A stretch of 64,000 bases of DNA from Bosea sp. AS-1 (GTDB taxonomy: Bacteria; Pseudomonadota; Alphaproteobacteria; Rhizobiales; Beijerinckiaceae): contig NZ_CP022371.1 in NCBI RefSeq assembly GCF_002220095.1, positions 1 to 64,000 of the forward strand. Reading direction: 5' to 3'. This document shows, piece by piece, positions 1-64,000 of this stretch. Within the stretch, counting starts at the first letter, position 1. Each line of letters begins with the position of its first letter. The translations under genes were made by a program, and so were the position numbers. The notes under the pieces are model-generated. The model had not been told where the DNA came from and ran no database searches. It was given only the letters and a program-made list of their open reading frames with translations.

Positions 1-407
1 GAAAGATTGCTCCAGACGAACACCATGGCGGTGCAGGGCGCGGCGGCGAGCAGGATGAGGCGGCGATATAGCTGGTGATCTGGTCAGCGGAAGATAGGCC
101 TTGAACAGCCAACGATGAACAGCCAGCTGAGCAGTGCCATCGAGAACGGCTTGACGCCCCAGTTGATGAATAGCGTCACGCCGATGCCGCGCCAGTGCTC
201 CTTTACTTGTCCCAGCGCGCCGAAATCGATCTTGACCAGCATCGGGATGATCATCAGCCAGATCAGCACCGCCACGGGCAGATTGACCTTGGCGATTTCG
301 GCCGCGCCGACCGCATGGAAGAAAGCCGGAAAGAAGTGGCCGAGTGCGACACCGGTGACAATGCAAAGCGCGACCCAAACGGTCAGATAACGTTCGAATG
401 TCGACAT
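1..407 (-). pseudogene. ACR3-family arsenite efflux permease, N-terminal part, frame-disrupted
   Basis: Inner-membrane arsenite exporter of the ACR3 (BASS-like) family, running off the left edge. The start ATG is at 405-407. The first roughly 95 residues read cleanly: MSTFERYLTVWVALCIVTG, then a hydrophobic helix, then the family segment AKVNLPVAVLIWLMIIPML and a second block ending near WGVKPFSMALLSWLF. After that the frame breaks near base 90, and the expected continuation (IGWLF, then LLAAAPCTAMVFVWSN) is found only by switching frames. An arsR-like gene lies directly upstream, the usual ars arrangement. I infer that the protein as written is not functional; single-base errors could equally explain it. 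Confidence 0.75.
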
Positions 408-411
408 ACGA

Positions 412-795
412 CTACTCCGGCAACGCCGGCGGTTGCCCGGCTTCGATGGCTTGAAGGAAGGATGTGAGGGAGCGATTCCCGAGGATCGAGCAAATAGCAG
501 ATCCGCGGGGCGGGCGATTTCGCCGATGATGAGCCCGGCCTCCTTGAGGATGCGTAGTGCTCCGATGTCGTCGACGCGGCGAGCCCGATTTCCTCGACGA
601 GATCGCAGCCGATGCAGGTTGTCCGCTGCAGCAGTGTCTCGACGATCTGACCCGCGCCGGATGGGCCAGGGCCTTGGCGATCTTCGCCACCTGCTCATGC
701 CGGTAGGGGCGCGACCAGCGCCACGGTCTCGCCCGCCTGCTTGTTCCAAGTTTGACAGTCGCCACTGAGCATCCTATTCGTTCATCGACGAAATA
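412..795 (-). pseudogene. ArsR-family metalloregulator, frame-disrupted
   Basis: Winged-helix ArsR/SmtB repressor that would control the ACR3 gene downstream. The pieces lie in different frames: HEQVAKIAKALAHPARVR (start of the HTH fold), then TTCIGCDLVEEIGLAASTTSEH with a C-x-x-C pair typical of arsenite-sensing ArsR proteins, then RILKEAGLIIGEI, and a C-terminal tail stopping at 412. At least three frame changes are needed. The start is uncertain. It is the probable partner of the ACR3 fragment, with the two only a few bases apart. Confidence 0.6.
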
Positions 796-1539
796 CAAAT
801 AGCGTGGATCATGACGTGATTCAAGAGCAGTCAGCGAAGATTCGTTTGATCGAGGGAGCGGCCTCGGCAGCCGCGTTCATAGCAGCCGTTGCCTCCGTCG
901 GGTTCTCGGTCGCTTCGGTCAATCGAACACCCTTGGTCTCGCTTTGGTATCGACCCTGATCGTGGCCGCGCAGTGGGGATGCTGCGTGTTCCGGCACCGT
1001 CGAGGCGCATTCTCACGATCGGTAGATTGGTGGCGGCACGGCGCAGATTTCGCGGTGGCTGCCATTGGTTTGTGGCTGTCGGTTCTGTGTTCCCGGCAAG
1101 CCACGACTTTCTATGTGAGCCGCTCGTGCCATGGGGATCTCGATTGCCCTGTTCGGCTCGTTCGCCATGAATGGCTGGCTCGGGCGGCTGCATTGCGAGC
1201 GTCAACAGAGCGAGTCTCACTGTTGATCTTCCTCGCTTTCTTCTGGATCGCGCCGTTTTACGGCTTCTTCCACACTTCGTGTTTCTGGCGCAGACAATCG
1301 CGTCACCATGCGCCAATCGCCGTTGGTTCAATCACTCATTGCAGCAGCCGGGATGGTGATTGCTGCGGAGCGGTCAGCGTCTGGCGGACTGGTTGTTCCA
1401 GGCAAAGACTTGAAGGGCGGCCCCTATCTTGAAATGTTTTTGGCTATGCAACCGCCTCGCAAGAGCGATGCCCGTCGAATACAGTCGCACCGAGATTGCT
1501 GTCGACTAGAATCGATATGAGCCGTCGTTTTGGGCTTTG
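796..1539. other. Intergenic stretch without a supportable gene
   Basis: Several overlapping open frames exist on both strands, including one of 162 codons on the plus strand from 944. None shows a recognisable family, a good ribosome-binding site or consistent codon use. Short hydrophobic runs around 860-1000 and 1150-1200 suggest a decayed membrane-protein gene, but I cannot name it. Confidence 0.4.
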
Positions 1540-1692
1540 ATGGGCTGGAAAGTAGGAGGCTTTCGATCAACCGCGATCATCCTCAGGCCGATCATTGAAC
1601 TTTTGATGCTTCTTCTGATTGCAAGAATGATGCTTGTTTTAAGGGATCGTCGTGGCGGGCAGCGCATCGCAGTTTTCAGCCAAGTGTTATGA
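1540..1692 (+). CDS. Possible 50-residue membrane peptide
   Basis: A short open frame starting ATG-GGC-TGG and ending TGA at 1690-1692. The peptide has a short polar N-terminus, one long hydrophobic helix around residues 12-33 (IILRPIIELLMLLLIARMML) and a basic tail, which is the make-up of a single-span membrane peptide. There is no convincing ribosome-binding site, so it could be a C-terminal remnant of a larger gene. No function is proposed. Confidence 0.25.
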   Translation: MGWKVGGFRSTAIILRPIIELLMLLLIARMMLVLRDRRGGQRIAVFSQVL

Positions 1693-1752
1693 TGCCGACC
1701 GATGAACTGACGGTGCCGCTACTCCTGAAATATCTAGCAGTGGAGATATGCC

Positions 1753-2016
1753 ATGGATCAGACATGCAAAGAGCAAGAGACCGTTCGCTGCCCGCGCTGC
1801 GGGTGCTCATTCGGGCGCGGTGAACAACATCAGTGCGGGCCAGGCCACAAATCGCAAGCTGATGAGGGCTCCAACAGATCCATGCCTTCACATAAGGAAA
1901 TCAGCAAACGTGCATACGAACTCTACGTCGTACGCGGCAAAATTCCCGGTCACGATATCGATGACCGGCTCCAGGCGGAACGTGAGCTGCGCGCTGCCGA
2001 TGGCTGTCATTCTTAA
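1753..2016 (+). CDS. DUF2934-domain protein with N-terminal zinc-ribbon-like cysteines
   Basis: An 87-residue protein. The C-terminal half (about residues 45-84) matches the short DUF2934 pattern: a helix with RAYELYVVRG, then PGHDIDDRLQAERELR. The N-terminal half has a cluster of cysteines (CPRCGCSFGRG, then C) that resembles a small metal-binding knuckle. DUF2934 proteins are common in Rhizobiales and have no established function. An overlapping start at 1748 is in another frame and gives no family match. The orphan merR gene is convergent 75 bases downstream. Confidence 0.6.
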   Translation: MDQTCKEQETVRCPRCGCSFGRGEQHQCGPGHKSQADEGSNRSMPSHKEISKRAYELYVVRGKIPGHDIDDRLQAERELRAADGCHS

Positions 2017-2090
2017 GTCGAAACCCGACGTTGGCCGCAGTTCGTTCTCGAAACTCCATCACACCGCGCCTATCTCAGCATCAATTTGGG

Positions 2091-2543
2091 TCATTGTGCG
2101 CGCTGAGGTGCGATAACCGCCGCACTGCCCGCGAGTGGATCGCTAGCGACTGCTGCCTGACGGAACAACGTCTCGATCAGCGGGCATTCCGGCAACGTAC
2201 CGTCGGCGCATTGCGCGACGACATCCTTCAGTACGCGCTCCATGCGTTTCAGATCGGCGATCTTCGTGCGCACGTCGTCAAGGTGTGCTGCCGCGACGGC
2301 ACGCGCCTCGGCGCAGGGCTGGTCGCGCTCGTCGACGAGCCGCAGCAGTTCACGGATTTCATCAAGCGAGAAGCCGAGCTCGCGCGCCCGCAGCACGAAA
2401 CGAAGCCTCCGTTCATGCGCGGTGTCATAGCTGCGGTAGCCGCTCGCCGTGCGCGGCGGCTCGGGCAGAAGCCCGACCTTCTTGTAATAGCGCACCGTTT
2501 CCAGATTGCAGCCCGTCCGCTGGGCGAGCTCGGCCCGCTGCAT
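2091..2543 (-). CDS. merR: Mercury-responsive MerR regulator, orphan copy
   Basis: 150-residue MerR-family activator-repressor. The N-terminal winged helix is clear (RTGCNLETVRYYKKVGLLPEP, then ASGYRSYD). It is followed by the dimerisation helix and the three cysteines that bind Hg(II) in characterised MerR proteins (one in DQPCAEA, one in VAQC, one in PECPLIE). It is near-identical to the second merR at 52983-53411 but has a longer C-terminal tail. Start 2543 is chosen because the alignment with the second copy breaks by two bases just upstream. A mer-type operator lies immediately upstream, but no mer structural gene follows on the other side. Confidence 0.85.
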   Translation of the reverse strand: MQRAELAQRTGCNLETVRYYKKVGLLPEPPRTASGYRSYDTAHERRLRFVLRARELGFSLDEIRELLRLVDERDQPCAEARAVAAAHLDDVRTKIADLKRMERVLKDVVAQCADGTLPECPLIETLFRQAAVASDPLAGSAAVIAPQRAQ

Positions 2544-2586
2544 ACACCCTTCACCACGGCGTGATCGCGCATCGCCAAAATCCGTC

Positions 2587-2618
2587 TTGACCCCTGTAGT
2601 CGCTACAGACTGCATGCT
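2587..2618 (+). promoter_or_regulatory. mer-type operator-promoter
   Basis: TTGACC -35 element, then a 20-base spacer holding the dyad CTGTAGTCGCTACAG (2594-2608), then CATGCT as -10. An over-long spacer with a dyad between the hexamers is the hallmark of MerR-activated promoters. The dyad differs from the one at 52948-52962 at one or two positions. It faces rightward, away from merR, but no merT/P/A genes follow: the next gene is a convergent LysR. Confidence 0.75.
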
Positions 2619-2888
2619 ACGCGACGATGAGGATTTTCGGCAAGAACGAGGTGGGACATGGTTGCATCGCGATCCGGAACGGCAGATATGCGCGCCCCTC
2701 GTAGCTTCACTGCCGCGCGGCTCCACCTTTATCAGCAACTCTGATGACTGATCCGCATGACACGTTTGAGACACGTACATAGCGTCAGGATAATGCGGAG
2801 ATCCTTGGTCGCGAAACCGGCAAAGCCGTCGAGCCTGCCAAGCTCGTCGCACCGATGATCGAACGGTTCATGGCAACGGATCGTGGTT

Positions 2889-3833
2889 TCACGAAACTCC
2901 GCCACGCGGCCCGTTCCCGTTCGCAACCGGTGGGCAGCGCTCCTCCAAAAGCCGAATGAAATACCGCAGCGCTGCGTTATCATTGCAGTCTTTCCAATAA
3001 GCGCGATAGCCGATCCGGGTCGAACCGTTGCCGTCGCGCGCTTCCCGATAGACCGTGCCGGCGTAGCTTGCGCCCATGCATGCCTCGCACATCAGGCTAA
3101 CACCGCGTCCGGCGCCAACCAGGCTCTTGATATTCTCAGGGCTAACGTCATGCCGAACGACGTCGGGCAGGTCGCCAGGCGACGCCAGCTTCGCGACGAG
3201 GATGTCATGAATCTCCGGTCCGGGATCGCGCTCGCTCAGGAGGAAGCGCTCGCGCTTCAAGTCCGTCCAGTAGATAATCTCGTTGGCCACGAGGGGATGG
3301 TCTTCGGGCAACGCGACAATGATGCGCTCGCTCCACAGCATCATCGAGCGGCTGCCATCCGGTGCTGGCTCGCCGGTTACGATGACGATGTCAATCGTGC
3401 CGTTCTCGATTCCGCCGAACGGTCGCGCACGCGATCCTTCGATCGTGCTGATTTCCACCTGCGGAAAACGCCGAGCGTAGTCGACCAGCGTGGCGCGCAG
3501 ATTGCCGGCTGACAGCGACGTATAAAAGCCGATCGTGATGCCTCCAGCCTCGCCCCTGCCGGCCGCTTTGGCACTGGCGGTGACGGTGACGGTTTGCAGC
3601 TCATCGAGGATGCGCCGAACGCCATACACAAAATCGCGACCAGCCGGTGTCGGTCGCACGCCGCCATTAGTCCGCTCGAACAGTTTCACGCCGAGCTGAT
3701 CCTCAAGCGCCTGAATTCGGCGGCTGAGATTGGACTGCTTAACTGCAAGCGAGTCCGCCGCCTTGCGGAAGCTTCCGTGCCGCTCGGCCGCCTCAGCGTA
3801 GCGGAGATGCTTAAGTTCAATTGACATTGTCAC
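2889..3833 (-). CDS. LysR-family transcriptional regulator
   Basis: 314 residues, full length for the family. The N-terminal winged HTH (about residues 5-65) shows HGSFRKAADSLAVKQSNLSRRIQALEDQLG and FERTNGGVRPTPAG. The remainder is the periplasmic-binding-protein-like effector domain. The effector is unknown. It stands alone: the merR remnant lies convergent on one side, and the nucleoside phosphorylase operon ends about 60 bases upstream of its start. A second in-frame ATG two codons in is an equally good start. Confidence 0.85.
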   Translation of the reverse strand: MTMSIELKHLRYAEAAERHGSFRKAADSLAVKQSNLSRRIQALEDQLGVKLFERTNGGVRPTPAGRDFVYGVRRILDELQTVTVTASAKAAGRGEAGGITIGFYTSLSAGNLRATLVDYARRFPQVEISTIEGSRARPFGGIENGTIDIVIVTGEPAPDGSRSMMLWSERIIVALPEDHPLVANEIIYWTDLKRERFLLSERDPGPEIHDILVAKLASPGDLPDVVRHDVSPENIKSLVGAGRGVSLMCEACMGASYAGTVYREARDGNGSTRIGYRAYWKDCNDNAALRYFIRLLEERCPPVANGNGPRGGVS

Positions 3834-3894
3834 CTACGCGACTCATCCGTGACGACCTAGTGGATTGGAGGGGACCGTAGAGATTGCGCGGGGT

Positions 3895-4725
3895 TCATGG
3901 CTCGGCCGCTGCCAGCACCGCTGAGGCAATGACGGCGAGCGTTGCCGCGGCACCATCAGCCTCACCCTTCTCAAAATCTCCCACGGTCTGGGCCATGGCG
4001 TTTGTCACATGCGCAAAACAGATGACGGAGCGATGCGCAACAGCGGCAAAGGCATATAAAGCTGCGGCTTCCATCTCCACAGCGAGCGCTCCGAGATCGC
4101 GTGCGGATGCAATCGCGGCCTCAGTTTCGCGATAGGGCGCATCCGTTGTCCAAGTTGCGCCGCGGTGGACCGCAACGCCCGAAAGCCCTGATAGAGCTTC
4201 TTCGACACGAGCAAGAAGCGTAGCGTTCGGCGCCTCGGCGAACGCCGCCGGCGGGAGATAATGATAGCTTGTTCCCTCGTCGCGCAGGGCGCGGTCGATC
4301 AGGACGAAATACGGCGTCGGTCCGTTGTTGGTGATTTGGCCGGCAGACGTAACGCTGACCAGCAGCCGACAGCCGGAAGCAAAGAGCTGTTCCGCCACGA
4401 GCACCGCAAAGGGAGCACCAACCGCGCAGCCGATGATGCCAACTTCCCCAACGCCGTCCAGATCGAAGGTGAGAAGGTCGGTGTGGTAGCAGGCCCAGCC
4501 CTCGTGTACTCGGACCCGTCCCGTGTGCTTGAGATGCCGCACGACATCGCCATCGGGATCGAGCACGCAAACGGACGGAACGGCGAGTAGCGGCAGCTCC
4601 TTCTGCCGGCGAGCCTCGCGCAGCAGCGCCTCCGGCCGGAATACGGAGGGAGACGCATGGTCCTTGCCGTTCACGATCGGCCAAGTCGCGTCTGTGTTTC
4701 GCGTATCGCCTGTCTTCTTTTCCAT
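3895..4725 (-). CDS. Nucleoside phosphorylase (uridine phosphorylase-like)
   Basis: 276 residues, MTA/SAH/uridine phosphorylase superfamily, which cleaves nucleosides with phosphate to base and ribose-1-phosphate. Seen: GEVGIIGCAVGAPFAVLVAEQLFASG (phosphate/ribose-binding glycine loop), then SAGQI, and near the C-terminus ALAVEMEAAALYAFA with the EMEAA ribose-binding signature. The start at 4725 follows a GGGAGCC ribosome-binding site. A longer open frame upstream is only a shadow of the preceding gene. It lies 19 bases downstream of the ArsR-rhodanese gene on the same strand, so probably in one operon. Substrate specificity cannot be told. Confidence 0.8.
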   Translation of the reverse strand: MEKKTGDTRNTDATWPIVNGKDHASPSVFRPEALLREARRQKELPLLAVPSVCVLDPDGDVVRHLKHTGRVRVHEGWACYHTDLLTFDLDGVGEVGIIGCAVGAPFAVLVAEQLFASGCRLLVSVTSAGQITNNGPTPYFVLIDRALRDEGTSYHYLPPAAFAEAPNATLLARVEEALSGLSGVAVHRGATWTTDAPYRETEAAIASARDLGALAVEMEAAALYAFAAVAHRSVICFAHVTNAMAQTVGDFEKGEADGAAATLAVIASAVLAAAEP

Positions 4726-4744
4726 TGCTGGCTCCCGTCTCAAC

Positions 4745-5413
4745 TCAGGCAGCCACTTCGACGGGAAGGCCGGCGGTCTTCCATTCCGGATAACCGTCCT
4801 CAAGCCGGCGGACGAGATAACCGCGTGCCCGGAGTGCCGCGACAGCCTCGAACGAAAGAACGCAATAGGGGCCGCGACAATAGGCGATGACTTCCCTGTC
4901 TGCTGGAAGCTCACCCAAGCGGCGTTCCAACTCGGCAAGCGGAATGTTGAGCGCGCCCGGGAGATGCCCGACCGCGAACTCGTCCTGCGGCCGCACGTCA
5001 AGGACCGTGACAAGACCATCATGCAGCCGTGAGACCAGGTCCTCTCGTGACACGGCCTCCAGCGCGTCGCGCGCGCGGAAGTAGTCCGTCATCACGCGGC
5101 CGACCTCGGCGACGTTTCGCTCACCCACGTGGCCAAGCGCCTTGATTAGCGCCACCACCTCAACATCGCCGGCAAGGCTATAGAGCACATGCTTGCCGCG
5201 GCGCTCCGTCTCAACGAGGCGCGCGCGCCGCAGGATCTGCAGGTGCCGTGACGTGTTGGCAAAATTCAGATGGGCGCGCGCCGCCAGTTCTTCGACGCTG
5301 CGCTCCCCTTGGGCGAGGTGCTCCAACAGCTCAAGTCGGTGTGCGTGACCTAGCGCTCGTGCCACCTCGGCAAGGCTCGCGTAGATCACCTGTTTCGGGC
5401 CGGTGCTTGACAT
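4745..5413 (-). CDS. ArsR-type HTH fused to a rhodanese domain
   Basis: 222 residues in two domains. Residues about 10-95 form an ArsR winged helix (EVARALGHAHRLELLEHLAQ, then HLNFANTSRHLQILRRARLV). Residues about 115-220 form a rhodanese sulfurtransferase domain (VLDVRPQDEFAVGHLPGALN, then IAYCRGPYCVLSFEA, where the first Cys is the expected catalytic residue). Such fusions plausibly sense persulfide or sulfane sulfur through the rhodanese cysteine. It is divergent from the MBL gene at 5486, which it may regulate; the 72-base gap is AT-rich. Confidence 0.85.
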   Translation of the reverse strand: MSSTGPKQVIYASLAEVARALGHAHRLELLEHLAQGERSVEELAARAHLNFANTSRHLQILRRARLVETERRGKHVLYSLAGDVEVVALIKALGHVGERNVAEVGRVMTDYFRARDALEAVSREDLVSRLHDGLVTVLDVRPQDEFAVGHLPGALNIPLAELERRLGELPADREVIAYCRGPYCVLSFEAVAALRARGYLVRRLEDGYPEWKTAGLPVEVAA

Positions 5414-5485
5414 GGCGGTCCCATAGTAGAATATTCAGCAGAATGATTGAACGTTCTACATCGTCGTATCAAGGAGCGCAAGACC

Positions 5486-6225
5486 ATGATCCTTCGCCAA
5501 TTCCTTCACACCGATCCAGTTGGCATCTCCTACCTCTTCGGCTGCGGCGGCAAAGCAACCGCTGCCGTCGTCGATCCGGCTGGAGACATCGAGCTTTACC
5601 TGCGCGCCGCCGCCGACGCCGGCATGCGCATCCACTTCGTCATCGACACCCATGTTCATGCCGACCATCTCTCTTCCGGCCGTGCGCTCGCCGAAGCGGC
5701 GGGGGCCGCGTACGTGCTCTCGGCGGAGGCGGACGTTGCGTTCCCGTTCAAAGGCGTACGCGACGGAGAGGTCCTCCCGCTCGGCAATGTCACCGCAACT
5801 GTCCTGCATACCCCGGTCACACGCCGGAGCACATCTGTCTCCTGGTCAGCGACCGCAGGCGGGCCGACGAGCCGTGGTTCGTGTTGACCGGCCACACACT
5901 GATGGTGGGCGATCTCGGTCGTACCGAGCTCGCCGTCAGCGCCGAGCAAGGCGCCAAGGACCTCTTCCGGAGCGCGGGGCGGCTCAAGGCGCTTCCCGAC
6001 TATGTCGAGGTGCTGCCCGGAGCCTATGCCGGCTCGGTCTGCGGTCGGCGCCTGAGCGGCAAGCCCGGGTCGACCATCGGCTTCGAGAAGCGCCACAACG
6101 AGGCCCTCCGGATCGACGGCGAGGCCGCGTTCATCCGCTTCATGCTCGCCGAGATTCCGCCGGCTCCGCCCGAGGCTGCTGCGCTCCGGGCAGCCAATTC
6201 CGCCTTGGCTGCGGCGGCCGCCTAA
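5486..6225 (+). pseudogene. Metallo-beta-lactamase persulfide dioxygenase-like protein, one frameshift
   Basis: MBL-fold hydrolase related to ETHE1-like persulfide dioxygenases, which oxidise glutathione persulfide to sulfite. Metal-binding THVHADHLSSG is present near residue 58, and the second half carries GHTPEH and LTGHTLMVGD. The frame breaks at about 5812, where CATACCCCGGTCAC should read with one more G to give HTPGHTPEH. Total length is 740 bases, one short of a multiple of three. The start ATG follows an AGGAG site. Divergent from the ArsR-rhodanese gene and four bases before the MFS gene: a sulfur-handling cluster. Confidence 0.8.
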
Positions 6226-6228
6226 CCC

Positions 6229-7561
6229 ATGGACAAAGCCGCATCGGTTCCAGACCAGGCGGGTTCACCCGTCAGGCTCGGCCTCAGGGAGAACTGGCCG
6301 CAATTCGCGCTGCTCGTCGTGATCAACGCCTTTGTCGGCGGCATGGTCGGAATCGAACGAACGGTCGTCCCGCTTATCGGCTCCGAGGAGTTCGGCATCG
6401 CCTCGACGACGTTCATCGTCTCCTTCATCGTCAGCTTCGGCGTCGTCAAGGCGTTTGCCAATCTCGTCTCGGGCCAGCTCGCCGACGTCTGGGGCGCAAG
6501 CGTGTCCTCGTGCTGGGATGGCTGTTCGGCCTGCCGGTCCCGTTCATGATCATCTGGGCGCCGAGCTGGGAATGGGTGATCGCGGCCAACGCCCTTCTCG
6601 GCGTCAATCAGGGGCTCGCCTGGTCGATGACGGTGATCATGAAGGTTGATCTCGTCGGGCCGAAGTCGCGCGGCCTCGCGGTCGGCCTCAACGAGTTCGC
6701 CGGCTATCTCGCTGTCGGCGTGACGGCGTTTCTTACCGGCTATCTGGCCTCGCGTTACGGGCTGCGCCCAATCCCGATCTATCTCGGATCGGTTATGCGA
6801 TCCTCGGTGCCTCATTGTCGATCTTGCTCGTGCGCGACACGCGCGACCACGTCCGGCTGGAGGTCTCCGGCCATGCACAGCAATCCGCGCCGATCAGCTT
6901 CCGTGAGGTCTTCGCGCTCACCTCGTTCCGGGACCGCAATCTGTTCGCCGCCTCGCAGGCCGGTCTTGTCAACAATCTCAACGACGGCATGAGCTGGGGC
7001 ATCTTCCCGCTGTTCTTCGCTTCTTTCGGCCTCGGCATCGAGCGCATCGGCATCCTCAAGGCGGTCTATCCGGCGACCTGGGGTATCCTGCAGATCGTCA
7101 CCGGTCCCTTGAGTGACAGATGGGGCCGCAAGGGCTTGATCGTCGCCGGCATGTGGGTCCAGGCCGCCGGCCTGTTCCTGACCGCGGCGACGCGCCAGTT
7201 CGAGTGGTGGCTCCTCGGCAGCCTCCTTCTCGGCATCGGCACTGCCATGGTCTACCCGAGCCTGATCGCGGCCGTCTCCGACGCCTCGCACCCGACCTGG
7301 CGCGCTCGCTCGCTCAGCGTCTACCGGTTCTGGCGGGATCTCGGCTACGCCATCGGCGCGCTCGCGGCGGGTCTCATCGCCGATCGCTTTGGGCTGTCGT
7401 GGGCGATCGCTTCGATAGCCGCCCTGACATTTCTATCAGGCGCGGTGGTCGCCGTCGCAATGCGGGAAATAGGGAAGCCCCCAAGTCAACCGATCGCATC
7501 CGAGGCCGCCCAACAGGAACGACAGGAGGTCTCACGTGGGATCGATTTATCTCGACTATAA
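6229..7561 (+). pseudogene. MFS transporter, two frameshifts
   Basis: Major facilitator superfamily membrane protein of about 445 residues, probably 12 helices. The N-terminal half has the conserved SGQLADVWG(R)KR loop between helices 2 and 3, and the C-terminal half repeats it as GPLSDRWGRKG. The frame breaks at about 6493 (TGGGGCGC lacks a G) and again at about 6790. The length, 1333 bases, is two short of a multiple of three. It starts three bases after the MBL gene and overlaps the desulfurase gene by 26 bases, so it is the middle gene of one operon. The substrate is unknown; the context suggests export of a sulfur compound. Confidence 0.75.
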
Positions 7562-7918
7562 TGCCAGCACGCCGATTGATCCGGCAGTAGTGGCAGCCAT
7601 GCTGCCGTTTCTGGAAGAAGCCTTTGGCAATCCATCCAGCGGACACTGGGCGAGCACACCGGCAAAGGCCGCCCTGGACCACGCCCGCTGCCAGATGGCG
7701 AAGCTGCTCGGCTGTGCATCCCGATGAGATCTTGTTCACGAGCGGCGGCAGCGAGGCCAACAACCTAGTCTAGTCTGGCTATCAAGGGCACGTTCTTCGC
7801 GCTCAGGGACAAGGGCGAGCACATCATCACCACCGCGGTCGAGCATCCCGCCGTTCTCGCTCCGTGCGGGTTCCTCGAGCGGCTGGGCGCGACCGTGACC
7901 TATCTGCCCGTCGACAAC
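7536..7918 (+). pseudogene. Cysteine desulfurase (NifS/IscS-like), N-terminal fragment
   Basis: PLP-dependent enzyme releasing sulfur from cysteine. The fragment starts at a GTG after an AGGAGG site and shows SIYLDYNASTPIDPAV, GNPSSGHWAS, then in other frames DEILFTSGGSEANN and TTAVEHPAVLAPC, ending at TYLPVD. That is about 120 of the usual 400 residues: the PLP lysine and catalytic cysteine regions are absent. Two frame breaks occur, one with an extra TAGTC-like duplication near 7768. Sequence from about 7919 belongs to an unrelated gene on the other strand, so this is a true truncation. Confidence 0.7.
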
Positions 7919-8222
7919 TCGATATCATGGCGGCCCTCTGCCAGCAGGCGCATCGCGTCGGTTATCCGAAGAATCGGACGAGAGATACTGCGCGCGATCA
8001 GGAGCCCGAACAAACAGATGATTAGTAGAGCGGCTCCTACCGTACCGATCGCAAGGCGTTGTCCGTTCTTCACCATGGCGACATAGTCGCTATTGTCCAT
8101 CGCGATCTCCACCGCCCCGATCGGATGGCCGGAGAAATCCATGATAGGTCCGAGAAGGGAAGCGACGGGAATATTCCGTTGCTCGCCCTTGCGGACGAGG
8201 AAGGTTCCGGGGCGTGTAAGGG
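7905..8222 (-). pseudogene. Methyl-accepting chemotaxis protein, internal fragment
   Basis: A piece of a chemoreceptor: the end of a cache-type sensor domain (LLGPIMDFSGHPIGAVEIAM), one membrane helix (VGAALLIICLFGLLIA) and the first half of a HAMP linker (RSISRPILRITDAMRLLAEG). The N-terminal ligand domain and the whole cytoplasmic signalling domain are missing. It is bounded by truncated desulfurase on one side and truncated cydA on the other. Confidence 0.6.
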
Positions 8223-9345
8223 AGCGGACGACTGCGCTGTGCGCAGCAGGCCGTACACGGTAAAGGGCTGCCGGCCGGCCTCGGTCGTGACCCAGCCGGC
8301 GATGACGGCAATGAAGCCACCCGGGCCCAAGACAATTGCCGCGCGATGCAGCCACGCCCAGTCATAAAGACGCTTTCGATAGCGCGCGACGAGGCTCCAC
8401 AGTCCCAGCCCGAACATCGAGAAACCGAGGCCGACCATGATCCGGAAGGCCCAGAAGACGACGCCGACGGGCGGTTGCCGATCTTCCGGCACGGTGTCGA
8501 GACCGGCGAGTGGCGCTGTCGGGAATGCCGAACAGGATCAGCGGCGCGCCGTCGGGATGACTCTGGTAGTGGCCCTCCATGGCCATGACCTTGGCGGGCT
8601 GGTATTCGAGCGTGTTGAGCCCTTGCTGGTCGCCGGCGAGAATCTGGATCGGCGCGACGATCGCGGCCATCCACATCGCCATCGAGAACATCTTGCGGGC
8701 GCCGAGGTTGGCGCTGTCCTTCAAGAGGTGCCATGCTCCGACGCCGCCCACGACGAAGGCGGTCGTGAGGTAGGATGCGATCACGGTGTGCACGAGGCGG
8801 TAGGGGAAGCTCGGGTTGAAGATGATCGCCCACCAGCTCGGGCCGGGCAGGAACTGGCCGTTGGCGCCGATCTCATAGCCGGTCGGCGTCTGCATCCAGC
8901 TGTTGGCTGAGAGAATCCAGAAGGCGGAGATCAGCGTGCCAAGTGCCACCATGCAGGTCGCGAGGAAGTGCAGGCGCGGCCCGACCTTGTTGATGCCGAA
9001 CAGCATGACTCCGAGGAAGCCGGCCTCGAGGAAGAACGCGGTGAGGACTTCGTAGGCCATCAGCGGCCCGATGACCGGCCCGGTCCTGTCGGAGAACACC
9101 GACCTGTTGGTGCCGAACTGGTAGGACATCACGATGCCCGAGACGACACCCATGCCGAAGACGACGGCGAAGACCTTCACCCAGTAGCGGAACAGGTTCG
9201 CGTAGACGCCCTCGCTGGTCCGCAGCCAGAGGGCTTCGAGGACCATGTGGTAGCTCGCCAGGCCGATGGTGAAGGACGGGAAGATGAAGTGGAAGCCGAC
9301 CGTGAAGGCGAACTGGAATCTGGCGAGGAGCAGGGCGTCAGGCAT
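8223..9345 (-). pseudogene. cydA: Cytochrome bd-type quinol oxidase subunit I, truncated
   Basis: Membrane subunit of a bd-type terminal oxidase. The start is clear (MPDALLLARFQFAFTVGFHF, with the conserved N-terminal heme-ligand histidine), and helices continue through the quinol-binding region (GEDQQGL-like AGDQQGLNTLEYQPAK). Near 8520 the frame breaks after LFGIPDS. Compared with family members known to me, roughly 30 residues appear to be missing before PLAGLDTVPEDRQPP, so this is a small deletion. The C-terminal part ends at about YGLLRTAQSSAP, before the last membrane helix, and runs into chemoreceptor sequence. No cydB follows. Confidence 0.75.
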
Positions 9346-9626
9346 CGTTGCTGCATTCGGCTAATCGGGACGAGGGCACTGGTGTCGGCGAACAGACGGA
9401 CCGTCCCGGAGCAAACCGGTCCGGCGGGGCGTGGCGAGAGACATCAGATCGTAAGCCACACGGCACTGGGGGTCCGGACATGCGCCCACCCGCGAAACGT
9501 CTTCCCCGAGAGTCATCACTTGTCACTTACTGGTTTCTTGAACTATGTAACCTTGTAAGCATGTTGCGTCAACCCGACGGCCGTGCGACAAATTCCGTAA
9601 ATGACAGTTCCGGGATTGCTGCTTTC
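9346..9626. other. Divergent intergenic region between cydA and peroxiredoxin
   Basis: About 280 bases with no supported gene. An AT-rich patch at 9523-9570 (TTCTTGAACTATGTAACC and nearby) is the likely promoter region of the rightward peroxiredoxin gene. I see no clear FNR box. Confidence 0.4.
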
Positions 9627-9667
9627 ATGACCGACGCGACGCTCCACCCCCGCCCGCCGCCCTTCGC

Positions 9668-10244
9668 ATGGGCGACGCCGCTCCCGATTTCGACGCCCGG
9701 TCGACCAAGGGCCCGATCCGGCTTTCCGACTACCGGGACCGGTGGCTGGTGTTCTTCTCCCATCCGGCGGACTTCACGCCGGTGTGCACAACCGAGTTTG
9801 TCGCCCTGGCCAAGGCGCATGACCGCTTCGTCGCGATGGGTTGCGCGCTCGTTGGGCTTTCGGTGGACAGCCTTTACTCGCACCTCGCTTGGACACGGGC
9901 GATCCGCGAGCTCTTCTCGGTCGAGGTTCCTTTTCCGGTCATCGAAGACCCCTCGATGGTGGTGGGCGGACCTACGGGATGATCGACGAGACGGCCGAGA
10001 ACAGCGCCGGGGTGCGGGCGACCTACTTCATCGACCCGAAAGGCGTCATCCGCGCGATCACGCACTACCCTTTGACGATGGGCCGCTCGATCGACGAGAT
10101 GGTGCGGATGGTGGCCGCGCTGCAGGCGTCGTACTCCAGCGAGAAGCTGGCGCCCGCCGACTGGCAGCCGGGACAACCCTGCTTCTTCCCGTCGACGAGA
10201 AGGCGCAGCAGAAGCCCGACTGGTTCTGCCGGAGCGCGGCATGA
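9668..10244 (+). pseudogene. 1-Cys (Prx6-type) peroxiredoxin, two frameshifts
   Basis: Thiol peroxidase reducing peroxides. Seen: MGDAAPDFDARSTKGPIRLSDY, then VFFSHPADFTPVCTTEF with the peroxidatic cysteine, and the Prx6-type C-terminal arm ending PVDEKAQQKPDW. The frame breaks near 9968 (GGGCGGACC lacks a G) and near 10173 (CCGGGACAA lacks a G). The length, 577 bases, is two short of a multiple of three. Translation may begin at ATG 9627 if a further base is missing. Its TGA overlaps the ATG of the following arsR gene (ATGA), so the two are translationally coupled. Confidence 0.75.
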
Positions 10245-10636
10245 AAGCCTTGTGGCAGTCCCGCGAGCAGGCCGACTACGCTGGCGAGAAATTGCGGAAG
10301 TTTGCCCAGCCGCAGCGGCTGATGATCCTGTCGCTCCTCCTGGAGGGGGAGAAGTCCGTCGCGGAAATCGACGTGGCGACCGGGATCGGCCAGCCGGCGC
10401 TCAGCCAGCAGCTGGCGGAGCTCCGCAAGGCCGAGTTGGTGACGACACGCCGCCAAGCGAAGCAGGTCTACTACAGCCTGGCCGACGAGTCCGTGGTCTT
10501 GTGCGTGCGCAGCATCGAGGCCGTGTTCGGCGCCGGCGACCCGGAACGGGCGCTGCTTGACATGGTCAGGCCGGCATCGCGGCCCGAGCGCAATGGCGTG
10601 GTCCGCGGCGCAGCGAACTTCGCGCGCGTGCGCTGA
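10241..10636 (+). CDS. ArsR-family transcriptional regulator
   Basis: 131 residues with a winged helix at about 18-90 (EKLRKFAQPQRLMILSLLL, GIGQPALSQQLAELRKAELV). Only one cysteine is present (VVLCVRS), in the last helix, so it is not a classic arsenite sensor. The position resembles one of the two reactive cysteines of BigR/SqrR-type sulfide sensors, but the first is missing. It overlaps the peroxiredoxin stop by four bases, and a role in peroxide or sulfur-stress control is an inference from that. Confidence 0.75.
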   Translation: MKALWQSREQADYAGEKLRKFAQPQRLMILSLLLEGEKSVAEIDVATGIGQPALSQQLAELRKAELVTTRRQAKQVYYSLADESVVLCVRSIEAVFGAGDPERALLDMVRPASRPERNGVVRGAANFARVR

Positions 10637-10649
10637 GCGGTCCGTGGAC

Positions 10650-10666
10650 GCCTTAAGCGGGCCTTA
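10650..10666. promoter_or_regulatory. PmrA-type response-regulator box 1
   Basis: CTTAAG-CGGGC-CTTAAG, an exact direct repeat with a 5-base spacer, ending 25 bases before the SoxB-like ATG. The PmrA/BasR consensus is a CTTAA(G/T)-N5-CTTAA(G/T) repeat. Likely bound by the regulator encoded at 14346-15008. Confidence 0.7.
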
Positions 10667-10691
10667 AGCTTGCGCGGAAAAGGATGGACAG

Positions 10692-12143
10692 ATGGGCGCA
10701 CCGTCGAAGCGAACGATCACGTTTCTCCAGATCAACGACACGCACGGCTATCTCGAGCCGCATCCCGAGCTGGTCTGGGAAGGCTCGACGCCGCGGTTTC
10801 CGATACTCGGCGGATACGCGCGGATCGCAGCGTATTTCGAGCGGGTCCGGGCGGAGCGCCCTGGCGCCGTCGTCGCGCTCGACAACGGCGACACATTCCA
10901 CGGTACCCACGCCGCCGTCGCCTCGAAGGGAGGGGCGCTTGTCCCCCTGACCAACGCGCTCGGACTCGACGCCATGACCGCGCACTGGGAGTTCGCGTGG
11001 GGGCCTGCGCACTTTCAGGCGCTGGCCGGGCGTCTCGACTATCCGGTCCTGGCGATCAACTGTTACGAGTTGGAGACGGGTCGGCGGCCGTTCGCGCCCT
11101 CGCGCATCGTCGAGCGAAGCGATTTGAGGATCGGCGTCATCGGCATCGCGGCAACGATCATCGACAAGACGATGCCGCCGCACTTCAGCGAAGGGCTGCG
11201 CTTCACGGACGGCGACAAGGAGCTGCCGCAAGAGATCCGCAGGCTTCGACAGGAGGAGGGTGTCGAACTCATTGTCGTGCTGTCGCATCTCGGCTTGCCG
11301 CAAGACATCAAGCTCGCCGGACTGGTCGACGGAATAGACGTGGTGTTGAGTGGCCACACCCACGACCGCCTCGAGCGGCCGATTGTCGTCAACGGCGCGG
11401 TCATCATCCAGTCCGGGTGCCACGGCTCTTTCGTCGGACGGCTGGATCTCAGCGTCGACCACGGCGAGGTCAAGGTGGAGCGGCACGAGCTCGTCGCGAT
11501 GGATGACCGGATCGAGGCCGAGCCCCGCATGCGCGACCTCGTCGAGGCGGTCGTCGCGCCGGCGCGAGACAGGCTGGCCGCTCGCGTCGGCCACGTCGAC
11601 GCCGCGCTGCACCGGAACACCATGTTCGACTGCCCGATGGACGACCTGCTGCTGGCCGCGCTTTGCCAGGCGTCCGGACGGAAGATCGCGTTCTCGCACG
11701 GCTGGCGATACGGCGCGGCTGTGCCGCCCGGCCCGGTCACCCTGAACGATCTATGGAACATCATCCCGGTTAACCCGCCCGTCATGACGGCGACGCTGAC
11801 GGGCGAGGAAGTCCGTACGATGATGGAGCAGAACCTGCGGCGGACGTTCTCGCCCGATCCCTTCGACCAGAGAGGCGGCTTCGTGAAGCGCTTCTGCGGC
11901 CTGACGATCCTTGCGAAGATCGAAAACCCGGTCGGCTACCGCATCTCTGAAATCTTCGTCGGCGATGCGAAGCTCGACCCTGCAGCCTGTTACGATGTCG
12001 CCTTCGTCACTGCCCAGGGCGTGCCCGCCCAATTCGGCCGGGACCGCCGCCAGACGCCGGTGACGGCCATCGAGGCATTGGAGGCCTATCTGCGAAGCCG
12101 GCAAACCCCATCGACGACGCCCGGCCGCATTATCGTGTTCTGA
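10692..12143 (+). CDS. SoxB-like / 5'-nucleotidase-family metallohydrolase
   Basis: 483 residues of the calcineurin-like phosphoesterase plus 5'-nucleotidase C-terminal fold. Metal-site motifs: QINDTHGYLEPH, ALDNGDTFHGT, TAHWEFAWG, VVLSHLGLPQD, SGHTHDRL. The HWEF form, in place of the GNHEFD of nucleotidases, is typical of SoxB, the dimanganese enzyme that hydrolyses S-sulfonate from the SoxYZ carrier. Unlike usual SoxB it has no export signal and is shorter. No soxYZAX is in the window, so a different thiosulfonate substrate is possible. A PmrA-type box lies just upstream. Confidence 0.75.
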   Translation: MGAPSKRTITFLQINDTHGYLEPHPELVWEGSTPRFPILGGYARIAAYFERVRAERPGAVVALDNGDTFHGTHAAVASKGGALVPLTNALGLDAMTAHWEFAWGPAHFQALAGRLDYPVLAINCYELETGRRPFAPSRIVERSDLRIGVIGIAATIIDKTMPPHFSEGLRFTDGDKELPQEIRRLRQEEGVELIVVLSHLGLPQDIKLAGLVDGIDVVLSGHTHDRLERPIVVNGAVIIQSGCHGSFVGRLDLSVDHGEVKVERHELVAMDDRIEAEPRMRDLVEAVVAPARDRLAARVGHVDAALHRNTMFDCPMDDLLLAALCQASGRKIAFSHGWRYGAAVPPGPVTLNDLWNIIPVNPPVMTATLTGEEVRTMMEQNLRRTFSPDPFDQRGGFVKRFCGLTILAKIENPVGYRISEIFVGDAKLDPAACYDVAFVTAQGVPAQFGRDRRQTPVTAIEALEAYLRSRQTPSTTPGRIIVF

Positions 12144-13017
12144 CATTCAGGCTTTGAATGGATTCAGGAAAAGGGTCGCTAGCGTATCGGCTGCGTTCTC
12201 CGACAATGGTCGCGGTGCCCGACCTCGGCAACCAGGACGAAGAAGCGAGCTTTTGCTTCCGCGACAGATACGCTCGTCATTATTGTTGCCATGATGAGAC
12301 GTCTATAACGCCACCACTCCTGCGCGTCTTCATCCTATCTTCGGATCTCGCGTGACCGGCGAACTACAAAGACGCTTCCCAAGGGTTCACGGTGGTTAGC
12401 CCGGCAACCACGAACGAACTTATGTCTCGGGTCGCGACCATGAAACCGCGGGGCGCACGGCGGTTTCAAGAATTTCGCGCATCTCGGCTTCCGTAATGCG
12501 GCCATGGTGTCCGGCTGCGTCGACGGTGAGCACGGAGGAGACCGTATCGGGGAGCAGTCGCTCGGCCTCCACGCAAAGTTGCCGCGTGGTCTCCGCCAGC
12601 GGCGCGCCACGCGCGATCATGCGCAAGATCTTGTTTTGGAAATGCAACACTGATGTAAGGCGCCCTGCCGGGAGAACTCATCGCTGCGAACATTGACACG
12701 CACTGGTGAAATTCGACTTAGGCGAGACGTTAAATTTGAAGCGAAGGCAAAACGCCGTGTTAACAGGACTCGAAACGCGAAGAGCGCTGATCGCGCTGAC
12801 CACCTGGATTCGCTGCCGGTACGCCTGATCCCGGTGCAAATTGCCATGCATCGCCGTGGATTTCCGGATACCGATTCTGGACTTTCGGCGACGTTACCGG
12901 GAAGAGACATCCCATCCCCTAATCGTCGACGGGTCACCACGACGTGCCTTTCCAACAGCCGATATCGTCGCCATCGCCAACAGGGGGTAGGTCCCCTGAT
13001 CGCAACGTGCGTTTGCC
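12144..13017. other. Intergenic region with a GAF-domain gene remnant
   Basis: Only one protein-like piece is visible (12420-12650, separate entry). The remainder shows open frames without family matches. Downstream of the SoxB-like stop there is no obvious hairpin terminator. Confidence 0.4.
12420..12650 (-). pseudogene. GAF-type sensor protein, N-terminal remnant
   Basis: A 76-codon open frame reading FQNKILRMIARGAPLAETTRQL, then AERLLPDTVSSVLTVDAAG. This matches the opening of GAF domains found at the start of bacterial sensor/GGDEF-EAL proteins. The rest of the domain is missing and the frame ends in unrelated residues, so it is a leftover fragment. Confidence 0.45.
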
Positions 13018-14349
13018 TTACGTTGGCGCCGTTCCGCGTCGCCATATGACCCGGCAGGTCATCCCGGAGCGGTCTCCGCGGTTCAGCAGACTCAGTTGAG
13101 CGCCGACCCTATCCGCCGCCAGTTTTGCGATCGTCAGCCCCAGGCCGGTGCCAGTCGCTGTCCGGTTCCGGCCGCGATAAAAACGTTGCGCGACCAAGGG
13201 CAGCTCGTCTTCCGGGATGCCGGGTCCTTCGTCTGTCACAGCAATACCGTTTCCTTCAGCGAGCGCCGTCCAGCGAATCCGCCCCGGCGCCGACGCATGC
13301 GCGACAGCGTTCTCATGGAGGTTCCTCACGATCAGTTGGAGGCTCTCGCGATCCGCCTTCAGGCTCAGACCGTCCAGCGCCGGATCGACCTCAACGCTAA
13401 GGCCAGCGGGAGCAGCACACTCGGCGACAACTTCTCGGAGCAGGCTCCCGGCATTGGTGGTCTCTGTCGCTGACGGCACCGCCGACGCCTCGAGCTTGGC
13501 CAAAGCGAGGAGTTGCCGTGCAAGACGTGCGGTGCGGTCCACCGACACGAGCACCTGGCGAAGGGCCTTCTCGCGGATTGCGGCATCGGTCGCCGCCAGC
13601 GCGACCTGGACCTGGGTCTTGAGGCCTGCCAGCGGCGTTCGCAGCTCATGCGCGGCGAAGGCAGCCACCTCGCGCTCGTGGCGTCTCGCGGCCTCCACCT
13701 TGCCGAACAGTCCATTGAGGGCCGCGAGCAGTGGGCGCACTTCGGAGGGCGTTTCGTTCAATGCGATGGCTTGCATGTCCTCGCCATCGCGCCGCGCGAT
13801 GTCTCCTGCGATGACATTGAGCGGCTTCAATCCTCGACCAAGACTCGCCCAGATCATGAGCCCGAGAAGGGGCGCGATCAGCAGCGCAGGCGCCACCAGC
13901 CCTGTGACGAGATCGCGCACAAGCTGGTTGCGCAGGCCGATGCGGTCGCCGACGGCGACGCGGACCCCTTTGTGCTGGTCGACGATCGTGTAGATCCGCC
14001 AACTTTCACCGCCGACGTCGCGGTCGGCAAAGCCCTCCTTGTTCTGGGCTAGGCTCTGGTCCGGCGCGCCGCTGGAGCGCGCGACGAGTCGGCCGTCGAA
14101 CGACCAGATCTGGCAGGACAGTTGCTTCGTGTAGGCAACATCATCGATTGGAGCGACAGTGGCGGCGGCCGAGACGTTGCCGCTCGCCACCAGCGAATGC
14201 ACCATGCGCGCGGCCTCCTGCAGGCGCGTGTCGAGGACGTGCTGAAGCTCGGCGCGGCTGCTGAAGTAGATCCAGCCGACGGCGCACAGCCAGATCACGC
14301 CGGTCGCGACCATCAGGAGAACGAACAGACGGCGGCGAAGCGAACTCAT
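13018..14349 (-). CDS. Sensor histidine kinase (QseC/PmrB-like)
   Basis: 443 residues. First membrane helix about 8-30 (LFVLLMVATGVIWLCAVGWIY), a periplasmic sensor region of about 120 residues containing one cysteine, second helix about 155-178, HAMP, then the HisKA phosphoacceptor (FAAHELRTPLAGLKTQ), an N box (NLHENAVAHA), G1 (DEGPGIPEDEL) and G2 (GTGLGLTIAK). The start overlaps the response-regulator stop by four bases. It presumably senses a periplasmic redox or sulfur signal, given the target genes; that is inference. Confidence 0.88.
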   Translation of the reverse strand: MSSLRRRLFVLLMVATGVIWLCAVGWIYFSSRAELQHVLDTRLQEAARMVHSLVASGNVSAAATVAPIDDVAYTKQLSCQIWSFDGRLVARSSGAPDQSLAQNKEGFADRDVGGESWRIYTIVDQHKGVRVAVGDRIGLRNQLVRDLVTGLVAPALLIAPLLGLMIWASLGRGLKPLNVIAGDIARRDGEDMQAIALNETPSEVRPLLAALNGLFGKVEAARRHEREVAAFAAHELRTPLAGLKTQVQVALAATDAAIREKALRQVLVSVDRTARLARQLLALAKLEASAVPSATETTNAGSLLREVVAECAAPAGLSVEVDPALDGLSLKADRESLQLIVRNLHENAVAHASAPGRIRWTALAEGNGIAVTDEGPGIPEDELPLVAQRFYRGRNRTATGTGLGLTIAKLAADRVGAQLSLLNRGDRSGMTCRVIWRRGTAPT

Positions 14350-15008
14350 GAGGGCATCCGAATGCGGTAGCCGAGCCCGCGCACCGTCTCGATCGCGTCG
14401 CGGCCGATCTTGCCTCGCAGGTTGTGGATGTGGACCTCGACGGCGTTGCTCTCCACCTCTTCCTGCCAACCGTAGAGCCGGTCCTCGATCTCGGCGCGGG
14501 ACCGGATGACCCCTGGACGCTCCATCAGCGCCGTGAGCACGGCGAGTTCGCGTCGCGAGAGCGAGAGCGGGCGGCCGTCGATCGTCGCGACCTGTGTCGC
14601 CGGGTCGATGACGATGCCTGCCGCAGTCAGCACGGGATGGGCGCGTCCCGCCTGCCGCCTGCCGAGCGCCCTGAGGCGGGCTGAAAGCTCATCGAGGTCG
14701 AACGGCTTGCCGAGGTAGTCGTCGGCGCCGGTGTCGAGACCCCGCACCTTGTCAGCCGTCTCGTCGAGCGCGGTCAGCAGCAGCACCGGCGTCAAATCAC
14801 GGTCACGCCGCATGTCGGCCAGGAGGTCGAGGCCGGAGCCGTCCGGCAGCATCACGTCGAGAACGATTGCGTCGAAGCGGATCGCGGCCAGCGCCGCCCG
14901 AGCCTCGTCGCAGGAGCCGACGGGATCAATCGTCCAGCCATTGAGCGCCAGGCCAACCTTCAAGCCATCGGACAGGACGGCGTCGTCTTCGACCACCAGA
15001 ATGCGCAT
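14346..15008 (-). CDS. OmpR/PmrA-type response regulator
   Basis: 220 residues: receiver domain 1-115 (VVEDDAVLSDG acidic pocket, phosphoacceptor Asp in AIVLDVMLPDGSG, Lys in LGKPFDLDEL) and C-terminal winged helix (LSLSRRELAVLTALMERPG, then ESNAVEVHIHNLRGKIG, then VRGLGYRI). The PmrA/QseB subfamily recognises CTTAA-type direct repeats, and four such boxes lie in this window, one of them between this gene and the divergent dsbD. It is probably the regulator of that set. Confidence 0.88.
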   Translation of the reverse strand: MRILVVEDDAVLSDGLKVGLALNGWTIDPVGSCDEARAALAAIRFDAIVLDVMLPDGSGLDLLADMRRDRDLTPVLLLTALDETADKVRGLDTGADDYLGKPFDLDELSARLRALGRRQAGRAHPVLTAAGIVIDPATQVATIDGRPLSLSRRELAVLTALMERPGVIRSRAEIEDRLYGWQEEVESNAVEVHIHNLRGKIGRDAIETVRGLGYRIRMPS

Positions 15009-15053
15009 GTGTGTTCCGGTTCCCTTTATCTTGGTTGGCCTTCGCCTCCGCGC

Positions 15054-15070
15054 CTTAAGGCTGGCTTAAG
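15054..15070. promoter_or_regulatory. PmrA-type response-regulator box 2
   Basis: CTTAAG-GCTGG-CTTAAG, with the spacer identical to box 4. It lies between the divergent response-regulator gene (start 15008) and dsbD (start 15121), so it could serve autoregulation and dsbD control at once. Confidence 0.72.
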
Positions 15071-15120
15071 CTGCCGAACGTTGGTCCGCGCTCGTCGTCA
15101 CAGCAGGACCAACGCAGCGA

Positions 15121-16928
15121 ATGTCGGTCGGAATAAAAACAAGTATCGCGCTTCTCATCGCCTTTCTCGGCCTTTTTGCGTCCGGTATGGCTGTCGCGGG
15201 GACGCCGCCGCCGGCGGACAAAGTCTTCGGCCTCACTGTGGAGCGAAGCGGCGCAGACGGATTGACACTGCATTTTGCAATCGCGCCGGGCAACTACCTC
15301 TACCGCGACAGCCTGCAGGCGAAGCTTAACGGCAGGGACCTGCCTCTCGCCCTGCCGGCAGGCGATTCCAAAGACGATCCCAATTTCGGAGTGGTGGAAG
15401 TCTATCACAGCGGCGTCGAGGGCCGCCTGATCGGGCTGCCTGCGTCAGGCCAGATCGAGGTCGTGTCGCGCGGCTGCGCCGAGCAGGGGATCTGCTATCC
15501 GCCGCTCACCCGGTCGGTCGACATCGCCACGCTTGCCGTCACCGAGATGAAGGCCGGGCTTGGCGGGGACGACGGCGCAAGGACCCAAATTTCGGGAACG
15601 GAAAAGCATGCGCCGCCATCAGGGCAGCCGGCTGGCGCAGCCGCGGGCGGCGACGGCGACCTAGGGTCCCTTCTAGGCGGCGGCCTCGTCCCCATGCTGG
15701 CCGCCTTCCTCGGCTTCGGCCTGCTGCTGTCACTGACGCCCTGCGTCTTCCCGATGATCCCGATCCTGTCGGCAATGCTAGGCGGCGCCGGCGGCAGGCT
15801 GTCTGCGGGCCGGGGTTTTGTGCTGTCGCTCACCTATGCGCTGGCCATGGCCGGAGCCTACGGGCTTGTCGGCCTCGTTGCGGGGCTGACGGGAGCCAAC
15901 CTCCAGGCGGCGCTGCAGACACCTTGGGCGCTCGGCCTGACCGCCGCGCTGTTCGTGGCGCTGTCGTTGTCGATGTTCGGCGTCTACGACCTGGCGCTGC
16001 CGGCCGGGATCGCCGCGCGGTTTTCCGGCCGCGGCGGAAACGGCTCACTGGCCGGAGCTGCGCTGCTCGGCTTCGGGTCGGCCCTAATCGTGGGCCATGC
16101 GTCACGCCCCCGCTTGCCGCGGCCATGCTCTACGCGATCCAGACTGGCGAGGCCGGCAAGGGCGCCGCGGCGCTGTTCGCGCTCGGCCTCGGCATGGGAT
16201 TGCCGCTGGTGGCCGTGGGCACCTTCGGTGCCGGAATCCTGCCGAAGGCCGGGCCGTGGCTCGACCGCATCCGGCCGGTCTTCGGCGCGGTGTTCCTCGC
16301 GATCGCGGTGATGCTCGTGGGGCGACTGCTCCCCGGTCCCGCCGTCCTCGGCCTCTGGGGCGTGTTCGCGATCGGCGCTGCGGTCTTCGTCGGCGCCTTC
16401 GATCGGCTCGATGCGACGAGCGGCCCGATGCGACGGCTTGGCAAGGCGGCAGGCGTCGCCGCCGTCGTCTACGGCGCCGTGCTGATCGTCGGCGCTGCCG
16501 CCGGCAACGGCGATCCGTTCAGTCCCCTCCAGAGCCTGCCTGGCATGTCCGCAACCACGCTCGCCGACCGCCCTGAAGCGCGCGTGACGTCGCTGGCGGC
16601 GCTCGACAAGGCGCTCGCCGCCTCGCAGGCCTCCGGGCATCCGGTACTCGTCTCCTTCACGGCCGACTGGTGCACGGTCTGCAAGTCGAACGAGGCCGTG
16701 ATGGCCGAGCCCGCCGTCCGCGGCCGGCTCGAGGCGCTTCCGAGCATCGTCGCCGACGTGACGGCCTACAACGAGGCGACCCGCGCCCTCATGGCGCGCT
16801 TCGCGGTCGTCGGGCCGCCAACCCTGCTTCTCGTCGACGTACACGGCCGCGAAATCCCCGGCTCGCGCCTGACCGGCCCAATCACCGTCCAAAGCATTGA
16901 AGCGCGCCTCGCCCAGGCGGGCGTCTGA
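15121..16928 (+). pseudogene. dsbD: Thiol:disulfide interchange protein DsbD, one frameshift
   Basis: About 602 residues. Signal peptide to about residue 27, then the N-terminal periplasmic domain with its cysteine pair (CAEQGIC), then an eight-helix transporter domain with the two membrane cysteines (LTPCVFPM and, after the break, GPCVTPPLA), then a C-terminal thioredoxin domain (FTADWCTVCKSNE). It moves electrons from cytoplasmic thioredoxin to periplasmic thiol proteins. The frame breaks near 16095, where GTGGGCCATGCG lacks a G; the length is one short of a multiple of three. First gene of an operon with the DsbA-like protein and the L,D-transpeptidase. Confidence 0.85.
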
Positions 16929-16950
16929 AACGCTTCCCAGGAGACGTCGC

Positions 16951-17592
16951 ATGCAACGCAGGAACTTCATCATAATGGCGGCGGCCGCGGCGGCGCTGCC
17001 GCTTTTCCTTTCCGGGAGATCGGGCGCCGCGCTCGCGCAAGACATTCACAAGAACGCGATCCTCAACGACCCGGACGCCCCGGTCAGCGGCAACCCCAAG
17101 GGCGACGTTACCATCGTCGCCTTCACCGACTACAACTGCCCCTTCTGCAAGAAGGCCGAGCCCGACCTGAACCGCATCGTCAGGGAGGACGGCCAGGTCC
17201 GCCTCGTCCACAAGGACTGGCCGATCCTGACGAAGGCCTCGGTCTACGGCGCGCAGCTCGCTTTGGCGGCGAAGTACCAAGGCAAGTACGACCTCGTCCA
17301 CGGCGCCCTGATGGCGATCCCCGGCATCAAGGTCCCGGAGGACCGGATGCTGGAGGCGGTCAAGGCCTCCGGCGTCGACATGGCGCGGCTCGACGCGGAC
17401 TTGAAGACGCACTCCGCGGCCATCGCGGCGCTGCTTCAGCGCAACGTGGATCAGGCCAATGCGCTTGGCCTCCAGGGAACGCCGACCTATCTGATCGGTC
17501 CGTTCCGGACGATGGCGCTGGACTACAAGGGCTTCAAGGAAGCGCTGGCTGAGGCGCGCCGCCGGCAGGCGGCTGGCGACGTCGTGAAATAA
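16951..17592 (+). CDS. DsbA/DsbG-family periplasmic thioredoxin-fold protein
   Basis: 213 residues. The N-terminus has a basic n-region and hydrophobic segment ending at an ALAQD cleavage-like site. The thioredoxin fold shows [16 protein letters not shown] (CPFC active site) and the cis-proline loop [10 protein letters not shown]. Start 16951 follows CAGGAGAC; longer frames run back into dsbD. Probably kept reduced or oxidised by the DsbD encoded 22 bases upstream. The final TAA overlaps the next ATG by one base. Confidence 0.85.
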
Positions 17593-18281
17593 TGCGTACT
17601 TCAATTGCGTCTATGACGGCGCGGGTTTCCGCCGCGCTGGCGCTGGCGGTGTGCCTTGCCGCCTGCACCACCGTGTCCGGCCCAGACCCGATGCCGTTCG
17701 CCGCCGCGCCGACCCCGGCAATGCCGGGCGCGGAGCGCTACGGCGCGGTCACCGACGAGAAGTTTCCCGTCCCGGCCGTCTCGCTCGCCGACCTCAAGCC
17801 CCGCTACATGCGCCAGCTCGTCGACTACCCGACCGACCAGCCGGCGGGGACGATCGTGGTCGACCCGGCCCACCACTTCCTCTACCTCGTGCAGGGTGGT
17901 GGAAAGGCGCTGCGCTACGGCGTCGGCGTCGGCAAGGCCGGCATGGAGTGGTCAGGCACCGCCAATATCGCCTACAAGCGCGAGTGGCCGCGCTGGACGC
18001 CTACGTCAGACATGATCGCGCGCGATCCGAAGACCTACAAGAAATGGTCTGTCGGCATGGACGGCGGGCAGAACAACCCGCTCGGCGCGCGCGCCCTCTA
18101 CCTATTCGAGAACGGCAAGGACACGCTCTACCGCATCCACGGCACCAACGAGCCGTGGTCGATCGGAAAGTCGATGTCGTCGGGCTGCATCCGCATGATG
18201 AACCAGGACGTGATCGACCTCTACAGCCGCACTCCATCGGGCACGAAGGTCGTGGTGCTTCCGTCGGGGGCAGGCACGTGA
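17592..18281 (+). CDS. L,D-transpeptidase (YkuD domain) lipoprotein
   Basis: 229 residues. The N-terminal signal ends in a lipobox (VCLAAC), so it is probably lipid-anchored in the periplasm. The catalytic YkuD domain covers about 85-225: [15 protein letters not shown], then [23 protein letters not shown] with the catalytic His and Cys. The family forms 3-3 peptidoglycan cross-links or attaches proteins to peptidoglycan through its active cysteine. Placement as third gene after dsbD and a DsbA-like gene suggests its catalytic cysteine is protected by that system. Confidence 0.85.
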
Positions 18282-18759
18282 GCGCGTCGCCGTTGCCGGA
18301 GCGGTCGCCGGCCTCGTACATTCGGCCGAGCGGCCACGCGACGGGCGGGAGTGATTTCTATTCAATCTAACCTCGGTTTGATCTGGATCACAGCCCTCCG
18401 GAGGAGGGACTGGGAGTGTCCTCGAAAGAACGCGCACTGGGAGGATGCACGCCGGTTTTGAGAGATACGAGATTGACGGTGATGGCAGACTCCACGACTT
18501 TCCGATCGACCCGACGTCGCGGGGCTATCTTGCGAACAAGCTCGTCCATGCGGCGCCAAGCGCGCCCTTTGGGCTAGAAGGCATCCTGCACTGGCTGCTC
18601 GGCATGCCACGAGATTCAGCGCCTTTCGCGGGATCCACCGCCGTGCGTCGCGCAGTTCGTCCCCGGCTCATGCGCGATCTTGTTACAAGAGGTTTCCATC
18701 GCAAGATCGGTCCGACACGGTTTGCACCGGCCGTCACCGCAACCTGCCGCCAACCTGCG
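18282..18759. other. Intergenic region without a supported gene
   Basis: About 480 bases between convergent genes. A plus-strand frame beginning ATG 18445 after GGGAGG reads GFERYEIDGDGRLHDFPID before running antisense through the thioredoxin gene; I cannot assign it to a family. Confidence 0.4.
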
Positions 18760-19314
18760 TCAGGCTGGTGCAAATGGCCGGAGCCGCCGCAGGAGGTCGG
18801 CCGCGGTGAACGATCCGACCGACCGCGTGCCGGCGAATTCGCGGCCGTTCGCCGTGTCGACGATGAACACCGTCGGCGGCCCGTCGGCGTGGAGATATTG
18901 AAGGAGTTCGCGCGTGGTCCGATTCGTTTGGGTCACGTCGACGCCCACGAGCGCGACGTGTTCGAGGGCGCGCTGCACCTCGGGGTCGGGAAGTATTCTC
19001 TGGTTGATGACCGAGCAGACCTCGCACCATTCCGCCCCGATGTCGACGAGCGCGGTCTTGTAGCGAGACGCCAGGCGAGCCAGGCCGCTTCGGTAGTCAG
19101 CGATGTTCGAAACGTCGACGCGAATGCTTCTGACAACGAGAGACGCCGCTCGCACGGAACTGCTCGCGCCCGCGGCGACAGCCATCGCCAGGCCGCCGAC
19201 CACGAGCTGACGCCGCGTTGGCGTTGCGCCGCCGCGGCGGACGGCGCATTCGACGGGAGCACCCTTCCCAGCCTGGATCGTGCCGGCGAATCCTTCTGAT
19301 CGCGTTGAACGCAT
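18760..19314 (-). CDS. Exported thioredoxin-like protein (DsbD C-domain type)
   Basis: 184 residues. A twin-arginine-like signal (TRRQLVVGGLAMAVAAG) is followed by a thioredoxin domain whose active site is ALVDIGAEWCEVCSVINQ, with cis-proline loop DGPPTVFIVD. The spacing and the DPEVQRALEHVALVGVDVT segment resemble the C-terminal domain of DsbD rather than classical thioredoxin. A PmrA-type box lies 43 bases upstream, so it should be co-regulated with dsbD and tsdBA. Confidence 0.8.
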   Translation of the reverse strand: MRSTRSEGFAGTIQAGKGAPVECAVRRGGATPTRRQLVVGGLAMAVAAGASSSVRAASLVVRSIRVDVSNIADYRSGLARLASRYKTALVDIGAEWCEVCSVINQRILPDPEVQRALEHVALVGVDVTQTNRTTRELLQYLHADGPPTVFIVDTANGREFAGTRSVGSFTAADLLRRLRPFAPA

Positions 19315-19356
19315 GGTCGGCCCTCGATTGTCCGGCGGCGACGAGGGTCGTCTGAG

Positions 19357-19373
19357 CTTAAGGCAAACTTAAA
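19357..19373. promoter_or_regulatory. PmrA-type response-regulator box 3
   Basis: CTTAAG-GCAAA-CTTAAA, one mismatch from the other boxes, 5-base spacer kept. It is upstream of the leftward thioredoxin-like gene starting at 19314. Confidence 0.65.
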
Positions 19374-19490
19374 GGTCGCAACCGGCTTCCGGCAGTATAA
19401 TCGATTTGCCGAGGCCCGGAGACTGTGCAAAGCGCACAATTCAGAAGGAAAAGTTGGAAAAGCGACCGACTCTCCGAAGCTAGGTTCACC

Positions 19491-20294
19491 TCACGTCGGA
19501 CCTATAAGCTTGCTGATTTCGGCATCGAGGCTTTCAGGCGACACCTCCCCGACGTGGATGTCGGCGAGGGTGCCGTCGGCTCTCAGGAACAGTGTCGTCG
19601 GCAATCCCACCGTGCGGTAGTGGCGCGGCACCTGCATCGACTGGTCGAGCAGGACGTGGCCAAGCTCGAGGTGCTGTGACGCGAGGTACGAACGGATCGC
19701 CTGCGTCCCCTCGCCCTGGTTGACGAAGAGAAAGACCACGTCGTCGCGGCTCGCTGCGACCTTGGCGAGCAGCGGCATCTCTCGCCGGCACGGCGGACAC
19801 CAGCTTGCCCAGAGGTTGACGACGACGGGCTTGCCGGCCATCGCGCTGATCGCGAGCGGCGGCCCCTGCATCTGCTCGAGGGCGAAGGTCGGCGCGGCCT
19901 GGCCGAGCGTGGCTCTGGTCAATTGCGTGACGGCGACCGCGACGAGCACACTCAGGCCGATCGCTGCAGCGGCCGCGACGCCTGCCTTGACCGATCGGAT
20001 AAAGAAAATGCTGACGAGCAGGGCGCCGACGAGTCCGGCGATCGGCTGGAAGCCGCCCTGCCAGAATGCGAACACCCTCCACGGCTCCGCGGCGAAGCTG
20101 TCCCAGTGCAGGGCGACGTGACCGGCACGCGCAGCGAGGAGCGCCGCGATCAGGGCCCAGCTCGACCACTTTCCGATCACGGGGTCAACGCGCCACGCCA
20201 ACACCGCTGTGACGGCAATGAAGACGAACACGCCGGCGAGCGCCGCGGCCTGGTGGACGGAGAAGACAAAAGGGCCGAGGGCAACCGCATTCAT
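19491..20294 (-). CDS. Membrane-anchored TlpA/ResA-like thioredoxin with Lgt-like N-domain
   Basis: 267 residues. The N-terminal half has about four membrane helices and the segment FAFWQGGFQPIAG, reminiscent of prolipoprotein diacylglyceryl transferase. The C-terminal half (about 130-267) is a TlpA-type thioredoxin: PTFALEQMQGPPL, VVNLWASWCPPCRREMPLLAK, VGLPTTLFLRADG. It probably reduces specific periplasmic disulfides, for example apocytochrome c haem-binding cysteines of the TsdBA cytochromes encoded downstream (inference). The Lgt-like part lacks enough of the enzyme to be catalytic. Confidence 0.8.
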   Translation of the reverse strand: MNAVALGPFVFSVHQAAALAGVFVFIAVTAVLAWRVDPVIGKWSSWALIAALLAARAGHVALHWDSFAAEPWRVFAFWQGGFQPIAGLVGALLVSIFFIRSVKAGVAAAAAIGLSVLVAVAVTQLTRATLGQAAPTFALEQMQGPPLAISAMAGKPVVVNLWASWCPPCRREMPLLAKVAASRDDVVFLFVNQGEGTQAIRSYLASQHLELGHVLLDQSMQVPRHYRTVGLPTTLFLRADGTLADIHVGEVSPESLDAEISKLIGPT

Positions 20295-20400
20295 CGGGCA
20301 GATTCCATTTTTTAGCTCATTTCTGACGAGGGCGATTGCGCGCAATGCCGCGTCACCGAAGGCGGGCGCACCCGACACTGTGCGATCCCGAATGCACGGC

Positions 20401-21390
20401 CTACTGTCCGCTGTAGCGCTTGAAACCGTACTTCTCGAACGCGGCGAACGCTTCGTCCGACTGAATGAACGACAGCCATGCCTTTGCAGCGTCCGGGTGC
20501 GGCGCGTTGTGGACCTCGGCCCCCGCGTAGATCGCGGTCGTGTTCTGGCCGGCGGGGATGTCGAGGTGTTCGATCGGGTGACCAGCCTGCTCCTGGAAGA
20601 TCGCCTCCGACTTCCACGTGACGCCGGCGTCGGCAACGCCTTGCATCAGAAACAGTGGCGTCTGCCGATGGTGGATGTGGGTGAGGATCGTCGACCCGTC
20701 CTTCACCTTCGTCTCGTAGACCTTCTCTGCGAGTTGGTCTCCACCGGCCTTGGCAAGTGACATCTTGATCTGCCGCGCAATGCCCTCGAATTCCGGATTG
20801 GGCATCGCTAACCTGACGTCGTCGCGTCCCATGTCCTTGAGCCCAGTGATGTGGCCCGGATTGCCCTTGGCGACCATGATGGCGAGGTCGTTGGTCACAT
20901 AGGGCACGGCGGGTCCATCGAGCCTGCCTTGCGAGATCAGGTCTTGGACCTTCTTCAGGCCAGCGAAATAGACGTCGGCTTTTGCCGTGAAGGTGAGATT
21001 GCCGGACGTAATCTTTCCGTCGGCATCCATCTGCCGAACCAGCAAGCCCGGCGGAATGGTTTCCCAGAATATCTTTCCCTTGTATTCGGGGTGTACCGCC
21101 TCGAACGCCTTGACCAAGGGCGCCATGGCGAAGAAGTAGTTTCCGCCGACGTAGAGGACGAGTTTCGGGTCCGAGATGTCGCCGTGGAAGTCCGCTATGC
21201 TGTTGACTTCGGGCACGGTGAACTCGAAGCCGCGGTCCTCGACGTCGCTGTTCGTGCCGTGCTGCCACGGCGGGAAGACCTCGCCGCGATAGCCTGGCGC
21301 CTGGGCCTTGCCGTTCCAGCCGTCCGCGGCGGAAACGGTGGTTGCGAACGCTGCGCACGCGATGGCCGTCGCCAGGATGAGAATTCGCAT
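20401..21390 (-). CDS. Periplasmic solute-binding protein (ModA-like), orphan
   Basis: 329 residues. Signal peptide MRILILATAIACAAFATTVS, then AADG. The body resembles type II periplasmic binding proteins of the molybdate/tungstate/sulfate group (LVLYVGGNYFFAMAPLVKAF, FTAKADVYFAGLKKVQ, FIQSDEAFAAFEKYGFKRY). Start 21390 is chosen because GGGAGG sits seven bases before it, whereas the earlier ATG is only one base from that site. No ABC permease or ATPase is nearby. It is encoded in one run with the Tat protein and tsdBA, so it may bind a sulfur oxyanion for the oxidation system rather than for uptake. Confidence 0.75.
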   Translation of the reverse strand: MRILILATAIACAAFATTVSAADGWNGKAQAPGYRGEVFPPWQHGTNSDVEDRGFEFTVPEVNSIADFHGDISDPKLVLYVGGNYFFAMAPLVKAFEAVHPEYKGKIFWETIPPGLLVRQMDADGKITSGNLTFTAKADVYFAGLKKVQDLISQGRLDGPAVPYVTNDLAIMVAKGNPGHITGLKDMGRDDVRLAMPNPEFEGIARQIKMSLAKAGGDQLAEKVYETKVKDGSTILTHIHHRQTPLFLMQGVADAGVTWKSEAIFQEQAGHPIEHLDIPAGQNTTAIYAGAEVHNAPHPDAAKAWLSFIQSDEAFAAFEKYGFKRYSGQ

Positions 21391-21403
21391 CGGCATCCCT
21401 CCC

Positions 21404-22192
21404 TTATGCTGCATAGGCGAAGCCGGCCCGCTGCAGCTCCGGCAGCGTGCCGACCGCGCCCGGCGTCAGCACGACGCCCGGCAGGAGGTGGTTCGTCAGC
21501 TCGGCAGCGAGCTGGTCGTGCGTGAGCTTGTCGGGGTTGGCGTCAGCCTTGATCAGGGCCGCGGCTTCTTCCCAGATGGCGTTGTGGCACGACAGGAAGA
21601 CGACACCGCGCTTTATCAGCGCGGGGATCGAGTTGTTGGCGGGCGAGTAGACGCCGTCGGCGTTCTCGAAGTCCTCCGCGTCCGCCGTGGCTCCCTTGGC
21701 GTCGACGATGAGAGTGTTGGTCTTGAACTTGTCGCCGGCGAGCCTGGTCAGCTGGTATTTGTCCCAGATCGACTGGTCGAGCAGCGCCAAATGGGCGGAG
21801 CCGTGCGTCGCCGACACCACCAGGAAATCGGGGTGCCTGAACGACCAGATCTGCGCGTTGAGGGAATTGCGCATCAGGTTCAGCCAGGGGCCGCCGATCA
21901 CGGTGTTGTCCCAAGCCTGCTTGTGCGGCGACTTGTAGTCGACCACGAGCCTCAGCGCCTCGTCGTCCCACTCGGACGGCTTGGTCAGGATCATCGGCAC
22001 GGTCTTGAAGTCCCTGCGGCGCGGCGCCTTGGCGAGCGCTTCGGCGAGGTCCTTCAATGGCCGTCCGTCCGCGGGAATCTCGGATGCGACGTCGGCGGCT
22101 TTCGCGGCGGCCGCTTCCGGCAGGCCGAGCATTCCGGCGGCCGCGACGGCGCCCGCCGCCTGGATGATATGGCGTCGCTTCAAGTCCGTCAT
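21404..22192 (-). CDS. Tat-exported protein of unknown function in the thiosulfate cluster
   Basis: 262 residues. The start has a twin-arginine signal (MTDLKRRHIIQAAGAVAAAG), implying export of a folded, perhaps cofactor-bound protein. The mature part shows WDNTVIGGPWLNLMRNSLN, FLVVSATHGSAHLALLDQ and VVFLSCHNAIWEEAA, with one cysteine and several histidines. I do not recognise an enzyme family; the last motif is vaguely DsrE-like. It is downstream of tsdBA and 13 bases upstream of the solute-binding protein, so the three are likely one transcript. Confidence 0.65.
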   Translation of the reverse strand: MTDLKRRHIIQAAGAVAAAGMLGLPEAAAAKAADVASEIPADGRPLKDLAEALAKAPRRRDFKTVPMILTKPSEWDDEALRLVVDYKSPHKQAWDNTVIGGPWLNLMRNSLNAQIWSFRHPDFLVVSATHGSAHLALLDQSIWDKYQLTRLAGDKFKTNTLIVDAKGATADAEDFENADGVYSPANNSIPALIKRGVVFLSCHNAIWEEAAALIKADANPDKLTHDQLAAELTNHLLPGVVLTPGAVGTLPELQRAGFAYAA

Positions 22193-22250
22193 GGCAACCT
22201 CCCTGTCTTCGTTTATGGCTCGCCGTCTGGACGGCGATGATATGAATGGG

Positions 22251-23915
22251 TCACTCCCCGACCGTGCCCGCGGGCGGCGAGTGCTCGCCGAGCGTCGCGC
22301 CGTTGACGGTCTGCCCGTACATGTCGAGCGGCGAATCGTGGTGCGCCTTGCGCGTCGCGGCGACCGAGTCCTTGAACCTCGGGTCCTGCGGCCGCTCGTG
22401 GCTGTCGATATAGGCCGCGACGTCCCAGGCCTCGGCATCGCTGAGCGTATTGCCCTCGCTGAACGGCATGTTCGCCTTCACGAAGCCGGCCGCATTGTTG
22501 ATCGAGCTCATGCCGGCGCCCCAATTGTAGGAGCGCGCGCCCCACAGCGGCGGGAACACGACGGCGCCGTCGGCGGTCTTCTGGCCCTCGCCGTCCGCGC
22601 CGTGGCAGAGCGCGCAGTGCTGCGCGTAGACTTGCTGGCCGTGCGCGTAATCGATCTTGGCGGGCTCCGCGAGCTTCGGATAGCCTTGCCCCGCAACCTT
22701 CTCCCCGGTCGGCGCGCCCTTGGCCAACGCATAGGCATAGCTCTCGAGCGCGACCAGGACCTTGTCGCCGAGCGGTGGCGCCTTGCCGTTCATGCTGAAG
22801 CGGAAGCAGCCCTGCATGCGCTCGGCGAAGCTGTTCACGTGGCCGTTCTTCGCGCGATAGGCCGGGTAGACGAGGTAGGCCGCCCAGAACGGCGCGGAGT
22901 TCGCCAGCCGGCCGCGGTCGAGATGACAGCTCGCGCAGCGCAGGTCGTTGCCGACGAACGCGCCGGCGTTCGCCTTCGTGTCGGTGAAGATCGCTTCGCC
23001 GAGCTTGACCATCTTGCCGAATTCGCCTGTCGGCAGCTTTTCCTCGGGAACGGGCGTGAACTGGACTGTTGCAGACGGTTTTGCCGCCGGCTTCGCTGCG
23101 GATGCTGCCGGGGCCGTGCTCGACTGCATCTCGGCGTGATGCGGAAGCGAATAGCCGATGAAGCCGGCGAGGCCGAGGAAGACCACACCCGCGACCCATG
23201 TCCTCGCATCGATGGTGGGCGTGTCAGTCATGGGGCTGTCCTTCGACGCGACATGGAGGCTCGCGTAGTAGGCGGCGACCGCCTTGACGTCGTCATCGCT
23301 GAGCTTATGGGCGATGCCGCTCATCAGGTGCAGCGGGTCGTTGCCGCGCTTGCCGTCCTTCCAGGCCGCGATCTCGTTCTCGATATAAATCGCTCCTTGG
23401 CCGGCGAGGCGCGGAAAGGCGGTCCCAACGCCTTGGCCGGCCGGGCCATGGCATTGGCTGCAACCGGGGACGCCGTGCGACCAGTCGCCGGTGGTTGCGA
23501 GCGCGGCGCCGCGCGCGAGAAGTTTGGCGTCCGGTTTCTCAGCAGTCGCGTCCGCGACCTGCTGGCCGGCGTAGAATTCGGCGACCGCTTCGCGCTGCTC
23601 CGGCGTCAAGGCCTTGGCGATGGGTTGCATGGTGTCGTTCTTGCGCGTGCCGTCGACGAAGGATGCAAGCTGGTGCACGAGGTAGGCGGCGTCGAGGCCG
23701 GCCAGCCGGGGAAAGCCGCTCTCCGCGTTGCCCTCGCCGTGCGCGCCGTGGCAGGAGGCGCAGGCTGGCGCGCCGGAAACTCCGTTCGCCGCGATCGCGG
23801 CGCCGTCCTGCGCCGCCGCCGGCGAGGCCAGGAGCCCGGCGGCGAGCACGGCGGCACAGGCGAGGTGCTGGCGGTGGGGTTGCTTCAAACGGGAACTCGC
23901 TTCGCTTCGAGGCAC
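22251..23915 (-). CDS. tsdBA: Tetrahaem thiosulfate dehydrogenase, TsdB-TsdA in one frame
   Basis: About 554 residues. The first part is a dihaem cytochrome c4-like TsdB with signal peptide (AVLAAGLLASPAAAQ), CASCH and CSQCH. The second part (from Met at 23231) is TsdA: an internal hydrophobic helix, CASCHLDRGRLANSAPFW, the cysteine of RMQGCFRFSMNG (corresponding to the haem-1 ligand Cys of characterised TsdA) and CALCHGADGEG. It oxidises thiosulfate to tetrathionate in the periplasm. AAGGA lies nine bases before the internal ATG, and the join sits at a CCCC run, so the fusion may be a one-base deletion artefact. Start GTG 23915 is uncertain; TTG 23888 is possible. Confidence 0.82.
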   Translation of the reverse strand: MPRSEASSRLKQPHRQHLACAAVLAAGLLASPAAAQDGAAIAANGVSGAPACASCHGAHGEGNAESGFPRLAGLDAAYLVHQLASFVDGTRKNDTMQPIAKALTPEQREAVAEFYAGQQVADATAEKPDAKLLARGAALATTGDWSHGVPGCSQCHGPAGQGVGTAFPRLAGQGAIYIENEIAAWKDGKRGNDPLHLMSGIAHKLSDDDVKAVAAYYASLHVASKDSPMTDTPTIDARTWVAGVVFLGLAGFIGYSLPHHAEMQSSTAPAASAAKPAAKPSATVQFTPVPEEKLPTGEFGKMVKLGEAIFTDTKANAGAFVGNDLRCASCHLDRGRLANSAPFWAAYLVYPAYRAKNGHVNSFAERMQGCFRFSMNGKAPPLGDKVLVALESYAYALAKGAPTGEKVAGQGYPKLAEPAKIDYAHGQQVYAQHCALCHGADGEGQKTADGAVVFPPLWGARSYNWGAGMSSINNAAGFVKANMPFSEGNTLSDAEAWDVAAYIDSHERPQDPRFKDSVAATRKAHHDSPLDMYGQTVNGATLGEHSPPAGTVGE

Positions 23916-23937
23916 AAATCTGCGGGGCGCCTCGAAG

Positions 23938-23954
23938 CTTAAGCCAGCCTTAAG
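23938..23954. promoter_or_regulatory. PmrA-type response-regulator box 4
   Basis: On the minus strand it reads CTTAAG-GCTGG-CTTAAG, identical to box 2. It lies 22 bases upstream of the GTG (50 upstream of the TTG) of tsdBA. Confidence 0.72.
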
Positions 23955-23983
23955 GAAGCGGTGGTCGAGAGCCGGGTGCCCTC

Positions 23984-25246
23984 TCACCAGCCGCGCTCCC
24001 GATGTTTGATGTCGATCGTCCCGCCCTTCAGCATGTGCGACCAGTAGAGCCAGGGCAGGAACTTGGTCTTGAGGTACCACATGCTTCGGCGCGGCACGCG
24101 CGGGTCGAAGGGGAAACTCGGCGTCACCTTGCCGCCATAAGCGAATTCCGCCAGCACGATCTTGCCGAGCGCCACCGTCAGCGGACAGGAGCCGTAGCCG
24201 TCATAGGCCTTCGGCATTGGCTTGCCGGCCATCGCCGCCTGCAGGTTTGCGACCGCGACCGGCGCCTGCAACCGTACCGCCGCCGCCGTCTTGGCGTTCG
24301 AGGTCGAGGCGGCATCGCCGAGCGAGAAGACGTTAGGGTAGCGCACGTGCCGCAGCGTCGCCTGGTCGACCTCGATCCAGCCCGCCGCGTTGGCAAGCGG
24401 GCTCTCGCTCACGACGTCCAAACCCGTCTGCGGCGGCACGACATGGACCATGTCGAACGGCATCGCCACCTCGCTTGTCGCGCCGTCCTTGTTGGCGACC
24501 GCGAACAGCGCGGTCTTCTTCGGCCCGTCGACGGCCTTGAGCGTGTGGCGGTAGCAGACCTCGATGCCGTAGCCGTCGACGGCCTTCTGCAGGGGCGGCA
24601 CGAAGAACGACACGCCGAACAGCGCGTCTCCGGCGAGGCAGAACTTCAGCGTCGAGGCGGAGAGTTTGCCTCTGCGCTTCAGGTGGTCGGCCATCATATA
24701 CATGATCTTCTGCGGCGCGCCGGCGCATTTGATCGGCATCGCCGGCTGGGTGAACAGCGCCGTGCCGCCCTGAAATTCCCGGATCAGCCGCCAGGTGTAT
24801 TCGGCGGTGTCGGCGCGGTAGTTGCTGCACACGCCATTGTGGCCGAGTGTCTCATTCAGCCCCGCGATCGCGTCCCAGTCGATCTTCAAGCCCGGGCAGG
24901 CGACAAGGTAGTCGTATCCGACGGCGCGGCCGTCGCTCAGCCGCACGAGGTTGTTGTCGGGATCGAAGGCGCTGACCGCGGCCTTGATCCATGCCACGCC
25001 GCTCGGGATCAGCGCGCGCTCCTCGCGCGCGGTCTGCCGGCGACTGAACACGCCCGCGCCGACCAGCGTCCAGCCCGGCTGGTAGGAGTGGGTCTCCGCC
25101 GGCTCGACGATCGCGATGTCGAGGCGGGCGTCACGCCGCATCAGCTCGGCCGCGACGGTGATCCCGGCCGCGCCGCCGCCGACGATGACCACCCCGTGCT
25201 TCAGGTCGGGCACGGCTGCGATGTGCTTCTGGGCCGCAGCTTCCAC
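23984..25246 (-). CDS. sqr: Sulfide:quinone oxidoreductase
   Basis: 420-residue flavoprotein. The N-terminal FAD fold is at about residue 18 (VVIVGGGAAGITVAAELMRR). The conserved segment SYQPGWTLVGAG follows, then the cysteine of HNGVCSNY and the second cysteine in PIKCAGAPQKIMYM. The C-terminal FAD site is VFSLGDAAS. It oxidises sulfide and feeds electrons to quinone, with persulfide on the two cysteines as intermediate. It lies upstream of the tsdBA box on the same strand and divergent from the Blh operon, sharing the AT-rich region at 25261-25320. Confidence 0.87.
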   Translation of the reverse strand: MEAAAQKHIAAVPDLKHGVVIVGGGAAGITVAAELMRRDARLDIAIVEPAETHSYQPGWTLVGAGVFSRRQTAREERALIPSGVAWIKAAVSAFDPDNNLVRLSDGRAVGYDYLVACPGLKIDWDAIAGLNETLGHNGVCSNYRADTAEYTWRLIREFQGGTALFTQPAMPIKCAGAPQKIMYMMADHLKRRGKLSASTLKFCLAGDALFGVSFFVPPLQKAVDGYGIEVCYRHTLKAVDGPKKTALFAVANKDGATSEVAMPFDMVHVVPPQTGLDVVSESPLANAAGWIEVDQATLRHVRYPNVFSLGDAASTSNAKTAAAVRLQAPVAVANLQAAMAGKPMPKAYDGYGSCPLTVALGKIVLAEFAYGGKVTPSFPFDPRVPRRSMWYLKTKFLPWLYWSHMLKGGTIDIKHRERGW

Positions 25247-25258
25247 GACGCTCCTCCT

Positions 25259-25320
25259 ACTTGCAGACTTGCAGACTTGCAGATTTTCATATCTAATTAT
25301 ACGTAACTATGTAATCGATA
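25259..25320. promoter_or_regulatory. Divergent sqr/blh control region with triple 8-base repeat
   Basis: Three tandem copies of TTGCAGAC start at 25261, the third ending in T. An AT-rich block follows (25285-25318: ATATCTAATTATACGTAAC and TATGTAAT), unusual in this GC-rich DNA. Divergent sulfide genes of this type are typically controlled by BigR/SqrR-type ArsR repressors binding AT-rich dyads. I cannot draw a clean dyad here. Confidence 0.45.
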
Positions 25321-25345
25321 ACGGCGAGCGTCAAGGAGCTGTTCC

Positions 25346-26659
25346 ATGAAACCCATTCCCGTCACGGAGAAGTTTTCGGTCGCGGGGCAGCTCCTGCCCG
25401 GGGATTTTTCGGAACTGAAGCGCCTCGGTTTCAGGACCGTCATCAACAACCGGCCCGACGGGGAAGACGCCGCGCAGCCGGGCACGGAGGCGGAGGCCGC
25501 GGCGGCCAAGGCGGCCGGCCTCTCTTACGTCCACATCCCCGTCACCAGCACGTCGATGACCAAGGATGACGTGCGGCGCTTCGCCGAGGCGATCGTCGCA
25601 TCCGACGGCCCGGTCATCGCGCACTGCCGCTCCGGCGCGCGGGCCTTCTACATGTGGATTCTCGCCGGCGACGCCGACGTGGCGGGGTTCAGCAACGACA
25701 AGCTGATCGCCACGGCGACCCAAATCGGCATCAAGCTGGAGGCCGCCCGGACATGGCTCGCCGCGAACCGCCCTGTGCGCCGGGAGCAGGCGAAGCCTCA
25801 GGTGAAAGGCTTCTACGAGGCGCGCACCGGCAGCATCCAGTACGTCGTCAGCGATCCGGCGACGCAAAAATGCGCCGTCATCGATCCCGTGCTCGACTAC
25901 GACGAGAAGTCGGGCGCGACGAAGACCGAGCAGGCCGACGCGATCCTCGCCTACATCGCCAGCGAAGGCCTTAAGCTCGAGTGGATCCTCGACACCCACC
26001 CGCACGCCGACCACTTCTCGGCTGCCGAATATCTTAAGGATAAAACCGGGGCCCCGACCGCGACCGGCGTACATGTCGTCGACGTGCAGGCGCTCTGGAA
26101 GGACATCTACAACTGGCCGGATTTTCCCGCCGACGGGCGGCAGTGGGATCGGCTCTTTAACGACGGCGACACCTTCAAGGTCGGCTCGATCGACGCGAGG
26201 GTGATGTTCTCGCCGGGGCACACATGTGCTTCGGTCAGCTATGTGGTCAGCGATGCCGCCTTCGTCCACGACACGCTGTTCATGCCGGATTCCGGCACCG
26301 CGCGCGCCGACTTCCCCGGCGGCAGCGCGAAAATCCTCTGGAAGTCCATCCAGGACATTCTTGCATTGCCCGACGCGACGCGCGTCTTCACCGGCCACGA
26401 TTACCAGCCGGGCGGCCGCGAGCCCTTGTGGGAGAGCACCGTCGGCGAGCAGAAGCGCTCCAATCCCCACGTCGCCGGCCAGACCGAAGCGAGCTTCATC
26501 GCCCTGCGCGAGGCGCGCGACGCCACGCTGCCGATGCCAAAGCTGATCCTCTCGGCGCTGCAGGTGAACATCGACGGCGGCCGGCTTCCCGCGCCGGAGA
26601 GCAACGGCAGGCGCTACCTGAAGATCCCGCTGAATGCTTTGCCGGCGGCGGCCTGGTGA
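25346..26659 (+). CDS. blh: Blh: DUF442 phosphatase-like domain fused to MBL persulfide dioxygenase
   Basis: 437 residues. Residues 1-135 form a DUF442 (dual-specificity phosphatase-like/rhodanese-like) domain with the active loop VIAHCRSGARAFYMW. From about 150 on it is an ETHE1-type MBL domain: DTHPHADHFSAAEYL, FSPGHTCASVSYVV, FTGHDYQPGGRE. Blh proteins in Xylella and Agrobacterium oxidise persulfides to sulfite during sulfide detoxification. It begins the four-gene operon blh-yeeE-yedE-tauE, although the usual repressor gene bigR is absent. Confidence 0.88.
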   Translation: MKPIPVTEKFSVAGQLLPGDFSELKRLGFRTVINNRPDGEDAAQPGTEAEAAAAKAAGLSYVHIPVTSTSMTKDDVRRFAEAIVASDGPVIAHCRSGARAFYMWILAGDADVAGFSNDKLIATATQIGIKLEAARTWLAANRPVRREQAKPQVKGFYEARTGSIQYVVSDPATQKCAVIDPVLDYDEKSGATKTEQADAILAYIASEGLKLEWILDTHPHADHFSAAEYLKDKTGAPTATGVHVVDVQALWKDIYNWPDFPADGRQWDRLFNDGDTFKVGSIDARVMFSPGHTCASVSYVVSDAAFVHDTLFMPDSGTARADFPGGSAKILWKSIQDILALPDATRVFTGHDYQPGGREPLWESTVGEQKRSNPHVAGQTEASFIALREARDATLPMPKLILSALQVNIDGGRLPAPESNGRRYLKIPLNALPAAAW

Positions 26660-27078
26660 TGCAGGCTTATCTTGCTGCGACCGCCGGCGGCGCGCTGATT
26701 GGCCTCTCCGCCAGCCTCCTCATGCTGCTGAACGGCCGCATCGCCGGCATCAGCGGCATCGTCGGCGGTATCCTCGGCAGGAACAGCGAGCGCTTCGGGC
26801 AGGACATCGCCTTTGTCGCTGGCCTTCTGCTCGGTCCGCTCGTTTATTTCTTGCTGTTCGGCAGAGAACCACTGGTGCAAATCTCGGCCGCCTGGCCGGT
26901 GCTCGTCGTCGCCGGCCTCCTGGTCGGCTTCGGCACGCGCATGGGCTCGGGCTGCACCTCCGGGCACGGCATCGCGGGGCTCGCACGTCTGTCACCCCGG
27001 TCGCTCGCCGCGGTGTCGATTTTCCTCGGGACCGCGATCCTGATCGTGCTGGCGATGCGGTTTGGGGGCTGGCGATGA
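26659..27078 (+). CDS. YeeE/YedE-family sulfur-compound transporter, half 1
   Basis: 139 residues with four predicted membrane helices. The family signature is FGTRMGSGCTSGHGIAGLARLS, whose cysteine is thought to relay sulfur in YeeE-type thiosulfate importers. It starts inside the Blh stop codon (TGATG) and overlaps the second half by four bases. The pair of short subunits together corresponds to one full-length YeeE. Confidence 0.85.
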   Translation: MQAYLAATAGGALIGLSASLLMLLNGRIAGISGIVGGILGRNSERFGQDIAFVAGLLLGPLVYFLLFGREPLVQISAAWPVLVVAGLLVGFGTRMGSGCTSGHGIAGLARLSPRSLAAVSIFLGTAILIVLAMRFGGWR

Positions 27079-27503
27079 CGACGGCGCTGCGTTTCCTCGC
27101 GGCGCTCGCCGCCGGCCTCCTGTTCGGCCTCGGTCTCGCGATCTCCGGGATGCTCAATCCGGCGAAGGTCCAGGCCTTCCTCGACGTCGCCGGCGCCTGG
27201 GACCCGAGCCTGGTCTTCGTCCTCGGCTCCGGCGTCCTGGTTGCTTTCCTCGGCTACAGGCTTGCCTTCGCCCTCGACAAGCCGCTGCTCGAGAGCCGGC
27301 TCCATCTTCCGGCCAAGACACAAATCGATCGCTCCCTCGTCGTCGGCTCGGCGCTCTTCGGCGTCGGATGGGGACTCGTCGGGTTCTGCCCCGGTCCCGC
27401 CGTCGCCTCGCTCTCGCTCGGGCTCACGCCAGCCGTGGTCTTCGTCGTCGCCATGCTCGTCGGGATGGTCGTCCACGATCGTTTCGCAGCAACGAGAGGA
27501 TAG
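27075..27503 (+). CDS. YeeE/YedE-family sulfur-compound transporter, half 2
   Basis: 142 residues, four membrane helices. Signature segments: GLAISGMLNPAKVQAFLDV and GVGWGLVGFCPGPAVASLS with the conserved cysteine. Translationally coupled to the first half (four-base overlap). It probably forms the second half of the transport channel and moves thiosulfate or persulfide-related species. Confidence 0.85.
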   Translation: MTTALRFLAALAAGLLFGLGLAISGMLNPAKVQAFLDVAGAWDPSLVFVLGSGVLVAFLGYRLAFALDKPLLESRLHLPAKTQIDRSLVVGSALFGVGWGLVGFCPGPAVASLSLGLTPAVVFVVAMLVGMVVHDRFAATRG

Positions 27504-27508
27504 CCCGG

Positions 27509-28288
27509 ATGCTATATTCTCTCGGACCGGCGCTTCTGTCCGGCGGACTGGTCGGCTTCTCGCTCGGCCTGATCGGTGGCGGCGGATCGATCTTGGCGAC
27601 ACCGCTTCTGCTTTATGTCGTCGGCGTGGCGCAGCCGCACATCGCGATCGGCACCAGCGCGCTCGCCGTCTCGGTCAACGCCTTCGCGAACCTCGTCGGC
27701 CATGCGCGGAGCGGCAACGTCCGCTGGCGCTGCGCGATCGTGTTCGCCGCCGTCGGGACGCTCGGTGCGCTCGCCGGCTCGACACTGGGCAAGCTGGTCG
27801 ACGGCCAGCGCCTTCTCTTCCTCTTTGGCCTCCTCATGCTCGTCGTCGGCGCGCTGATGCTCCGGCCGAGACGGGAGGCCGCGGCGCCCGAGCGGCCGGC
27901 CAATCTGCACACCTGCCTGGTCACCGCCGCGATCGCCTTCGTCGCAGGAATTGCCTCCGGCTTCTTCGGCATCGGCGGCGGCTTCCTGATCGTGCCGGCG
28001 CTGATCCTCGCCACCGGCATGCCGATGATCAACGCCATCGGCTCCTCGCTCCTCGCCGTCGGCAGCTTCGGCCTGGCGACGGCCTTGAACTACGCGGCGT
28101 CGGGGCTCGTCGACTGGCCGATCGCCTTCGAGTTCATCGCCGGCGGCGTCATCGGTGGCATCCTCGGCATGCTCCTCGCCAATCGCCTGTCGTCAGGAAA
28201 GAACACGCTCAACCGGATCTTCGCAGGCCTGATTTTCGTCGTCGCGGCCTACGTGCTCTACCGCAGCGCCGGCGCCTTCCTGCACTGA
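27509..28288 (+). CDS. TauE/SafE-family sulfite exporter
   Basis: 259 residues, about eight membrane helices in two repeats with the paired glycine-rich motifs FSLGLIGGGGSILATPLLLY and ASGFFGIGGGFLIVPALIL. In bigR/blh operons this exporter removes the sulfite made by the persulfide dioxygenase. It starts five bases after the second YeeE half. Confidence 0.85.
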   Translation: MLYSLGPALLSGGLVGFSLGLIGGGGSILATPLLLYVVGVAQPHIAIGTSALAVSVNAFANLVGHARSGNVRWRCAIVFAAVGTLGALAGSTLGKLVDGQRLLFLFGLLMLVVGALMLRPRREAAAPERPANLHTCLVTAAIAFVAGIASGFFGIGGGFLIVPALILATGMPMINAIGSSLLAVGSFGLATALNYAASGLVDWPIAFEFIAGGVIGGILGMLLANRLSSGKNTLNRIFAGLIFVVAAYVLYRSAGAFLH

Positions 28289-28353
28289 GGCGCTTGACGA
28301 AATCACGCAACACGCACTCGCCACTTTCAATCAGAGGCAACAGGAAGACGACC

Positions 28354-28707
28354 ATGATCGAGAACTGGAAAGACCTGATCGACAACATGAACGGCGACGT
28401 CAAGACATTCCGGCAGGCGACGCCTGACGTCGTGAAGTCGTTCTCAGACATGGCGCGCGCGGCGCATGCCGGGGGCGCGCTGGAGAGCAAACCCAAGGAG
28501 CTGATCGCGCTGGCGATCAGCGTCGCGATCCGCTGCCAGCCCTGCATCGCCTACCACATGGAGGGCGCCGTGAAGGCCGGCGCAAGCCGCGAGGAGATCA
28601 GCGAGACCCTCGCGATGGCAGTCTACATGGGCGCAGGGCCGTCCGTGATGTACGCGGCGCACGCCATCGAGGCGTTCGACCAACTTTCCGTCAAATGCAG
28701 CGGCTAG
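28354..28707 (+). CDS. AhpD-like carboxymuconolactone decarboxylase-family protein
   Basis: 117 residues. The all-helical AhpD fold shows LIALAISVAIRCQPCIAYHMEGAVKAG, where C-x-x-C and the downstream His form the redox centre. It is a small thiol peroxidase-type or disulfide oxidoreductase protein. A GGAAG site lies before ATG 28354. Probably last in the blh operon or separately transcribed; the gap to tauE is 65 bases. Confidence 0.82.
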   Translation: MIENWKDLIDNMNGDVKTFRQATPDVVKSFSDMARAAHAGGALESKPKELIALAISVAIRCQPCIAYHMEGAVKAGASREEISETLAMAVYMGAGPSVMYAAHAIEAFDQLSVKCSG

Positions 28708-28912
28708 CGACTGTGACCATTGCAAACTCGGATACAGAGCGTTCTTCAGGGGCCGCCACTCGGACGCCGCCCAACATCGCTGGCACTTTTTTCTCGAGCC
28801 GCGAAAGCGGAAAAGCCGACACGGCACGCGGCGGTGCGACTGAAGGAGGACCCTGCACCCACTCGCCTTGCGAAGAAGCGCTTCAAGCTGACGACGGTTG
28901 GATCGATGGGGA

Positions 28913-29638
28913 ATGCGCGTCACTTCTAGAGCCTGGAACTTCATAAAGTCCATTGAGGACTCCGACGACGAGGCGACTGTCCAGCGGCTCCTGCTCAAGC
29001 GGGCAGCTCCCTCGGGCTTCGAATGGGCGTTCGCAGGCCGTGTCCCGAGTCCGGCGGCAAGGCCCCGTGACATCCCCTCCCACGTCCTCTTCCAGCAATT
29101 CCCCGAGGGTTGGGGCGAGCGGTACAACGAAAACAATTACGCGCTGCGCGATCCGGTCGTGCGCCATCTCCAGCGCCAGCAGAGCCCGTTCACGTGGGAC
29201 GAGTCTTACGCCGCGGCGACGCGGCGCGAGGACGTGAAGCTCATCGGTGGCGAGGCTGCGTCGTTCGGGCTGAGGACGGGCTACGTCATTCCGATCCAAC
29301 TCGTCGGAGGCGTTTTGGCCGCGGTTTCGTTCGGCGCCAGCCACGCCGACTTCCATCCCGATGCCCTCGCCGAGCTCGCTTTCGCGGCGAACTTCGCCGT
29401 CGGCCACCTCCTTCGCCTGCGTCACAAGCCGCGAAGCCTGGAGCGCCTTGTGACACCTCGCGAGCGGGAGTGCATCCTGTGGGCCTCGGAGGGGAAGACC
29501 GACTGGGAGATTGCGGTCATCCTCGGCATCTCTCCCCCGACCGTCGCAAAGCACCTGCTGTCAGCGCGGCAGAGGCTCGACGTCATGAACCGGGCCCACC
29601 TCATCGGCGAGGCTATCCGCCAGAAGATCATCCGCTGA
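28913..29638 (+). CDS. LuxR-type quorum-sensing regulator (solo)
   Basis: 241 residues from ATG 28913 (an in-frame ATG at 28898 is also possible). The N-terminal autoinducer-binding domain keeps the usual ligand-contacting residues: W-x3-Y (GWGERYNENNY), D (ALRDPVV) and W (FTWDES). The C-terminal GerE helix-turn-helix reads LTPRERECILWASEGKTDWE-like, then SPPTVAKHLLSARQRLDV. No luxI synthase is in the window. Placed convergent to the relaxase gene, it recalls TraR control of plasmid transfer. Confidence 0.82.
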   Translation: MRVTSRAWNFIKSIEDSDDEATVQRLLLKRAAPSGFEWAFAGRVPSPAARPRDIPSHVLFQQFPEGWGERYNENNYALRDPVVRHLQRQQSPFTWDESYAAATRREDVKLIGGEAASFGLRTGYVIPIQLVGGVLAAVSFGASHADFHPDALAELAFAANFAVGHLLRLRHKPRSLERLVTPRERECILWASEGKTDWEIAVILGISPPTVAKHLLSARQRLDVMNRAHLIGEAIRQKIIR

Positions 29639-29649
29639 CGTGAGAGCGA

Positions 29650-31965
29650 TCAACGCTGCCGCTGGCCTTTGATCGACTGCGTCTCGCCTTTCGCCGCCTC
29701 CAGCTCCTGCACGATGCGCTCCTGCTCCGCCCGCAGCTTCGCGAGCGCGTCGGTCTGCACCAGGGCGTTGGGGATGGTCTGGCCGGGGTGTTCGGCGATC
29801 ATGCGCGCTGCGTCCGCGGCCGCCGCGGCTTCGCGGGCTTCCCGTGCGGCCGACTGCTGCGAACCGGCGACGACCGCCCTCTCGGCCCGGAGCTCCCGCT
29901 GCGACCTCGGATCCATCGCCGCGTTGGCCTCCTGCCGCCGCTCCGCGTTGAGCGCGCGGTCGGCGAGGCGCTCGGCCGCGGCAGCCTCGCGCCGCTCCCG
30001 TGCGCTGACCTCTTGCGCGCGGGCCACGAGCCTGTCCGCGTTCTCGCCGACGATCGCCTCGACCTCGGACCGGCTGAGCTGCTCAACGCCGCGCTCCTGC
30101 GCCCGCTGCAGGTCGATCCTGTTCGCGAGAGTCTCCAGGTATCTCGCCGACGTCTCGCGGAACTGCTGCTTGGTCTGGCCGTCGAGCAGGTCGCTTGTCC
30201 GCGACACCGCCTCGTTCATGACACGCAGGTCCTTCGCCATCTGCTCCGACGTAATCGCCATCGCTACATCCTCCTTCGTCAGGTGTTCGACACGCTTCCC
30301 GATCGCCTGCAGGATCCCGCCGACGGCCTGCGCCAGGAGCAGCCGCTCGAGCATGTCCTTCGCCTGCGGGTTCTCCGGCTGCTCGGCCGCCACGGCGCGC
30401 CACGCGACCACGCTTTCGTTCACCGCAGCGCGCGCCGGCGGCGACATCGGCAGGCGGATCGGGTTTGACCGGGCGACCGCGATGCGCTGGCGCGCGTTGT
30501 CGATGAGGCGGCGGTTGGCTGGGTCGGCGGCATAAGCGCGATCCCTTGCCTCGCGCGCCGGCCGTGGCCGGTCGGCAGCGTCGACGATGGCCTTGTCCTT
30601 GGGGCCGTAGCTCTGCGAGGACGCCCTCTCCCGCGCCGACGTCGCGACGATGCGCAGGCCCTCCGCCTGGGCGTGCTGCGCGTAGGCCGTGCGCCACTCG
30701 CGGAACGTCTCCGGCCCCGGGTGCAGTTTCTGGCCGGACTCGCCTTTCGCGGCGATGACGGCGTGGACGTGGATGTGGCCGGCCGCCTCCTTGTCGACGT
30801 GGATGCCGAACATGAACTTGTGGTCGCCGAAGCGGTCGTGCAGGAAGCTCCGCGCCGCGCGACGCAGCGCCTCGACGTCGGTGCCCGCCTTCGCCGACAG
30901 CATCAGGTGCATCGTGTCGCGCACCGACTGCGAGCGCAGCGACGGCCCCCACTCGCGCGCCGCGATCCGGGTGTCGGCGACATTGGCGATCTCCTTTCCC
31001 TTGTCGTCGACGGCGGCGCCGTGCTCGACCAGCCTGTTGAGCCGGTAGGTGGCGCCGTTGCGGCCGTGGTTGGTCATCCCGGGCGACGCGTCGATCGCCG
31101 CCGCGTCGATGCCGGTCGCCGCGTGGATGCGGTCCTTGATCTTGCCCTCCGACGCCATGTCGAAGCGCTTGCGGGCGAAGCCGCCCTCGCGGTCCCCCAC
31201 CCGCTCCTCGCGGACGCGGAACCGCTCCTTCGCCGGCCCCGCCAAGGCGACGACCAGGCGCGCCTCGAGCTCGCCCGACTCCGTGGTGTCGAGCCGGTAG
31301 GCGTAGCGGTGACCGGCGAAGCCGGCCGCGATCGCCTTCTCGTAGGTATCGCGGCCTTCCTCGTTGTCCTTCACGCCGCGTAGGCTCAGGCGGACGGCGC
31401 CGACGTCCTGGCTCTCCGCCCGCTTCGAGAAATTCACGGACCACGCCTTGATCTCGTCGGCGACCGCCTCGCGGTCCGTCAGCATCCGCCCGTCGTGGGT
31501 CTCGAGCGGCACGTCCTCGCGCTGCGCGTACTGGCCCGTCTTCGTGGCCCGGACGGTGCCGTGGGCCCAGGACAGCACCTTGACGACAGCCGGCTGGTAG
31601 CCGGAAGCGAGCTGGCGGGCGCGCCCGGCGGCGCCCTGCCCTCCCCCACTGAGCCCGCCGGCGATCGGCGCCGGCGCAGGGGGACGTGGTGAGGTTGCTC
31701 CACCGCCGCCTCCGCCCGCCGACGATCCCGGCAGCGAGCGCGACCGCTCCTCGTCGCGGCCTCCGGTGATCGTCTGCCCGCGGATGACCTCGTGGGCCGG
31801 AGGCGCCTTGGCAAGCGGCGCGACGCGCGCCGCGCGGGCTCGAGGCTCCTCATCGAGGCCGCCGAACGATCTCGGCTGTCGCCGCGACTGGGCGGCCGCG
31901 CTGACGGCTGTCCGCGCCGCTTCGACCTGCGCCACCCACCAGGCGATCTGGGCTGCGCGGTTCAT
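29650..31965 (-). CDS. Plasmid relaxase (MOBP/VirD2-like)
   Basis: 771 residues. The relaxase core at about residues 290-440 contains KFMFGIHVDKEAAGHIHVHAVIAAKG, with the histidine triad that binds the metal for strand transfer at oriT. The C-terminal 350 residues are helix-rich and charged (coiled-coil-like, Ala/Arg/Glu-rich). The N-terminal 120 residues are low-complexity. It overlaps the stop of the upstream mobC-like gene by four bases. A large frame on the same strand at 30083-31444 is an out-of-frame shadow. Confidence 0.82.
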   Translation of the reverse strand: MNRAAQIAWWVAQVEAARTAVSAAAQSRRQPRSFGGLDEEPRARAARVAPLAKAPPAHEVIRGQTITGGRDEERSRSLPGSSAGGGGGGATSPRPPAPAPIAGGLSGGGQGAAGRARQLASGYQPAVVKVLSWAHGTVRATKTGQYAQREDVPLETHDGRMLTDREAVADEIKAWSVNFSKRAESQDVGAVRLSLRGVKDNEEGRDTYEKAIAAGFAGHRYAYRLDTTESGELEARLVVALAGPAKERFRVREERVGDREGGFARKRFDMASEGKIKDRIHAATGIDAAAIDASPGMTNHGRNGATYRLNRLVEHGAAVDDKGKEIANVADTRIAAREWGPSLRSQSVRDTMHLMLSAKAGTDVEALRRAARSFLHDRFGDHKFMFGIHVDKEAAGHIHVHAVIAAKGESGQKLHPGPETFREWRTAYAQHAQAEGLRIVATSARERASSQSYGPKDKAIVDAADRPRPAREARDRAYAADPANRRLIDNARQRIAVARSNPIRLPMSPPARAAVNESVVAWRAVAAEQPENPQAKDMLERLLLAQAVGGILQAIGKRVEHLTKEDVAMAITSEQMAKDLRVMNEAVSRTSDLLDGQTKQQFRETSARYLETLANRIDLQRAQERGVEQLSRSEVEAIVGENADRLVARAQEVSARERREAAAAERLADRALNAERRQEANAAMDPRSQRELRAERAVVAGSQQSAAREAREAAAAADAARMIAEHPGQTIPNALVQTDALAKLRAEQERIVQELEAAKGETQSIKGQRQR

Positions 31966-32390
31966 CGCGCCTCCTCGGCTGGGATCTCGGACGGCAGCGG
32001 AAGCCCGGCCTGGCGCCGCAGTTTCGAGCCGTAGGCCACGGTCATCTCGGTCAGTTCGCCGTTGATCGCGGCGATTACCTCGTGCAGCCCGCGCCACACC
32101 GGCTCGGTGTCCTCGATGCGCACCGCCTGGCCGCGGTGGATGGCGCGCAGGACCTGCGAGAGGTTGCGGCCGACCATGCGGACCTGCTGGGCGAGCTCGA
32201 CGACGGCGCGCGTGTTCTCGGTCGACAGCGCCGGACCGGCCTGCACGGACGCACGAATGAGGCGACGCACCACCTCGGCCTTGGGAACGCCGAAGAGCAC
32301 GACGGCCGCCTGCAGCCGCGCCTCGTCGGCGTCCGACAGCTCGGTTCGAAGCCTCGGTTTGCGTCGCGGTGCTGTGGCGGAGCGGGCCAT
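31962..32390 (-). CDS. mobC: MobC-like relaxosome accessory protein
   Basis: 142 residues. Start 32390 has a strong GGAAGGGGAG site; the longer frame upstream lacks one. Basic N-terminus, then a ribbon-helix-helix-like region (LSDADEARLQAAVVLFGVPKAEVVRRLIRA) and the MobC motif region VRMVGRNLSQVLRAIHRG. It would bind near oriT and help the relaxase. The oriT is probably in the 32391-32600 interval. Confidence 0.75.
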   Translation of the reverse strand: MARSATAPRRKPRLRTELSDADEARLQAAVVLFGVPKAEVVRRLIRASVQAGPALSTENTRAVVELAQQVRMVGRNLSQVLRAIHRGQAVRIEDTEPVWRGLHEVIAAINGELTEMTVAYGSKLRRQAGLPLPSEIPAEEAR

Positions 32391-32587
32391 CGGCGCTCCC
32401 CTTCCCTTCCCGTTCGCGCGGCTCTGCCGCCATCGCGCGTCAGCGCATTCCGGCTGCGTCCAGCAGTCGTCACCCGGTTTGGCCCACAAACCGGTATCTT
32501 GTCAACCAATATCTAATAAATCGACTATAAGGCTGTCACTCACGGAGAGCGTCCACGACGGAAGAACCAGACCCGCTCACCGGACTG

Positions 32588-32820
32588 CACCCTCGGGACG
32601 CAATCACCGCAACCCGGCAGTGACGCAATGCGGTAATGCCGCAATGAACTATGACGCTAACACCGCAATGCCGCAGAACCGCAGTGTCGTAGTGCTGCGT
32701 TGCCACCTTCACGCATTGCCGCAATCCCGCAGTAACGCGTTGCCGAGGCACCGCAATGCGGGAACACCGCAACGACGCAGTCACGCACTGCCGGAATGAC
32801 GAAACGCGGGATTGCGGTAT
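32588..32820. repeat. Iterated GCAATG-type array, probable centromere of the ParA system
   Basis: About twenty degenerate copies of a short motif (CCGCAATGC, CGCAGTG, CGCATTGC, CGCGTTGC and similar, in both orientations) with centre spacing near 10-11 bases, i.e. one helical turn. It ends directly before the parA promoter. Arrays of this kind are the binding sites of ribbon-helix-helix partition proteins, and one is encoded at 33572-34003. Confidence 0.6.
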
Positions 32821-32821
32821 G

Positions 32822-32842
32822 TCTATTATAACGTATGTTAGA
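32822..32842. promoter_or_regulatory. AT-rich palindromic operator, copy 1 (parA promoter)
   Basis: TCTATTATA-ACG-TATGTTAGA, a near-palindrome with outer TCTA/TAGA arms. 18 of 21 bases match the copy at 35491-35511 between repC-1 and the small HTH gene, so one regulator probably binds both. Confidence 0.55.
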
Positions 32843-32873
32843 TGTTCGATTGCATCACTCCAAGGAGGCCGCT

Positions 32874-33575
32874 TTGCCGAGCATCTTCGCCGTCGCAAAC
32901 CCGAAAGGCGGCAGTGGCAAGACCACCGTCGCGATTATCCTCGCCGGCGAGTTCGCCAAGCACGGCTACTCGGCCGCGATCGTCGACGCCGACCCGCAGG
33001 GGTCTTCCTACCAGTGGCACGCGTCGTCCGTCGCGCGCGGCCTGAGCCCGAAGGGCGTCGACCTCGTCCGCGCTCCTGACGAAGCGGCATTGGTCCAGGC
33101 TGTCGAGCGCCTCGCCGGCTACGACGTCGTCGTCATCGACACGCCAGGCTACTACGGCGAGGTCGTGATCCAGTCGGCGCTGCGCGCCGACCTCGTCGTC
33201 CTCCCGTGCAAGGTCCACACGTTCGACGCCTCGCAGGTCGTGCGGACGATCCGCAACCTCGAGCAGCACGCCGCCACCGCGCAGCTGCCGATGAGCCAGC
33301 ACCGCGTGCTGTTCAACGAGTACGACAGCCTCGACCGCAACACACGCCCGCTGCGCGAGGTCGTCGCCTACCTCGACTCGGAGAAAGTCCCAGTCTGCGC
33401 GACGGCGCTCTACCGCCGCGTGACCTTCCGGACCATGACCAGCGGCTTCGGCACGCTCTACCAGATGAGCGACAAGGACGAGTCCGTGCGCAAGGCGCGC
33501 TACAACGCCGACCAAGTCGTGCGTGAGCTGCTCGCCGCGAGCCAGGGCGCGACGACCGACGAGACCGCCGCATGA
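32874..33575 (+). CDS. parA: ParA-type partition ATPase
   Basis: 233 residues. Deviant Walker A near the N-terminus (ANPKGGSGKTTVAI), Walker A' (AAIVDADPQGSS) and Walker B (VVVIDTPGYYGEVV). Short form without an N-terminal HTH, as in type Ib systems. The start is read as TTG 32874, because AAGGAGG lies five bases before it. The upstream in-frame ATG at 32835 lies inside the operator palindrome and lacks a site. It overlaps the following gene by four bases. Confidence 0.87.
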   Translation: MPSIFAVANPKGGSGKTTVAIILAGEFAKHGYSAAIVDADPQGSSYQWHASSVARGLSPKGVDLVRAPDEAALVQAVERLAGYDVVVIDTPGYYGEVVIQSALRADLVVLPCKVHTFDASQVVRTIRNLEQHAATAQLPMSQHRVLFNEYDSLDRNTRPLREVVAYLDSEKVPVCATALYRRVTFRTMTSGFGTLYQMSDKDESVRKARYNADQVVRELLAASQGATTDETAA

Positions 33576-34003
33576 GCGACGCCGCGCCGAGCGAGAAGCC
33601 AGACCGGCCGCCCCTGCCCCGCGACGCGTTTCGCGCGCAGCGCGTCGGCGCACCGTCCGCGGAGAGGCCGGTACTCCAGCCTGTGGTCGTCACCCCGGCC
33701 TACGACGACCCTGTGGCGCCCGGGCCGCCCGTGCAAAGGAAGTCGTCGCCAACAGAGACGACGCATGTCGTCCACTCGAAGAAAGTCGCTCGCCCCCAGC
33801 GCGATCGCAGTCGCAATCCGTTCGAAGCCTACGGCGAGCGCGCGTCGTCGCGGCCCTACGCGCTGCGCCTGCCCGAGGCGATCGACGTGGTGCTGCGCCA
33901 GGTCGCCGCCGAGGAGCGCACGCAGCCTTTGCGCATCGTCGACCGCGCGATCCACGACCTCCTCAGGCGCCTTGGACGGTTGCCGCCCCTCGACGAACTG
34001 TAG
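33572..34003 (+). CDS. Small ribbon-helix-helix-like partner of ParA
   Basis: 143 residues. The first 90 are proline- and charge-rich and probably unfolded, as in ParG-type proteins whose flexible tail stimulates the ATPase. The last 50 look like a ribbon-helix-helix unit: a short strand (SRPYALRLP) and two helices (EAIDVVLRQVAAEE, IVDRAIHDLLRRLG). Coupled to parA by an ATGA overlap. I infer it binds the iterated array upstream of parA. Confidence 0.65.
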   Translation: MSDAAPSEKPDRPPLPRDAFRAQRVGAPSAERPVLQPVVVTPAYDDPVAPGPPVQRKSSPTETTHVVHSKKVARPQRDRSRNPFEAYGERASSRPYALRLPEAIDVVLRQVAAEERTQPLRIVDRAIHDLLRRLGRLPPLDEL

Positions 34004-34044
34004 CCGCCGGCGCTAGGAAAGCGACCGCGCGGGGGCAAAGACCC

Positions 34045-35274
34045 CTACGCGCTTTCGTCCGGGAAGGAAGGGGAGGATAGCTTTCGTGCGGCGGGGGCGT
34101 CTTTTCGACGTTGCGAGGCGCCGAGCGCCATCAGCATCGGCCAAACCGAGAACTGGCCGGCCGAGGCGCGTCGTGCCAGGGTCCTCAGGTAGCCGCCGGG
34201 ATTCCTGATTGCGCTTCCGCGTTGCAGGATGAGCGCGAGCGTGACGCTGGCCGGGCCCGGCCCCATCGCAGCGCAGGAGTCGTCCCACGCGCTCGGGCTG
34301 ACGCCGAGCAAGGGGCGCACGATCGCCGCGGTGTCGGTGACGTCCCGCGCCGTGTGCAGGCCGTGGCGGGCGTAGTCGACGAAGTCGGGGCAGGTCTCGG
34401 CGAGGAGCCGGACGGGGACCGGCGACGCGGCGCTGTCTTGGCGATCGGCATGCGAAGCTTCAGCGCCGGGAGTATCGCTAATGTTCGGATCTTCAGCCGC
34501 CAGCCGTTGTGGCTCCGTCCCAGCGTCACAATGCGTTGCAGGCGCGACGTGGCTTTCCAGAATGTGGAGGATCCGTTTCGATAGCTCGGCCAACGCGGCA
34601 GCGAGCGGCTCCAGCGTCTCTCTGCGCGCGGCCCGCGGCCGGCTGTCGAGCAGTTCCCTGTACGCGCGGTGAAGCGCCGGAAGGTCGGCGTCGACGTGCT
34701 GCTCGACGCCGAACGACAACATCTTCGCGATGTCGCGGCGGGCAAGCGTGATCTGCTCGCGGAGCGCGTCCACTGCGCGGCGCTCTTCGATGATGCGGGC
34801 GGCTCGGTCAGCCAGCTCGTCGGCGCTCGCCACGAGCGGGCCGAGGTCGAACCCGAACGCCTGCTCGATGCCGCCGCCCGGCGCGCGCCTGGCGTAGCGC
34901 TTTCCGTTGGGGCTGTCGCGGCGAAGGATGAGCCCGGCGTCGACCAGGGCCGCGATGTGCCTGCGAAGCGTCGACGCGGGGATGCCGTGCGACCGCACCG
35001 AGAGCTCTCGGTTGGAGGGGAAGACGACGAGGTCGTCCGACCCGAGCGTGAGAACCGTGTCCGGGTGGAAGCTCAGCAGCGCATTCAGCACCGTGAGCGA
35101 TCGGTCGGAGAGCCGGAGCTCGGCCCTCGCCTCGCAGACGTGGCGGAACGTCCTCCACTTGTGTGCGGCCTTGCCGGCCGGGCACAGCGTGACGTCTCGC
35201 TGCGCGCGCAGCGCAGTCGCGGACAGCGGCCGCGGCCCGAAGGGGGCGGTTGGATTGAGGCCAGGCATCTGCAT
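34045..35274 (-). CDS. repC: RepC replication initiator (copy 1)
   Basis: 409 residues. RepC signature regions: the N-terminal winged helix with KAAHKWRTFRHVCEARAEL, LVVFPSNRELSVRSHGIPAS and RRDSPNGKRYARR. The C-terminal region holds the pattern PLLGVSPSAWDDSCAAMG, LILQRGSAIRNPGGYLRTL. Start 35274 follows GAGAGGA. It is intact, unlike copy 2, and is not preceded by its own repAB; its partition partner would be the divergent parA/RHH pair. In repABC plasmids the origin lies within repC; the AT-poor centre here does not let me point to it. Confidence 0.88.
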   Translation of the reverse strand: MQMPGLNPTAPFGPRPLSATALRAQRDVTLCPAGKAAHKWRTFRHVCEARAELRLSDRSLTVLNALLSFHPDTVLTLGSDDLVVFPSNRELSVRSHGIPASTLRRHIAALVDAGLILRRDSPNGKRYARRAPGGGIEQAFGFDLGPLVASADELADRAARIIEERRAVDALREQITLARRDIAKMLSFGVEQHVDADLPALHRAYRELLDSRPRAARRETLEPLAAALAELSKRILHILESHVAPATHCDAGTEPQRLAAEDPNISDTPGAEASHADRQDSAASPVPVRLLAETCPDFVDYARHGLHTARDVTDTAAIVRPLLGVSPSAWDDSCAAMGPGPASVTLALILQRGSAIRNPGGYLRTLARRASAGQFSVWPMLMALGASQRRKDAPAARKLSSPSFPDESA

Positions 35275-35374
35275 TCGCGTCCTCTCAGCGCGAGAGCGCG
35301 TGGCAAACAAAGACCGTGGCGTGAAAACGCGCGAGTCTCTTGATCTGTCGGGTGGCGCGGGCTAGGATGCTCTA

Positions 35375-35453
35375 GCGTTTACGAGGCACCGCTGGCGATT
35401 GGCGTCGCCAGCCCGCTGACCCTCTTGAGAGACCCGGCTCTGCCGGGTTTTTC
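35375..35453 (+). ncRNA. Antisense RNA opposite the repC-1 leader (incA-type ctRNA)
   Basis: Promoter TTGATC (35340-35345), a 17-base spacer, TAGGAT (35363-35368). The predicted transcript has a stem CTGGCGA/TCGCCAG (35392-35411) and ends in a strong terminator, ACCCGGC-TCT-GCCGGGT then TTTTTC (35432-35453). It runs opposite to repC-1, as the repABC countertranscribed RNA does, and would repress RepC synthesis to set copy number. Confidence 0.7.
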
Positions 35454-35456
35454 TTT
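35432..35456 (+). terminator. Rho-independent terminator of ctRNA 1
   Basis: Seven-base perfect stem with TCT loop followed by a T-rich run on the plus strand. Confidence 0.8.
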
Positions 35457-35490
35457 GTCCGAGCGCGCTCCTGTTGTTGAATCGAATCCG

Positions 35491-35511
35491 TCTATTATAT
35501 TGAATGTTAGA
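35491..35511. promoter_or_regulatory. AT-rich palindromic operator, copy 2 (repC-1 / HTH gene)
   Basis: TCTATTATA-TTG-AATGTTAGA, matching the parA-upstream site at 18 of 21 positions. It sits in the divergent region between repC-1 (leftward) and the HTH gene at 35583, so it may set both promoters. Confidence 0.55.
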
Positions 35512-35582
35512 CGGCAGTCCAACGTGTGAGTTACACGCGCGGGAGCGTCCATCTCGGATCAGCGAGGGACACGATTGACTCG

Positions 35583-35876
35583 ATGAACACGAAGGTCTCC
35601 GGCCGGAAGGCCGCCCACGCGGCCCGCGGCAACACGCTGCTCGTCGCCTTCCAGGACGCGCTCGAGCGCCTGCGCAAGGAAATGGGCCTGACGCGCTGCG
35701 CGTTCGCGGAGCGTCTCGGCATTCCTCGCTCGAGCTACTTCCACCTGATGACCGAGGCGGCCAACCCGAGCCTCGACTACATCGAGCTGATCGCCGAGCG
35801 CGCCGGCGTCGAGCCGATCGCCTTCCTAGGCAGGGCCGGCCAAAGCACGCGCCGATTCAGCGTCGGCGCGCGCTAA
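35583..35876 (+). CDS. Small Xre-type HTH regulator 1
   Basis: 97 residues. HTH around 30-80: FQDALERLRKEMGLTRCAFAERLGIPRSSYFHLMTEAANPSLDYIELIAERAGV. A basic N-terminus precedes it. An in-frame start at 35526 would add 19 residues, but the region between overlaps likely promoter sequence. Candidate binder of the 35491 and 32822 palindromes, given its location; this is inference. Confidence 0.65.
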   Translation: MNTKVSGRKAAHAARGNTLLVAFQDALERLRKEMGLTRCAFAERLGIPRSSYFHLMTEAANPSLDYIELIAERAGVEPIAFLGRAGQSTRRFSVGAR

Positions 35877-35948
35877 GTCGAGTCGCCTCAACAAGAAATT
35901 CGTCTGGTCAATGTCCAATATTCTAGACTTTGACAAAGAGGTGTGGTG

Positions 35949-36359
35949 ATGCTGGGGCAAGCCCAACGCGTAGCAGAGCCGGCCGAGATGTCGCCCGTCC
36001 GAAAGCCCCAGTCTCTCGATCACTCGGTCCTGAACGAGATGCTGGCGATTCGGATGCAGCAACTCGAGATCGAGAACGGCGGCGCGGAGGCGTTCCTGGC
36101 CAAGACGGGGCTCGCCCGCCACACCTACTACACGATGGTGCGCGGCATCGGGAATCCGACGATCCGGACGATCGAGCGCATCGCGTCGAGCCTCAACATG
36201 AGCGTGTTCGAGCTGTTGGGCTTCGACGTCGCCGACGCGCGCCGCGCCCTGAAGAAGAGCGGCGTCAACTACGACGAGCTGATGTCGGCAATCACCAAGA
36301 AGAACCGCGCCGATCGCGCGCTGGCGCGACAGACGCGATCCCGGAAGCTGCCGTCCTGA
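35949..36359 (+). CDS. Small Xre-type HTH regulator 2
   Basis: 136 residues from ATG 35949 (AAAGAGG lies seven bases before it; two in-frame GTGs just upstream are too close). HTH around 40-95: AFLAKTGLARHTYYTMVRGIGNPTIRTIERIASSLNMSVFELLG. Resembles regulator 1 in the turn region (S/TYYxMV..NP), so the two may be diverged duplicates. Basic C-terminal tail. Confidence 0.65.
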   Translation: MLGQAQRVAEPAEMSPVRKPQSLDHSVLNEMLAIRMQQLEIENGGAEAFLAKTGLARHTYYTMVRGIGNPTIRTIERIASSLNMSVFELLGFDVADARRALKKSGVNYDELMSAITKKNRADRALARQTRSRKLPS

Positions 36360-36373
36360 TGCGCGGAGAACGA

Positions 36374-36393
36374 ATGGGGAGGCTCGCGCCTCC
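36374..36393. terminator. Hairpin between convergent HTH-2 and ssb genes
   Basis: GGGGAGGC-TCGC-GCCTCCCC, a perfect eight-base stem between two converging stops. There is no T-run on either side, so terminator function is likely but unproven. Confidence 0.5.
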
Positions 36394-36404
36394 CCGTCGC
36401 CGGC

Positions 36405-36737
36405 CTAGGCGGCCGAGCGCTCCGCGGCCTGGGCGAGCCGACCGAACTCGAGGCCGATCAGGTCGACGGTGTAGATCCGCTGGCCGTCGCGCTCGTAGCT
36501 GTTCTGCCGCACCCGGCCGCGCACGTGCACCAGGTCGCCCTTGCTGACGTGCTCGTTCACGTAGTCCTGGATCGACTTGGTGAAGATCGTCACCTCGTTC
36601 CAGTGCTGGTCGTCCTTCCACTCGCCGCCCTTGTCCTTGAAGGGGTAGTTGGCGCAGACGGTGACGCGGACTGTCTTGCCAACCTGCTTGATGGTCCCGA
36701 CGCGGCCGATGAGGGTGAATTCGGCGATGTTGCGCAT
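36405..36737 (-). CDS. ssb: Single-stranded DNA-binding protein
   Basis: 110 residues, OB fold: FTLIGRVGTIKQVGKTVRVTV, then EWKDDQHWNEVTIFTKSIQDYVNEHVSKGDLVHVRGRVRQNSYERDG in the usual order. It lacks the long acidic tail of chromosomal SSB, as plasmid copies often do. A purine-rich GGAGAGAC site precedes ATG 36737. It probably protects single strands during conjugal transfer or replication. Confidence 0.85.
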   Translation of the reverse strand: MRNIAEFTLIGRVGTIKQVGKTVRVTVCANYPFKDKGGEWKDDQHWNEVTIFTKSIQDYVNEHVSKGDLVHVRGRVRQNSYERDGQRIYTVDLIGLEFGRLAQAAERSAA

Positions 36738-37352
36738 AGTCTCTCTCCATCTTGTGGGGCTGCGCCCCGTTGCGATGGCGATCCGTCATGGCCAGGATGT
36801 CGGCACAGAGCCGGAGCCCGCGAGACGCGGGCGGAGGGCGAGCGCAGCGCTGCGCCCCGTCAGCCCGTGAATTTTGGCGCCGAAGGCGCGTGCGCGAGGA
36901 ATGCCGACGGGCCCCGCTTGCGGGTGGCGGCAGGGGAAAATTCTCGGGCGCAGGGGCCGCCGTGCCGGCGACGGCCATAGGAATCCAGCCATGCAACCAG
37001 GAGCGCTGCCCGACAGGGAGAGGCGAGCAATCGTCGCTGTGCCGTCATCGCCCCACGCCGGGCCAAAATTCGGCGGCGAGATCCGCGTTGTCGATGCCAA
37101 TTCACCAAGGAAGTCGGCCCGCGAGAAAGGGCCTCGCTGGATTTGTGGACGATCGCAACAGTCGGCCGCTGAACGGATCGAACACCAGCGGTGAACAGGC
37201 CGCGCGCCCTGGCCGAACGGCAGAACAACAGCGCAAACGGCTCGAGCGGAATCCGAACGGAACCCGGCCCGCGGGATTCCGGCCTCGCCGCCGCGAACCT
37301 CGAAGCGACCCGCCGGCGACGGGCGCATGCCTCCCCAAGACCGCCGCGGCCG
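36738..37352. other. GC-rich intergenic block, no supported gene
   Basis: Frames on both strands are open simply because GC is very high. Translations are rich in Arg/Pro/Gly with no family features. Similar GC-rich leaders precede the DUF736 gene and the ardC gene, suggesting a shared non-coding leader type on this plasmid. Confidence 0.4.
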
Positions 37353-38584
37353 TCACGCCGACCGCTTGGTGCGCAGCTGCGCGTTGACTTGCGACATCAG
37401 GATCGGCCCGAGCGAGAACTCGCCCACCCTCGCCTTCTCGGTCAGGCCGCGCAAATAGCCGCCGGCCGATCGGATGGCCGCGCCGCGCTGCAGGATGCAC
37501 GCCACCACCACGGCGGCCTGCATTTCGCCCATCACGGCTTGCGCCTCCTCCCAGGCGCTGGGGCTGATCCCGAGCATCGACCGCACCACGGCCGCCGTCG
37601 CCAGCAGGTCCCGCCAGTTCGAAATCCCGCCTTGGCGTAGTCGGCGATGTCAGGGCAAGCCTTCATCACCAACCCAAGCGGATAGGCCGTCTCGGCAACC
37701 CTCGGCGTTTCAGGTTCTGGCACCGCCCTCGCCGCCCGGCTTCCTCGTAAGCCAGGTTCAAGATCAATTAAGGGGTCTGGATTTGAATTCTGTATATGGC
37801 GCTCACTTCGGGACTCATTGGCGCTCATATCTTGTGTTTTGACATGGCTTTCCAGCAAGTTGAGAACGTCGTCGGCCAGCTGCGAGAGCTCCTCGGCCGC
37901 CGCCTCGAGCTGGGCACGCGTCGCCGTTCGCGGAATCCCCTCGACGATCGAGCGGAAGCCGGCGTGGACCTCGGCCCAGTCCGCAGGCCCCTGCCCTCCC
38001 CTGCGTGTCGGGACGCCCTCCTCGATGCCCGTCGCGATCATCTTGGCGATGTCGCGTCGGCACAGTGTGATGCGCTCGCGTGCAAGCTTGATCGCGCGCG
38101 CTTCGGCCTCCACGGCCGCCGCCAGGCTCTCGAACTCCTCGGAGCGGACCACGAGCGGCGAGAGGTCGAAGCCGAACGCCAGCTCGATCTCGCCCGATGC
38201 GCCCTTGCGCGCGTAGCGCTTGCCGTTGGGACTGTCACGGCGAACGATCAATCCTGCGTCGACCAGCACCGCGAGGTGGCGTCGCAGCGTCGACGCGGGC
38301 ATTCCGTGGGCGCGAAGAGACAGGAGTTGGTTTGACGGGAAGACGACGAGGTCGTCCTCACCCGTCAGCGCGGTCTCGGGATGGAACGTGAGAAGCGCGT
38401 TCAAGACCGAGAGCGCGCGCTCCGTCACGCCGAGGATCGGCCGCGCCCGGCAGATCGCCTGGAAGATCTTCCACTTGTGTACGACCTTCTCAGGCGGCCG
38501 CGACGATGCGGCGATCTGCGTTGCCACATGGGCGAGCGTCAGCGATCGCCGCCCGAAGGGCGTCGTCGGTGTGTGTGGTTCCAT
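37353..38584 (-). pseudogene. repC: RepC replication initiator (copy 2, repABC operon), one frameshift
   Basis: About 410 residues. N-terminal half: TTPFGRRSLTLAHVATQI, VVHKWKIFQAICRARPIL, LVVFPSNQLLSLRAHGMPAS, RRDSPNGKRYARKG. C-terminal half, in another frame: ATAAVVRSMLGISPSAWEEA, ILQRGAAIRSAGGYLRGL. The frame breaks near 37620, where GCGGGATTTC lacks a G; the length is one short of a multiple of three. Third gene of repABC, separated from repB by about 200 bases holding an antisense RNA. About half identical to copy 1. An assembly error is as likely as real inactivation. Confidence 0.85.
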
Positions 38585-38684
38585 GTCTTGCCCTCATGCG
38601 GGCAAAGGAAATCTGCTCGCCGAAACGGCGAAAAAATCGCGACGTGACTCTTGACTGCGATTCGCGGAAGTGTGATTCTCAGTG

Positions 38685-38741
38685 TCGCCAAACAACTAGA
38701 GAAGGGCTTCCGGAACTCCGTTTCGGGGGCCTTTTTCTTTT
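38685..38741 (+). ncRNA. Antisense RNA between repB and repC-2 (incA-type ctRNA)
   Basis: Promoter TTGACT (38651-38656) with TGATTC or GATTCT 16-17 bases on. The predicted RNA ends in a hairpin with 12 paired positions including G-U (38705-38716 with 38720-38731, loop TCC) followed by TTTTTCTTTT. It is transcribed opposite to repC-2, exactly where repABC plasmids encode their copy-number RNA. Confidence 0.75.
38705..38741 (+). terminator. Rho-independent terminator of ctRNA 2
   Basis: GGCTTCCGGAAC-TCC-GTTTCGGGGGCC then ten mostly T bases. Confidence 0.8.
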
Positions 38742-38780
38742 GCCGTGCTGCTCCTGGTTCGCGGTTGACGGGTGAGGCGC

Positions 38781-39803
38781 CTACGCCTCGTCGCTCTCCT
38801 TCGCCCTGCCCGACTTAGTGAAGGCATCGAACAGGTCTGGGAGTTGGTTGACCAGAAAGTCTGCGAACTCAGCAGGCACCTTCTTGTCGATAGAGAGTTT
38901 GAGAGCGCGGTCGGCTCGCTGGACTTGGGCGATGCGCTGCCCGTCGTGAGCGACCACGGGTCTGGATCGAAGCTTCTTCGCAGCGTCGGGCTCGGTGCGC
39001 CGGGCGGCCGCGTTGAACGCGGCAAGAAATCTGCTGTCTGAATCCCCGGATGCGAACGCTCCATCGCTGATCGCAGCTCTGGTCCGTTTGACCGCCGCGC
39101 CGTCCGCGAGCATGTCGGCGAGTGTCTGCCATCGGCCGCGTCCGATTTTCGGGGCCTTGCCGATTGCGTCGATGATGTCGCGTGGGATTGCGTTAGCGAC
39201 CGCAATCAATTTCGAGGCTTCCGCCCTGTCGATCGCGAGTGCGTCCTGGACGACGGATCGCTTGTGGCCGGCGTCTTCGATGTGCACCGCAAAGATCGCG
39301 CGCTCGATGAAGCTCAGGTCTTCGCGTGGCGCATTTTCCAGGCCTTGGGCGACCACGAGTGCTTCGTCGCTCAATTCCTTCAAGATTGCCCGCACGGGTA
39401 TTCCGAGCTCGCGGGCGATCCGGACTCTGCGATGGCCGTAAGCGCTTTGGTATCGGCCGCGCGTTGTCGGGTGCTCACGCACCAGCACTGGGACTTCTTG
39501 CCCTCGCTGCGCGATCGATTGCTTCAGGAGCTCGTAGGTTGTGGTGTCGTCGTCACGGAATCGGTCGCTGACCGGTGACGGATCGACGAGCTCGGCGTCG
39601 ATCTCGATGATCATCCCGCCTGCCGCGATCTTGTCGCGCAGCTCCTGGTTCTCTCGCTCGACCTCTGAGAAGGAGTCCTTGAGCGAGCGGACGGCTCCTG
39701 AGGAGACGCGCGCCGGTGCCGCCGGGGAATTGTTGTCAGCGGACAACGCGGGCGCCGGGGGTGCGGTGAAGAGGTTCTTGATCGTGTCGGTGCGCTTGCT
39801 CAT
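38781..39803 (-). CDS. repB: RepB (ParB-family) plasmid partition protein
   Basis: 340 residues. N-terminal ParB motif (TYELLKQSIAQRGQEVPVLVREHP, YQSAYGHRRVRIARELG), central HTH (KRSVVQDALAIDRAEASKLIAVANAIP). It binds parS and acts with RepA in plasmid segregation. ATG 39803 overlaps the repA stop by four bases. A parS copy lies within its own first codons (39732-39747). Confidence 0.88.
   Translation of the reverse strand: MSKRTDTIKNLFTAPPAPALSADNNSPAAPARVSSGAVRSLKDSFSEVERENQELRDKIAAGGMIIEIDAELVDPSPVSDRFRDDDTTTYELLKQSIAQRGQEVPVLVREHPTTRGRYQSAYGHRRVRIARELGIPVRAILKELSDEALVVAQGLENAPREDLSFIERAIFAVHIEDAGHKRSVVQDALAIDRAEASKLIAVANAIPRDIIDAIGKAPKIGRGRWQTLADMLADGAAVKRTRAAISDGAFASGDSDSRFLAAFNAAARRTEPDAAKKLRSRPVVAHDGQRIAQVQRADRALKLSIDKKVPAEFADFLVNQLPDLFDAFTKSGRAKESDEA
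39732..39747. promoter_or_regulatory. parS-like site 3, inside repB
   Basis: GTTGTCAGCGGACAAC, matching the repABC parS pattern GTT-N4-GC-N4-AAC, with an imperfect dyad. Confidence 0.65.
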
Positions 39804-41014
39804 CGGCCCCACACCTTCCTGGTGAGCTGCGCGATCTCGGCGTTGACGGCGTCGACCGATTCCAGCGCCCTGTCGTACGCGCCGCGTCCGACCGACCCGC
39901 GATCGAGTTCGTAGAGCGATTGTTTCGTCAGACCGGCGTTCGCGATCGCCGTCGACTTCCAGACGGTTGCCTGCAGCACGTCAGAGCCGAAAAGGTTTCG
40001 CAGCAGGGCGACGATTTGAGCTTCGGGAACATCGTTCGGGTCGTGGCGCGTGATGACGTAGCGAATGAAATCATGATCGAGCCGGCCACCGGCTTCCTCG
40101 ATCACCGACATCAAGTCAGACGTCATCAGGAGAAACTGGCTCATTGAGGCGACATCCACCATTTGGGGATGGATGGTCACGAGCATGGCAGTAGCAGCGT
40201 TCAGCGCGCCCATGGTCAGGTAGCCGAGTTGGGGCGGGCAGTCGATCACGACGACGTCGTAGTCGTCCGCGACCTGGTCGATGGCAGTCGCGACGCGGCG
40301 GAAGAACAGGTCGTGTCCCCGTTCGCGGCGTTCGATCATGGCGCGTGGCGTGTGATGCTCGAACTCCATGAGTTCGAGATTGCCTGGGACCAAGCCAATT
40401 CCGTCGAAGTAAGTTGGCCGCACGACATCGCGCATGGGCCTGCGTTGGTCATCGTATCGGATCGCGCCGTAGATCGTCTCATTCTGCCCGATGTCGAATT
40501 CAGGCTGGTAGCCGAACATCGCGGAGAGGGAAGCCTGCGGATCGAGGTCGATCGCGAGGACCCGTAATCCCGAGAGCGCGAGGTACTGCGCGAGGTAGAG
40601 CGCAGTCGTGGTCTTTGCCGACCCGCCCTTGAAGTTGGCGACGGTAATAATCTGGAGCTTCTCGCCCTCGCGCCGTCGAGGAAAGAAATCCAACGCCTCC
40701 CGCGGCCGAGCCTGGGCGAGATAGGCGCGCAGCTCGTTGATCTGCGCCAGCGTGTATGACCTGCGTCCGCCGTGGCCGATGACTGGGCTCGGGCCGAGCC
40801 CGTCGAGGGACAACTGGCGAAGGTAGCCGTCGGAGACGCGGACTATTTTCGCGACCTCGCCCGAGCTAAAGGAGCGCAGCGACTTGCTCGCGGCGGGCGG
40901 AAAGAGCGCCGTTCCCAGCGAGCGGAGCTGGCCGGAAAGGATGCCGGCATGGCGAGTGATCCGCCCGCTGGCGGTCTCAATCGGCGGCAGTTCGGCTTCC
41001 TCTAGGGTCGTCAT
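39800..41014 (-). CDS. repA: RepA (ParA-family) plasmid partition ATPase
   Basis: 404 residues. N-terminal DNA-binding region with a MerR-like helix (FSSGEVAKIVRVSDGYLRQL), then the deviant Walker A (VANFKGGSAKTTTALYLAQYLA), A' (VLAIDLDPQASLSAMFG) and Walker B (VVVIDCPPQLGYLTMGAL). It represses its own operon and drives segregation with RepB. First gene of repABC, with two parS sites about 135-190 bases upstream. Confidence 0.9.
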   Translation of the reverse strand: MTTLEEAELPPIETASGRITRHAGILSGQLRSLGTALFPPAASKSLRSFSSGEVAKIVRVSDGYLRQLSLDGLGPSPVIGHGGRRSYTLAQINELRAYLAQARPREALDFFPRRREGEKLQIITVANFKGGSAKTTTALYLAQYLALSGLRVLAIDLDPQASLSAMFGYQPEFDIGQNETIYGAIRYDDQRRPMRDVVRPTYFDGIGLVPGNLELMEFEHHTPRAMIERRERGHDLFFRRVATAIDQVADDYDVVVIDCPPQLGYLTMGALNAATAMLVTIHPQMVDVASMSQFLLMTSDLMSVIEEAGGRLDHDFIRYVITRHDPNDVPEAQIVALLRNLFGSDVLQATVWKSTAIANAGLTKQSLYELDRGSVGRGAYDRALESVDAVNAEIAQLTRKVWGR

Positions 41015-41148
41015 GCGATCTCAAGACGGTTTGTCTGCGTCAGACGGCAGTTTTCCGTCTCAAGAAAGACACGATTCCCGAGTCGCTGCAAGCGTTTAAG
41101 GGTTAATGAAAAGTAAACGCACCGAGAACCGACCGGAACGCCCGGCAT

Positions 41149-41202
41149 GTTGTCTGCTGACAACATTTCGGGGCCGCACTCCCGATGTTGTCTGCTGACA
41201 AC
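41149..41202. promoter_or_regulatory. Two parS sites upstream of repA
   Basis: Two identical copies of GTTGTCTGCTGACAAC at 41149-41164 and 41187-41202, 38 bases apart start to start. Each fits the 16-base repABC parS pattern and is nearly palindromic. They lie between repA and the recombinase gene. Confidence 0.75.
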
Positions 41203-41222
41203 ACGGCTCTCGGCCCCTCCCG

Positions 41223-42395
41223 TCACCTCGTCAGGAGGCGCGCCGCCCTACCCTGCGCGCGCTCCGCCTCGTTGTAGTAGCTCGCCGCTTGCTGGACCGA
41301 CCGGTGCTGCGACTGCTGCATCGCCTCCGGCAGCGCTACGCCCTGCCGAGCGGCCTCAGTGAGATACCCCGATCGAAGGCCATGGGCGGCGAAGTCCCTC
41401 GGGTCGAGCCCGGCCATTGCGCATCGCCGCTTGACGATCAAGTTGACCGACTGCGGCGTCAGCGCGCGCTCATCGAGCGCCTCCCAGCGGTCGATCGCGC
41501 GAAAGACCGGACCCTTGCGGATGTCGGACCGCTCGAGCCACTCTCGCAGCGCCTCAACCGGCGGGCCGACCAGGAACACCCTGCCCTCGTCGTCGGCGTC
41601 GCCGGTCTTGGTCCGGCCGAGCTGGATCGAGACGCACGGTAGCGTCGGCGACTTCGGGTCCGTCGGATCGAGCGGGACGGCCGGTTCGTCACTCAGCTGC
41701 TCGACCCGCAGCCGCGCCACTTCGCTGCGACGCCGCCCACCGGACGCGAAGGCCAGCAGCAGGATGGCGAGGTCACGCGTGTCGGCGAGCCGGTCCGTCG
41801 CACAGGTCGCCGCCAGCCGGTCGAGGACGTCGCGCGTCACGGCGCGCCTGCTCTTGCGGCGGCGCGTCCGCGGCGAGGCCCGCACCGCCAGGCGCACGGC
41901 GGACCGCAAGGCCGGAGAGACGAATGGACCCTCGATTCCCTTCCAGCGGTGCAGCGTACCCCAACTCGCTAGACGCCGCTTCACGGTGCTTGGCGCATGC
42001 GCTCCGTCGCTGCGCAGCAGCCCTTCCGCGCGCAGCGCCGCCGCGACTTCCGCCGGCATACCGTGCCGGGGATCGTTCTCGCGCTGCGCCGGATCCCACA
42101 GGTGATGCGCCACGAATTTCAGCGCCAGCGCCTCCGTCGCCGGCCACGGCAGCGGCCCGCCGGTGGCGGCGGCCGCCCAGCCCTCGAGGTAGGCCAGGTC
42201 GGAGGCGAGCGCCCGCAGGCTGTTCTCGCCCATGCCCTCGCGCGCGAGGTGCTTCAGTGTCGCCACGTCGTCGTCGGTGAGGAGCTGCGCCAGCCGGTCG
42301 CGACGGTCCATCGGCAGGATGGCCGACAGCGTGTCGAGTTCCACGGCGCGCCGGGATTCGGCGTCAAGGAATCGGCCTTTTACGGTGTCGTCCAT
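41223..42395 (-). CDS. Tyrosine recombinase / integrase
   Basis: 390 residues. SAM-like N-terminal core-binding domain, then the catalytic domain with the Arg of ASGGRRRSEVARL, HxxR in AAHGLRSGYL, the second His in QSQHRSVQQAA and nucleophile Tyr in ASYYNEAE. Start ATG 42395 is chosen over the longer frame, which overlaps the upstream gene. It may resolve plasmid multimers, since it lies beside repABC, or mobilise a cassette. Confidence 0.82.
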   Translation of the reverse strand: MDDTVKGRFLDAESRRAVELDTLSAILPMDRRDRLAQLLTDDDVATLKHLAREGMGENSLRALASDLAYLEGWAAAATGGPLPWPATEALALKFVAHHLWDPAQRENDPRHGMPAEVAAALRAEGLLRSDGAHAPSTVKRRLASWGTLHRWKGIEGPFVSPALRSAVRLAVRASPRTRRRKSRRAVTRDVLDRLAATCATDRLADTRDLAILLLAFASGGRRRSEVARLRVEQLSDEPAVPLDPTDPKSPTLPCVSIQLGRTKTGDADDEGRVFLVGPPVEALREWLERSDIRKGPVFRAIDRWEALDERALTPQSVNLIVKRRCAMAGLDPRDFAAHGLRSGYLTEAARQGVALPEAMQQSQHRSVQQAASYYNEAERAQGRAARLLTR

Positions 42396-42402
42396 GTCCG
42401 CC

Positions 42403-43493
42403 TCAGAATCCGTAGGTCCGCTCGGCCCAGCGCAGCAGCACCGCCGCATCCGGGTCCGGCAGGCGGACGCGCTGCGCCTTGAGGCCTTCCGCGATCGCGA
42501 GGCCGACATCGGGCTCGACCCAGTGGCCATGGGCCATCAGGAAGAACCAGCCGAAGGGCAGGCCGACCTCGCCGTCGACGGCCTCTATCCGGTCCATGAG
42601 CTGATGGACCGACATCTCGGGCGTCATCAGGAGGCGCTCTCGCGGCGCGTTCAGCGGCCGCGGGATGAACCCGACCTCGCGCTCGCCTTTGTGGGTGTAA
42701 TCGCGCGCGTCGAGCGCCCAGTGCGCGAAGACGCGCTGCGTCCGGGCGCTCGAGTCCTCCCAGTCTCGGAAGAAGCGCAGCTCGCGGGGCACGAACTCAA
42801 AATAGTCCGGCACCAGATCCAGGAAGGGCGTCTCGCGCGTAGCCCCGTGCGGCCCAGTCTCTCGGACGACCCGCCGCTCCATCTCGGGTCGCCTGGCCTC
42901 GCGCTTCTCGCGCTCGATGCGGCCGCAGCGGTCGAGGAAGCTGCGGACGTGGACGAAGGCACCGCCGGCGCGATCGAGCAGGCGGTAGACAGGGCCGGAG
43001 AGGCGGTCCGTGTCGGGCAGGGGCTTGTCCCGGGGCCAGCCCGGATCGAGCAGTTCCTCTTCACCCCAGGGTCGATAGTCCGGGTTGACGATCGGCCCGG
43101 CGCGCCATTCGACCTCGCGGCCGAGCGCGATCTGGATATAGTCCGCCGGCGCCGTGCCGGTCGGCGCGAAGACGAATGCGCTCGACCCGCGCCACTCCGT
43201 GATCAGCAGGTCCGTCTCCCGCAAGCGCGCCCAGGTCGCCTTGATGTCACCGCCGTCCTTGGCGAGCTCGGCGGTCATCCACGGCCGCAGCTCGCCGATT
43301 TGTGTCCCGTCCGGCCGGATCACCGAGCGCGTGTCGCGCCAGTAGGCGTCGTCGACCTGGGCGAGGCTGAAGTCGAACCCGGGGAAGGCGGCGGCGAGGG
43401 CAGGGACGAGGCTGGCGTCGACCGCCACGGGTCGAGGCCCGCGAGAACGGCTTGCAGCGAGGCCGCATCGGGGAGGCGAACAGGAGCAGTCAT
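42403..43493 (-). pseudogene. Conserved hypothetical protein, one frameshift
   Basis: About 363 residues, starting MTAPVRLPDAASLQAVLAGL. The frame breaks near 43430, where TGGCGGTCGACG lacks a G. The length is one short of a multiple of three. Soluble, rich in Trp/Arg/Glu (FDFSLAQVDDAYWRDTRSVI, VPRELRFFRDWEDSS, FGWFFLMAHGHWVEPDVG). I do not recognise the family. It ends eight bases before the integrase start, so the two may be co-transcribed. Confidence 0.55.
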
Positions 43494-43555
43494 CGGCAGG
43501 CCTCTTGCGGTATCGGCGGGATTTCCGCACATTTCGGGATAAAGGAGAGCAGTTC

Positions 43556-43732
43556 ATGGTCACGGAGACCGCCGCCGAAGTACCTGAGAACCTCGAGCCC
43601 GCGAAGAAACGCGATCGCCGGGTCGAGCGCACGGTCAATCTCAGCGAAACGGAGATCGCCGCTGTCGAGGCGGCCGAGGTGGCGCCGCCGGCTGAGGCGC
43701 GCCGCGTCCCAGAAGCTCCAGCAAACACCTGA
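43556..43732 (+). CDS. Small charged protein of unknown function
   Basis: 58 residues, Glu/Ala/Arg-rich (MVTETAAEVPENLEPAKKRD, VNLSETEIAAVEAAEV), probably helical with a disordered tail. ATG 43556 follows AAAGGAG at proper distance, which is the main reason to accept it. Divergent from the hypothetical gene at 43493. Confidence 0.45.
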   Translation: MVTETAAEVPENLEPAKKRDRRVERTVNLSETEIAAVEAAEVAPPAEARRVPEAPANT

Positions 43733-43756
43733 GGACTGCCACCCTGCGACCTCTGC

Positions 43757-43785
43757 TTGAAAATTATCCCGATTTTCGCTATTTT
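43757..43785 (+). promoter_or_regulatory. Promoter of the phd-toxin operon
   Basis: TTGAAA, 17-base spacer, TATTTT. The spacer and flanks hold a GAAAAT/GATTTTC dyad that could be the antitoxin operator. Confidence 0.55.
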
Positions 43786-43805
43786 GGCGGAAACGGAGAT
43801 TTCCC

Positions 43806-44069
43806 ATGGCCGTCACGCTCAGTGCCAGCGAATTCCAGGACCGGGTCGGCGAGGCGCTCGACCGCTCGCTCAGCCAGCCGGTGCTGATCACCAAGCACGG
43901 CCGGCCGCGCAACGTCGTCCTGTCGTACGACGAATACGAGCGGCTCAGCGCCCGCGACCGCCGCGCGGTCAAGGCCGAGGACCTGACCGACGAGGACATC
44001 GCCGCGCTCGAGGTGAGCGAGATGGCGCCCGGATATGAGCATCTGAATGCCGAGTTCGAGGCGAAGTGA
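43806..44069 (+). CDS. Phd/YefM-family antitoxin
   Basis: 87 residues. The N-terminal Phd fold reads MAVTLSASEFQDRVGEALD, VLITKHGRPRNVVLSYDEYERL. The acidic C-terminal tail (EDLTDEDIAALEVSEMAPGY) is the part that usually wraps the toxin. Overlaps the toxin gene by four bases. Probably autoregulates the promoter at 43757. Confidence 0.82.
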   Translation: MAVTLSASEFQDRVGEALDRSLSQPVLITKHGRPRNVVLSYDEYERLSARDRRAVKAEDLTDEDIAALEVSEMAPGYEHLNAEFEAK

Positions 44070-44499
44070 GCCTTGAGCCGAAGGTCGGCTGGCTGCTCAG
44101 CTACAGCTACCTCTGGGCCGACGAACACCGGCGCGGCGCGGAGGAAGGGGTCAAGAACCGGCCCTGCGCGCTCGTCGCGGCAACGCGCCGCGACGGCGAC
44201 CGGATCGTCGCGATCGTAGTGCCGGTGACCCACAGCCCGCCGGTGGACCCCGCGACCGCGATCGAGATCCCGGCCGTGACCAAGGCGCGTCTCGGGCTCG
44301 ACGCGCAGCGGTCCTGGATCGTCTGCAACGAGGCGAACGTCTTCGCCTGGCCCGGTCCGGACCTGCGCGCCGCCGGCCGCCAGACGCCACCGAGCGTCTG
44401 GTACGGACCGCTTCCCCCAAGCTCGCCACGGCCGCGCGCGAGAAGCTGCAGGATTTCGCCAAGGCCGGCCGTCTGCGCCAGGTGCCGCGCACCGAGTGA
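44066..44499 (+). pseudogene. PemK/MazF-like toxin, one frameshift
   Basis: About 144 residues: VGWLLSYSYLWADEHRRGAE, NRPCALVAATRRDGDRIVAI, PVTHSPPVDPATAIEIPAVT, SWIVCNEANVFAWPGPDLRA, then after the break KLATAAREKLQDFAKAGRLR. The family of short plasmid proteins paired with Phd antitoxins is PemK-like. The frame breaks in a C run near 44410 (CTTCCCCCAAG lacks a C). The length is one short of a multiple of three. Confidence 0.7.
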
Positions 44500-44640
44500 C
44501 GGCCGCCGGCGGCGGCCGAGGGCGTCCGGAGGAGGGCAGGGGGCTGGCAGGGGCGGCGTCCTCTGTCGATCTGGCGCCCGGCGGGCGTGATTTGCCGGGC
44601 TGCGGGCGGCCAGAATCGCCGATTTGCAAGTGGGTGTCCA

Positions 44641-44673
44641 TCACTATCGATAAGAGGTCATTATCGATAGTGA
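44641..44673. repeat. 33-base perfect inverted repeat
   Basis: TCACTATCGATAA (44641-44653), seven-base loop GAGGTCA, TTATCGATAGTGA (44661-44673). It lies about 90 bases upstream of the RHE_PE00001-type gene. AT-rich and perfectly symmetric, so an operator is more likely than a terminator (no T-run). Confidence 0.7.
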
Positions 44674-44761
44674 GAGGAGTGCGCGGAACGGTATCGCTGT
44701 GACGGAAGCGAACGCCGTGATAGCTTCCGTTTGACCGATTCCGATTAAGGTTATCAAAGCG

Positions 44762-45912
44762 TTGCCTTCGGCCTATCAAATACCCGATCCGCTGCCCTGG
44801 AGCCAGCTTGCCGGGCCGCTGGCGGCGGCCGAGGATTCACTCGCGCGACTCGACGAGCGGCTGGCGAAAAGCCCGATCCGCGACGGTTTTGTCGCGCGGA
44901 CTCACTTCACCGACGCCTGCGGCAGTCTGTGGCTCGAGGGCGAGCTCGTCCACCTCGACGACCTCGTCCTCCACGACGCCGGCATGGACGTCCGCGCGCC
45001 GACGCACGAGCTCACCCGCGCCCACGCCGTGCTGCGGACGCGCCGGCGCATCGCCGAGGCGAGGCCCGACTGGGCGCTGTCGGCGGCCGGCCTCGCCGCG
45101 CTGCGGGCAGGGGAGGGCGGGCCCGCGGAGACGCGGAAAGCCAACGGGATGAGGAAGAAGATGGATTGCCTGACGCCCACGGCGAGGAGAGCGACGCGGA
45201 TACGGGCGAGCCGTTGCGATCGGCACCTGCGGACGAAAGGATGGCCGAAATGTTCGCGGCGGTCGACGCGGCGATCGCGCAGGCCGACCGCACCCTGGCT
45301 GGCGAGGCGATGGCGGAGGCGCGGCGCAGCCCAAAGCGGGATCCACTGGTCTACGATCTCGACTGGGACGAGGACGCGCGACTCGACGCGTGGCGCGCCG
45401 TTCTCGACGAGAGCTGCGCTCTGCCGCCGACCCTGGCGGCGGCGGTCGCGGCCGACGCCTGGAGCGCGATCGAGCCATTGCAGCACACGCCCTGGCTCGG
45501 CCGGCTCCTCGCCGCCGCGCTGCTGCGGGCGCGCGGCAAGGCGCGCGCGCACCTGCCTTGCCTCCATGACGGCCTGAAAACGATCCCGCGCGAGCGGCGG
45601 CGGCCACCCGATCGTGCCGGTCGCCTCGCTGTCCAGCTCGAGGCGATCGCCGCGGCGGCCGACGCCGGCCTCAAGGACCACGACCGTTGGCTGACCGCCC
45701 GCACCCTGCTCGCCCGCAAGCTCGCTGGCCGCCGCTCCACCTCCCGGCTGCCGGCACTGCTCGACTACGTGATGACCCGGCCGATCGTCTCCGGCGGCAT
45801 GATTGCGGAGGAACTGAAGATCACCCCACGCGCGGCGCAGGATCTGGTGGCCGAACTCGGCCTGCGCGAGGCGACCGGGCGGGGGCGGTACCGGGCTTGG
45901 GGCGTGCTGTAG
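44762..45912 (+). pseudogene. RHE_PE00001-family protein (DUF1612 with C-terminal HTH), one frameshift
   Basis: About 383 residues. N-part: IPDPLPWSQLAGPLAAAEDS, FTDACGSLWLEGELVHLDDL, THELTRAHAVLRTRRRIAEA. C-part: DPLVYDLDWDEDARLDAWRA, IEPLQHTPWLGRLLAAALLR, PALLDYVMTRPIVSGGMIAE with the HTH LKITPRAAQDLVAELGLREA. The family is frequent on Rhizobiales plasmids and has no assigned function. The frame breaks in the G-rich stretch 45105-45145; the length is one short of a multiple of three. Start TTG 44762. The 33-base palindrome upstream may be its operator. Confidence 0.75.
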
Positions 45913-45980
45913 CGAGAGCGAAAGCGCTTGGTGCTTTACATTGTCTTTACATGGTCCATATTGCGGGCCTTGGAGGCAGC

Positions 45981-46271
45981 ATGGCGCAGGCACGCAAGAA
46001 GGACATCAAATCCCGTTCGCTGATCAACCTACGGGTCTCCCCGGAGGACCGGCGGTTGATCGACCGCGCCGCCACGGCGACCGGCAAGAACAGGTCCGAG
46101 TTCATGCTGAACGCCGCCCGGTTCGCCGCCGAGGAGGCGCTGCTCGACAAAGTTCTGTTCCGTGTCGACGCCAAGACCTACGACGGGCTGACCGCATACC
46201 TCGATGAGCCACCGTCCGCTGACGCCAGCCTGCGCAAGCTGATGCAGACGCCGTCGCCGTGGCAGGGCTGA
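45981..46271 (+). CDS. DUF1778 (TacA-type) antitoxin
   Basis: 96 residues with an N-terminal ribbon-helix-helix: SRSLINLRVSPEDRRLIDRA, ATGKNRSEFMLNAARFAAEE. The C-terminal tail binds the acetyltransferase toxin. ATG 45981 follows TGGAGG. A direct repeat TTTACA-N5-TTTACA at about 45936-45952 is a candidate promoter or operator. Overlaps the toxin gene by 13 bases. Confidence 0.85.
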   Translation: MAQARKKDIKSRSLINLRVSPEDRRLIDRAATATGKNRSEFMLNAARFAAEEALLDKVLFRVDAKTYDGLTAYLDEPPSADASLRKLMQTPSPWQG

Positions 46272-46777
46272 CTGCAGCCGCGCCGCTCAGCCCTCCGGAG
46301 GCGCTGCGGGAGGACCACGAGACCGACGGGTTCGACAGCGGCGAGCCGACACTCGACGCATGGTTGGGCCGGCGCGCACGAGCCAACCAAGTCAGTGGCG
46401 CCTCGCGAACCTACGTCGTCTGCCGGGGGCAGCGGGTGGTCGGCTACTATGCGCTCGCCAGCGGAGGAATCGATCTCGACGCCGCGCCGGGCCGGTTTCG
46501 GCGCAATATGCCCGACCCGCTTCCTGTTGTGGTCCTGGGCCGTCTCGCCATTGCGCGCGACGAGCAAGGGCACGGCCTTGGCCACGCCATGCTTCGCGAC
46601 GCCGCCTCGAGAGTGCTGCAGGCGGCCGAGCGCGTCGGCGTGGCGCTGCTCGTCGTGCATGCGCTCTCGGAGCGCGCGAAGCAGTTTTACCTCGGTTGCG
46701 GATTCAAGGAGTCGCCGCTCGACGCCATGACGCTCATGGTGAGGGTCAAAGACCTCGGCGACGCTCGAGCGCAGTGA
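46259..46777 (+). CDS. GNAT-family acetyltransferase toxin (TacT-like)
   Basis: 172 residues from GTG 46259. TacT-like signatures: FDSGEPTLDAWLGRRARANQ, TYVVCRGQRVVGYYALASGG, VVVLGRLAIARDEQGHGLGH (acetyl-CoA loop) and ALSERAKQFYLGCGFKESPL. These toxins acetylate charged tRNAs and block translation. Paired with the DUF1778 antitoxin directly upstream. Confidence 0.85.
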   Translation: MAGLTAAAPLSPPEALREDHETDGFDSGEPTLDAWLGRRARANQVSGASRTYVVCRGQRVVGYYALASGGIDLDAAPGRFRRNMPDPLPVVVLGRLAIARDEQGHGLGHAMLRDAASRVLQAAERVGVALLVVHALSERAKQFYLGCGFKESPLDAMTLMVRVKDLGDARAQ

Positions 46778-46824
46778 CCGCGTGCCGGTCGAGGATTTCG
46801 ACAGGCGGAGAAAGGAGCCGCAAC

Positions 46825-47012
46825 ATGCCCGCAGTCCAACTTTCAGCCACGCCCAAGGGCAACGGCTACCAAGCGACCGTGACGTTTCCCGACGGCGTCT
46901 CGATGAGTTCGGAAGAGACTTATCGACGATCGGTGAGGCCATTGCCGCGGCGGCGATGAAGCTGCTCGACATGCCGGACCGCCTTGCGCGACTGGATCAG
47001 CCTAACGGTTGA
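46825..47012 (+). pseudogene. Small conserved protein, one frameshift
   Basis: About 62 residues: MPAVQLSATPKGNGYQATVT, FPDGVSMSSEETY, then in another frame TIGEAIAAAAMKLLDMPDRL. AAAGGAG precedes ATG 46825. The frame breaks near 46925; the length is one short of a multiple of three. No function known. Confidence 0.5.
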
Positions 47013-47103
47013 TTCAAAGAGGCGGCGGCGCCGCCGCGCGTCTGCGAGCGCGGGCTTCGGACGGTCTCGAGGCGACGGCTGGCGACGACGCCGGTGATGT
47101 CCG

Positions 47104-47813
47104 TTAAGTGCCGAGCCAACGAAATGACCGCTCCAGGAAAGCATGCCCGTTCGCGCGCGCCCACTCGCCGTGAGCGACGACGACACGCTGGCATTTCCAG
47201 TTCAGCACCTTCTCCCGCGCGCGGCGCGCTGGCGCATGGTTGATAAACGACAGCCGCCACTCAAGTGGCGCGCAAGCCTGCTCCTGGGTGAGGCCGTCGA
47301 GGCGCGCCAGAAAGCGCCACCATCCCCAGTGCTCTCGCAGAAATCGATCGCTGAACGTTTGGATGAGGTCCGCGACGATCGCGGTCCCGGAGGGAGCGTG
47401 AAAGAAGACGACCTCATCCATGGCGAAAGAGCCGCGGAACCACGCCTGGTCAATGTCGGGACTCCACTCGCGCGGCGGGCTTTCCGTGAGCGGCTCGCGG
47501 AAGGAGAGGTCGGGACGCTTTCTGATTGTCGACGCGGTCCCCACAGCGCCACCTCCGGGTAAGCCTGGCGCCACTCCTTCAGATACAAGTGGTGGAGCTT
47601 GTTGGGGCTTACGAGGTGGCGGACACGACCCAGACGGTCAATGTCGCCGTGCAATTCCGGGGTGAGCTTTACGGGCGACCATATCCAAAGGTCGGCATCA
47701 CCCAATCGAGCGACGACTGAACGCGTTGGGTACGGCGCGCCATAGAAGCTGACGTTCCCGCCGTCCACGACCCATAGAGCGTCATCCACTTGCTCAAGCA
47801 TTCGGCGCCTCAT
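47104..47813 (-). pseudogene. DUF4336-family protein, one frameshift
   Basis: About 236 residues. N-part: LEQVDDALWVVDGGNVSFYG, APYPTRSVVARLGDADLWIW, VRHLVSPNKLHHLYLKEWRQ. C-part in another frame: WFRGSFAMDEVVFFHAPSGT, WWRFLARLDGLTQEQACAPL. DUF4336 proteins resemble metallo-hydrolases and have no established substrate. The frame breaks near 47545 (TGTGGGGACCGC lacks a G). The length is one short of a multiple of three. Start 47813 or 47801. Confidence 0.72.
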
Positions 47814-48019
47814 CTTGTGTCCGTATGTTAGCCGAGATCCGACGTTGAACGGGAGATCAACGAACCGCTGATGTCGTCTTGCGGCGGGCAGCCGCCGCGA
47901 CACGCCCGGAATCCTTCGGATTCCCCCGCGGTGACGAGCGAGGGAATCGATCTGCGATCCGGCGGCGTGGCGGAGCCCGTCCACGGCCGAAGCGTTCGGA
48001 CGGGCTCGCAAGGCGCGTC

Positions 48020-48295
48020 TCACCCGCGCCGGTTCGCGAGGTCGACGAGCACGTCGCCGTGGCATGCGTGCGGCGCGCACCAGCAGACGACATCGCGGCC
48101 GCGCAGCTCGTCCAGTGCGCCCATGAGCTCGGGCTGCGCGACAACCCATTTGCGGTACTTCGCGATGACCTCGGCGCGCGTGCCGTCGCGCCCGATCACG
48201 AACGGGTTGCCCCACTTGCTCGGGCGGCCAATGTAAACACGGCCGGCCGTTGAGTGCTTGCCGACCTTCCGTGCGTTTAAGACTTTGCACATCAT
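48020..48295 (-). CDS. DUF4326-domain protein
   Basis: 91 residues: [60 protein letters not shown]. The C-x-C...H-x-C-H cluster is the conserved feature of DUF4326, which is found in phages and plasmids. Function unknown. Confidence 0.75.
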
Positions 48296-48319
48296 CGCTC
48301 TCCTTTCCGCGCGCGCCCG

Positions 48320-48345
48320 AAGGCCCCGCCGGCAGGCGGCGCCTT
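48320..48345 (-). terminator. Terminator-like hairpin after DUF736 gene
   Basis: AAGGCCCCGCC-GGCA-GGCGGCGCCTT, an 11-base stem with one mismatch, 12 bases beyond the DUF736 stop. Closely matches the hairpin at 49252-49277. Confidence 0.6.
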
Positions 48346-48357
48346 CGTCGCAGCGTC

Positions 48358-48675
48358 TCAGTCGCGGTTCGATCGCGACCAGATGAGCGAGAAGCCTTCC
48401 TCGCCTTCGACCTCAACCAGCGTCGCGTAGATCGGAGCCGGGAAGCTCGGGTCGTCCAGCTTGACCGAGTGGTACTCGCGGCCGGTGTCCTGGGACTTCT
48501 TCTTCCACATCGCGCCGAACTCGATGTTCGCGCCCGCGAAGATGCGGTAGTCCGGAGCCTTGTCCGAGCTCCGCTCGGCCGGGACGATCTTGGTCTTGAC
48601 GGTGCCCAGGGCGAGAGTCTTGACGGTGCCGACAAAGCCGTTGCCGTTGGCGGTGAAGTTGCCGATGGTAGCCAT
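48358..48675 (-). CDS. DUF736-family protein
   Basis: 105 residues: [20 protein letters not shown], then ADYRIF-type segment [20 protein letters not shown], and [23 protein letters not shown]736 is a small beta-rich protein typical of Rhizobiales plasmids and integrative elements, of unknown role. GGAAGAGGA lies before ATG 48675. Confidence 0.85.
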
Positions 48676-49336
48676 GTTCGTGTCCTCTTCCGTTTCTCGG
48701 GCCGCGACCATCGCGACCTCGATGGCAGTCGTCAGCCGAAGGCGATCGGACCGGTCACCCGAAGGGCCGCAACGCAGTGGAGGACGGCCAGGGCGAGGCT
48801 TTCTTGCCCCGCGAGGAATGGGCGCGCAGCGGCCAGGGGAAGAAAGCCGAGAACGGCCGTTGCGGTCTTGAGATCGAGACGGAGCGCAGCGAACGACGGC
48901 CTTCGGATAGACATGCCAAATCGAGGACGCAGTGGGCGCGCCAGGCCGAACGATGAGGAGACGCGGCAACCGTCGGAACGCTGCATCCCCGCGGCGGCAT
49001 TTCAGGCACCACTCGAACACGCTTGCCCCGCTTCGTCCAAGGCCTCCCGGCCGGCGATCAACGCCGGACGACCGGGGAGACGCGATCGCGGCGCACGCGC
49101 ACGGCCGACATAGGGAGACTGATCATCCAAACAGCGGGCTGCCGCCTCGGAAAGCCGCGGCCTGCGCCAGCCTGTCTCGCGACGTGACGGAATGGCGAGG
49201 GGTGGGGAGCTCTCACTCCCGGTCGCCACAACAATGACGAAGGACACAAGAAAGGCCCCGCCTGCCGGCGGGGCCTTCGGATGCTGGAGAAAGGGAGCGG
49301 TGGCCGCAATCACCCACCGCACGGAAACTGGCGCAC
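48676..49336. other. Non-coding leader between ardC 3' part and DUF736
   Basis: About 660 GC-rich bases without a supported gene. It contains the terminator hairpin at 49252-49277. A segment near 48770 (GGGCCGCAACGCAGTGGAGG) resembles 61500 upstream region text (GGGCCGCAGCGCAGCGGAGG), so leaders on this plasmid share sequence. Confidence 0.45.
49252..49277 (-). terminator. Terminator of the ardC transcript
   Basis: Perfect 11-base stem AAGGCCCCGCC/GGCGGGGCCTT with a four-base loop, followed on the minus strand by TTTCTTG. It lies about 60 bases beyond the ardC stop. Confidence 0.75.
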
Positions 49337-49552
49337 TTAAGCCGCCTCGTCGACCTCGGCCGCTTTCGGTTGAAAGCCGTGCAAGTACGTGACGGCGCGC
49401 TGCGCGTGCGCCGCAGCCGAGAAGATGAAGCGCTTGTCATTGGACAGCACCTCCAACCACGACGCGAGGTAGCTCGCGTGGTCGGCGCGCGGCTCGAGCT
49501 CGGGCACGATACCGAGGTCCGCACTGAGGAAGCAGGCGCCGAGCTCCGCGAT
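49337..49552 (-). pseudogene. ardC: ardC 3' fragment (separated by the mer element)
   Basis: 72 codons with no start: IAELGACFLSADLGIVPELE, PRADHASYLASWLEVLSNDK, RFIFSAAAHAQRAVTYLHGF. This is the C-terminal end of an ArdC/DUF1738 antirestriction protein. The matching N-terminal 240 codons are at 60691-61410 on the same strand, ending exactly where this begins (EELVA joined to AELGA). The 11.1-kb insertion divides them. Confidence 0.85.
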
Positions 49553-49578
49553 TTATCTGAACAGTCAACCTGTCTCAG
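49553..49578 (+). repeat. Left terminal repeat of the mer element
   Basis: Starts TTATCTGAACAG and ends CCTGTCTCAG. It matches the right end in inverted orientation at the tip and at CCTGTCTCAG. A further TGAGACAG occurs inside at 49638-49645. Confidence 0.6.
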
Positions 49579-49678
49579 GCGGATTTTTCGGCGGCATTTG
49601 TCTGAAAATCCACACGCTTCCGATCGATCTCGACGCGTGAGACAGATTCGAGGGGTGCTCAGAGGCCCTTGCCACTAT

Positions 49679-51907
49679 TCAACCGGCGCAGCAGGACAGC
49701 TTGGCGACGTCCCTGTCGAAGGCTAGCGCCGCGAGCTTCAGGCCCTCGACGGTGGTGAGGTACGGAAAGATCGTGTCCGCCAGATCGTCGACGCTGAGCC
49801 CCTGCCGGATTGCCAGTGTTGCGGTCTGGATGCTGTCGGCGCCTTCCGGCGCGAGGATGTGCGCGCCAAGCAGCCGGCCGCTGCCGGCGTCGGCGACGAG
49901 CTTGATGAGCCCACGTGTGTCGCGGGCGGCAAGCGCACGGGGCACCTGGTCGAGACCGATCGTCGAGACGCGGACCGCATGCCCGGCGGCGCGCGCTGCG
50001 GCCTCGATCAGCCCGACGCTCGCCACCTGCGGATCGGTGAACACGATCGCCGGCATGGCGCTGTTGTCATAGCGCAGGCTGTCGCCGTTAAGGGCGTTCT
50101 TGGCCGCGAGCTTGGCACCGTAGGCAGCCATGTAGACGAACTGGTCGCGGCCGGTGACGTCGCCGGCGGCATAGATGCCAGCGCGCGTCGTGCGCATGCG
50201 GTCATCGACGACGATGCCGCCCTTCGGCGAGATGGCAATCCCGTGCTCGGCAAACCCGAGGCCTTCGATGTTGGGCGTGCGGCCGGTGGAAATCAGCACC
50301 TGATCGGCGCCGACAGCAATATCCTCGCCGTCGCGCGTAACGGTCAGTGAAACGCCGCCCTCAGTCTTGCGGATCGTACGGTAGGCGATGCCGGAGACGA
50401 CAGTGATCCCTTCGTCCTCGAAATACCCCGTCAGCGCCGCGCCGATCTCCGGCTCGGCCTCAGGCAACAGTCGCGAGCGACAGACGAGCGTCACCTTGAC
50501 GCCGGCACGGGCGAACATCTGGGCGAGTTCCGCGCCGATATAGCCGCCGCCGATGACGAGCAGTGAGGACGGCAGCTTCTCAAGCTCGAGCGCCGACGTG
50601 CTGGTCAGATACGGCACGGTCTCGATCCCAGGGATGGCGGGGATTGCCGGCCGCGCGCCGGTAGCGATGATGATTTTGCCGGCCGGAATGCGTGTACCAT
50701 TCACCTCGACACCGTCGTCGACGAGGCGCGCCGGCCCATCGCGATACGCGATGCCGTTGTAGGCGGGGAGCAGGTCGACATACTTGGCCCGGCGCAGCTC
50801 CGAAACCAGCGCGTCCTTCTGACGAACGGTTCCGCGCCAGTCGGCCAGTTCGGCCTCGGCTGTGATGCCGGCAAAACGGGCTGCCACGCGAGCGTTGTGC
50901 AGCGTCTCAGCGGCGCGGATGAGGGTCTTCGATGGTACGCAGCCGACATTGACGCAGGTGCCGCCGATGGTACCACTGCCGATCAGCGCGACTTGGGCGC
51001 CCTGATCAGCGGCGGTGATCGCGGCAGAGAAGCCGGCCGAGCCGGCGCCAATCACGACGAGGTCGTAGGTGCCACCATTGCGGCCGTTGGCCGGGAAGGG
51101 GCGGCTTGCGACCGCCGTGCTCTTCGACGCCGTATCGAGTCCAGCAAGGCTCGGCCCGAACAGAGCGCGGCCAGCCTGCAGTCCTTCCTCGATCGACAGC
51201 CGGAAACCCGGCTTGTCGGCAGAACGTTCGTCGCGCCAGAGGGAGAGATGCTCGTCCGAGCAGAAGAAGGCGGTCGTCGCGCAGAGCGAGCTCGCGGCGC
51301 AGCCGCCTTCATAGCGGACACTTTGCCACATGACGGCCGTCGACGGCGCGACGGCGGCCAGCGCCCGTCCTCGCTCACGCGTCGTGATCCGGATCGGCGC
51401 GCCGCAATGGCGGCATTGCGAGGCGATCGCGACGTCACGACCGGTCATGGCGCCGATGCCGAGCGCGTCGACCGCGCACATGGCGTTGAGAACATGTCCG
51501 TCCAGCGTGACCCGATGGCCGGTGTCGCGGTCGGTGAAGGGATAGGCACCGACGATCTGCTCGCCGTCGAGAACGACGAGGTCGCGCCGGCGAAGTTCTG
51601 CGAGCAACGGCCAGATGGCCGTCTCGCTCAAACTTGCACGTTCCGCAAGCGCGCCTATAGCCGGGGCCTGCCCGTCTTCGGCGTAGAGCTGGAGCAACGC
51701 AACGCGCACGCGGTCCGTGGTGGGATCGTAGCCGCTCCAGCGATTGAGCACGTGGTCGGAGCCGACCATCGCCTGCAAGGCGTCTCGGACCGCCGGCAAT
51801 GTGACGGCCGACCAGTCCGGAAACGTAACATCGGGCCGCACGGCGAAGCTCGGCAGTGTCGCGGGCTGAGAAACGGCAGGTTTGTCCCGGAGGAGGATGC
51901 ACAGCAA
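49679..51907 (-). CDS. merBA: MerB-MerA fusion: organomercurial lyase joined to mercuric reductase
   Basis: 742 residues. Residues about 20-215 are MerB: HTH-like N-part, then NAMCAVDALGIGAM (Cys and Asp of the C-Hg cleaving site) and GGCAASSLCATTAFFCSDEH (second catalytic Cys). After a 35-residue linker without any Met, residues about 280-742 are MerA: YDLVVIGAGSAGFSAAI, GGTCVNVGCVPSKTLIRAAE (redox Cys pair), VLISTGRTPNIEG, and C-terminal LSCCAG that delivers Hg(II). It cleaves organomercury and reduces Hg(II) to Hg(0). It lacks the NmerA domain. TTG 51907 is used; ATG 51915 would fit if one base is missing. Confidence 0.88.
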   Translation of the reverse strand: MLCILLRDKPAVSQPATLPSFAVRPDVTFPDWSAVTLPAVRDALQAMVGSDHVLNRWSGYDPTTDRVRVALLQLYAEDGQAPAIGALAERASLSETAIWPLLAELRRRDLVVLDGEQIVGAYPFTDRDTGHRVTLDGHVLNAMCAVDALGIGAMTGRDVAIASQCRHCGAPIRITTRERGRALAAVAPSTAVMWQSVRYEGGCAASSLCATTAFFCSDEHLSLWRDERSADKPGFRLSIEEGLQAGRALFGPSLAGLDTASKSTAVASRPFPANGRNGGTYDLVVIGAGSAGFSAAITAADQGAQVALIGSGTIGGTCVNVGCVPSKTLIRAAETLHNARVAARFAGITAEAELADWRGTVRQKDALVSELRRAKYVDLLPAYNGIAYRDGPARLVDDGVEVNGTRIPAGKIIIATGARPAIPAIPGIETVPYLTSTSALELEKLPSSLLVIGGGYIGAELAQMFARAGVKVTLVCRSRLLPEAEPEIGAALTGYFEDEGITVVSGIAYRTIRKTEGGVSLTVTRDGEDIAVGADQVLISTGRTPNIEGLGFAEHGIAISPKGGIVVDDRMRTTRAGIYAAGDVTGRDQFVYMAAYGAKLAAKNALNGDSLRYDNSAMPAIVFTDPQVASVGLIEAAARAAGHAVRVSTIGLDQVPRALAARDTRGLIKLVADAGSGRLLGAHILAPEGADSIQTATLAIRQGLSVDDLADTIFPYLTTVEGLKLAALAFDRDVAKLSCCAG

Positions 51908-51919
51908 TCGTTCATGGCT

Positions 51920-52158
51920 TCAGGCTTCCTTGTGGTTCTTGCTCTCGCCGCAGGCCGCATTCGCCCGGCGGCGGTAGAGGCCCCACGCTATGAGTCCCAG
52001 GCTGACGGCCAGCAGTGAAAACGCCATCAGATCCGCGCTGACGAGCCACGCGCCCAGACCGACGAGCGGCAGCAGGACGGCAAGAATGGGTGTCACGCAG
52101 CAGATCGCAGCTATTATGCCGCCGCCACGCCGGTGCGGACCAGGGCAAGGTCGTTCAT
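51920..52158 (-). pseudogene. merF: MerF mercuric-ion transporter, one frameshift
   Basis: About 80 residues, two membrane helices. MNDLALVRTGVAA, then in another frame IIAAICCVTPILAVLLPLVG with the first-helix vicinal Cys pair, then AFSLLAVSLGLIAWGLYRRR. It carries Hg(II) from MerP across the inner membrane. The frame breaks at GCGGCGGCATAA (lacks a G). The length is one short of a multiple of three. It lies one base after merP, directly upstream of merBA. Confidence 0.75.
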
Positions 52159-52159
52159 G

Positions 52160-52447
52160 TCAACTGCCCTGCCTCGGGTGGGCCGGATAACCGGCATTCA
52201 TGCTGGCGGCCGCGATGGCATCGGGGTTCGTCTTCGCATCGTCGAAGGTGACAGTCGCGGTCTTCGCCTCGAAGGAGACGGTCACATTCGCGACGCCGGG
52301 GACCGCCGCCATCGTGGTCTTCACAATGTAGGGACACGTGGCGCAGGTCATGTTGTCGACGGCGAAGGTGATGGTGCGCTCGCCGGCCCAGGCGGCAGGG
52401 GCCAGCATCAGCGAGCCGATCAGGGTGCAAACGCTCAAACTCTTCAT
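52160..52447 (-). CDS. merP: MerP periplasmic mercury-binding protein
   Basis: 95 residues. Signal peptide LIGSLMLAPAAWAG, then the HMA fold with the Hg-binding loop VDNMTCATCPYIVKTTM (Cys-x-x-Cys) and VSFEAKTATVTFDDAKTNPD. It passes Hg(II) to MerT/MerF. 23 bases after merT. Confidence 0.88.
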   Translation of the reverse strand: MKSLSVCTLIGSLMLAPAAWAGERTITFAVDNMTCATCPYIVKTTMAAVPGVANVTVSFEAKTATVTFDDAKTNPDAIAAASMNAGYPAHPRQGS

Positions 52448-52470
52448 AGGGGGAGGCTCTCCTTTCGGTA

Positions 52471-52896
52471 TCAGGCGGAAAGCAGCAGCGGAGCAACGTA
52501 GTCGAAGGCGAAGGCAGCAACGACGAGAACCGTTGCCATCCAGAGTCCGATCTGGACGAGGCGGCTGGGGGCGGGGCGTGTGCAGGCTTCGCCGTCGGCG
52601 CAGGCTCGCCGTGGCTTCCAGTAGACGAGGTAAAAGCCGTAGCCGAGAACGCCTGTCGTCCCAGCGACGAAGAAGGGCTTGTAGGGGGCAAGTGCCGTCA
52701 GATTGCCAATCCAGGCACCGCTGATACCAAGGCTGAACAGGATGAGTGGAATGATGCAGCAGGACGAGGCGCCGATGGCGCCGAGAATACCGCCGACTGC
52801 GACCAGGCGCTGCCGCCGGACCTCATTCTGCTCGGGCGTCGTCAGCTTCGCTGCAGTCGGTGCAATGTCTGCTGGTCCATATCGCGATGCATTCAT
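52471..52896 (-). CDS. merT: MerT mercuric-ion transporter
   Basis: 141 residues, three or four membrane helices. First helix with the vicinal Cys pair: VGGILGAIGASSCCIIPLIL; the cytoplasmic loop has ACADGEAC with a second pair. Imports Hg(II) for reduction by MerA. First gene of the leftward mer operon. Confidence 0.88.
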   Translation of the reverse strand: MNASRYGPADIAPTAAKLTTPEQNEVRRQRLVAVGGILGAIGASSCCIIPLILFSLGISGAWIGNLTALAPYKPFFVAGTTGVLGYGFYLVYWKPRRACADGEACTRPAPSRLVQIGLWMATVLVVAAFAFDYVAPLLLSA

Positions 52897-52937
52897 GTCA
52901 GGACTCGCTTTCCTTGCCGAATTCCTATCCAGGCGCT

Positions 52938-52968
52938 AGTGTGCAGTCTGTAGCAACTACAGAGTCAA
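52938..52968 (-). promoter_or_regulatory. mer operator-promoter (merT direction)
   Basis: Minus strand: TTGACT, 19-base spacer with dyad CTGTAGTTGCTACAG (52948-52962), then CACACT. The long spacer and central dyad are characteristic of MerR activation; merR is divergent at 52983. Confidence 0.8.
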
Positions 52969-52982
52969 GAGGGCTTTTTGCG

Positions 52983-53411
52983 ATGGGCGATCACGCCGGG
53001 ATGAAGGGCATACAGCGGGCCGAGCTCGCCCGGCGGACGGGCTGCAATCTGGAGACGGTGCGCTATTATGAGAAGGTCGGCCTTCTGCCCGAGCCGCCGC
53101 GCACGGCGAGCGGCTATCGCAGCTACAACAGCACTCACGAGCGGCGGCTTCGCTTCGTTTTGCGGGCGCGCGAGCTCGGGTTCTCGCTTGACGAAATCCG
53201 TGAGCTCCTGCGTCTCGTTGACGAGCGCGACCGGCCCTGTGCCGAAGCACGCGATGTCGCTGCCGTCCACCTTGCCGACGTCCGGGCGAAGATCGCCGAC
53301 CTGAGGCGCATGGAGCGGGTGCTCGAGGACGTCGTTGCCCAGTGCGGCGACGGCACGCTCCCGGAGTGTCCGCTGATCGAGACGCTGTTCCAGGAGCGAA
53401 CCGTCAACTGA
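52983..53411 (+). CDS. merR: Mercury-responsive MerR regulator
   Basis: 142 residues. Winged helix RTGCNLETVRYYEKVGLLPE; Hg-binding cysteines in DRPCAEA, VAQC and PECPLIE. About 90 percent identical to the orphan copy at 2091-2543. It controls the divergent merT-P-F-BA operon. Converges on the element's ardC with a 14-base gap. Confidence 0.9.
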   Translation: MGDHAGMKGIQRAELARRTGCNLETVRYYEKVGLLPEPPRTASGYRSYNSTHERRLRFVLRARELGFSLDEIRELLRLVDERDRPCAEARDVAAVHLADVRAKIADLRRMERVLEDVVAQCGDGTLPECPLIETLFQERTVN

Positions 53412-53425
53412 TCGAGCAGGGGCGC

Positions 53426-54349
53426 CTATGCGGCGCCCCGGACCTCGTGCTGGCGATCGCCGACCTGCTGCGCGTGCATCCAGTCGGTGATCTCCTGCGC
53501 CTTGCTCGCGGCGGTGAAGATGGCGCGCGAGTCGGAACGCAGCACCTTGAGCCAGGAGGCGATGTAACGGGCGTGGTCGGGTCGCGGCTCGACGCTCAGG
53601 TTGAGATCGGCGCAGATCATCGCGCTCAAGAGCTCGACCGTGCATTCCTCCATCGCGTAGGCGGCCGAGCCGAAGCGTCCGGAAAGATCGCGGTCGAGGC
53701 GATGCCTGGCGCCGGAAGCGTGGCCGCATTCATGCAGCAACACGGCGTAGTAGGCGACCGCGTCGCGGAAGCAGGCGAACTCCGGCATCTGCACCTGGTC
53801 GGTAGACGGGCGGTAGTAGGCCTGCGGTCCGCCGTGGCGGATGTCGATGCCGAGGGCCGCGCAGAACCGTTCGGCCCGCTCGATCCGCTCGACCTCGGGC
53901 AGCTCCGGCGTCTCGGGCGGTGTGTAGCCGTCGACCTGCGCGCAGTTGAAGACGGTGTAGCCGCGGGCGAACATCCGCCGGGCGGGCTCGTCGCGATCCT
54001 CGTCGCCGTGTTGGGCGTCCGCATCGCCGCGATCGGTGGTCTTCCAGAACACGACCAGATGGCCGCGTTCGCCCTTGCGAACCTGGGCGCCGAGCGCCTG
54101 CCATTGGCGGTAGGTGCCCCAAATGCCGGCGGGATAGCCGGCCGCGTGCGCCGCGGCCCAGAGCGAGAGGATGTTGACGCCACGATAGGCCTTGCACGAG
54201 GCGACGTTGACCGGCGTGGTGATGGCCGATCCGTCGTGATGCCACGGCATCCGGTAGTCGCCGGCGCCGGCTTCGATGGCGGCGATGATCTGGCTGGTGA
54301 CACGCTCGTAGATATCAGTCCGGGTCGAGTTGCTGCGATCTGTGGTCAT
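53426..54349 (-). CDS. ardC: ArdC-type antirestriction protein (element copy)
   Basis: 307 residues, DUF1738 plus zincin-like C-domain. N-part: DIYERVTSQIIAAIEAGAGD, YRGVNILSLWAAAHAAGYPA, QVRKGERGHLVVFWKTTD. C-part: YYAVLLHECGHASGARHRLD, with the HExxH-like HECGH zinc motif, and PRPDHARYIASWLKVLRSDS. Protects incoming single-stranded DNA from restriction. Start 54349 chosen by the GAAGGAGG site. The element thus supplies a paralogue of the gene it destroys. Confidence 0.87.
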   Translation of the reverse strand: MTTDRSNSTRTDIYERVTSQIIAAIEAGAGDYRMPWHHDGSAITTPVNVASCKAYRGVNILSLWAAAHAAGYPAGIWGTYRQWQALGAQVRKGERGHLVVFWKTTDRGDADAQHGDEDRDEPARRMFARGYTVFNCAQVDGYTPPETPELPEVERIERAERFCAALGIDIRHGGPQAYYRPSTDQVQMPEFACFRDAVAYYAVLLHECGHASGARHRLDRDLSGRFGSAAYAMEECTVELLSAMICADLNLSVEPRPDHARYIASWLKVLRSDSRAIFTAASKAQEITDWMHAQQVGDRQHEVRGAA

Positions 54350-54525
54350 GGGTGCCTCCTTCAGCTCGCCCTCTCCGTCGAGGGCGAGGCGGCAGGGGCA
54401 GACGCGGGGGGGCCGGCCCGTCACACCCTGTTCTCGGTGCTGGTGCGGAACAGGGTTGATGGGCTGGCAGCGTCTGCCACACCCGAGCCCCTGCCTCGAC
54501 GGGCGAGCTTGAAGAGGCACCCATG
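54347..54525. repeat. Imperfect inverted duplication of the ardC leader
   Basis: The 60 bases upstream of the element ardC (GGTGCCTCCTTCAGCTCGCC and on) recur in reverse at about 54465-54525, ending GAAGAGGCACCCATGACCGA, so a second ATG-ACC start faces right and stops after ten codons. A mirrored leader with a GC-rich centre. Confidence 0.6.
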
Positions 54526-54570
54526 ACCGACGACCGCAAGACCGGTCGACGATAGGCAGTTGCGCGGCTC

Positions 54571-55010
54571 TCAGCCGGCGCCGTCTCGCGGCGGGCGTCG
54601 CAGCGCGACGACCTTGGCCTCGCGCGATCGGTCAAGCTCGTCCTGCAGACCGGCTATCACCGCATCCCGCTCGGCGATCTGCAGCGTCAGCACCTGGATG
54701 TGCTGGGCGAGCGTGCGGGCGAGGCCGCGCAGCTCGGCGATCTCGGCGCCGCGCACGGCGCGCAGCTCGGCCTCGAGCGCGCGGATGCGCTCCTTGAGGG
54801 CTCTCGGAGTGGCTCGCCGGTGGCGTGCTTCGGCGGCACGGAACTCGGCGAGAACATCGACCGCACGGTTCGCCGTCGCCCGGCTGACTCCGGCTCGCGC
54901 GCCAGGTTGGCGACGGTCAGCGCGCCGTCGGTGCGCTCGGGGCGGCCGTCGAGCAGCCGTGCCATCGCCGCCCGCAGCGCCGCCTCGCTCTTCGGGCCGA
55001 GCGCGCTCAT
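54571..55010 (-). pseudogene. DUF6262 (TnpC-like) protein, one frameshift
   Basis: About 146 residues: MSALGPKSEAALRAAMARLL, TDGALTVANLARE, then in another frame AGVSRATANRAVDVLAEFRA (HTH-like) and a C-terminal coiled coil IAELRGLARTLAQHIQVLTL. Fourth gene of the recombinase operon, the position of tnpC in Tn554. The length is one short of a multiple of three; the break is near 54900. Starts four bases inside the preceding gene. Confidence 0.7.
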
Positions 55011-57171
55011 GCGGCGCCCTCTATCAGGGGTGCGATGAGCCGGCGTTTGCGTTCGTTGTCGCGCGCGATGGCTTCGCGTTGCAACGGCGACAGGCGCCGG
55101 TCGGCAAGCAGCCCTTCGCCCTCGGCGATCGAGGCCTGCCACGGCTCGCGATGCCGGGCGGTCAGACAGGCGTTCGGGCAGCGATCGGGACTGCATCGGG
55201 AAAGCGCCGGCGCCGTTCGCTCGGGATCCGCCACGTCCGTGAGGCAGAGGGCGGTCGCCGCATCGAAGAGGCAGTCATTGAGGAAGCCGACATGCAACGT
55301 CCGTCCGAGATGGGCGAGCGTGGTGCGCAACCGCTTGCGGTCCATGATCCGGCCGGGAAGATCACCGATCTCGTCGTGGACGCGGGCGAACTCCCGTCGC
55401 AATCGCGCCGCACCCGGTCCGGCCGGACCTTCGTCGCGCAGATAGGCCTCGTAATGGGCGACAATGTCGTCGAGCTGGCCGAGCGCGCGCTCGCGCTCGA
55501 CGGCGAGGCGGAAGTCGGCCCGCGCCGATCCGGCATAACCTTCGAACATGGCGACCGAGGCGTGCTTGTACTGGATCTTGCCGGCGATGGTGCCGAACGG
55601 CCGGTTGGCGATGTACCAGGAAATTGTGCGGCGCAGCTGCCGCGTCGTGAACTTCCACGGCTCGTCGCCGGGGCGCGGGATCGCTGGTCCGCCTTCCGAA
55701 CGCGCGTCCAGGCCGTCGCGGAACAGATTGAGCGTTGCCGTTGCGCCCATGCCGAGGTGATCGGCGCTCCAGGGCCAATCCTTCAGCGTCACCCACAGGG
55801 ACGAGAGTCCCTTCTCCTTGCGATTGCGCGCCGAGAGCACCTCCATGACTTCCACGGCGCGGGCGACCGGCTCAATGGTGATCCAGTCGGCCGTCACGCC
55901 GCGCGGGCCATGGCGCTTGTAGACGGTGCTGCGCACCCGATAGCGTTCGACCAGGCCGTCGCCGCTACGCACCGGCGACACGCAGCCCGGCTGCATCGCC
56001 TGCACCTCGCTGTCGCGCATGCCGGTGAGATAGGCGCAGACGATATAGCAGGCGCCCTGCAGCATCCGCTCCTCGCGGGCGAGACTGAGGCCGTCGAAGC
56101 GCTCGCGCCATGACAGGCCGGTGTCCGGATCAATGGAGATCGGCGTATCGAGACCGCCAACCTCGGTTCCGAGCTCGGCAGCCATCTCCTCGATCAGTCG
56201 CGCGGTCGCCTCGGACTGGCTGACGCGGCCGCTCTCCGGCGCACCGGCGTGCAGCCGCATCAAGTGCAGATTGTAGGGTGGCAGCTCCTGGCCGGTCAGC
56301 GGATCGATCCGGCGGGCGGCGTTGGGCGCGCGCTCCCAGATCGGGATACCCCGGCCGGCAGCCCGGCGCGCGTCGAGCCACTTCGCCACGCGGGCCCGAT
56401 AGGTCCTGGCGACGGCCCGTCCGGTCTGCTGATCCCGCGCCATCAGCCGGGCGCAGCGGGCCTCGAGAGCATCCAGCTCCGCCCGCGCCGCGAGAATGTC
56501 GGGTGCATAGATCTCAACATACTTGAGCGCCCAGCGAAGCATGGCGCCGATGACCGGCTCGGGAATGCGCGGCGTGGCGTTCTCGGCAGGCGCCGGCGGC
56601 CGGCCGGCGACACGGTGCGCGGCGTGCCCGCGCCACGGCAGAAAGCCGATACCGCCGCCGGTCAGCCACGGCGCCAGGTGGTGCAGGTCAATCGGCACCT
56701 CGACATACTTCACCGTCTCGTGGGGCGTTCTCCGGCCGCCGTCGCGGGCATGCACCAGATAGGCGTCGAGCAAAGCCGGATCCACTCGGCCGAGGTCGAC
56801 GGCGCCGAGCTGCGTCCGAAGGAACGCGGCAAAGTGCTGGATGTAGCGCAGAAGCCGGATCGCCGAGGTCGCGCCGCAGGCGCACGATATCCCGGCAAGT
56901 GGATGCGCAGACGGGCGATTACATACTCTTTCGCCAGACGGCGCGTGACCGGATCGGCGATGCGGGCGAAGTTGAGCCGGTAATTGCTGTAGCGCGCGTT
57001 CACCCGGAAGATGGCGGCGCTCAAATCCCAGTGATCGTCACCGAAACGGTGGAGCTGCGCGCGGTCGGCATCGTCCCTGATTGCGACGCCGGCGAGCACG
57101 GGCTCGTCGTCACTGTAAATGACCGAGGGCAAAGAAGGTCTGGCTGGAAGTGTGATCGGTGCTGGCATCAT
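55007..57171 (-). pseudogene. Tyrosine recombinase 3 of the mer element (TnpB-like), one frameshift
   Basis: About 721 residues. N-part: SLPSVIYSDDEPVLAGVAIR, HRFGDDHWDLSAAIFRVNAR. Catalytic region: CAYLTGMRDSEVQAM (Arg), KFTTRQLRRTISWYI, IAGKIQYKHASVAMFEGYAG (Lys, His, Tyr). The C-terminus has a Cys cluster (SRCSPDRCPNACL). The frame breaks near 56890; the length is one short of a multiple of three. ATG 57171 overlaps the previous stop by four bases. Confidence 0.75.
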
Positions 57172-59008
57172 GGCGCTCCCGCTTCAGGCGGAAGGTAGAT
57201 CAGCCTCGGGTCCGCAGCCGCAGCCTGTCGCGCCTCATCAATCTCGGCTTCGCTGAACCGGGGCAGGATCTGATCGGCGATCCGGCCATGAACGCGGCCG
57301 AACTTGGTCGTCCAGTCGGCTTCGGTGAGCGCTTGTCTCTGCGTCCTGATAAAGCTGAGGAACGACAGCAGCGCGGGCAGCTTGCGGGCCGTGATCACCG
57401 CGTTGCTGCATTCGAGACAGCCCCAAAAGGGCGACGGACAGGCTTCGCCTCTGGGCCGAACGGGCTCGCGTAGAACCCGCCGCAACTGGCGAGCCAGACA
57501 TCCTGTTCGCCGCGGAGCAACGCGGTGACAGCGGCGGCGCCGGAAATGGGAAGACCGGTCGCGTGGTCGGGATCGACCCGGACGGCCGCTTCCTCGTCCG
57601 GCGACAGCACGCAGGGACGCAGGGCTGCGTCAAGCGCATCGCTCATGGCGTCGGCGATCGTGGCTTCGTGAATATGGCGAAGCGCGGGAATGTCGGCGTA
57701 GTGATTGGCCGCAACCGCGGTGCTGTGCCCAACGGCAAAGCGCTCGAGCTGGCCGCCCGTGCGCCGGTACCATGCCGCCTTGTGAGTCTTGCGCAGGCGA
57801 GTCAGGTTGAGACGAAGGGGCTGGTCCTGTTCATCGCGGATGTCATGCCGGCGGGTCCATGAAGCCACAGGCTCCTTCATGCCAAGCACGCGCGGGATCA
57901 AGCGGCCCCAGGCGTAGTGGACCCAGAGCGTATCGGCGCCGAGCCGGTCTCGCGCCGGGCCGGTCCACTGCAGCACCTTGCGGATCAGACCGCCCGGAGT
58001 CGAGGAACCGCCGTCGCGCACGCGCAGCCGCTTCCACTCAGCGCCGCGCGCCCGCCGCTTACAATACTCAATCTCGACATAGCCACCCGCCGGATTCTTC
58101 AGGCAATCTGCCCGCAGGTCCTTGATCGCTTCGATCTCGAGCCCCGTGTCGAGCGAGACAAGGACTATGAGCGACACGAGGTCGGCGGCGAGCAGGTGCC
58201 GGCGGCCATGCAGATCGTGGATCAGGCGATCGTTCGGCAAGCCGCTCTCACGGCGGAGTGTGTAGAGCCGCTTGAAGAGAGGATGCCTGTGCCCAATGAC
58301 GCCTTCCGCATCGATCGCCGCCATGGCCGCTTCGTGTGCCGCCGCGAGCGCGCTGCTTCGAAAGGCGTCCTCGACCGTCGGCATTCGATCTGCGTCAGCG
58401 AAGCGACGGATGATGGCGGCCAGATCGGTGCGTGCCGCGGTCCGCAACGCCTTCGCGATATCGTCGCCATAGGCATCACGCGGCCGGGCGCGCACGCCCG
58501 GCCGGTCGCTCGTGTACATCAAGCGCCGCGAGGCATCGGGCGGCAGGCGGCCGGGCTCGGCGGCTTCGGCGAGCCGCAGCAAGTTGAGCACCTTGCTCAT
58601 CCGGTGCAGCCGGTGATTGGGATGCAGGCCGCTCTCCTCCATCCAGGCGTCGAAGCCGTCGATGCAGGCGGCGCTCACGTCGGACAATCTGACGACGTGG
58701 GGACTAACGGCGTCGAGATACCGCCAGAACGTCTTAAGCGCATTGGCATAGGCGGAAGCGGTCGAGATCGAGCCGGCCGGACCGCCGACCTGGCAGGCGC
58801 GCCAGAGAGCACCGGCAAAACTCCGGGCCAACGCCCTGCGGCCGCTGAGCATCGTCAGGTCGATTGTCTTGCTACGGTCCGCAAGCGTGACGGAGAAGCG
58901 CAGCGACGCGATCGCAGCGACGGCTTCACCCTCGGGGTCGGGCAAGGCTTCGGGAAACAGTGCACGGCGGCCCGGCCACCGCTTTAAGGCAGTCATCGCG
59001 GCAATCAT
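57168..59008 (-). pseudogene. Tyrosine recombinase 2 of the mer element, one frameshift
   Basis: About 613 residues. N-part: LFPEALPDPEGEAVAAIASL, SAYANALKTFWRYLDAVSPH. Catalytic-domain traces: VLVSLDTGLEIEAIKDLR, where the usual Arg position reads Glu, RLRKTHKAAWYRRTGG, and VGHSTAVAANHYADIP (His, Tyr). The C-terminus has CPSPFWGCLECSNAV after the break near 57425. The length is one short of a multiple of three. The Arg substitution suggests a structural rather than catalytic role. Confidence 0.72.
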
Positions 59009-60423
59009 GCGGCATCTCCAGCCGTATCTTCTGCCCAGCGATCCGCGGCCGCCTCGACCAGCTCCTGCGCCTCGGCAAGGCTGTCGAGATAGATGTAGGT
59101 GCTGGTCACGCTGGCGTGCCCCAGCAGGTGCTGCAGCTTCTGCAGCGGATCGCAGAGAATCCGCCGGTAGGCCGCGCCGTGCCGGTCCTGCGGATCGAAC
59201 ACCGAGCCGATCTGCTCGCGGATCAGCATGGAGAGCATGTTGCCGGCGAAGGTATGCCGCAAGGTATGCGGCGTCACGTCGATCTCGATGCCGAAGCGAC
59301 GACAGCGGACGCAGGCCCGGCGGAAGGCAGCTTCCCAGGTGGCCGGCGGGACAGGCTGGCCGCATTCGGTCAGCCAGAGCACGGCATGCTGCGCCGTAGC
59401 GGGTGCACCGATCAGCACGCGCCGGCGCTCGCGTGGCGTCAGGCGGTCGACCCGAACACGCTTGCCTGCGTCATCTCTTACCTTCCTGTCCACCGGCATT
59501 AGCCAGAGCGGATCGGACAGCGCCGGTTCGGACCGGGAGGCGGAAATCGTGCGCTCGAAGTCGATGTAGTCGGCGATCATCCTCAGCACCCTGCGGGGAA
59601 TAGGGATGCGCCGTGGCCGTCCGCCCTTGGCGATCGGACCGGCAAGATCGAACGGCGCTGAGCGCGATCCAGCCTCGGTCAGGCGCGGAAGCTCCGTCAG
59701 GAGCAGGCTGCCGGCCTCGGTCAGCCGCAAACCGGTCGTGACGAGAAGCTCGGCGAAGAGGGCGTTCCGCTCCCCATTGCGGCCACGCCACGCAGGATCC
59801 TCGGAACCGTCCGGCAGACGTCCTCTCAGCCCGACGTCGCGAAAAAGCAGGTAGCGGCCGAGGTCAATGTATCGGGTATCGTGCCGACGCGCTGCGCGCT
59901 CACGTGCCCGGTTCGTCGTGACGGCCACCATGGCGCGCCTACCCGACGCCCGCCGTAGCGCGACGCCGTAGCCGAAGGGCGAGGTCGTGATGATCTCCTC
60001 TTCAACGGCCCAGCGATAAAGCTTGTCAAGCGCGGCAACGCAACGGTTCCAGCTCGACGCCGAAATGCGGTATGCGGCGTCCGACAGGCGCCGTGCCCGA
60101 TGAAACGCCAACACGTCATGGCGGTCGGCCTGCCAGACCGTCTTGCCGCCGCGGCGTTCGTGGAGGAAGCGTGCCCAAACAAGAATATCGCGTGCGTAGG
60201 AGCGCCACGTGTTCGGCGATCGCGCCCCCATAGCGGGACAGGCGCGGAAGAACCGGTTGAGATCAAGATCGTAGCTGCCGTCATCCATCAGGATGAAGGG
60301 CATGTCATCGATCAGCCCGGCGCGCTCGGCCGTGTCAAGCGCGCCGGGCGCAGTGTTCACTGCGAAACCATCTATGGAAAGCGGGCGCGAAACAGCGCCA
60401 AGGTCGGTAAAATATAACTGCAC
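59005..60423 (-). CDS. Tyrosine recombinase 1 of the mer element (TnpA-like)
   Basis: 472 residues, intact. N-part: LIDDMPFILMDDGSYDLDLN, NTWRSYARDILVWARFLHER. Catalytic residues: TGLRLTEAGSLL (Arg), TPHTLRHTFAGNML (HxLR), LLGHASVTSTYIYLDSL (His, Tyr). First gene of the three-recombinase operon. Start GTG 60423 (VQLYFTDLG) is likely but has no good ribosome-binding site; an upstream frame to 60546 is open. Confidence 0.8.
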   Translation of the reverse strand: MQLYFTDLGAVSRPLSIDGFAVNTAPGALDTAERAGLIDDMPFILMDDGSYDLDLNRFFRACPAMGARSPNTWRSYARDILVWARFLHERRGGKTVWQADRHDVLAFHRARRLSDAAYRISASSWNRCVAALDKLYRWAVEEEIITTSPFGYGVALRRASGRRAMVAVTTNRARERAARRHDTRYIDLGRYLLFRDVGLRGRLPDGSEDPAWRGRNGERNALFAELLVTTGLRLTEAGSLLLTELPRLTEAGSRSAPFDLAGPIAKGGRPRRIPIPRRVLRMIADYIDFERTISASRSEPALSDPLWLMPVDRKVRDDAGKRVRVDRLTPRERRRVLIGAPATAQHAVLWLTECGQPVPPATWEAAFRRACVRCRRFGIEIDVTPHTLRHTFAGNMLSMLIREQIGSVFDPQDRHGAAYRRILCDPLQKLQHLLGHASVTSTYIYLDSLAEAQELVEAAADRWAEDTAGDAA

Positions 60424-60662
60424 GCACGATACCTGAACGGAGCGCCTTCGGCGCAACTCTTTTGTTTGGAATGCGAGGGGTTCCCTCGCGCTCTCCCGTT
60501 CGCCACGTGGCAGGGGTGCAGGACTTTGCCTGCACCCCATGAACAAGCTTGTGGAGTCGCCGCCGCGTCAAGCGTTGTCCTCGCTTACGCTGCGGGAACG
60601 CTTGACTCGGACGTCTGAAGAGCCTCATCGGAACCGCCGATGATGCCTCCCCATGCCTGATT

Positions 60663-60690
60663 CTGAGACAGGATCACAGTGTCAGGATAA
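60663..60690 (-). repeat. Right terminal repeat of the mer element
   Basis: On the minus strand it starts TTATCCTGACAC and ends CCTGTCTCAG, mirroring the left end. Confidence 0.6.
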
Positions 60691-61410
60691 GGCGACCAGC
60701 TCCTCGCGGGCGCGCTCGCTGCGGTCCTTGGCGTAGCGGCTGAGATCGCGGTCGACGCGGTGCGCGGGCGCCGTCCAGTGCACGCATTCGTGCGCGAGCG
60801 TCGCCGTGTAGCTCTCCGCGTCGCGGAAGCTTTCAAACGGCGGCATCTGGATGAGGTCGAGCGACGGCGCGAAGTAAGCCTTGTCGCCGCCGTGCCGGAT
60901 CGTCGCGCCGGTGTTGGCGAAGAACGCCTCGGCGTGCGCGATGCGCTGCGCCGGCGGTGTGGCCGGCGCAGCCGCGGCCTTGTAGTACTGTTCGGGAAGC
61001 CCGTCGATCTGGTCGACGCAGAACACCGTGTAGGCGCGCAGGAACGGCACCGTGCGCTCGACGTCGTCGCCGTTGTCGTCCGTCTCGGTCTTGGTGACCT
61101 TGTTGGCGTAGACCACCATCGTCCCGCTCTCGCCCTTGCGGATGTGTCCGCCGAGCTCGAGCGACTGCTTGAAGGTCATCCAGGTCGACGACGCGAAGCC
61201 GCGCGCCACCGCCTCCGACCAGAGCAGCACGACGTTGATGCCCTGGTAGGGCATTCCGTTGTGGCGCCGAGGCCGTGTGATGCGGCCGACGGCATTCGCC
61301 GCGCTCCAAGGCCTGACCCAAGGGCGCACGCCGCGCTCGAGGTCCGCGACGATGCGATCGGTGATGCGCGCGTAGACGTCGGCGCGCGGCTTCTCTTCCT
61401 TCCTGCTCAT
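60691..61410 (-). pseudogene. ardC: ardC 5' fragment (interrupted by the mer element)
   Basis: 240 codons from ATG 61410: ADVYARITDRIVADLERGVR, NGMPYQGINVVLLWSEAVAR, HIRKGESGTMVVYANKVTKT, YTATLAHECVHWTAPAHRVD with zinc-binding HECVH, ending AREELVA. The remaining C-terminal segment is at 49337-49552. Rejoined, the protein would be about 310 residues, the normal ArdC size. As written it gains two foreign codons and a stop from the element end. Confidence 0.87.
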
Positions 61411-61715
61411 TTCAATGACCTCCGTTTTGGAGGCCGCGCCTGCCGCGGCCCCTCACGGGGTCCGCGGCGGCGGCATCGCGCGCTCGCGCACCCGCAGGGC
61501 CGCAGCGCAGCGGAGGACGGCGAAGCCGTTGCGCGTGCGTGGCATCCGCCGCATGGACCACGGATCGGGGAGGGGCCGCGGGCGCGGAGCGCCGCTCTTT
61601 AGATTTTCATTGGTCTTGTCTTGGTTTTGTCGGCGGCACGAAGAAAGGGCCGGTCTCGCGACCGGCCCTCAGAGAGAGCAGAGTGAAAGGCGGGGCCGGA
61701 GCCCCGCCGAGAGTG
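61411..61715. other. GC-rich leader of ardC with two hairpins
   Basis: No gene. Two hairpins terminate the leftward gene at 61716-62302: GGCGGGGC-CGGA-GCCCCGCC (61689-61708, followed on the minus strand by TTTC) and AGGGCCGGT/ACCGGCCCT (61646-61669, followed by TTCTTCG). Confidence 0.55.
61689..61708 (-). terminator. Terminator hairpin downstream of the 61716 gene
   Basis: Perfect eight-base GC stem with a four-base loop, seven bases past the stop codon. Confidence 0.65.
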
Positions 61716-62302
61716 CTATTCGAACGCCGACATCTGGGCCGCTGCGGCCTTCTTCGAGACTGTCTCGCCGGCGTGCTCGACCTGCCGTTCGAATGGCTTC
61801 CAGGCTTCGCCGATGACCTGCTCGTAGGCGGCGACGGCCCCTCGGCCGCCATCCGGAGTGCGTGCGCCTGAAGGCCCATGTCGGCTGCGAACTCGCGCTT
61901 GCGCTGCGCCTGGCTGTCGAAGCCGACGGGGCCGTCGAGGTCTTCGTCGCGGGCGTCGTTGGCGAGTTTGGCAGTGGCCTCGCGAGCTTCGGTCACGGCG
62001 CGGGAGTAGAACTGGCCGGCGCCATGCGCGGAGCCGACGTAGGAGCCGACGATGCGTTGGAGGTGGATCTCCATCGCGCGGTCGCTGAGCCCGTCCTTCA
62101 GGGCGTCGGCGGTCTCGACGACGAGCCGCTCGTGCAGGTCGCGGATGCCGTCGCTGTCGAGGACGGCGAGGCCGAAGCTCTCGGAGATGCGCAGCGTCTG
62201 CGCGGCGTCGGGGCAGGCGAGGCGGACCATTTCGAGGGTCGTGCCGCGGCGGAGCGGGATGACGCGGGCGGTGGAGCGAGGGGAGCGGGCGGTCTTGGTC
62301 AT
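61716..62302 (-). pseudogene. Plasmid conserved hypothetical protein, one frameshift
   Basis: About 195 residues, soluble and helical: STARVIPLRRGTTLEMVRLA, SFGLAVLDSDGIRDLHERLV, MEIHLQRIVGSYVGSAHGAG, and after the break VAAYEQVIGEAWKPFERQVE ending QMSAFE. The break is near 61846 in a GGGG run; the length is one short of a multiple of three. No family function is known to me. Confidence 0.55.
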
Positions 62303-62342
62303 GGTGTGATCCTTTCTCGGTTTCACCTTGGGAGCTGTCGGG

Positions 62343-62578
62343 CCTTTGCCGACGCCCCCTCGGGTGCGGTCGACCAGAACCGGCCCCAGCGGGCCGCTTC
62401 AGGGGGCGGCGGCTGCCAGGGCGAGCATGGGCGGGTTGCGGACAAGCGGGCCTTCAGGCCTGCGAGGGACGCGGCCCCCATCGCGAGACGGCGGCTGCCG
62501 ATCGCTTCGCGACTTGCCCTTGAAGCGGACCGCGGACGGTTCAGACCGCAGCACAAGCCGAGGGGGCGTCGGCAAAGG
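62343..62578. repeat. Perfect 21-base inverted repeat around a 194-base spacer
   Basis: CCTTTGCCGACGCCCCCTCG plus G at 62343-62363 is repeated in exact reverse complement at 62558-62578. The intervening 194 bases are GC-rich and carry no supported gene; this whole 62303-62688 gap is otherwise empty. Confidence 0.7.
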
Positions 62579-62688
62579 GTCACCCGCCGCCGAAACCGGG
62601 AGGTCACCGCAGGCCCTCCGACCGATCGCCGCCGCCGACGCGCGTCGGGGTCCTTCCTCGCCGTCGCGACGGTGAGGCGCTTGGTCTC

Positions 62689-63021
62689 TCACTCCCCTGC
62701 AGCGGAAGCGGAAACGCGATTGCGCCTCCGAAACTCGGCGATCGCCGTCTCCTGCCGATCGAGCTTGCGTGTGAGCGCGTCGATCTCGCCGCGGCGGGCG
62801 AGGGCCAGCTCCGCGAGGCGCTGCTGAAACACACGCTCGTCAGCGTTCGTCCAGCTCGATGCGCTCCGGCCGTGCTGCCGGCGCTTCGCCCGTTCGGTGA
62901 TCGTCATCCGCTCTGCGCGTGCCGCGATCTGGCGCTCGACAACGCGGACATGCCGCTGCGTCTCGGCATGCGCGGCTTCCATGCGCGCAAGCGCGAGACG
63001 GCGGTCCGGTGGCCCAGTCAT
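62689..63021 (-). CDS. Small coiled-coil protein of unknown function
   Basis: 110 residues, highly charged and helical: RRLALARMEAAHAETQRHVR, then VFQQRLAELALARRGEIDAL, LTRKLDRQETAIAEFRR, a probable coiled coil over most of its length. Overlaps the previous gene by four bases (ATGA), part of a four-gene coupled string. Function unknown. Confidence 0.6.
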   Translation of the reverse strand: MTGPPDRRLALARMEAAHAETQRHVRVVERQIAARAERMTITERAKRRQHGRSASSWTNADERVFQQRLAELALARRGEIDALTRKLDRQETAIAEFRRRNRVSASAAGE

Positions 63022-63269
63022 CGCACAGTCCCCAGCGGCCACAATGGAAAAGCGGATTCGTCCGCCGTGTAGTCATCGGGGAGGGAGACGCCCGCGATGG
63101 ATGAAGAAAGGTCGTCGCCGGCGACCGCCCAGTCGATCAGCGCCGAGTTGGCCCCGGCGTGCTTGCGCATGTCGGGGGTGAGGATGCCGTCGAGCGCGTC
63201 GGCGATGGCGCTCTCTGGATTGTGGTGCGCGTGGACCAGGAGGTTCACGGCGACGAGGTACGCTTTCAT
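63018..63269 (-). CDS. Small hypothetical protein
   Basis: 83 residues: MKAYLVAVNLLVHAHHNPES, AIADALDGILTPDMRKHAGA, LIDWAVAGDDLSSSIAGVSL. Short acidic protein with an initial beta strand. GGAGGCCCGGCC precedes ATG 63269. Coupled to both neighbours by four-base overlaps. No family recognised. Confidence 0.6.
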   Translation of the reverse strand: MKAYLVAVNLLVHAHHNPESAIADALDGILTPDMRKHAGANSALIDWAVAGDDLSSSIAGVSLPDDYTADESAFPLWPLGTVR

Positions 63270-63469
63270 GGCCGGGCCTCCTTTGTGTCTGCGCCACAAG
63301 GGTAGGGCTCGGGCGCGTGGACCGAGACGCGCACGGCGCGCTTCCAGGCGTCCGAGCCGGTGAAGTGCCGCCCGAGCCGGGGGTGCCAGACGACGAGGAC
63401 GGGCGTCTCGCTGTCCTCGTCGGTGGCCGAACGCCAGCCGAAGGCTTTGGCGATGAGGCGCCAGGGCAT
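63266..63469 (-). CDS. Small hypothetical protein
   Basis: 67 residues: MPWRLIAKAFGWRSATDEDS, then VLVVWHPRLGRHFTGSDAWK, RAVRVSVHAPEPYPCG. ATG 63469 follows GGAGGTGACC; an upstream in-frame ATG at 63481 overlaps that site. It begins three bases after the stop of the DUF7007 gene and overlaps the following gene. Confidence 0.55.
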   Translation of the reverse strand: MPWRLIAKAFGWRSATDEDSETPVLVVWHPRLGRHFTGSDAWKRAVRVSVHAPEPYPCGADTKEARP

Positions 63470-63471
63470 GG

Positions 63472-64000
63472 TCACCTCCATCCAATGAAGTCGGAGGGGC
63501 CGCCGTAGACCTGGTGGCGCGCCTCGTCGACCACGAAGCCGAAGCGGCCGACGCTGTAGTCGTCGGATGGGACGAGGAAGCGGCGCTCCTCAGTCCCCGG
63601 CCCGCGCTTGCCGCCGAGCGTGGCGACGACTTCGACGAAGCCGGGCTCGTGCTTCGATGTGATGGCCGAGGCGACGACCCAGTCGTCGGCGTGCGCCGCC
63701 TCGAAGGCACGGCGATCCTTCTCGTGCGATTCGCCCGGCATGAGGATCGTGCCGAAGATCGCCTCCCATGCGTCCGGCCACGAATCCTTGACGGTTCGCT
63801 CCGCGCAGCGCCGCTCGAACGCCGTGAAGAGGTGCGGAAAGGTGATCGCGACGATCGCCCACTCGGCATCTTCTTCGTACCAGCCGCCCGCCGAGCGCAG
63901 TGTGGGATGGACCTTGCGGTTGCGCGCGGCCGAAAGCTTGAAGCCGCCGTGTCCGGCGGTCGAATGCGAGGTCACGCCCTCGGCATAGACCGTCGCGCCC
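63472..64000 (-). CDS. DUF7007-type plasmid protein, C-terminal part (runs off the edge)
   Basis: At least 175 codons, open to the right edge: TVYAEGVTSHSTAGHGGFKL, LRSAGGWYEEDAEWAIVAIT, FPHLFTAFERRCAERTVKDS, WPDAWEAIFGTILMPGES. The segment AEG-x4-HSTAGHGG followed by GGWYEEDAEWA is the recognisable domain core of this plasmid family. An internal GTG at 63975 is an unlikely start, because the homologous core begins before it. Confidence 0.65.
   Translation of the reverse strand, partial: GATVYAEGVTSHSTAGHGGFKLSAARNRKVHPTLRSAGGWYEEDAEWAIVAITFPHLFTAFERRCAERTVKDSWPDAWEAIFGTILMPGESHEKDRRAFEAAHADDWVVASAITSKHEPGFVEVVATLGGKRGPGTEERRFLVPSDDYSVGRFGFVVDEARHQVYGGPSDFIGWR

Follow-up and report, generated by a model that had tools for sequence, protein, structure and literature searches.

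A probable PmrA/QseB-type two-component circuit for periplasmic thiol repair, extended by sulfur genes on a plasmid of Bosea sp. AS-1

Gene content and boxes of the locus

The window, that is, the whole 64,000-nucleotide stretch analysed here (contig NZ_CP022371.1 of Bosea sp. AS-1, positions 1 to 64,000), contains a plasmid-borne cluster of genes for periplasmic thiol chemistry, sulfur metabolism and two-component signalling, along with four copies of a PmrA-type repeat (Table 1).

Table 1. Genes and repeat boxes of the cluster
Feature	Position	Strand	Remarks
Box 1, CTTAAGCGGGCCTTAAG	10652..10668	.	23 bp 5' of the ATG of the SoxB-like gene
SoxB-like metallophosphatase/5'-nucleotidase fold protein	10692..12143	+	
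Sensor kinase (2CSK_N + HisKA + HATPase_c)	13018..14349	-	443 aa; Cys79 in QLSCQIW
PmrA/QseB-type response regulator (Response_reg + Trans_reg_C)	14346..15008	-	Box-clade member; domain and NCBIfam models
Box 2, CTTAAGGCTGGCTTAAG	15054..15070	.	In the intergenic region shared by dsbD and the divergent regulator gene
dsbD (DsbD_N, DsbD_TM, thioredoxin-like C-terminus)	15121..16928	+	Frameshifted near 16090
DsbA/DsbG-like exported thiol oxidoreductase	16897..17592	+	CPFC motif; longest frame, start approximate
L,D-transpeptidase (YkuD)	17592..18281	+	
Exported thioredoxin-like protein	18760..19314	-	Similar to DsbD C-terminal domain
Box 3	19357..19373	.	One mismatch (CTTAAA); 42 bp 5' of the minus-strand thioredoxin gene
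Membrane-anchored TlpA/ResA-like thioredoxin	19491..20294	-	Last in predicted tsdBA transcription unit
Extracellular solute-binding protein (SBP_bac_11)	20401..21414	-	Same orientation
TetH thiosulfate dehydrogenase	21404..22192	-	NCBIfam, 393.5 bits (cut-off 300)
TsdB-TsdA fusion	22251..23888	-	545 aa; TTG start at 23888; first gene behind box 4
Box 4	23938..23954	.	49 bp 5' of the TTG of the TsdB-TsdA fusion
Sulfide:quinone reductase-like flavoprotein	23984..25246	-	Upstream neighbour; box 4 past its 3' end
Blh-type sulfur transferase/dioxygenase	25346..26659	+	Without box

The original prediction placed four CTTAAG-N5-CTTAAG-type sites upstream of four transcription units. All four are present, the first starting at 10652 rather than 2 bp earlier at 10650, and, with up to two mismatches allowed, the window contains four matches, whereas 100 shuffles gave 0.26 on average and never more than two. 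Although CTTAAG is a short palindrome, an origin by chance or from a dispersed repeat is contradicted by these shuffles, by the fixed spacing of 5 and by conservation in the genome scans described below, and its probability is negligible. Boxes 2 and 4 do share a spacer, provided that one of them is read in the opposite orientation. The boxes precede the units that had been named, but the assignment of one box to each unit needs amending, as box 2 also faces the divergent regulator gene and can serve both promoters. Two features of the boxes count against the explanation preferred below, namely the short gap between box 1 and the annotated start of its gene, and the mismatch in box 3, the sole box of the thioredoxin gene. 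A fixed -10 element behind the boxes was considered and dropped; the readings show no more than a weak preference for A at position +28, counted from where the box begins (56% of 106 promoter readings, with divergent sites counted twice).

What had been described as tsdBA behind box 4 is a single frame, followed by tetH, the solute-binding protein gene and tlpA. Four CXXCH motifs are found in the fusion, at 43 and 143 in the TsdB part and at 318 and 425 in the TsdA part, corresponding to two haem sites per subunit. In TsdA, haem 1 is ligated by a cysteine within a conserved CxxxSxNG-like motif, and the fusion contains GCFRFSMNG as a candidate counterpart; it also gives a sub-cut-off match to the SoxA model TIGR04484 (49.5 of 110 bits). 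The predicted SoxB-like hydrolase has the expected fold but misses the NCBIfam SoxB cut-off (TIGR04486; 315 vs 550 bits), its best stretch spanning profile positions 109-543 of 556, and no signal peptide is evident in it by eye. The DsbA-like protein scores 22.1 bits against the NCBIfam DsbG model (cut-off 124). The frameshift in dsbD counts against the preferred explanation. When the window was scanned with Rfam and for tRNAs, a plasmid counter-transcribed RNA was the sole result. The whole cluster was also sought as a DNA-level copy in other plasmids, and no plasmid record reaches 80% coverage.

Regulator clade and distribution of the box

The assignment to the PmrA/QseB type, with PmrA-like boxes, agrees with the 2CSK_N domain of the kinase, the spacing of 5 and an alignment with BasR/PmrA (8jo2, 4s04) over regulator residues 1-216, including EVHIHNLR-KIG near the C-terminus. 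Among the NCBIfam models matched, PmrA scores highest, at 217.6 bits and thus below its cut-off of 330, and QseB reaches 206.5 bits, likewise short of its cut-off of 345. The regulator belongs to a monophyletic response-regulator clade (support 100/100), which is set off by a sharp gap, from 326 to 272 bits, in scores against a profile of 12 rows, made up of the window's own regulator, two regulators of similar plasmids and nine picked up next to boxes; given that choice of rows, the clade is not defined in full independence of the box. The clade search scored at most seven candidates per genome, and further members are possible. Among 40 clade regulators, 37 have an exact box less than 100 bp upstream, two more have one ahead of the first gene of their operon, and the last, in genome G219, has just a one-mismatch site at -149. 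Clade member L032 (genome G073) lacks a box at its regulator, which counts against the preferred explanation. At 30 regulator loci, all 30 CTTAAG pairs lying within 40 bp show a spacing of 5.

The entire 5.84-Mb genome of Bosea sp. AS-1 contains four exact sites, three in the window and one on the chromosome (C3:4770877). The latter has all 17 bases in common with box 2 and precedes a regulator/kinase paralogue and dsbD-dsbA-ldt. Chromosomal one-mismatch sites include C3:4153055 and C3:269490, of which the first was discarded, as it adjoins a kinase reading as PAS-type and looks like chance. Another regulator might chiefly occupy the boxes of the window, for example the chromosomal paralogue, which is 76% identical to the plasmid regulator and whose box matches boxes 2 and 4 exactly; however, the paralogue belongs to the clade as well, and in other genomes the box goes with the clade, making such an arrangement very improbable.

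In a blind scan of the order, exact boxes occur in 56 of 397 genomes, including all 39 clade genomes as against 17 of the 358 others (Fisher p 6e-41). A scan of the class found boxes in 36 of 385 genomes, the Bosea genome included. Of the other 35 box-positive genomes, 29 contributed loci to a comparison. Beside some of these boxes lie regulator-like matches of at most 48% identity, and one locus (L255) ends in a partial match (56% over 52 residues); no dsb, ldt or sulfur matches were found beside the boxes of these 29 genomes. On these loci a class-wide motif was rejected, and in the genomes sampled the regulon is concentrated in one order, namely Rhizobiales/Hyphomicrobiales, judging from the named relatives. 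Outside the order, the regulon is present in Paracoccus (L039). None of three same-genus genomes sampled has an exact box, which counts against the preferred explanation.

Target genes and competing readings

The expectation that the targets are periplasmic thiol and sulfur genes is borne out by 48 other genomes (10 from the family scan and 38 from the order scan), which were found through the box alone and contain the same target set. The tally for clade genomes comprises 78 exact boxes, of which 75 adjoin genes of the regulator/kinase, dsb/tlpA/thioredoxin, L,D-transpeptidase or sulfur groups; where the clade is absent, the figure is 1 of 17. The 78 include three from the window itself, and six of the 75 rely on query proteins themselves picked beside boxes, without which the count is 69 of 78. 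The other three have no recognised neighbour, one of them preceding an apparent GT2-type glycosyltransferase gene. Further box-flanked genes encode SorA-like sulfite dehydrogenases, DsrE-like and CcoN-like proteins and, at one locus (L160, genome G411), a DsbG of 333.6 bits against the cut-off of 124. As read from gene content, the constant part of the regulon is the regulator/kinase pair with dsbD, dsbA, tlpA/trx and ldt, i.e., periplasmic thiol reduction plus an L,D-transpeptidase, and the sulfur genes are lineage-specific additions.

The original prediction had suggested a circuit dedicated to TsdA-type thiosulfate metabolism. On such a reading, thiosulfate or tetrathionate would be what the kinase senses, and the role of the thiol genes would be limited to serving sulfur oxidation. 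Boxes indeed stand ahead of tsd genes in three genomes (the window's, G173 and G460) and elsewhere ahead of SorA-like, DsrE-like and SoxB-like genes; homologues of the kinase occur in Xanthobacter, Ancylobacter, Bosea and other genera, several of which are thiosulfate oxidisers. Nevertheless, tsdA matches at E<=1e-25 are confined to 9 of 49 clade genomes (10 matches), leaving 40 without, and a box lies upstream of only three of these 10 tsdA genes, seven having none, while the main places of boxes in clade genomes are dsb/ldt and regulator genes. The chromosomal paralogue, too, adjoins dsbD-dsbA-ldt, and sulfur queries found no match in 20 kb of that locus. Dedication to thiosulfate is thus unsupported and unlikely. 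Boxes at orthologues, whose absence had been named in advance as a refutation, are conserved at the dsbD/regulator promoter and just partly at tsdA. That most tsdA, SoxB-like (box at 2 of 14 tested) and SorA-like (2 of 16) genes of clade genomes lack a box also counts against the preferred explanation.

Alternatively, the signal could be copper, another metal or cell-wall damage, in line with PmrAB and Scs/Cpx, with dsb/ldt repairing metal-oxidised thiols. The PmrA/QseB-like sequence of the regulator, the L,D-transpeptidase in the core and a MerB-MerA fusion encoded on the same plasmid would fit such an envelope or metal-stress regulon, whereas neither metal pumps nor lipid A enzymes are encoded among the box-flanking genes identified, and sulfur enzymes recur as targets; we regard it as improbable.

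Sensor kinase and proposed circuit

The 2CSK_N sensor domain of the kinase (49.3 vs 23.2 bits) aligns with that of QseC (2kse), and its periplasmic Cys79 is invariant in 45 of 45 kinases and in 120 of 120 among the sequences listed, both sets including the window's own. The corresponding residue of E. coli QseC is Phe, and the cysteine is not present in any of 34 other kinase matches placed by a crude motif search. In the structure model (mean pLDDT 81.5, pTM 0.55), Cys79 falls within the first predicted sensor strand (77-83). A PDB fold search with this model matched HprS at the kinase-domain level; its 50 listed matches are mainly kinase domains and include no QseC sensor-domain entry.

Taken together, these observations make it probable that the window holds one copy of a conserved accessory two-component circuit of alphaproteobacteria, which activates a periplasmic thiol-repair set and to which sulfur genes were added on the plasmid. 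The QseC-like kinase, its periplasmic cysteine oxidised or S-modified as the putative signal, would phosphorylate the regulator, which would dimerise head to tail on CTTAAG-(S C N G S)-CTTAAG and switch on its own gene pair and the repair set. Electrons would cross the membrane via DsbD and be handed on by the DsbA/DsbG-like protein and the TlpA/thioredoxin proteins. The likely client is the L,D-transpeptidase, presumably co-transcribed, an enzyme that depends on a reduced catalytic cysteine. On the plasmid of this lineage, the SoxB-like gene and the operon tsdBA-tetH-tlpA appear to have been added, and enzymes making or consuming thiol-reactive sulfur compounds would thus be expressed together with the repair system. 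If so, a kinase auto-labelled 'QseC' or 'ATP-binding protein' belongs to a regulator of periplasmic thiol reduction that is distinct and recurs among alphaproteobacteria, and sulfur oxidation is linked to envelope repair, with a candidate sensor residue and a sharp binding motif to hand. An intact relative, with its box, is carried by the megaplasmid of the laboratory strain Methylorubrum extorquens AM1.

A more specific version, which we put forward only tentatively, has the kinase sense periplasmic thiols directly: its activity might be set when the single invariant Cys79 is oxidised, persulfidated or S-sulfonated, and the regulon would reduce periplasmic cysteines, protect L,D-transpeptidases and, where such genes are present, remove thiosulfate, sulfite or sulfide. 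This would amount to an envelope response to reactive sulfur species under a PmrA-class system.

Comparison with known systems

Our literature search, covering titles and the beginnings of abstracts, with subscription papers mostly outside its reach, found no paper describing this circuit. The PmrA box of enteric bacteria is of the CTTAAG-N5-CTTAAG type, and the present system resembles PmrAB/BasRS and QseBC in box type, in the alignment of its regulator with BasR/PmrA and in a 2CSK_N kinase that aligns with QseC. It differs in a regulator below the NCBIfam PmrA and QseB cut-offs, a spacer that is mostly SCNGS, an invariant sensor Cys in place of the Phe of QseC and the absence of lipid A genes among the box-flanked genes identified. 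The DsbG/DsbC system of E. coli, reportedly described by Depuydt in 2009 as protecting single cysteines, likewise involves DsbD, a DsbG/DsbA-like reductase and L,D-transpeptidases as a client class; here, however, the parts stand together under what appears to be a dedicated two-component system, and the transpeptidase is a putative client. ScsABCD, a DsbD-like/DsbA-like/TlpA-like operon, is similar in content, and HprSR, a redox-sensing envelope two-component system, is similar in kind, but the regulator reaches just 129.8 of 353 bits against the HprR model.

Two-component control of periplasmic thiosulfate/tetrathionate metabolism is known from Acidithiobacillus, where the EnvZ/OmpR-like RsrS/RsrR acts through a 19-bp inverted repeat bound by RsrR to drive tetH and tqo, and the sigma54-dependent TspR of TspS/TspR drives sox (PMC6335251). 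Control of sulfur metabolism is the common element, while thiol-reduction or L,D-transpeptidase targets are not mentioned in the accessible part of that account (PMC6335251). In the alphaproteobacterium Hyphomicrobium denitrificans, thiosulfate oxidation is similarly under cysteine-dependent control, but through the ArsR-type repressors SoxR and sHdrR, which respond to sulfane sulfur and are not two-component systems (PMC12423496). Overall, the circuit of the window represents a new regulon within a known regulator class.

Boxes, putative target genes and replicon context

The PmrA-like box CTTAAG-N5-CTTAAG was found four times at up to two mismatches in the 64-kb window, the site at 19357 with one mismatch, against a mean of 0.26 and a maximum of 2 in 100 shuffles of the window. 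The whole genome (5.84 Mb in three contigs, the window lying on the 112,144-base contig C2) has four exact boxes, three of them within one 13-kb stretch of the window. The fourth, chromosomal and identical to box 2 in its 17 bases, is placed between a regulator paralogue (76% identical to the window regulator) and a second dsbD-dsbA-ldt set. The original prediction had put the boxes upstream of exactly four transcription units; the gene layout around them agrees with four units and, because of the position of box 2, adds the regulator itself.

Features of the window and their coordinates
Feature	Position	Remark
Box 1	10652	upstream of SoxB-like protein gene
Box 2	15054	between regulator/kinase pair and divergent dsbD-dsbA-ldt
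dsbD	15121-16928	apparent frameshift near 16090
Box 3	19357	upstream of exported thioredoxin-like protein gene
TetH-type model	21404-22192	thiosulfate dehydrogenase candidate
TsdB-TsdA fusion	22251-23888	thiosulfate dehydrogenase candidate
Box 4	23938	upstream of TsdB-TsdA fusion gene
Relaxase domain	29650-32433 (-)	
RepC genes	34045-35310 and 37532-38584	two copies
Counter-transcribed RNA (ctRNA), plasmid-type	38700-38743	one
ParA/RepA-type ATPase	39800-41014	
Phage-integrase-family protein	41223-42530 (-)	
MerB and reductase domains	49679-51907 (-)	single frame
ArdC-like anti-restriction domain	60682-61410 (-)	

The SoxB-like protein scores 315 bits, far below the SoxB model's cut-off of 550, and a signal peptide is not evident in it. 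The TsdB-TsdA fusion has 545 aa and four haem motifs, and 3' of it on the same strand lie tetH, whose product scores over its own model's cut-off, a solute-binding protein gene and then a tlpA-like gene. One gene string here holds two different thiosulfate dehydrogenase candidates; TetH matches occur in only 4 of the 49 genomes carrying related regulators. The dsbD frameshift, seen against the chromosomal paralogue, is either a mutation or a sequencing error.

The two RepC genes, the ParA/RepA-type ATPase and the single ctRNA suggest a composite replicon, and the relaxase, ArdC-like and integrase-family genes are mobile-plasmid background. The frame joining MerB (alkylmercury lyase) and pyridine-nucleotide-disulfide reductase domains reads as a putative MerB-MerA fusion.

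Co-occurrence of box and regulator

Blind scans with the exact box alone as query, gene content being left aside, recovered it in 12 of the 99 family genomes and in 56 of the 397 order genomes. The three sampled genomes of the own genus contain no exact box, and the circuit is therefore accessory. A regulator profile was run on the same 397 genomes, scoring up to seven candidates per genome. Nine of its 12 rows came from beside boxes, two from similar plasmids and one from the window, which limits its independence of the box. It gave 40 matches in 39 genomes at 326-396 bits, the next best reaching 272. All 39 genomes with this regulator clade were box-positive, versus 17 of the 358 others (Fisher p 6e-41). 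An exact box begins less than 100 bp upstream of 37 of the 40 regulators; in genomes G194 and G423 it sits before ldt, the first gene of an ldt-regulator-kinase unit, and the only site at the G219 regulator, at -149, carries one mismatch.

In a maximum-likelihood tree of 142 regulators, the 55 clade members group together with 100/100 support. An exact or one-mismatch box lies less than 200 bp from 52 of them, many of these loci having been fetched on account of a box and 30 coming from the regulator scan; no such box was found within that distance at L225 and L229 (the genes of G194 and G423) or L032 (G073). CTTAAG-type boxes, exact or with one mismatch, also occur at PmrA-type regulators outside the clade (L069, L076, L082, L108 and L256), at about -60 to -76 and with different spacers.

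Spacing is 5 in all 30 CTTAAG pairs less than 40 bp apart at 30 regulator loci. The spacer fits S-C-N-G-S in 54 of 78 clade boxes versus 1 of 17 others, and toward dsb and sulfur genes the usual reading is CTTAAG-SCTGS-CTTAAG-STG.

Composition of the putative regulon

The family and order scans together gave 49 clade genomes with 80 exact boxes between them; 78 of these boxes, including three of the window's own, were tallied; the two of G344, one being its regulator's box (L206), were left out, their 20-kb context missing. Recognised genes start less than 260 bp from 75 of the 78, in overlapping classes: regulator or kinase (45), thiol or L,D-transpeptidase (59), and sulfur or oxidase (9). 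Six of the 75 depend on queries chosen beside boxes (DsbG, SorA twice, DsrE, CcoN and a second DsbA); if these six are set aside, the count is 69 of 78. The boxes at position 10001 of L152, L184 and L202 have no recognised neighbour. Of 17 boxes in genomes lacking the clade (that of G461 left out), one flanks such a gene, an ldt adjoining an exact box at L187 in G370, where the profile scan found no clade regulator.

Family searches identified further genes beside boxes. The DsbG of G411 scores 333.6 bits (cut-off 124), and G173 has a DsrE-like protein. The SorA-family proteins of G049 and G073, at 486.5 and 458.8 bits against a cut-off of 600, are by these scores relatives, not confirmed members. 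CcoN-like oxidase subunits in G152 and Paracoccus indicus score under the CcoN cut-off.

The original prediction set conservation of the box in related genomes as its check, which came out in favour at the regulators and only in part at tsdA: within about 1.5 kb upstream, an exact or one-mismatch box precedes 3 of 10 tsdA, 2 of 14 SoxB-like and 2 of 16 SorA-like matches in the 49 genomes. At one further tsdA match (L278) the box is downstream, preceding a CcoN-like gene. In the own genome, the chromosomal soxA and SoxB-like (C3:565785) genes have neither an exact nor a one-mismatch box. The sulfur genes thus recur as lineage-specific members of the regulon, and its constant part is the thiol set.

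A cysteine in the sensor kinase

The kinase, a QseC-type protein, has a 2CSK_N domain; several homologues are annotated automatically as QseC. Directly before a periplasmic Q-x-W motif (QLSCQIW in the window kinase), a Cys is present in every one of the 45 clade kinases aligned and in all of the best 120 of 1585 database matches, which are at least 60% identical to the query; both sets include the window kinase. E. coli QseC has an aligned Phe instead. Of 78 other kinase-model matches at the comparison loci, 34 could be placed by a simple motif search; none of the 34 has Cys (mostly F, V, L or I), and some look out of register. The remaining 44 have no such motif. In a predicted model this residue of the window kinase, Cys79, belongs to the sensor domain's first strand.

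Proposed mechanism and comparison with known systems

The most likely mechanism resembles that of PmrA: a head-to-tail dimer of the regulator would occupy the box and switch on a reducing system of the periplasm. Thiols and disulfides react with thiosulfate, tetrathionate and sulfite, and this would account for the presence of sulfur enzymes in the regulon. We propose that modification of Cys79 may be the signal. The operon of dsbD, a DsbA/DsbG-like gene and ldt recalls E. coli, in which DsbG reportedly protects the single cysteines of L,D-transpeptidases. A review (PMC9144841) names YbiS as one of few periplasmic proteins having reduced thiols and states that DsbC also mends oxidised cysteines.

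The papers searched, few of them from subscription journals, describe no PmrA-class circuit with these targets in their titles or abstract openings. Thiosulfate/tetrathionate metabolism in Acidithiobacillus is under two-component control by RsrS/RsrR (EnvZ/OmpR-like) and TspS/TspR (sigma54-type) (PMC6335251), and ArsR-type repressors act in the control of thiosulfate oxidation in Hyphomicrobium (PMC12423496). We see in the present circuit a regulator class that is already known, here with a regulon that is new and conserved and with a sensor residue that is distinctive.
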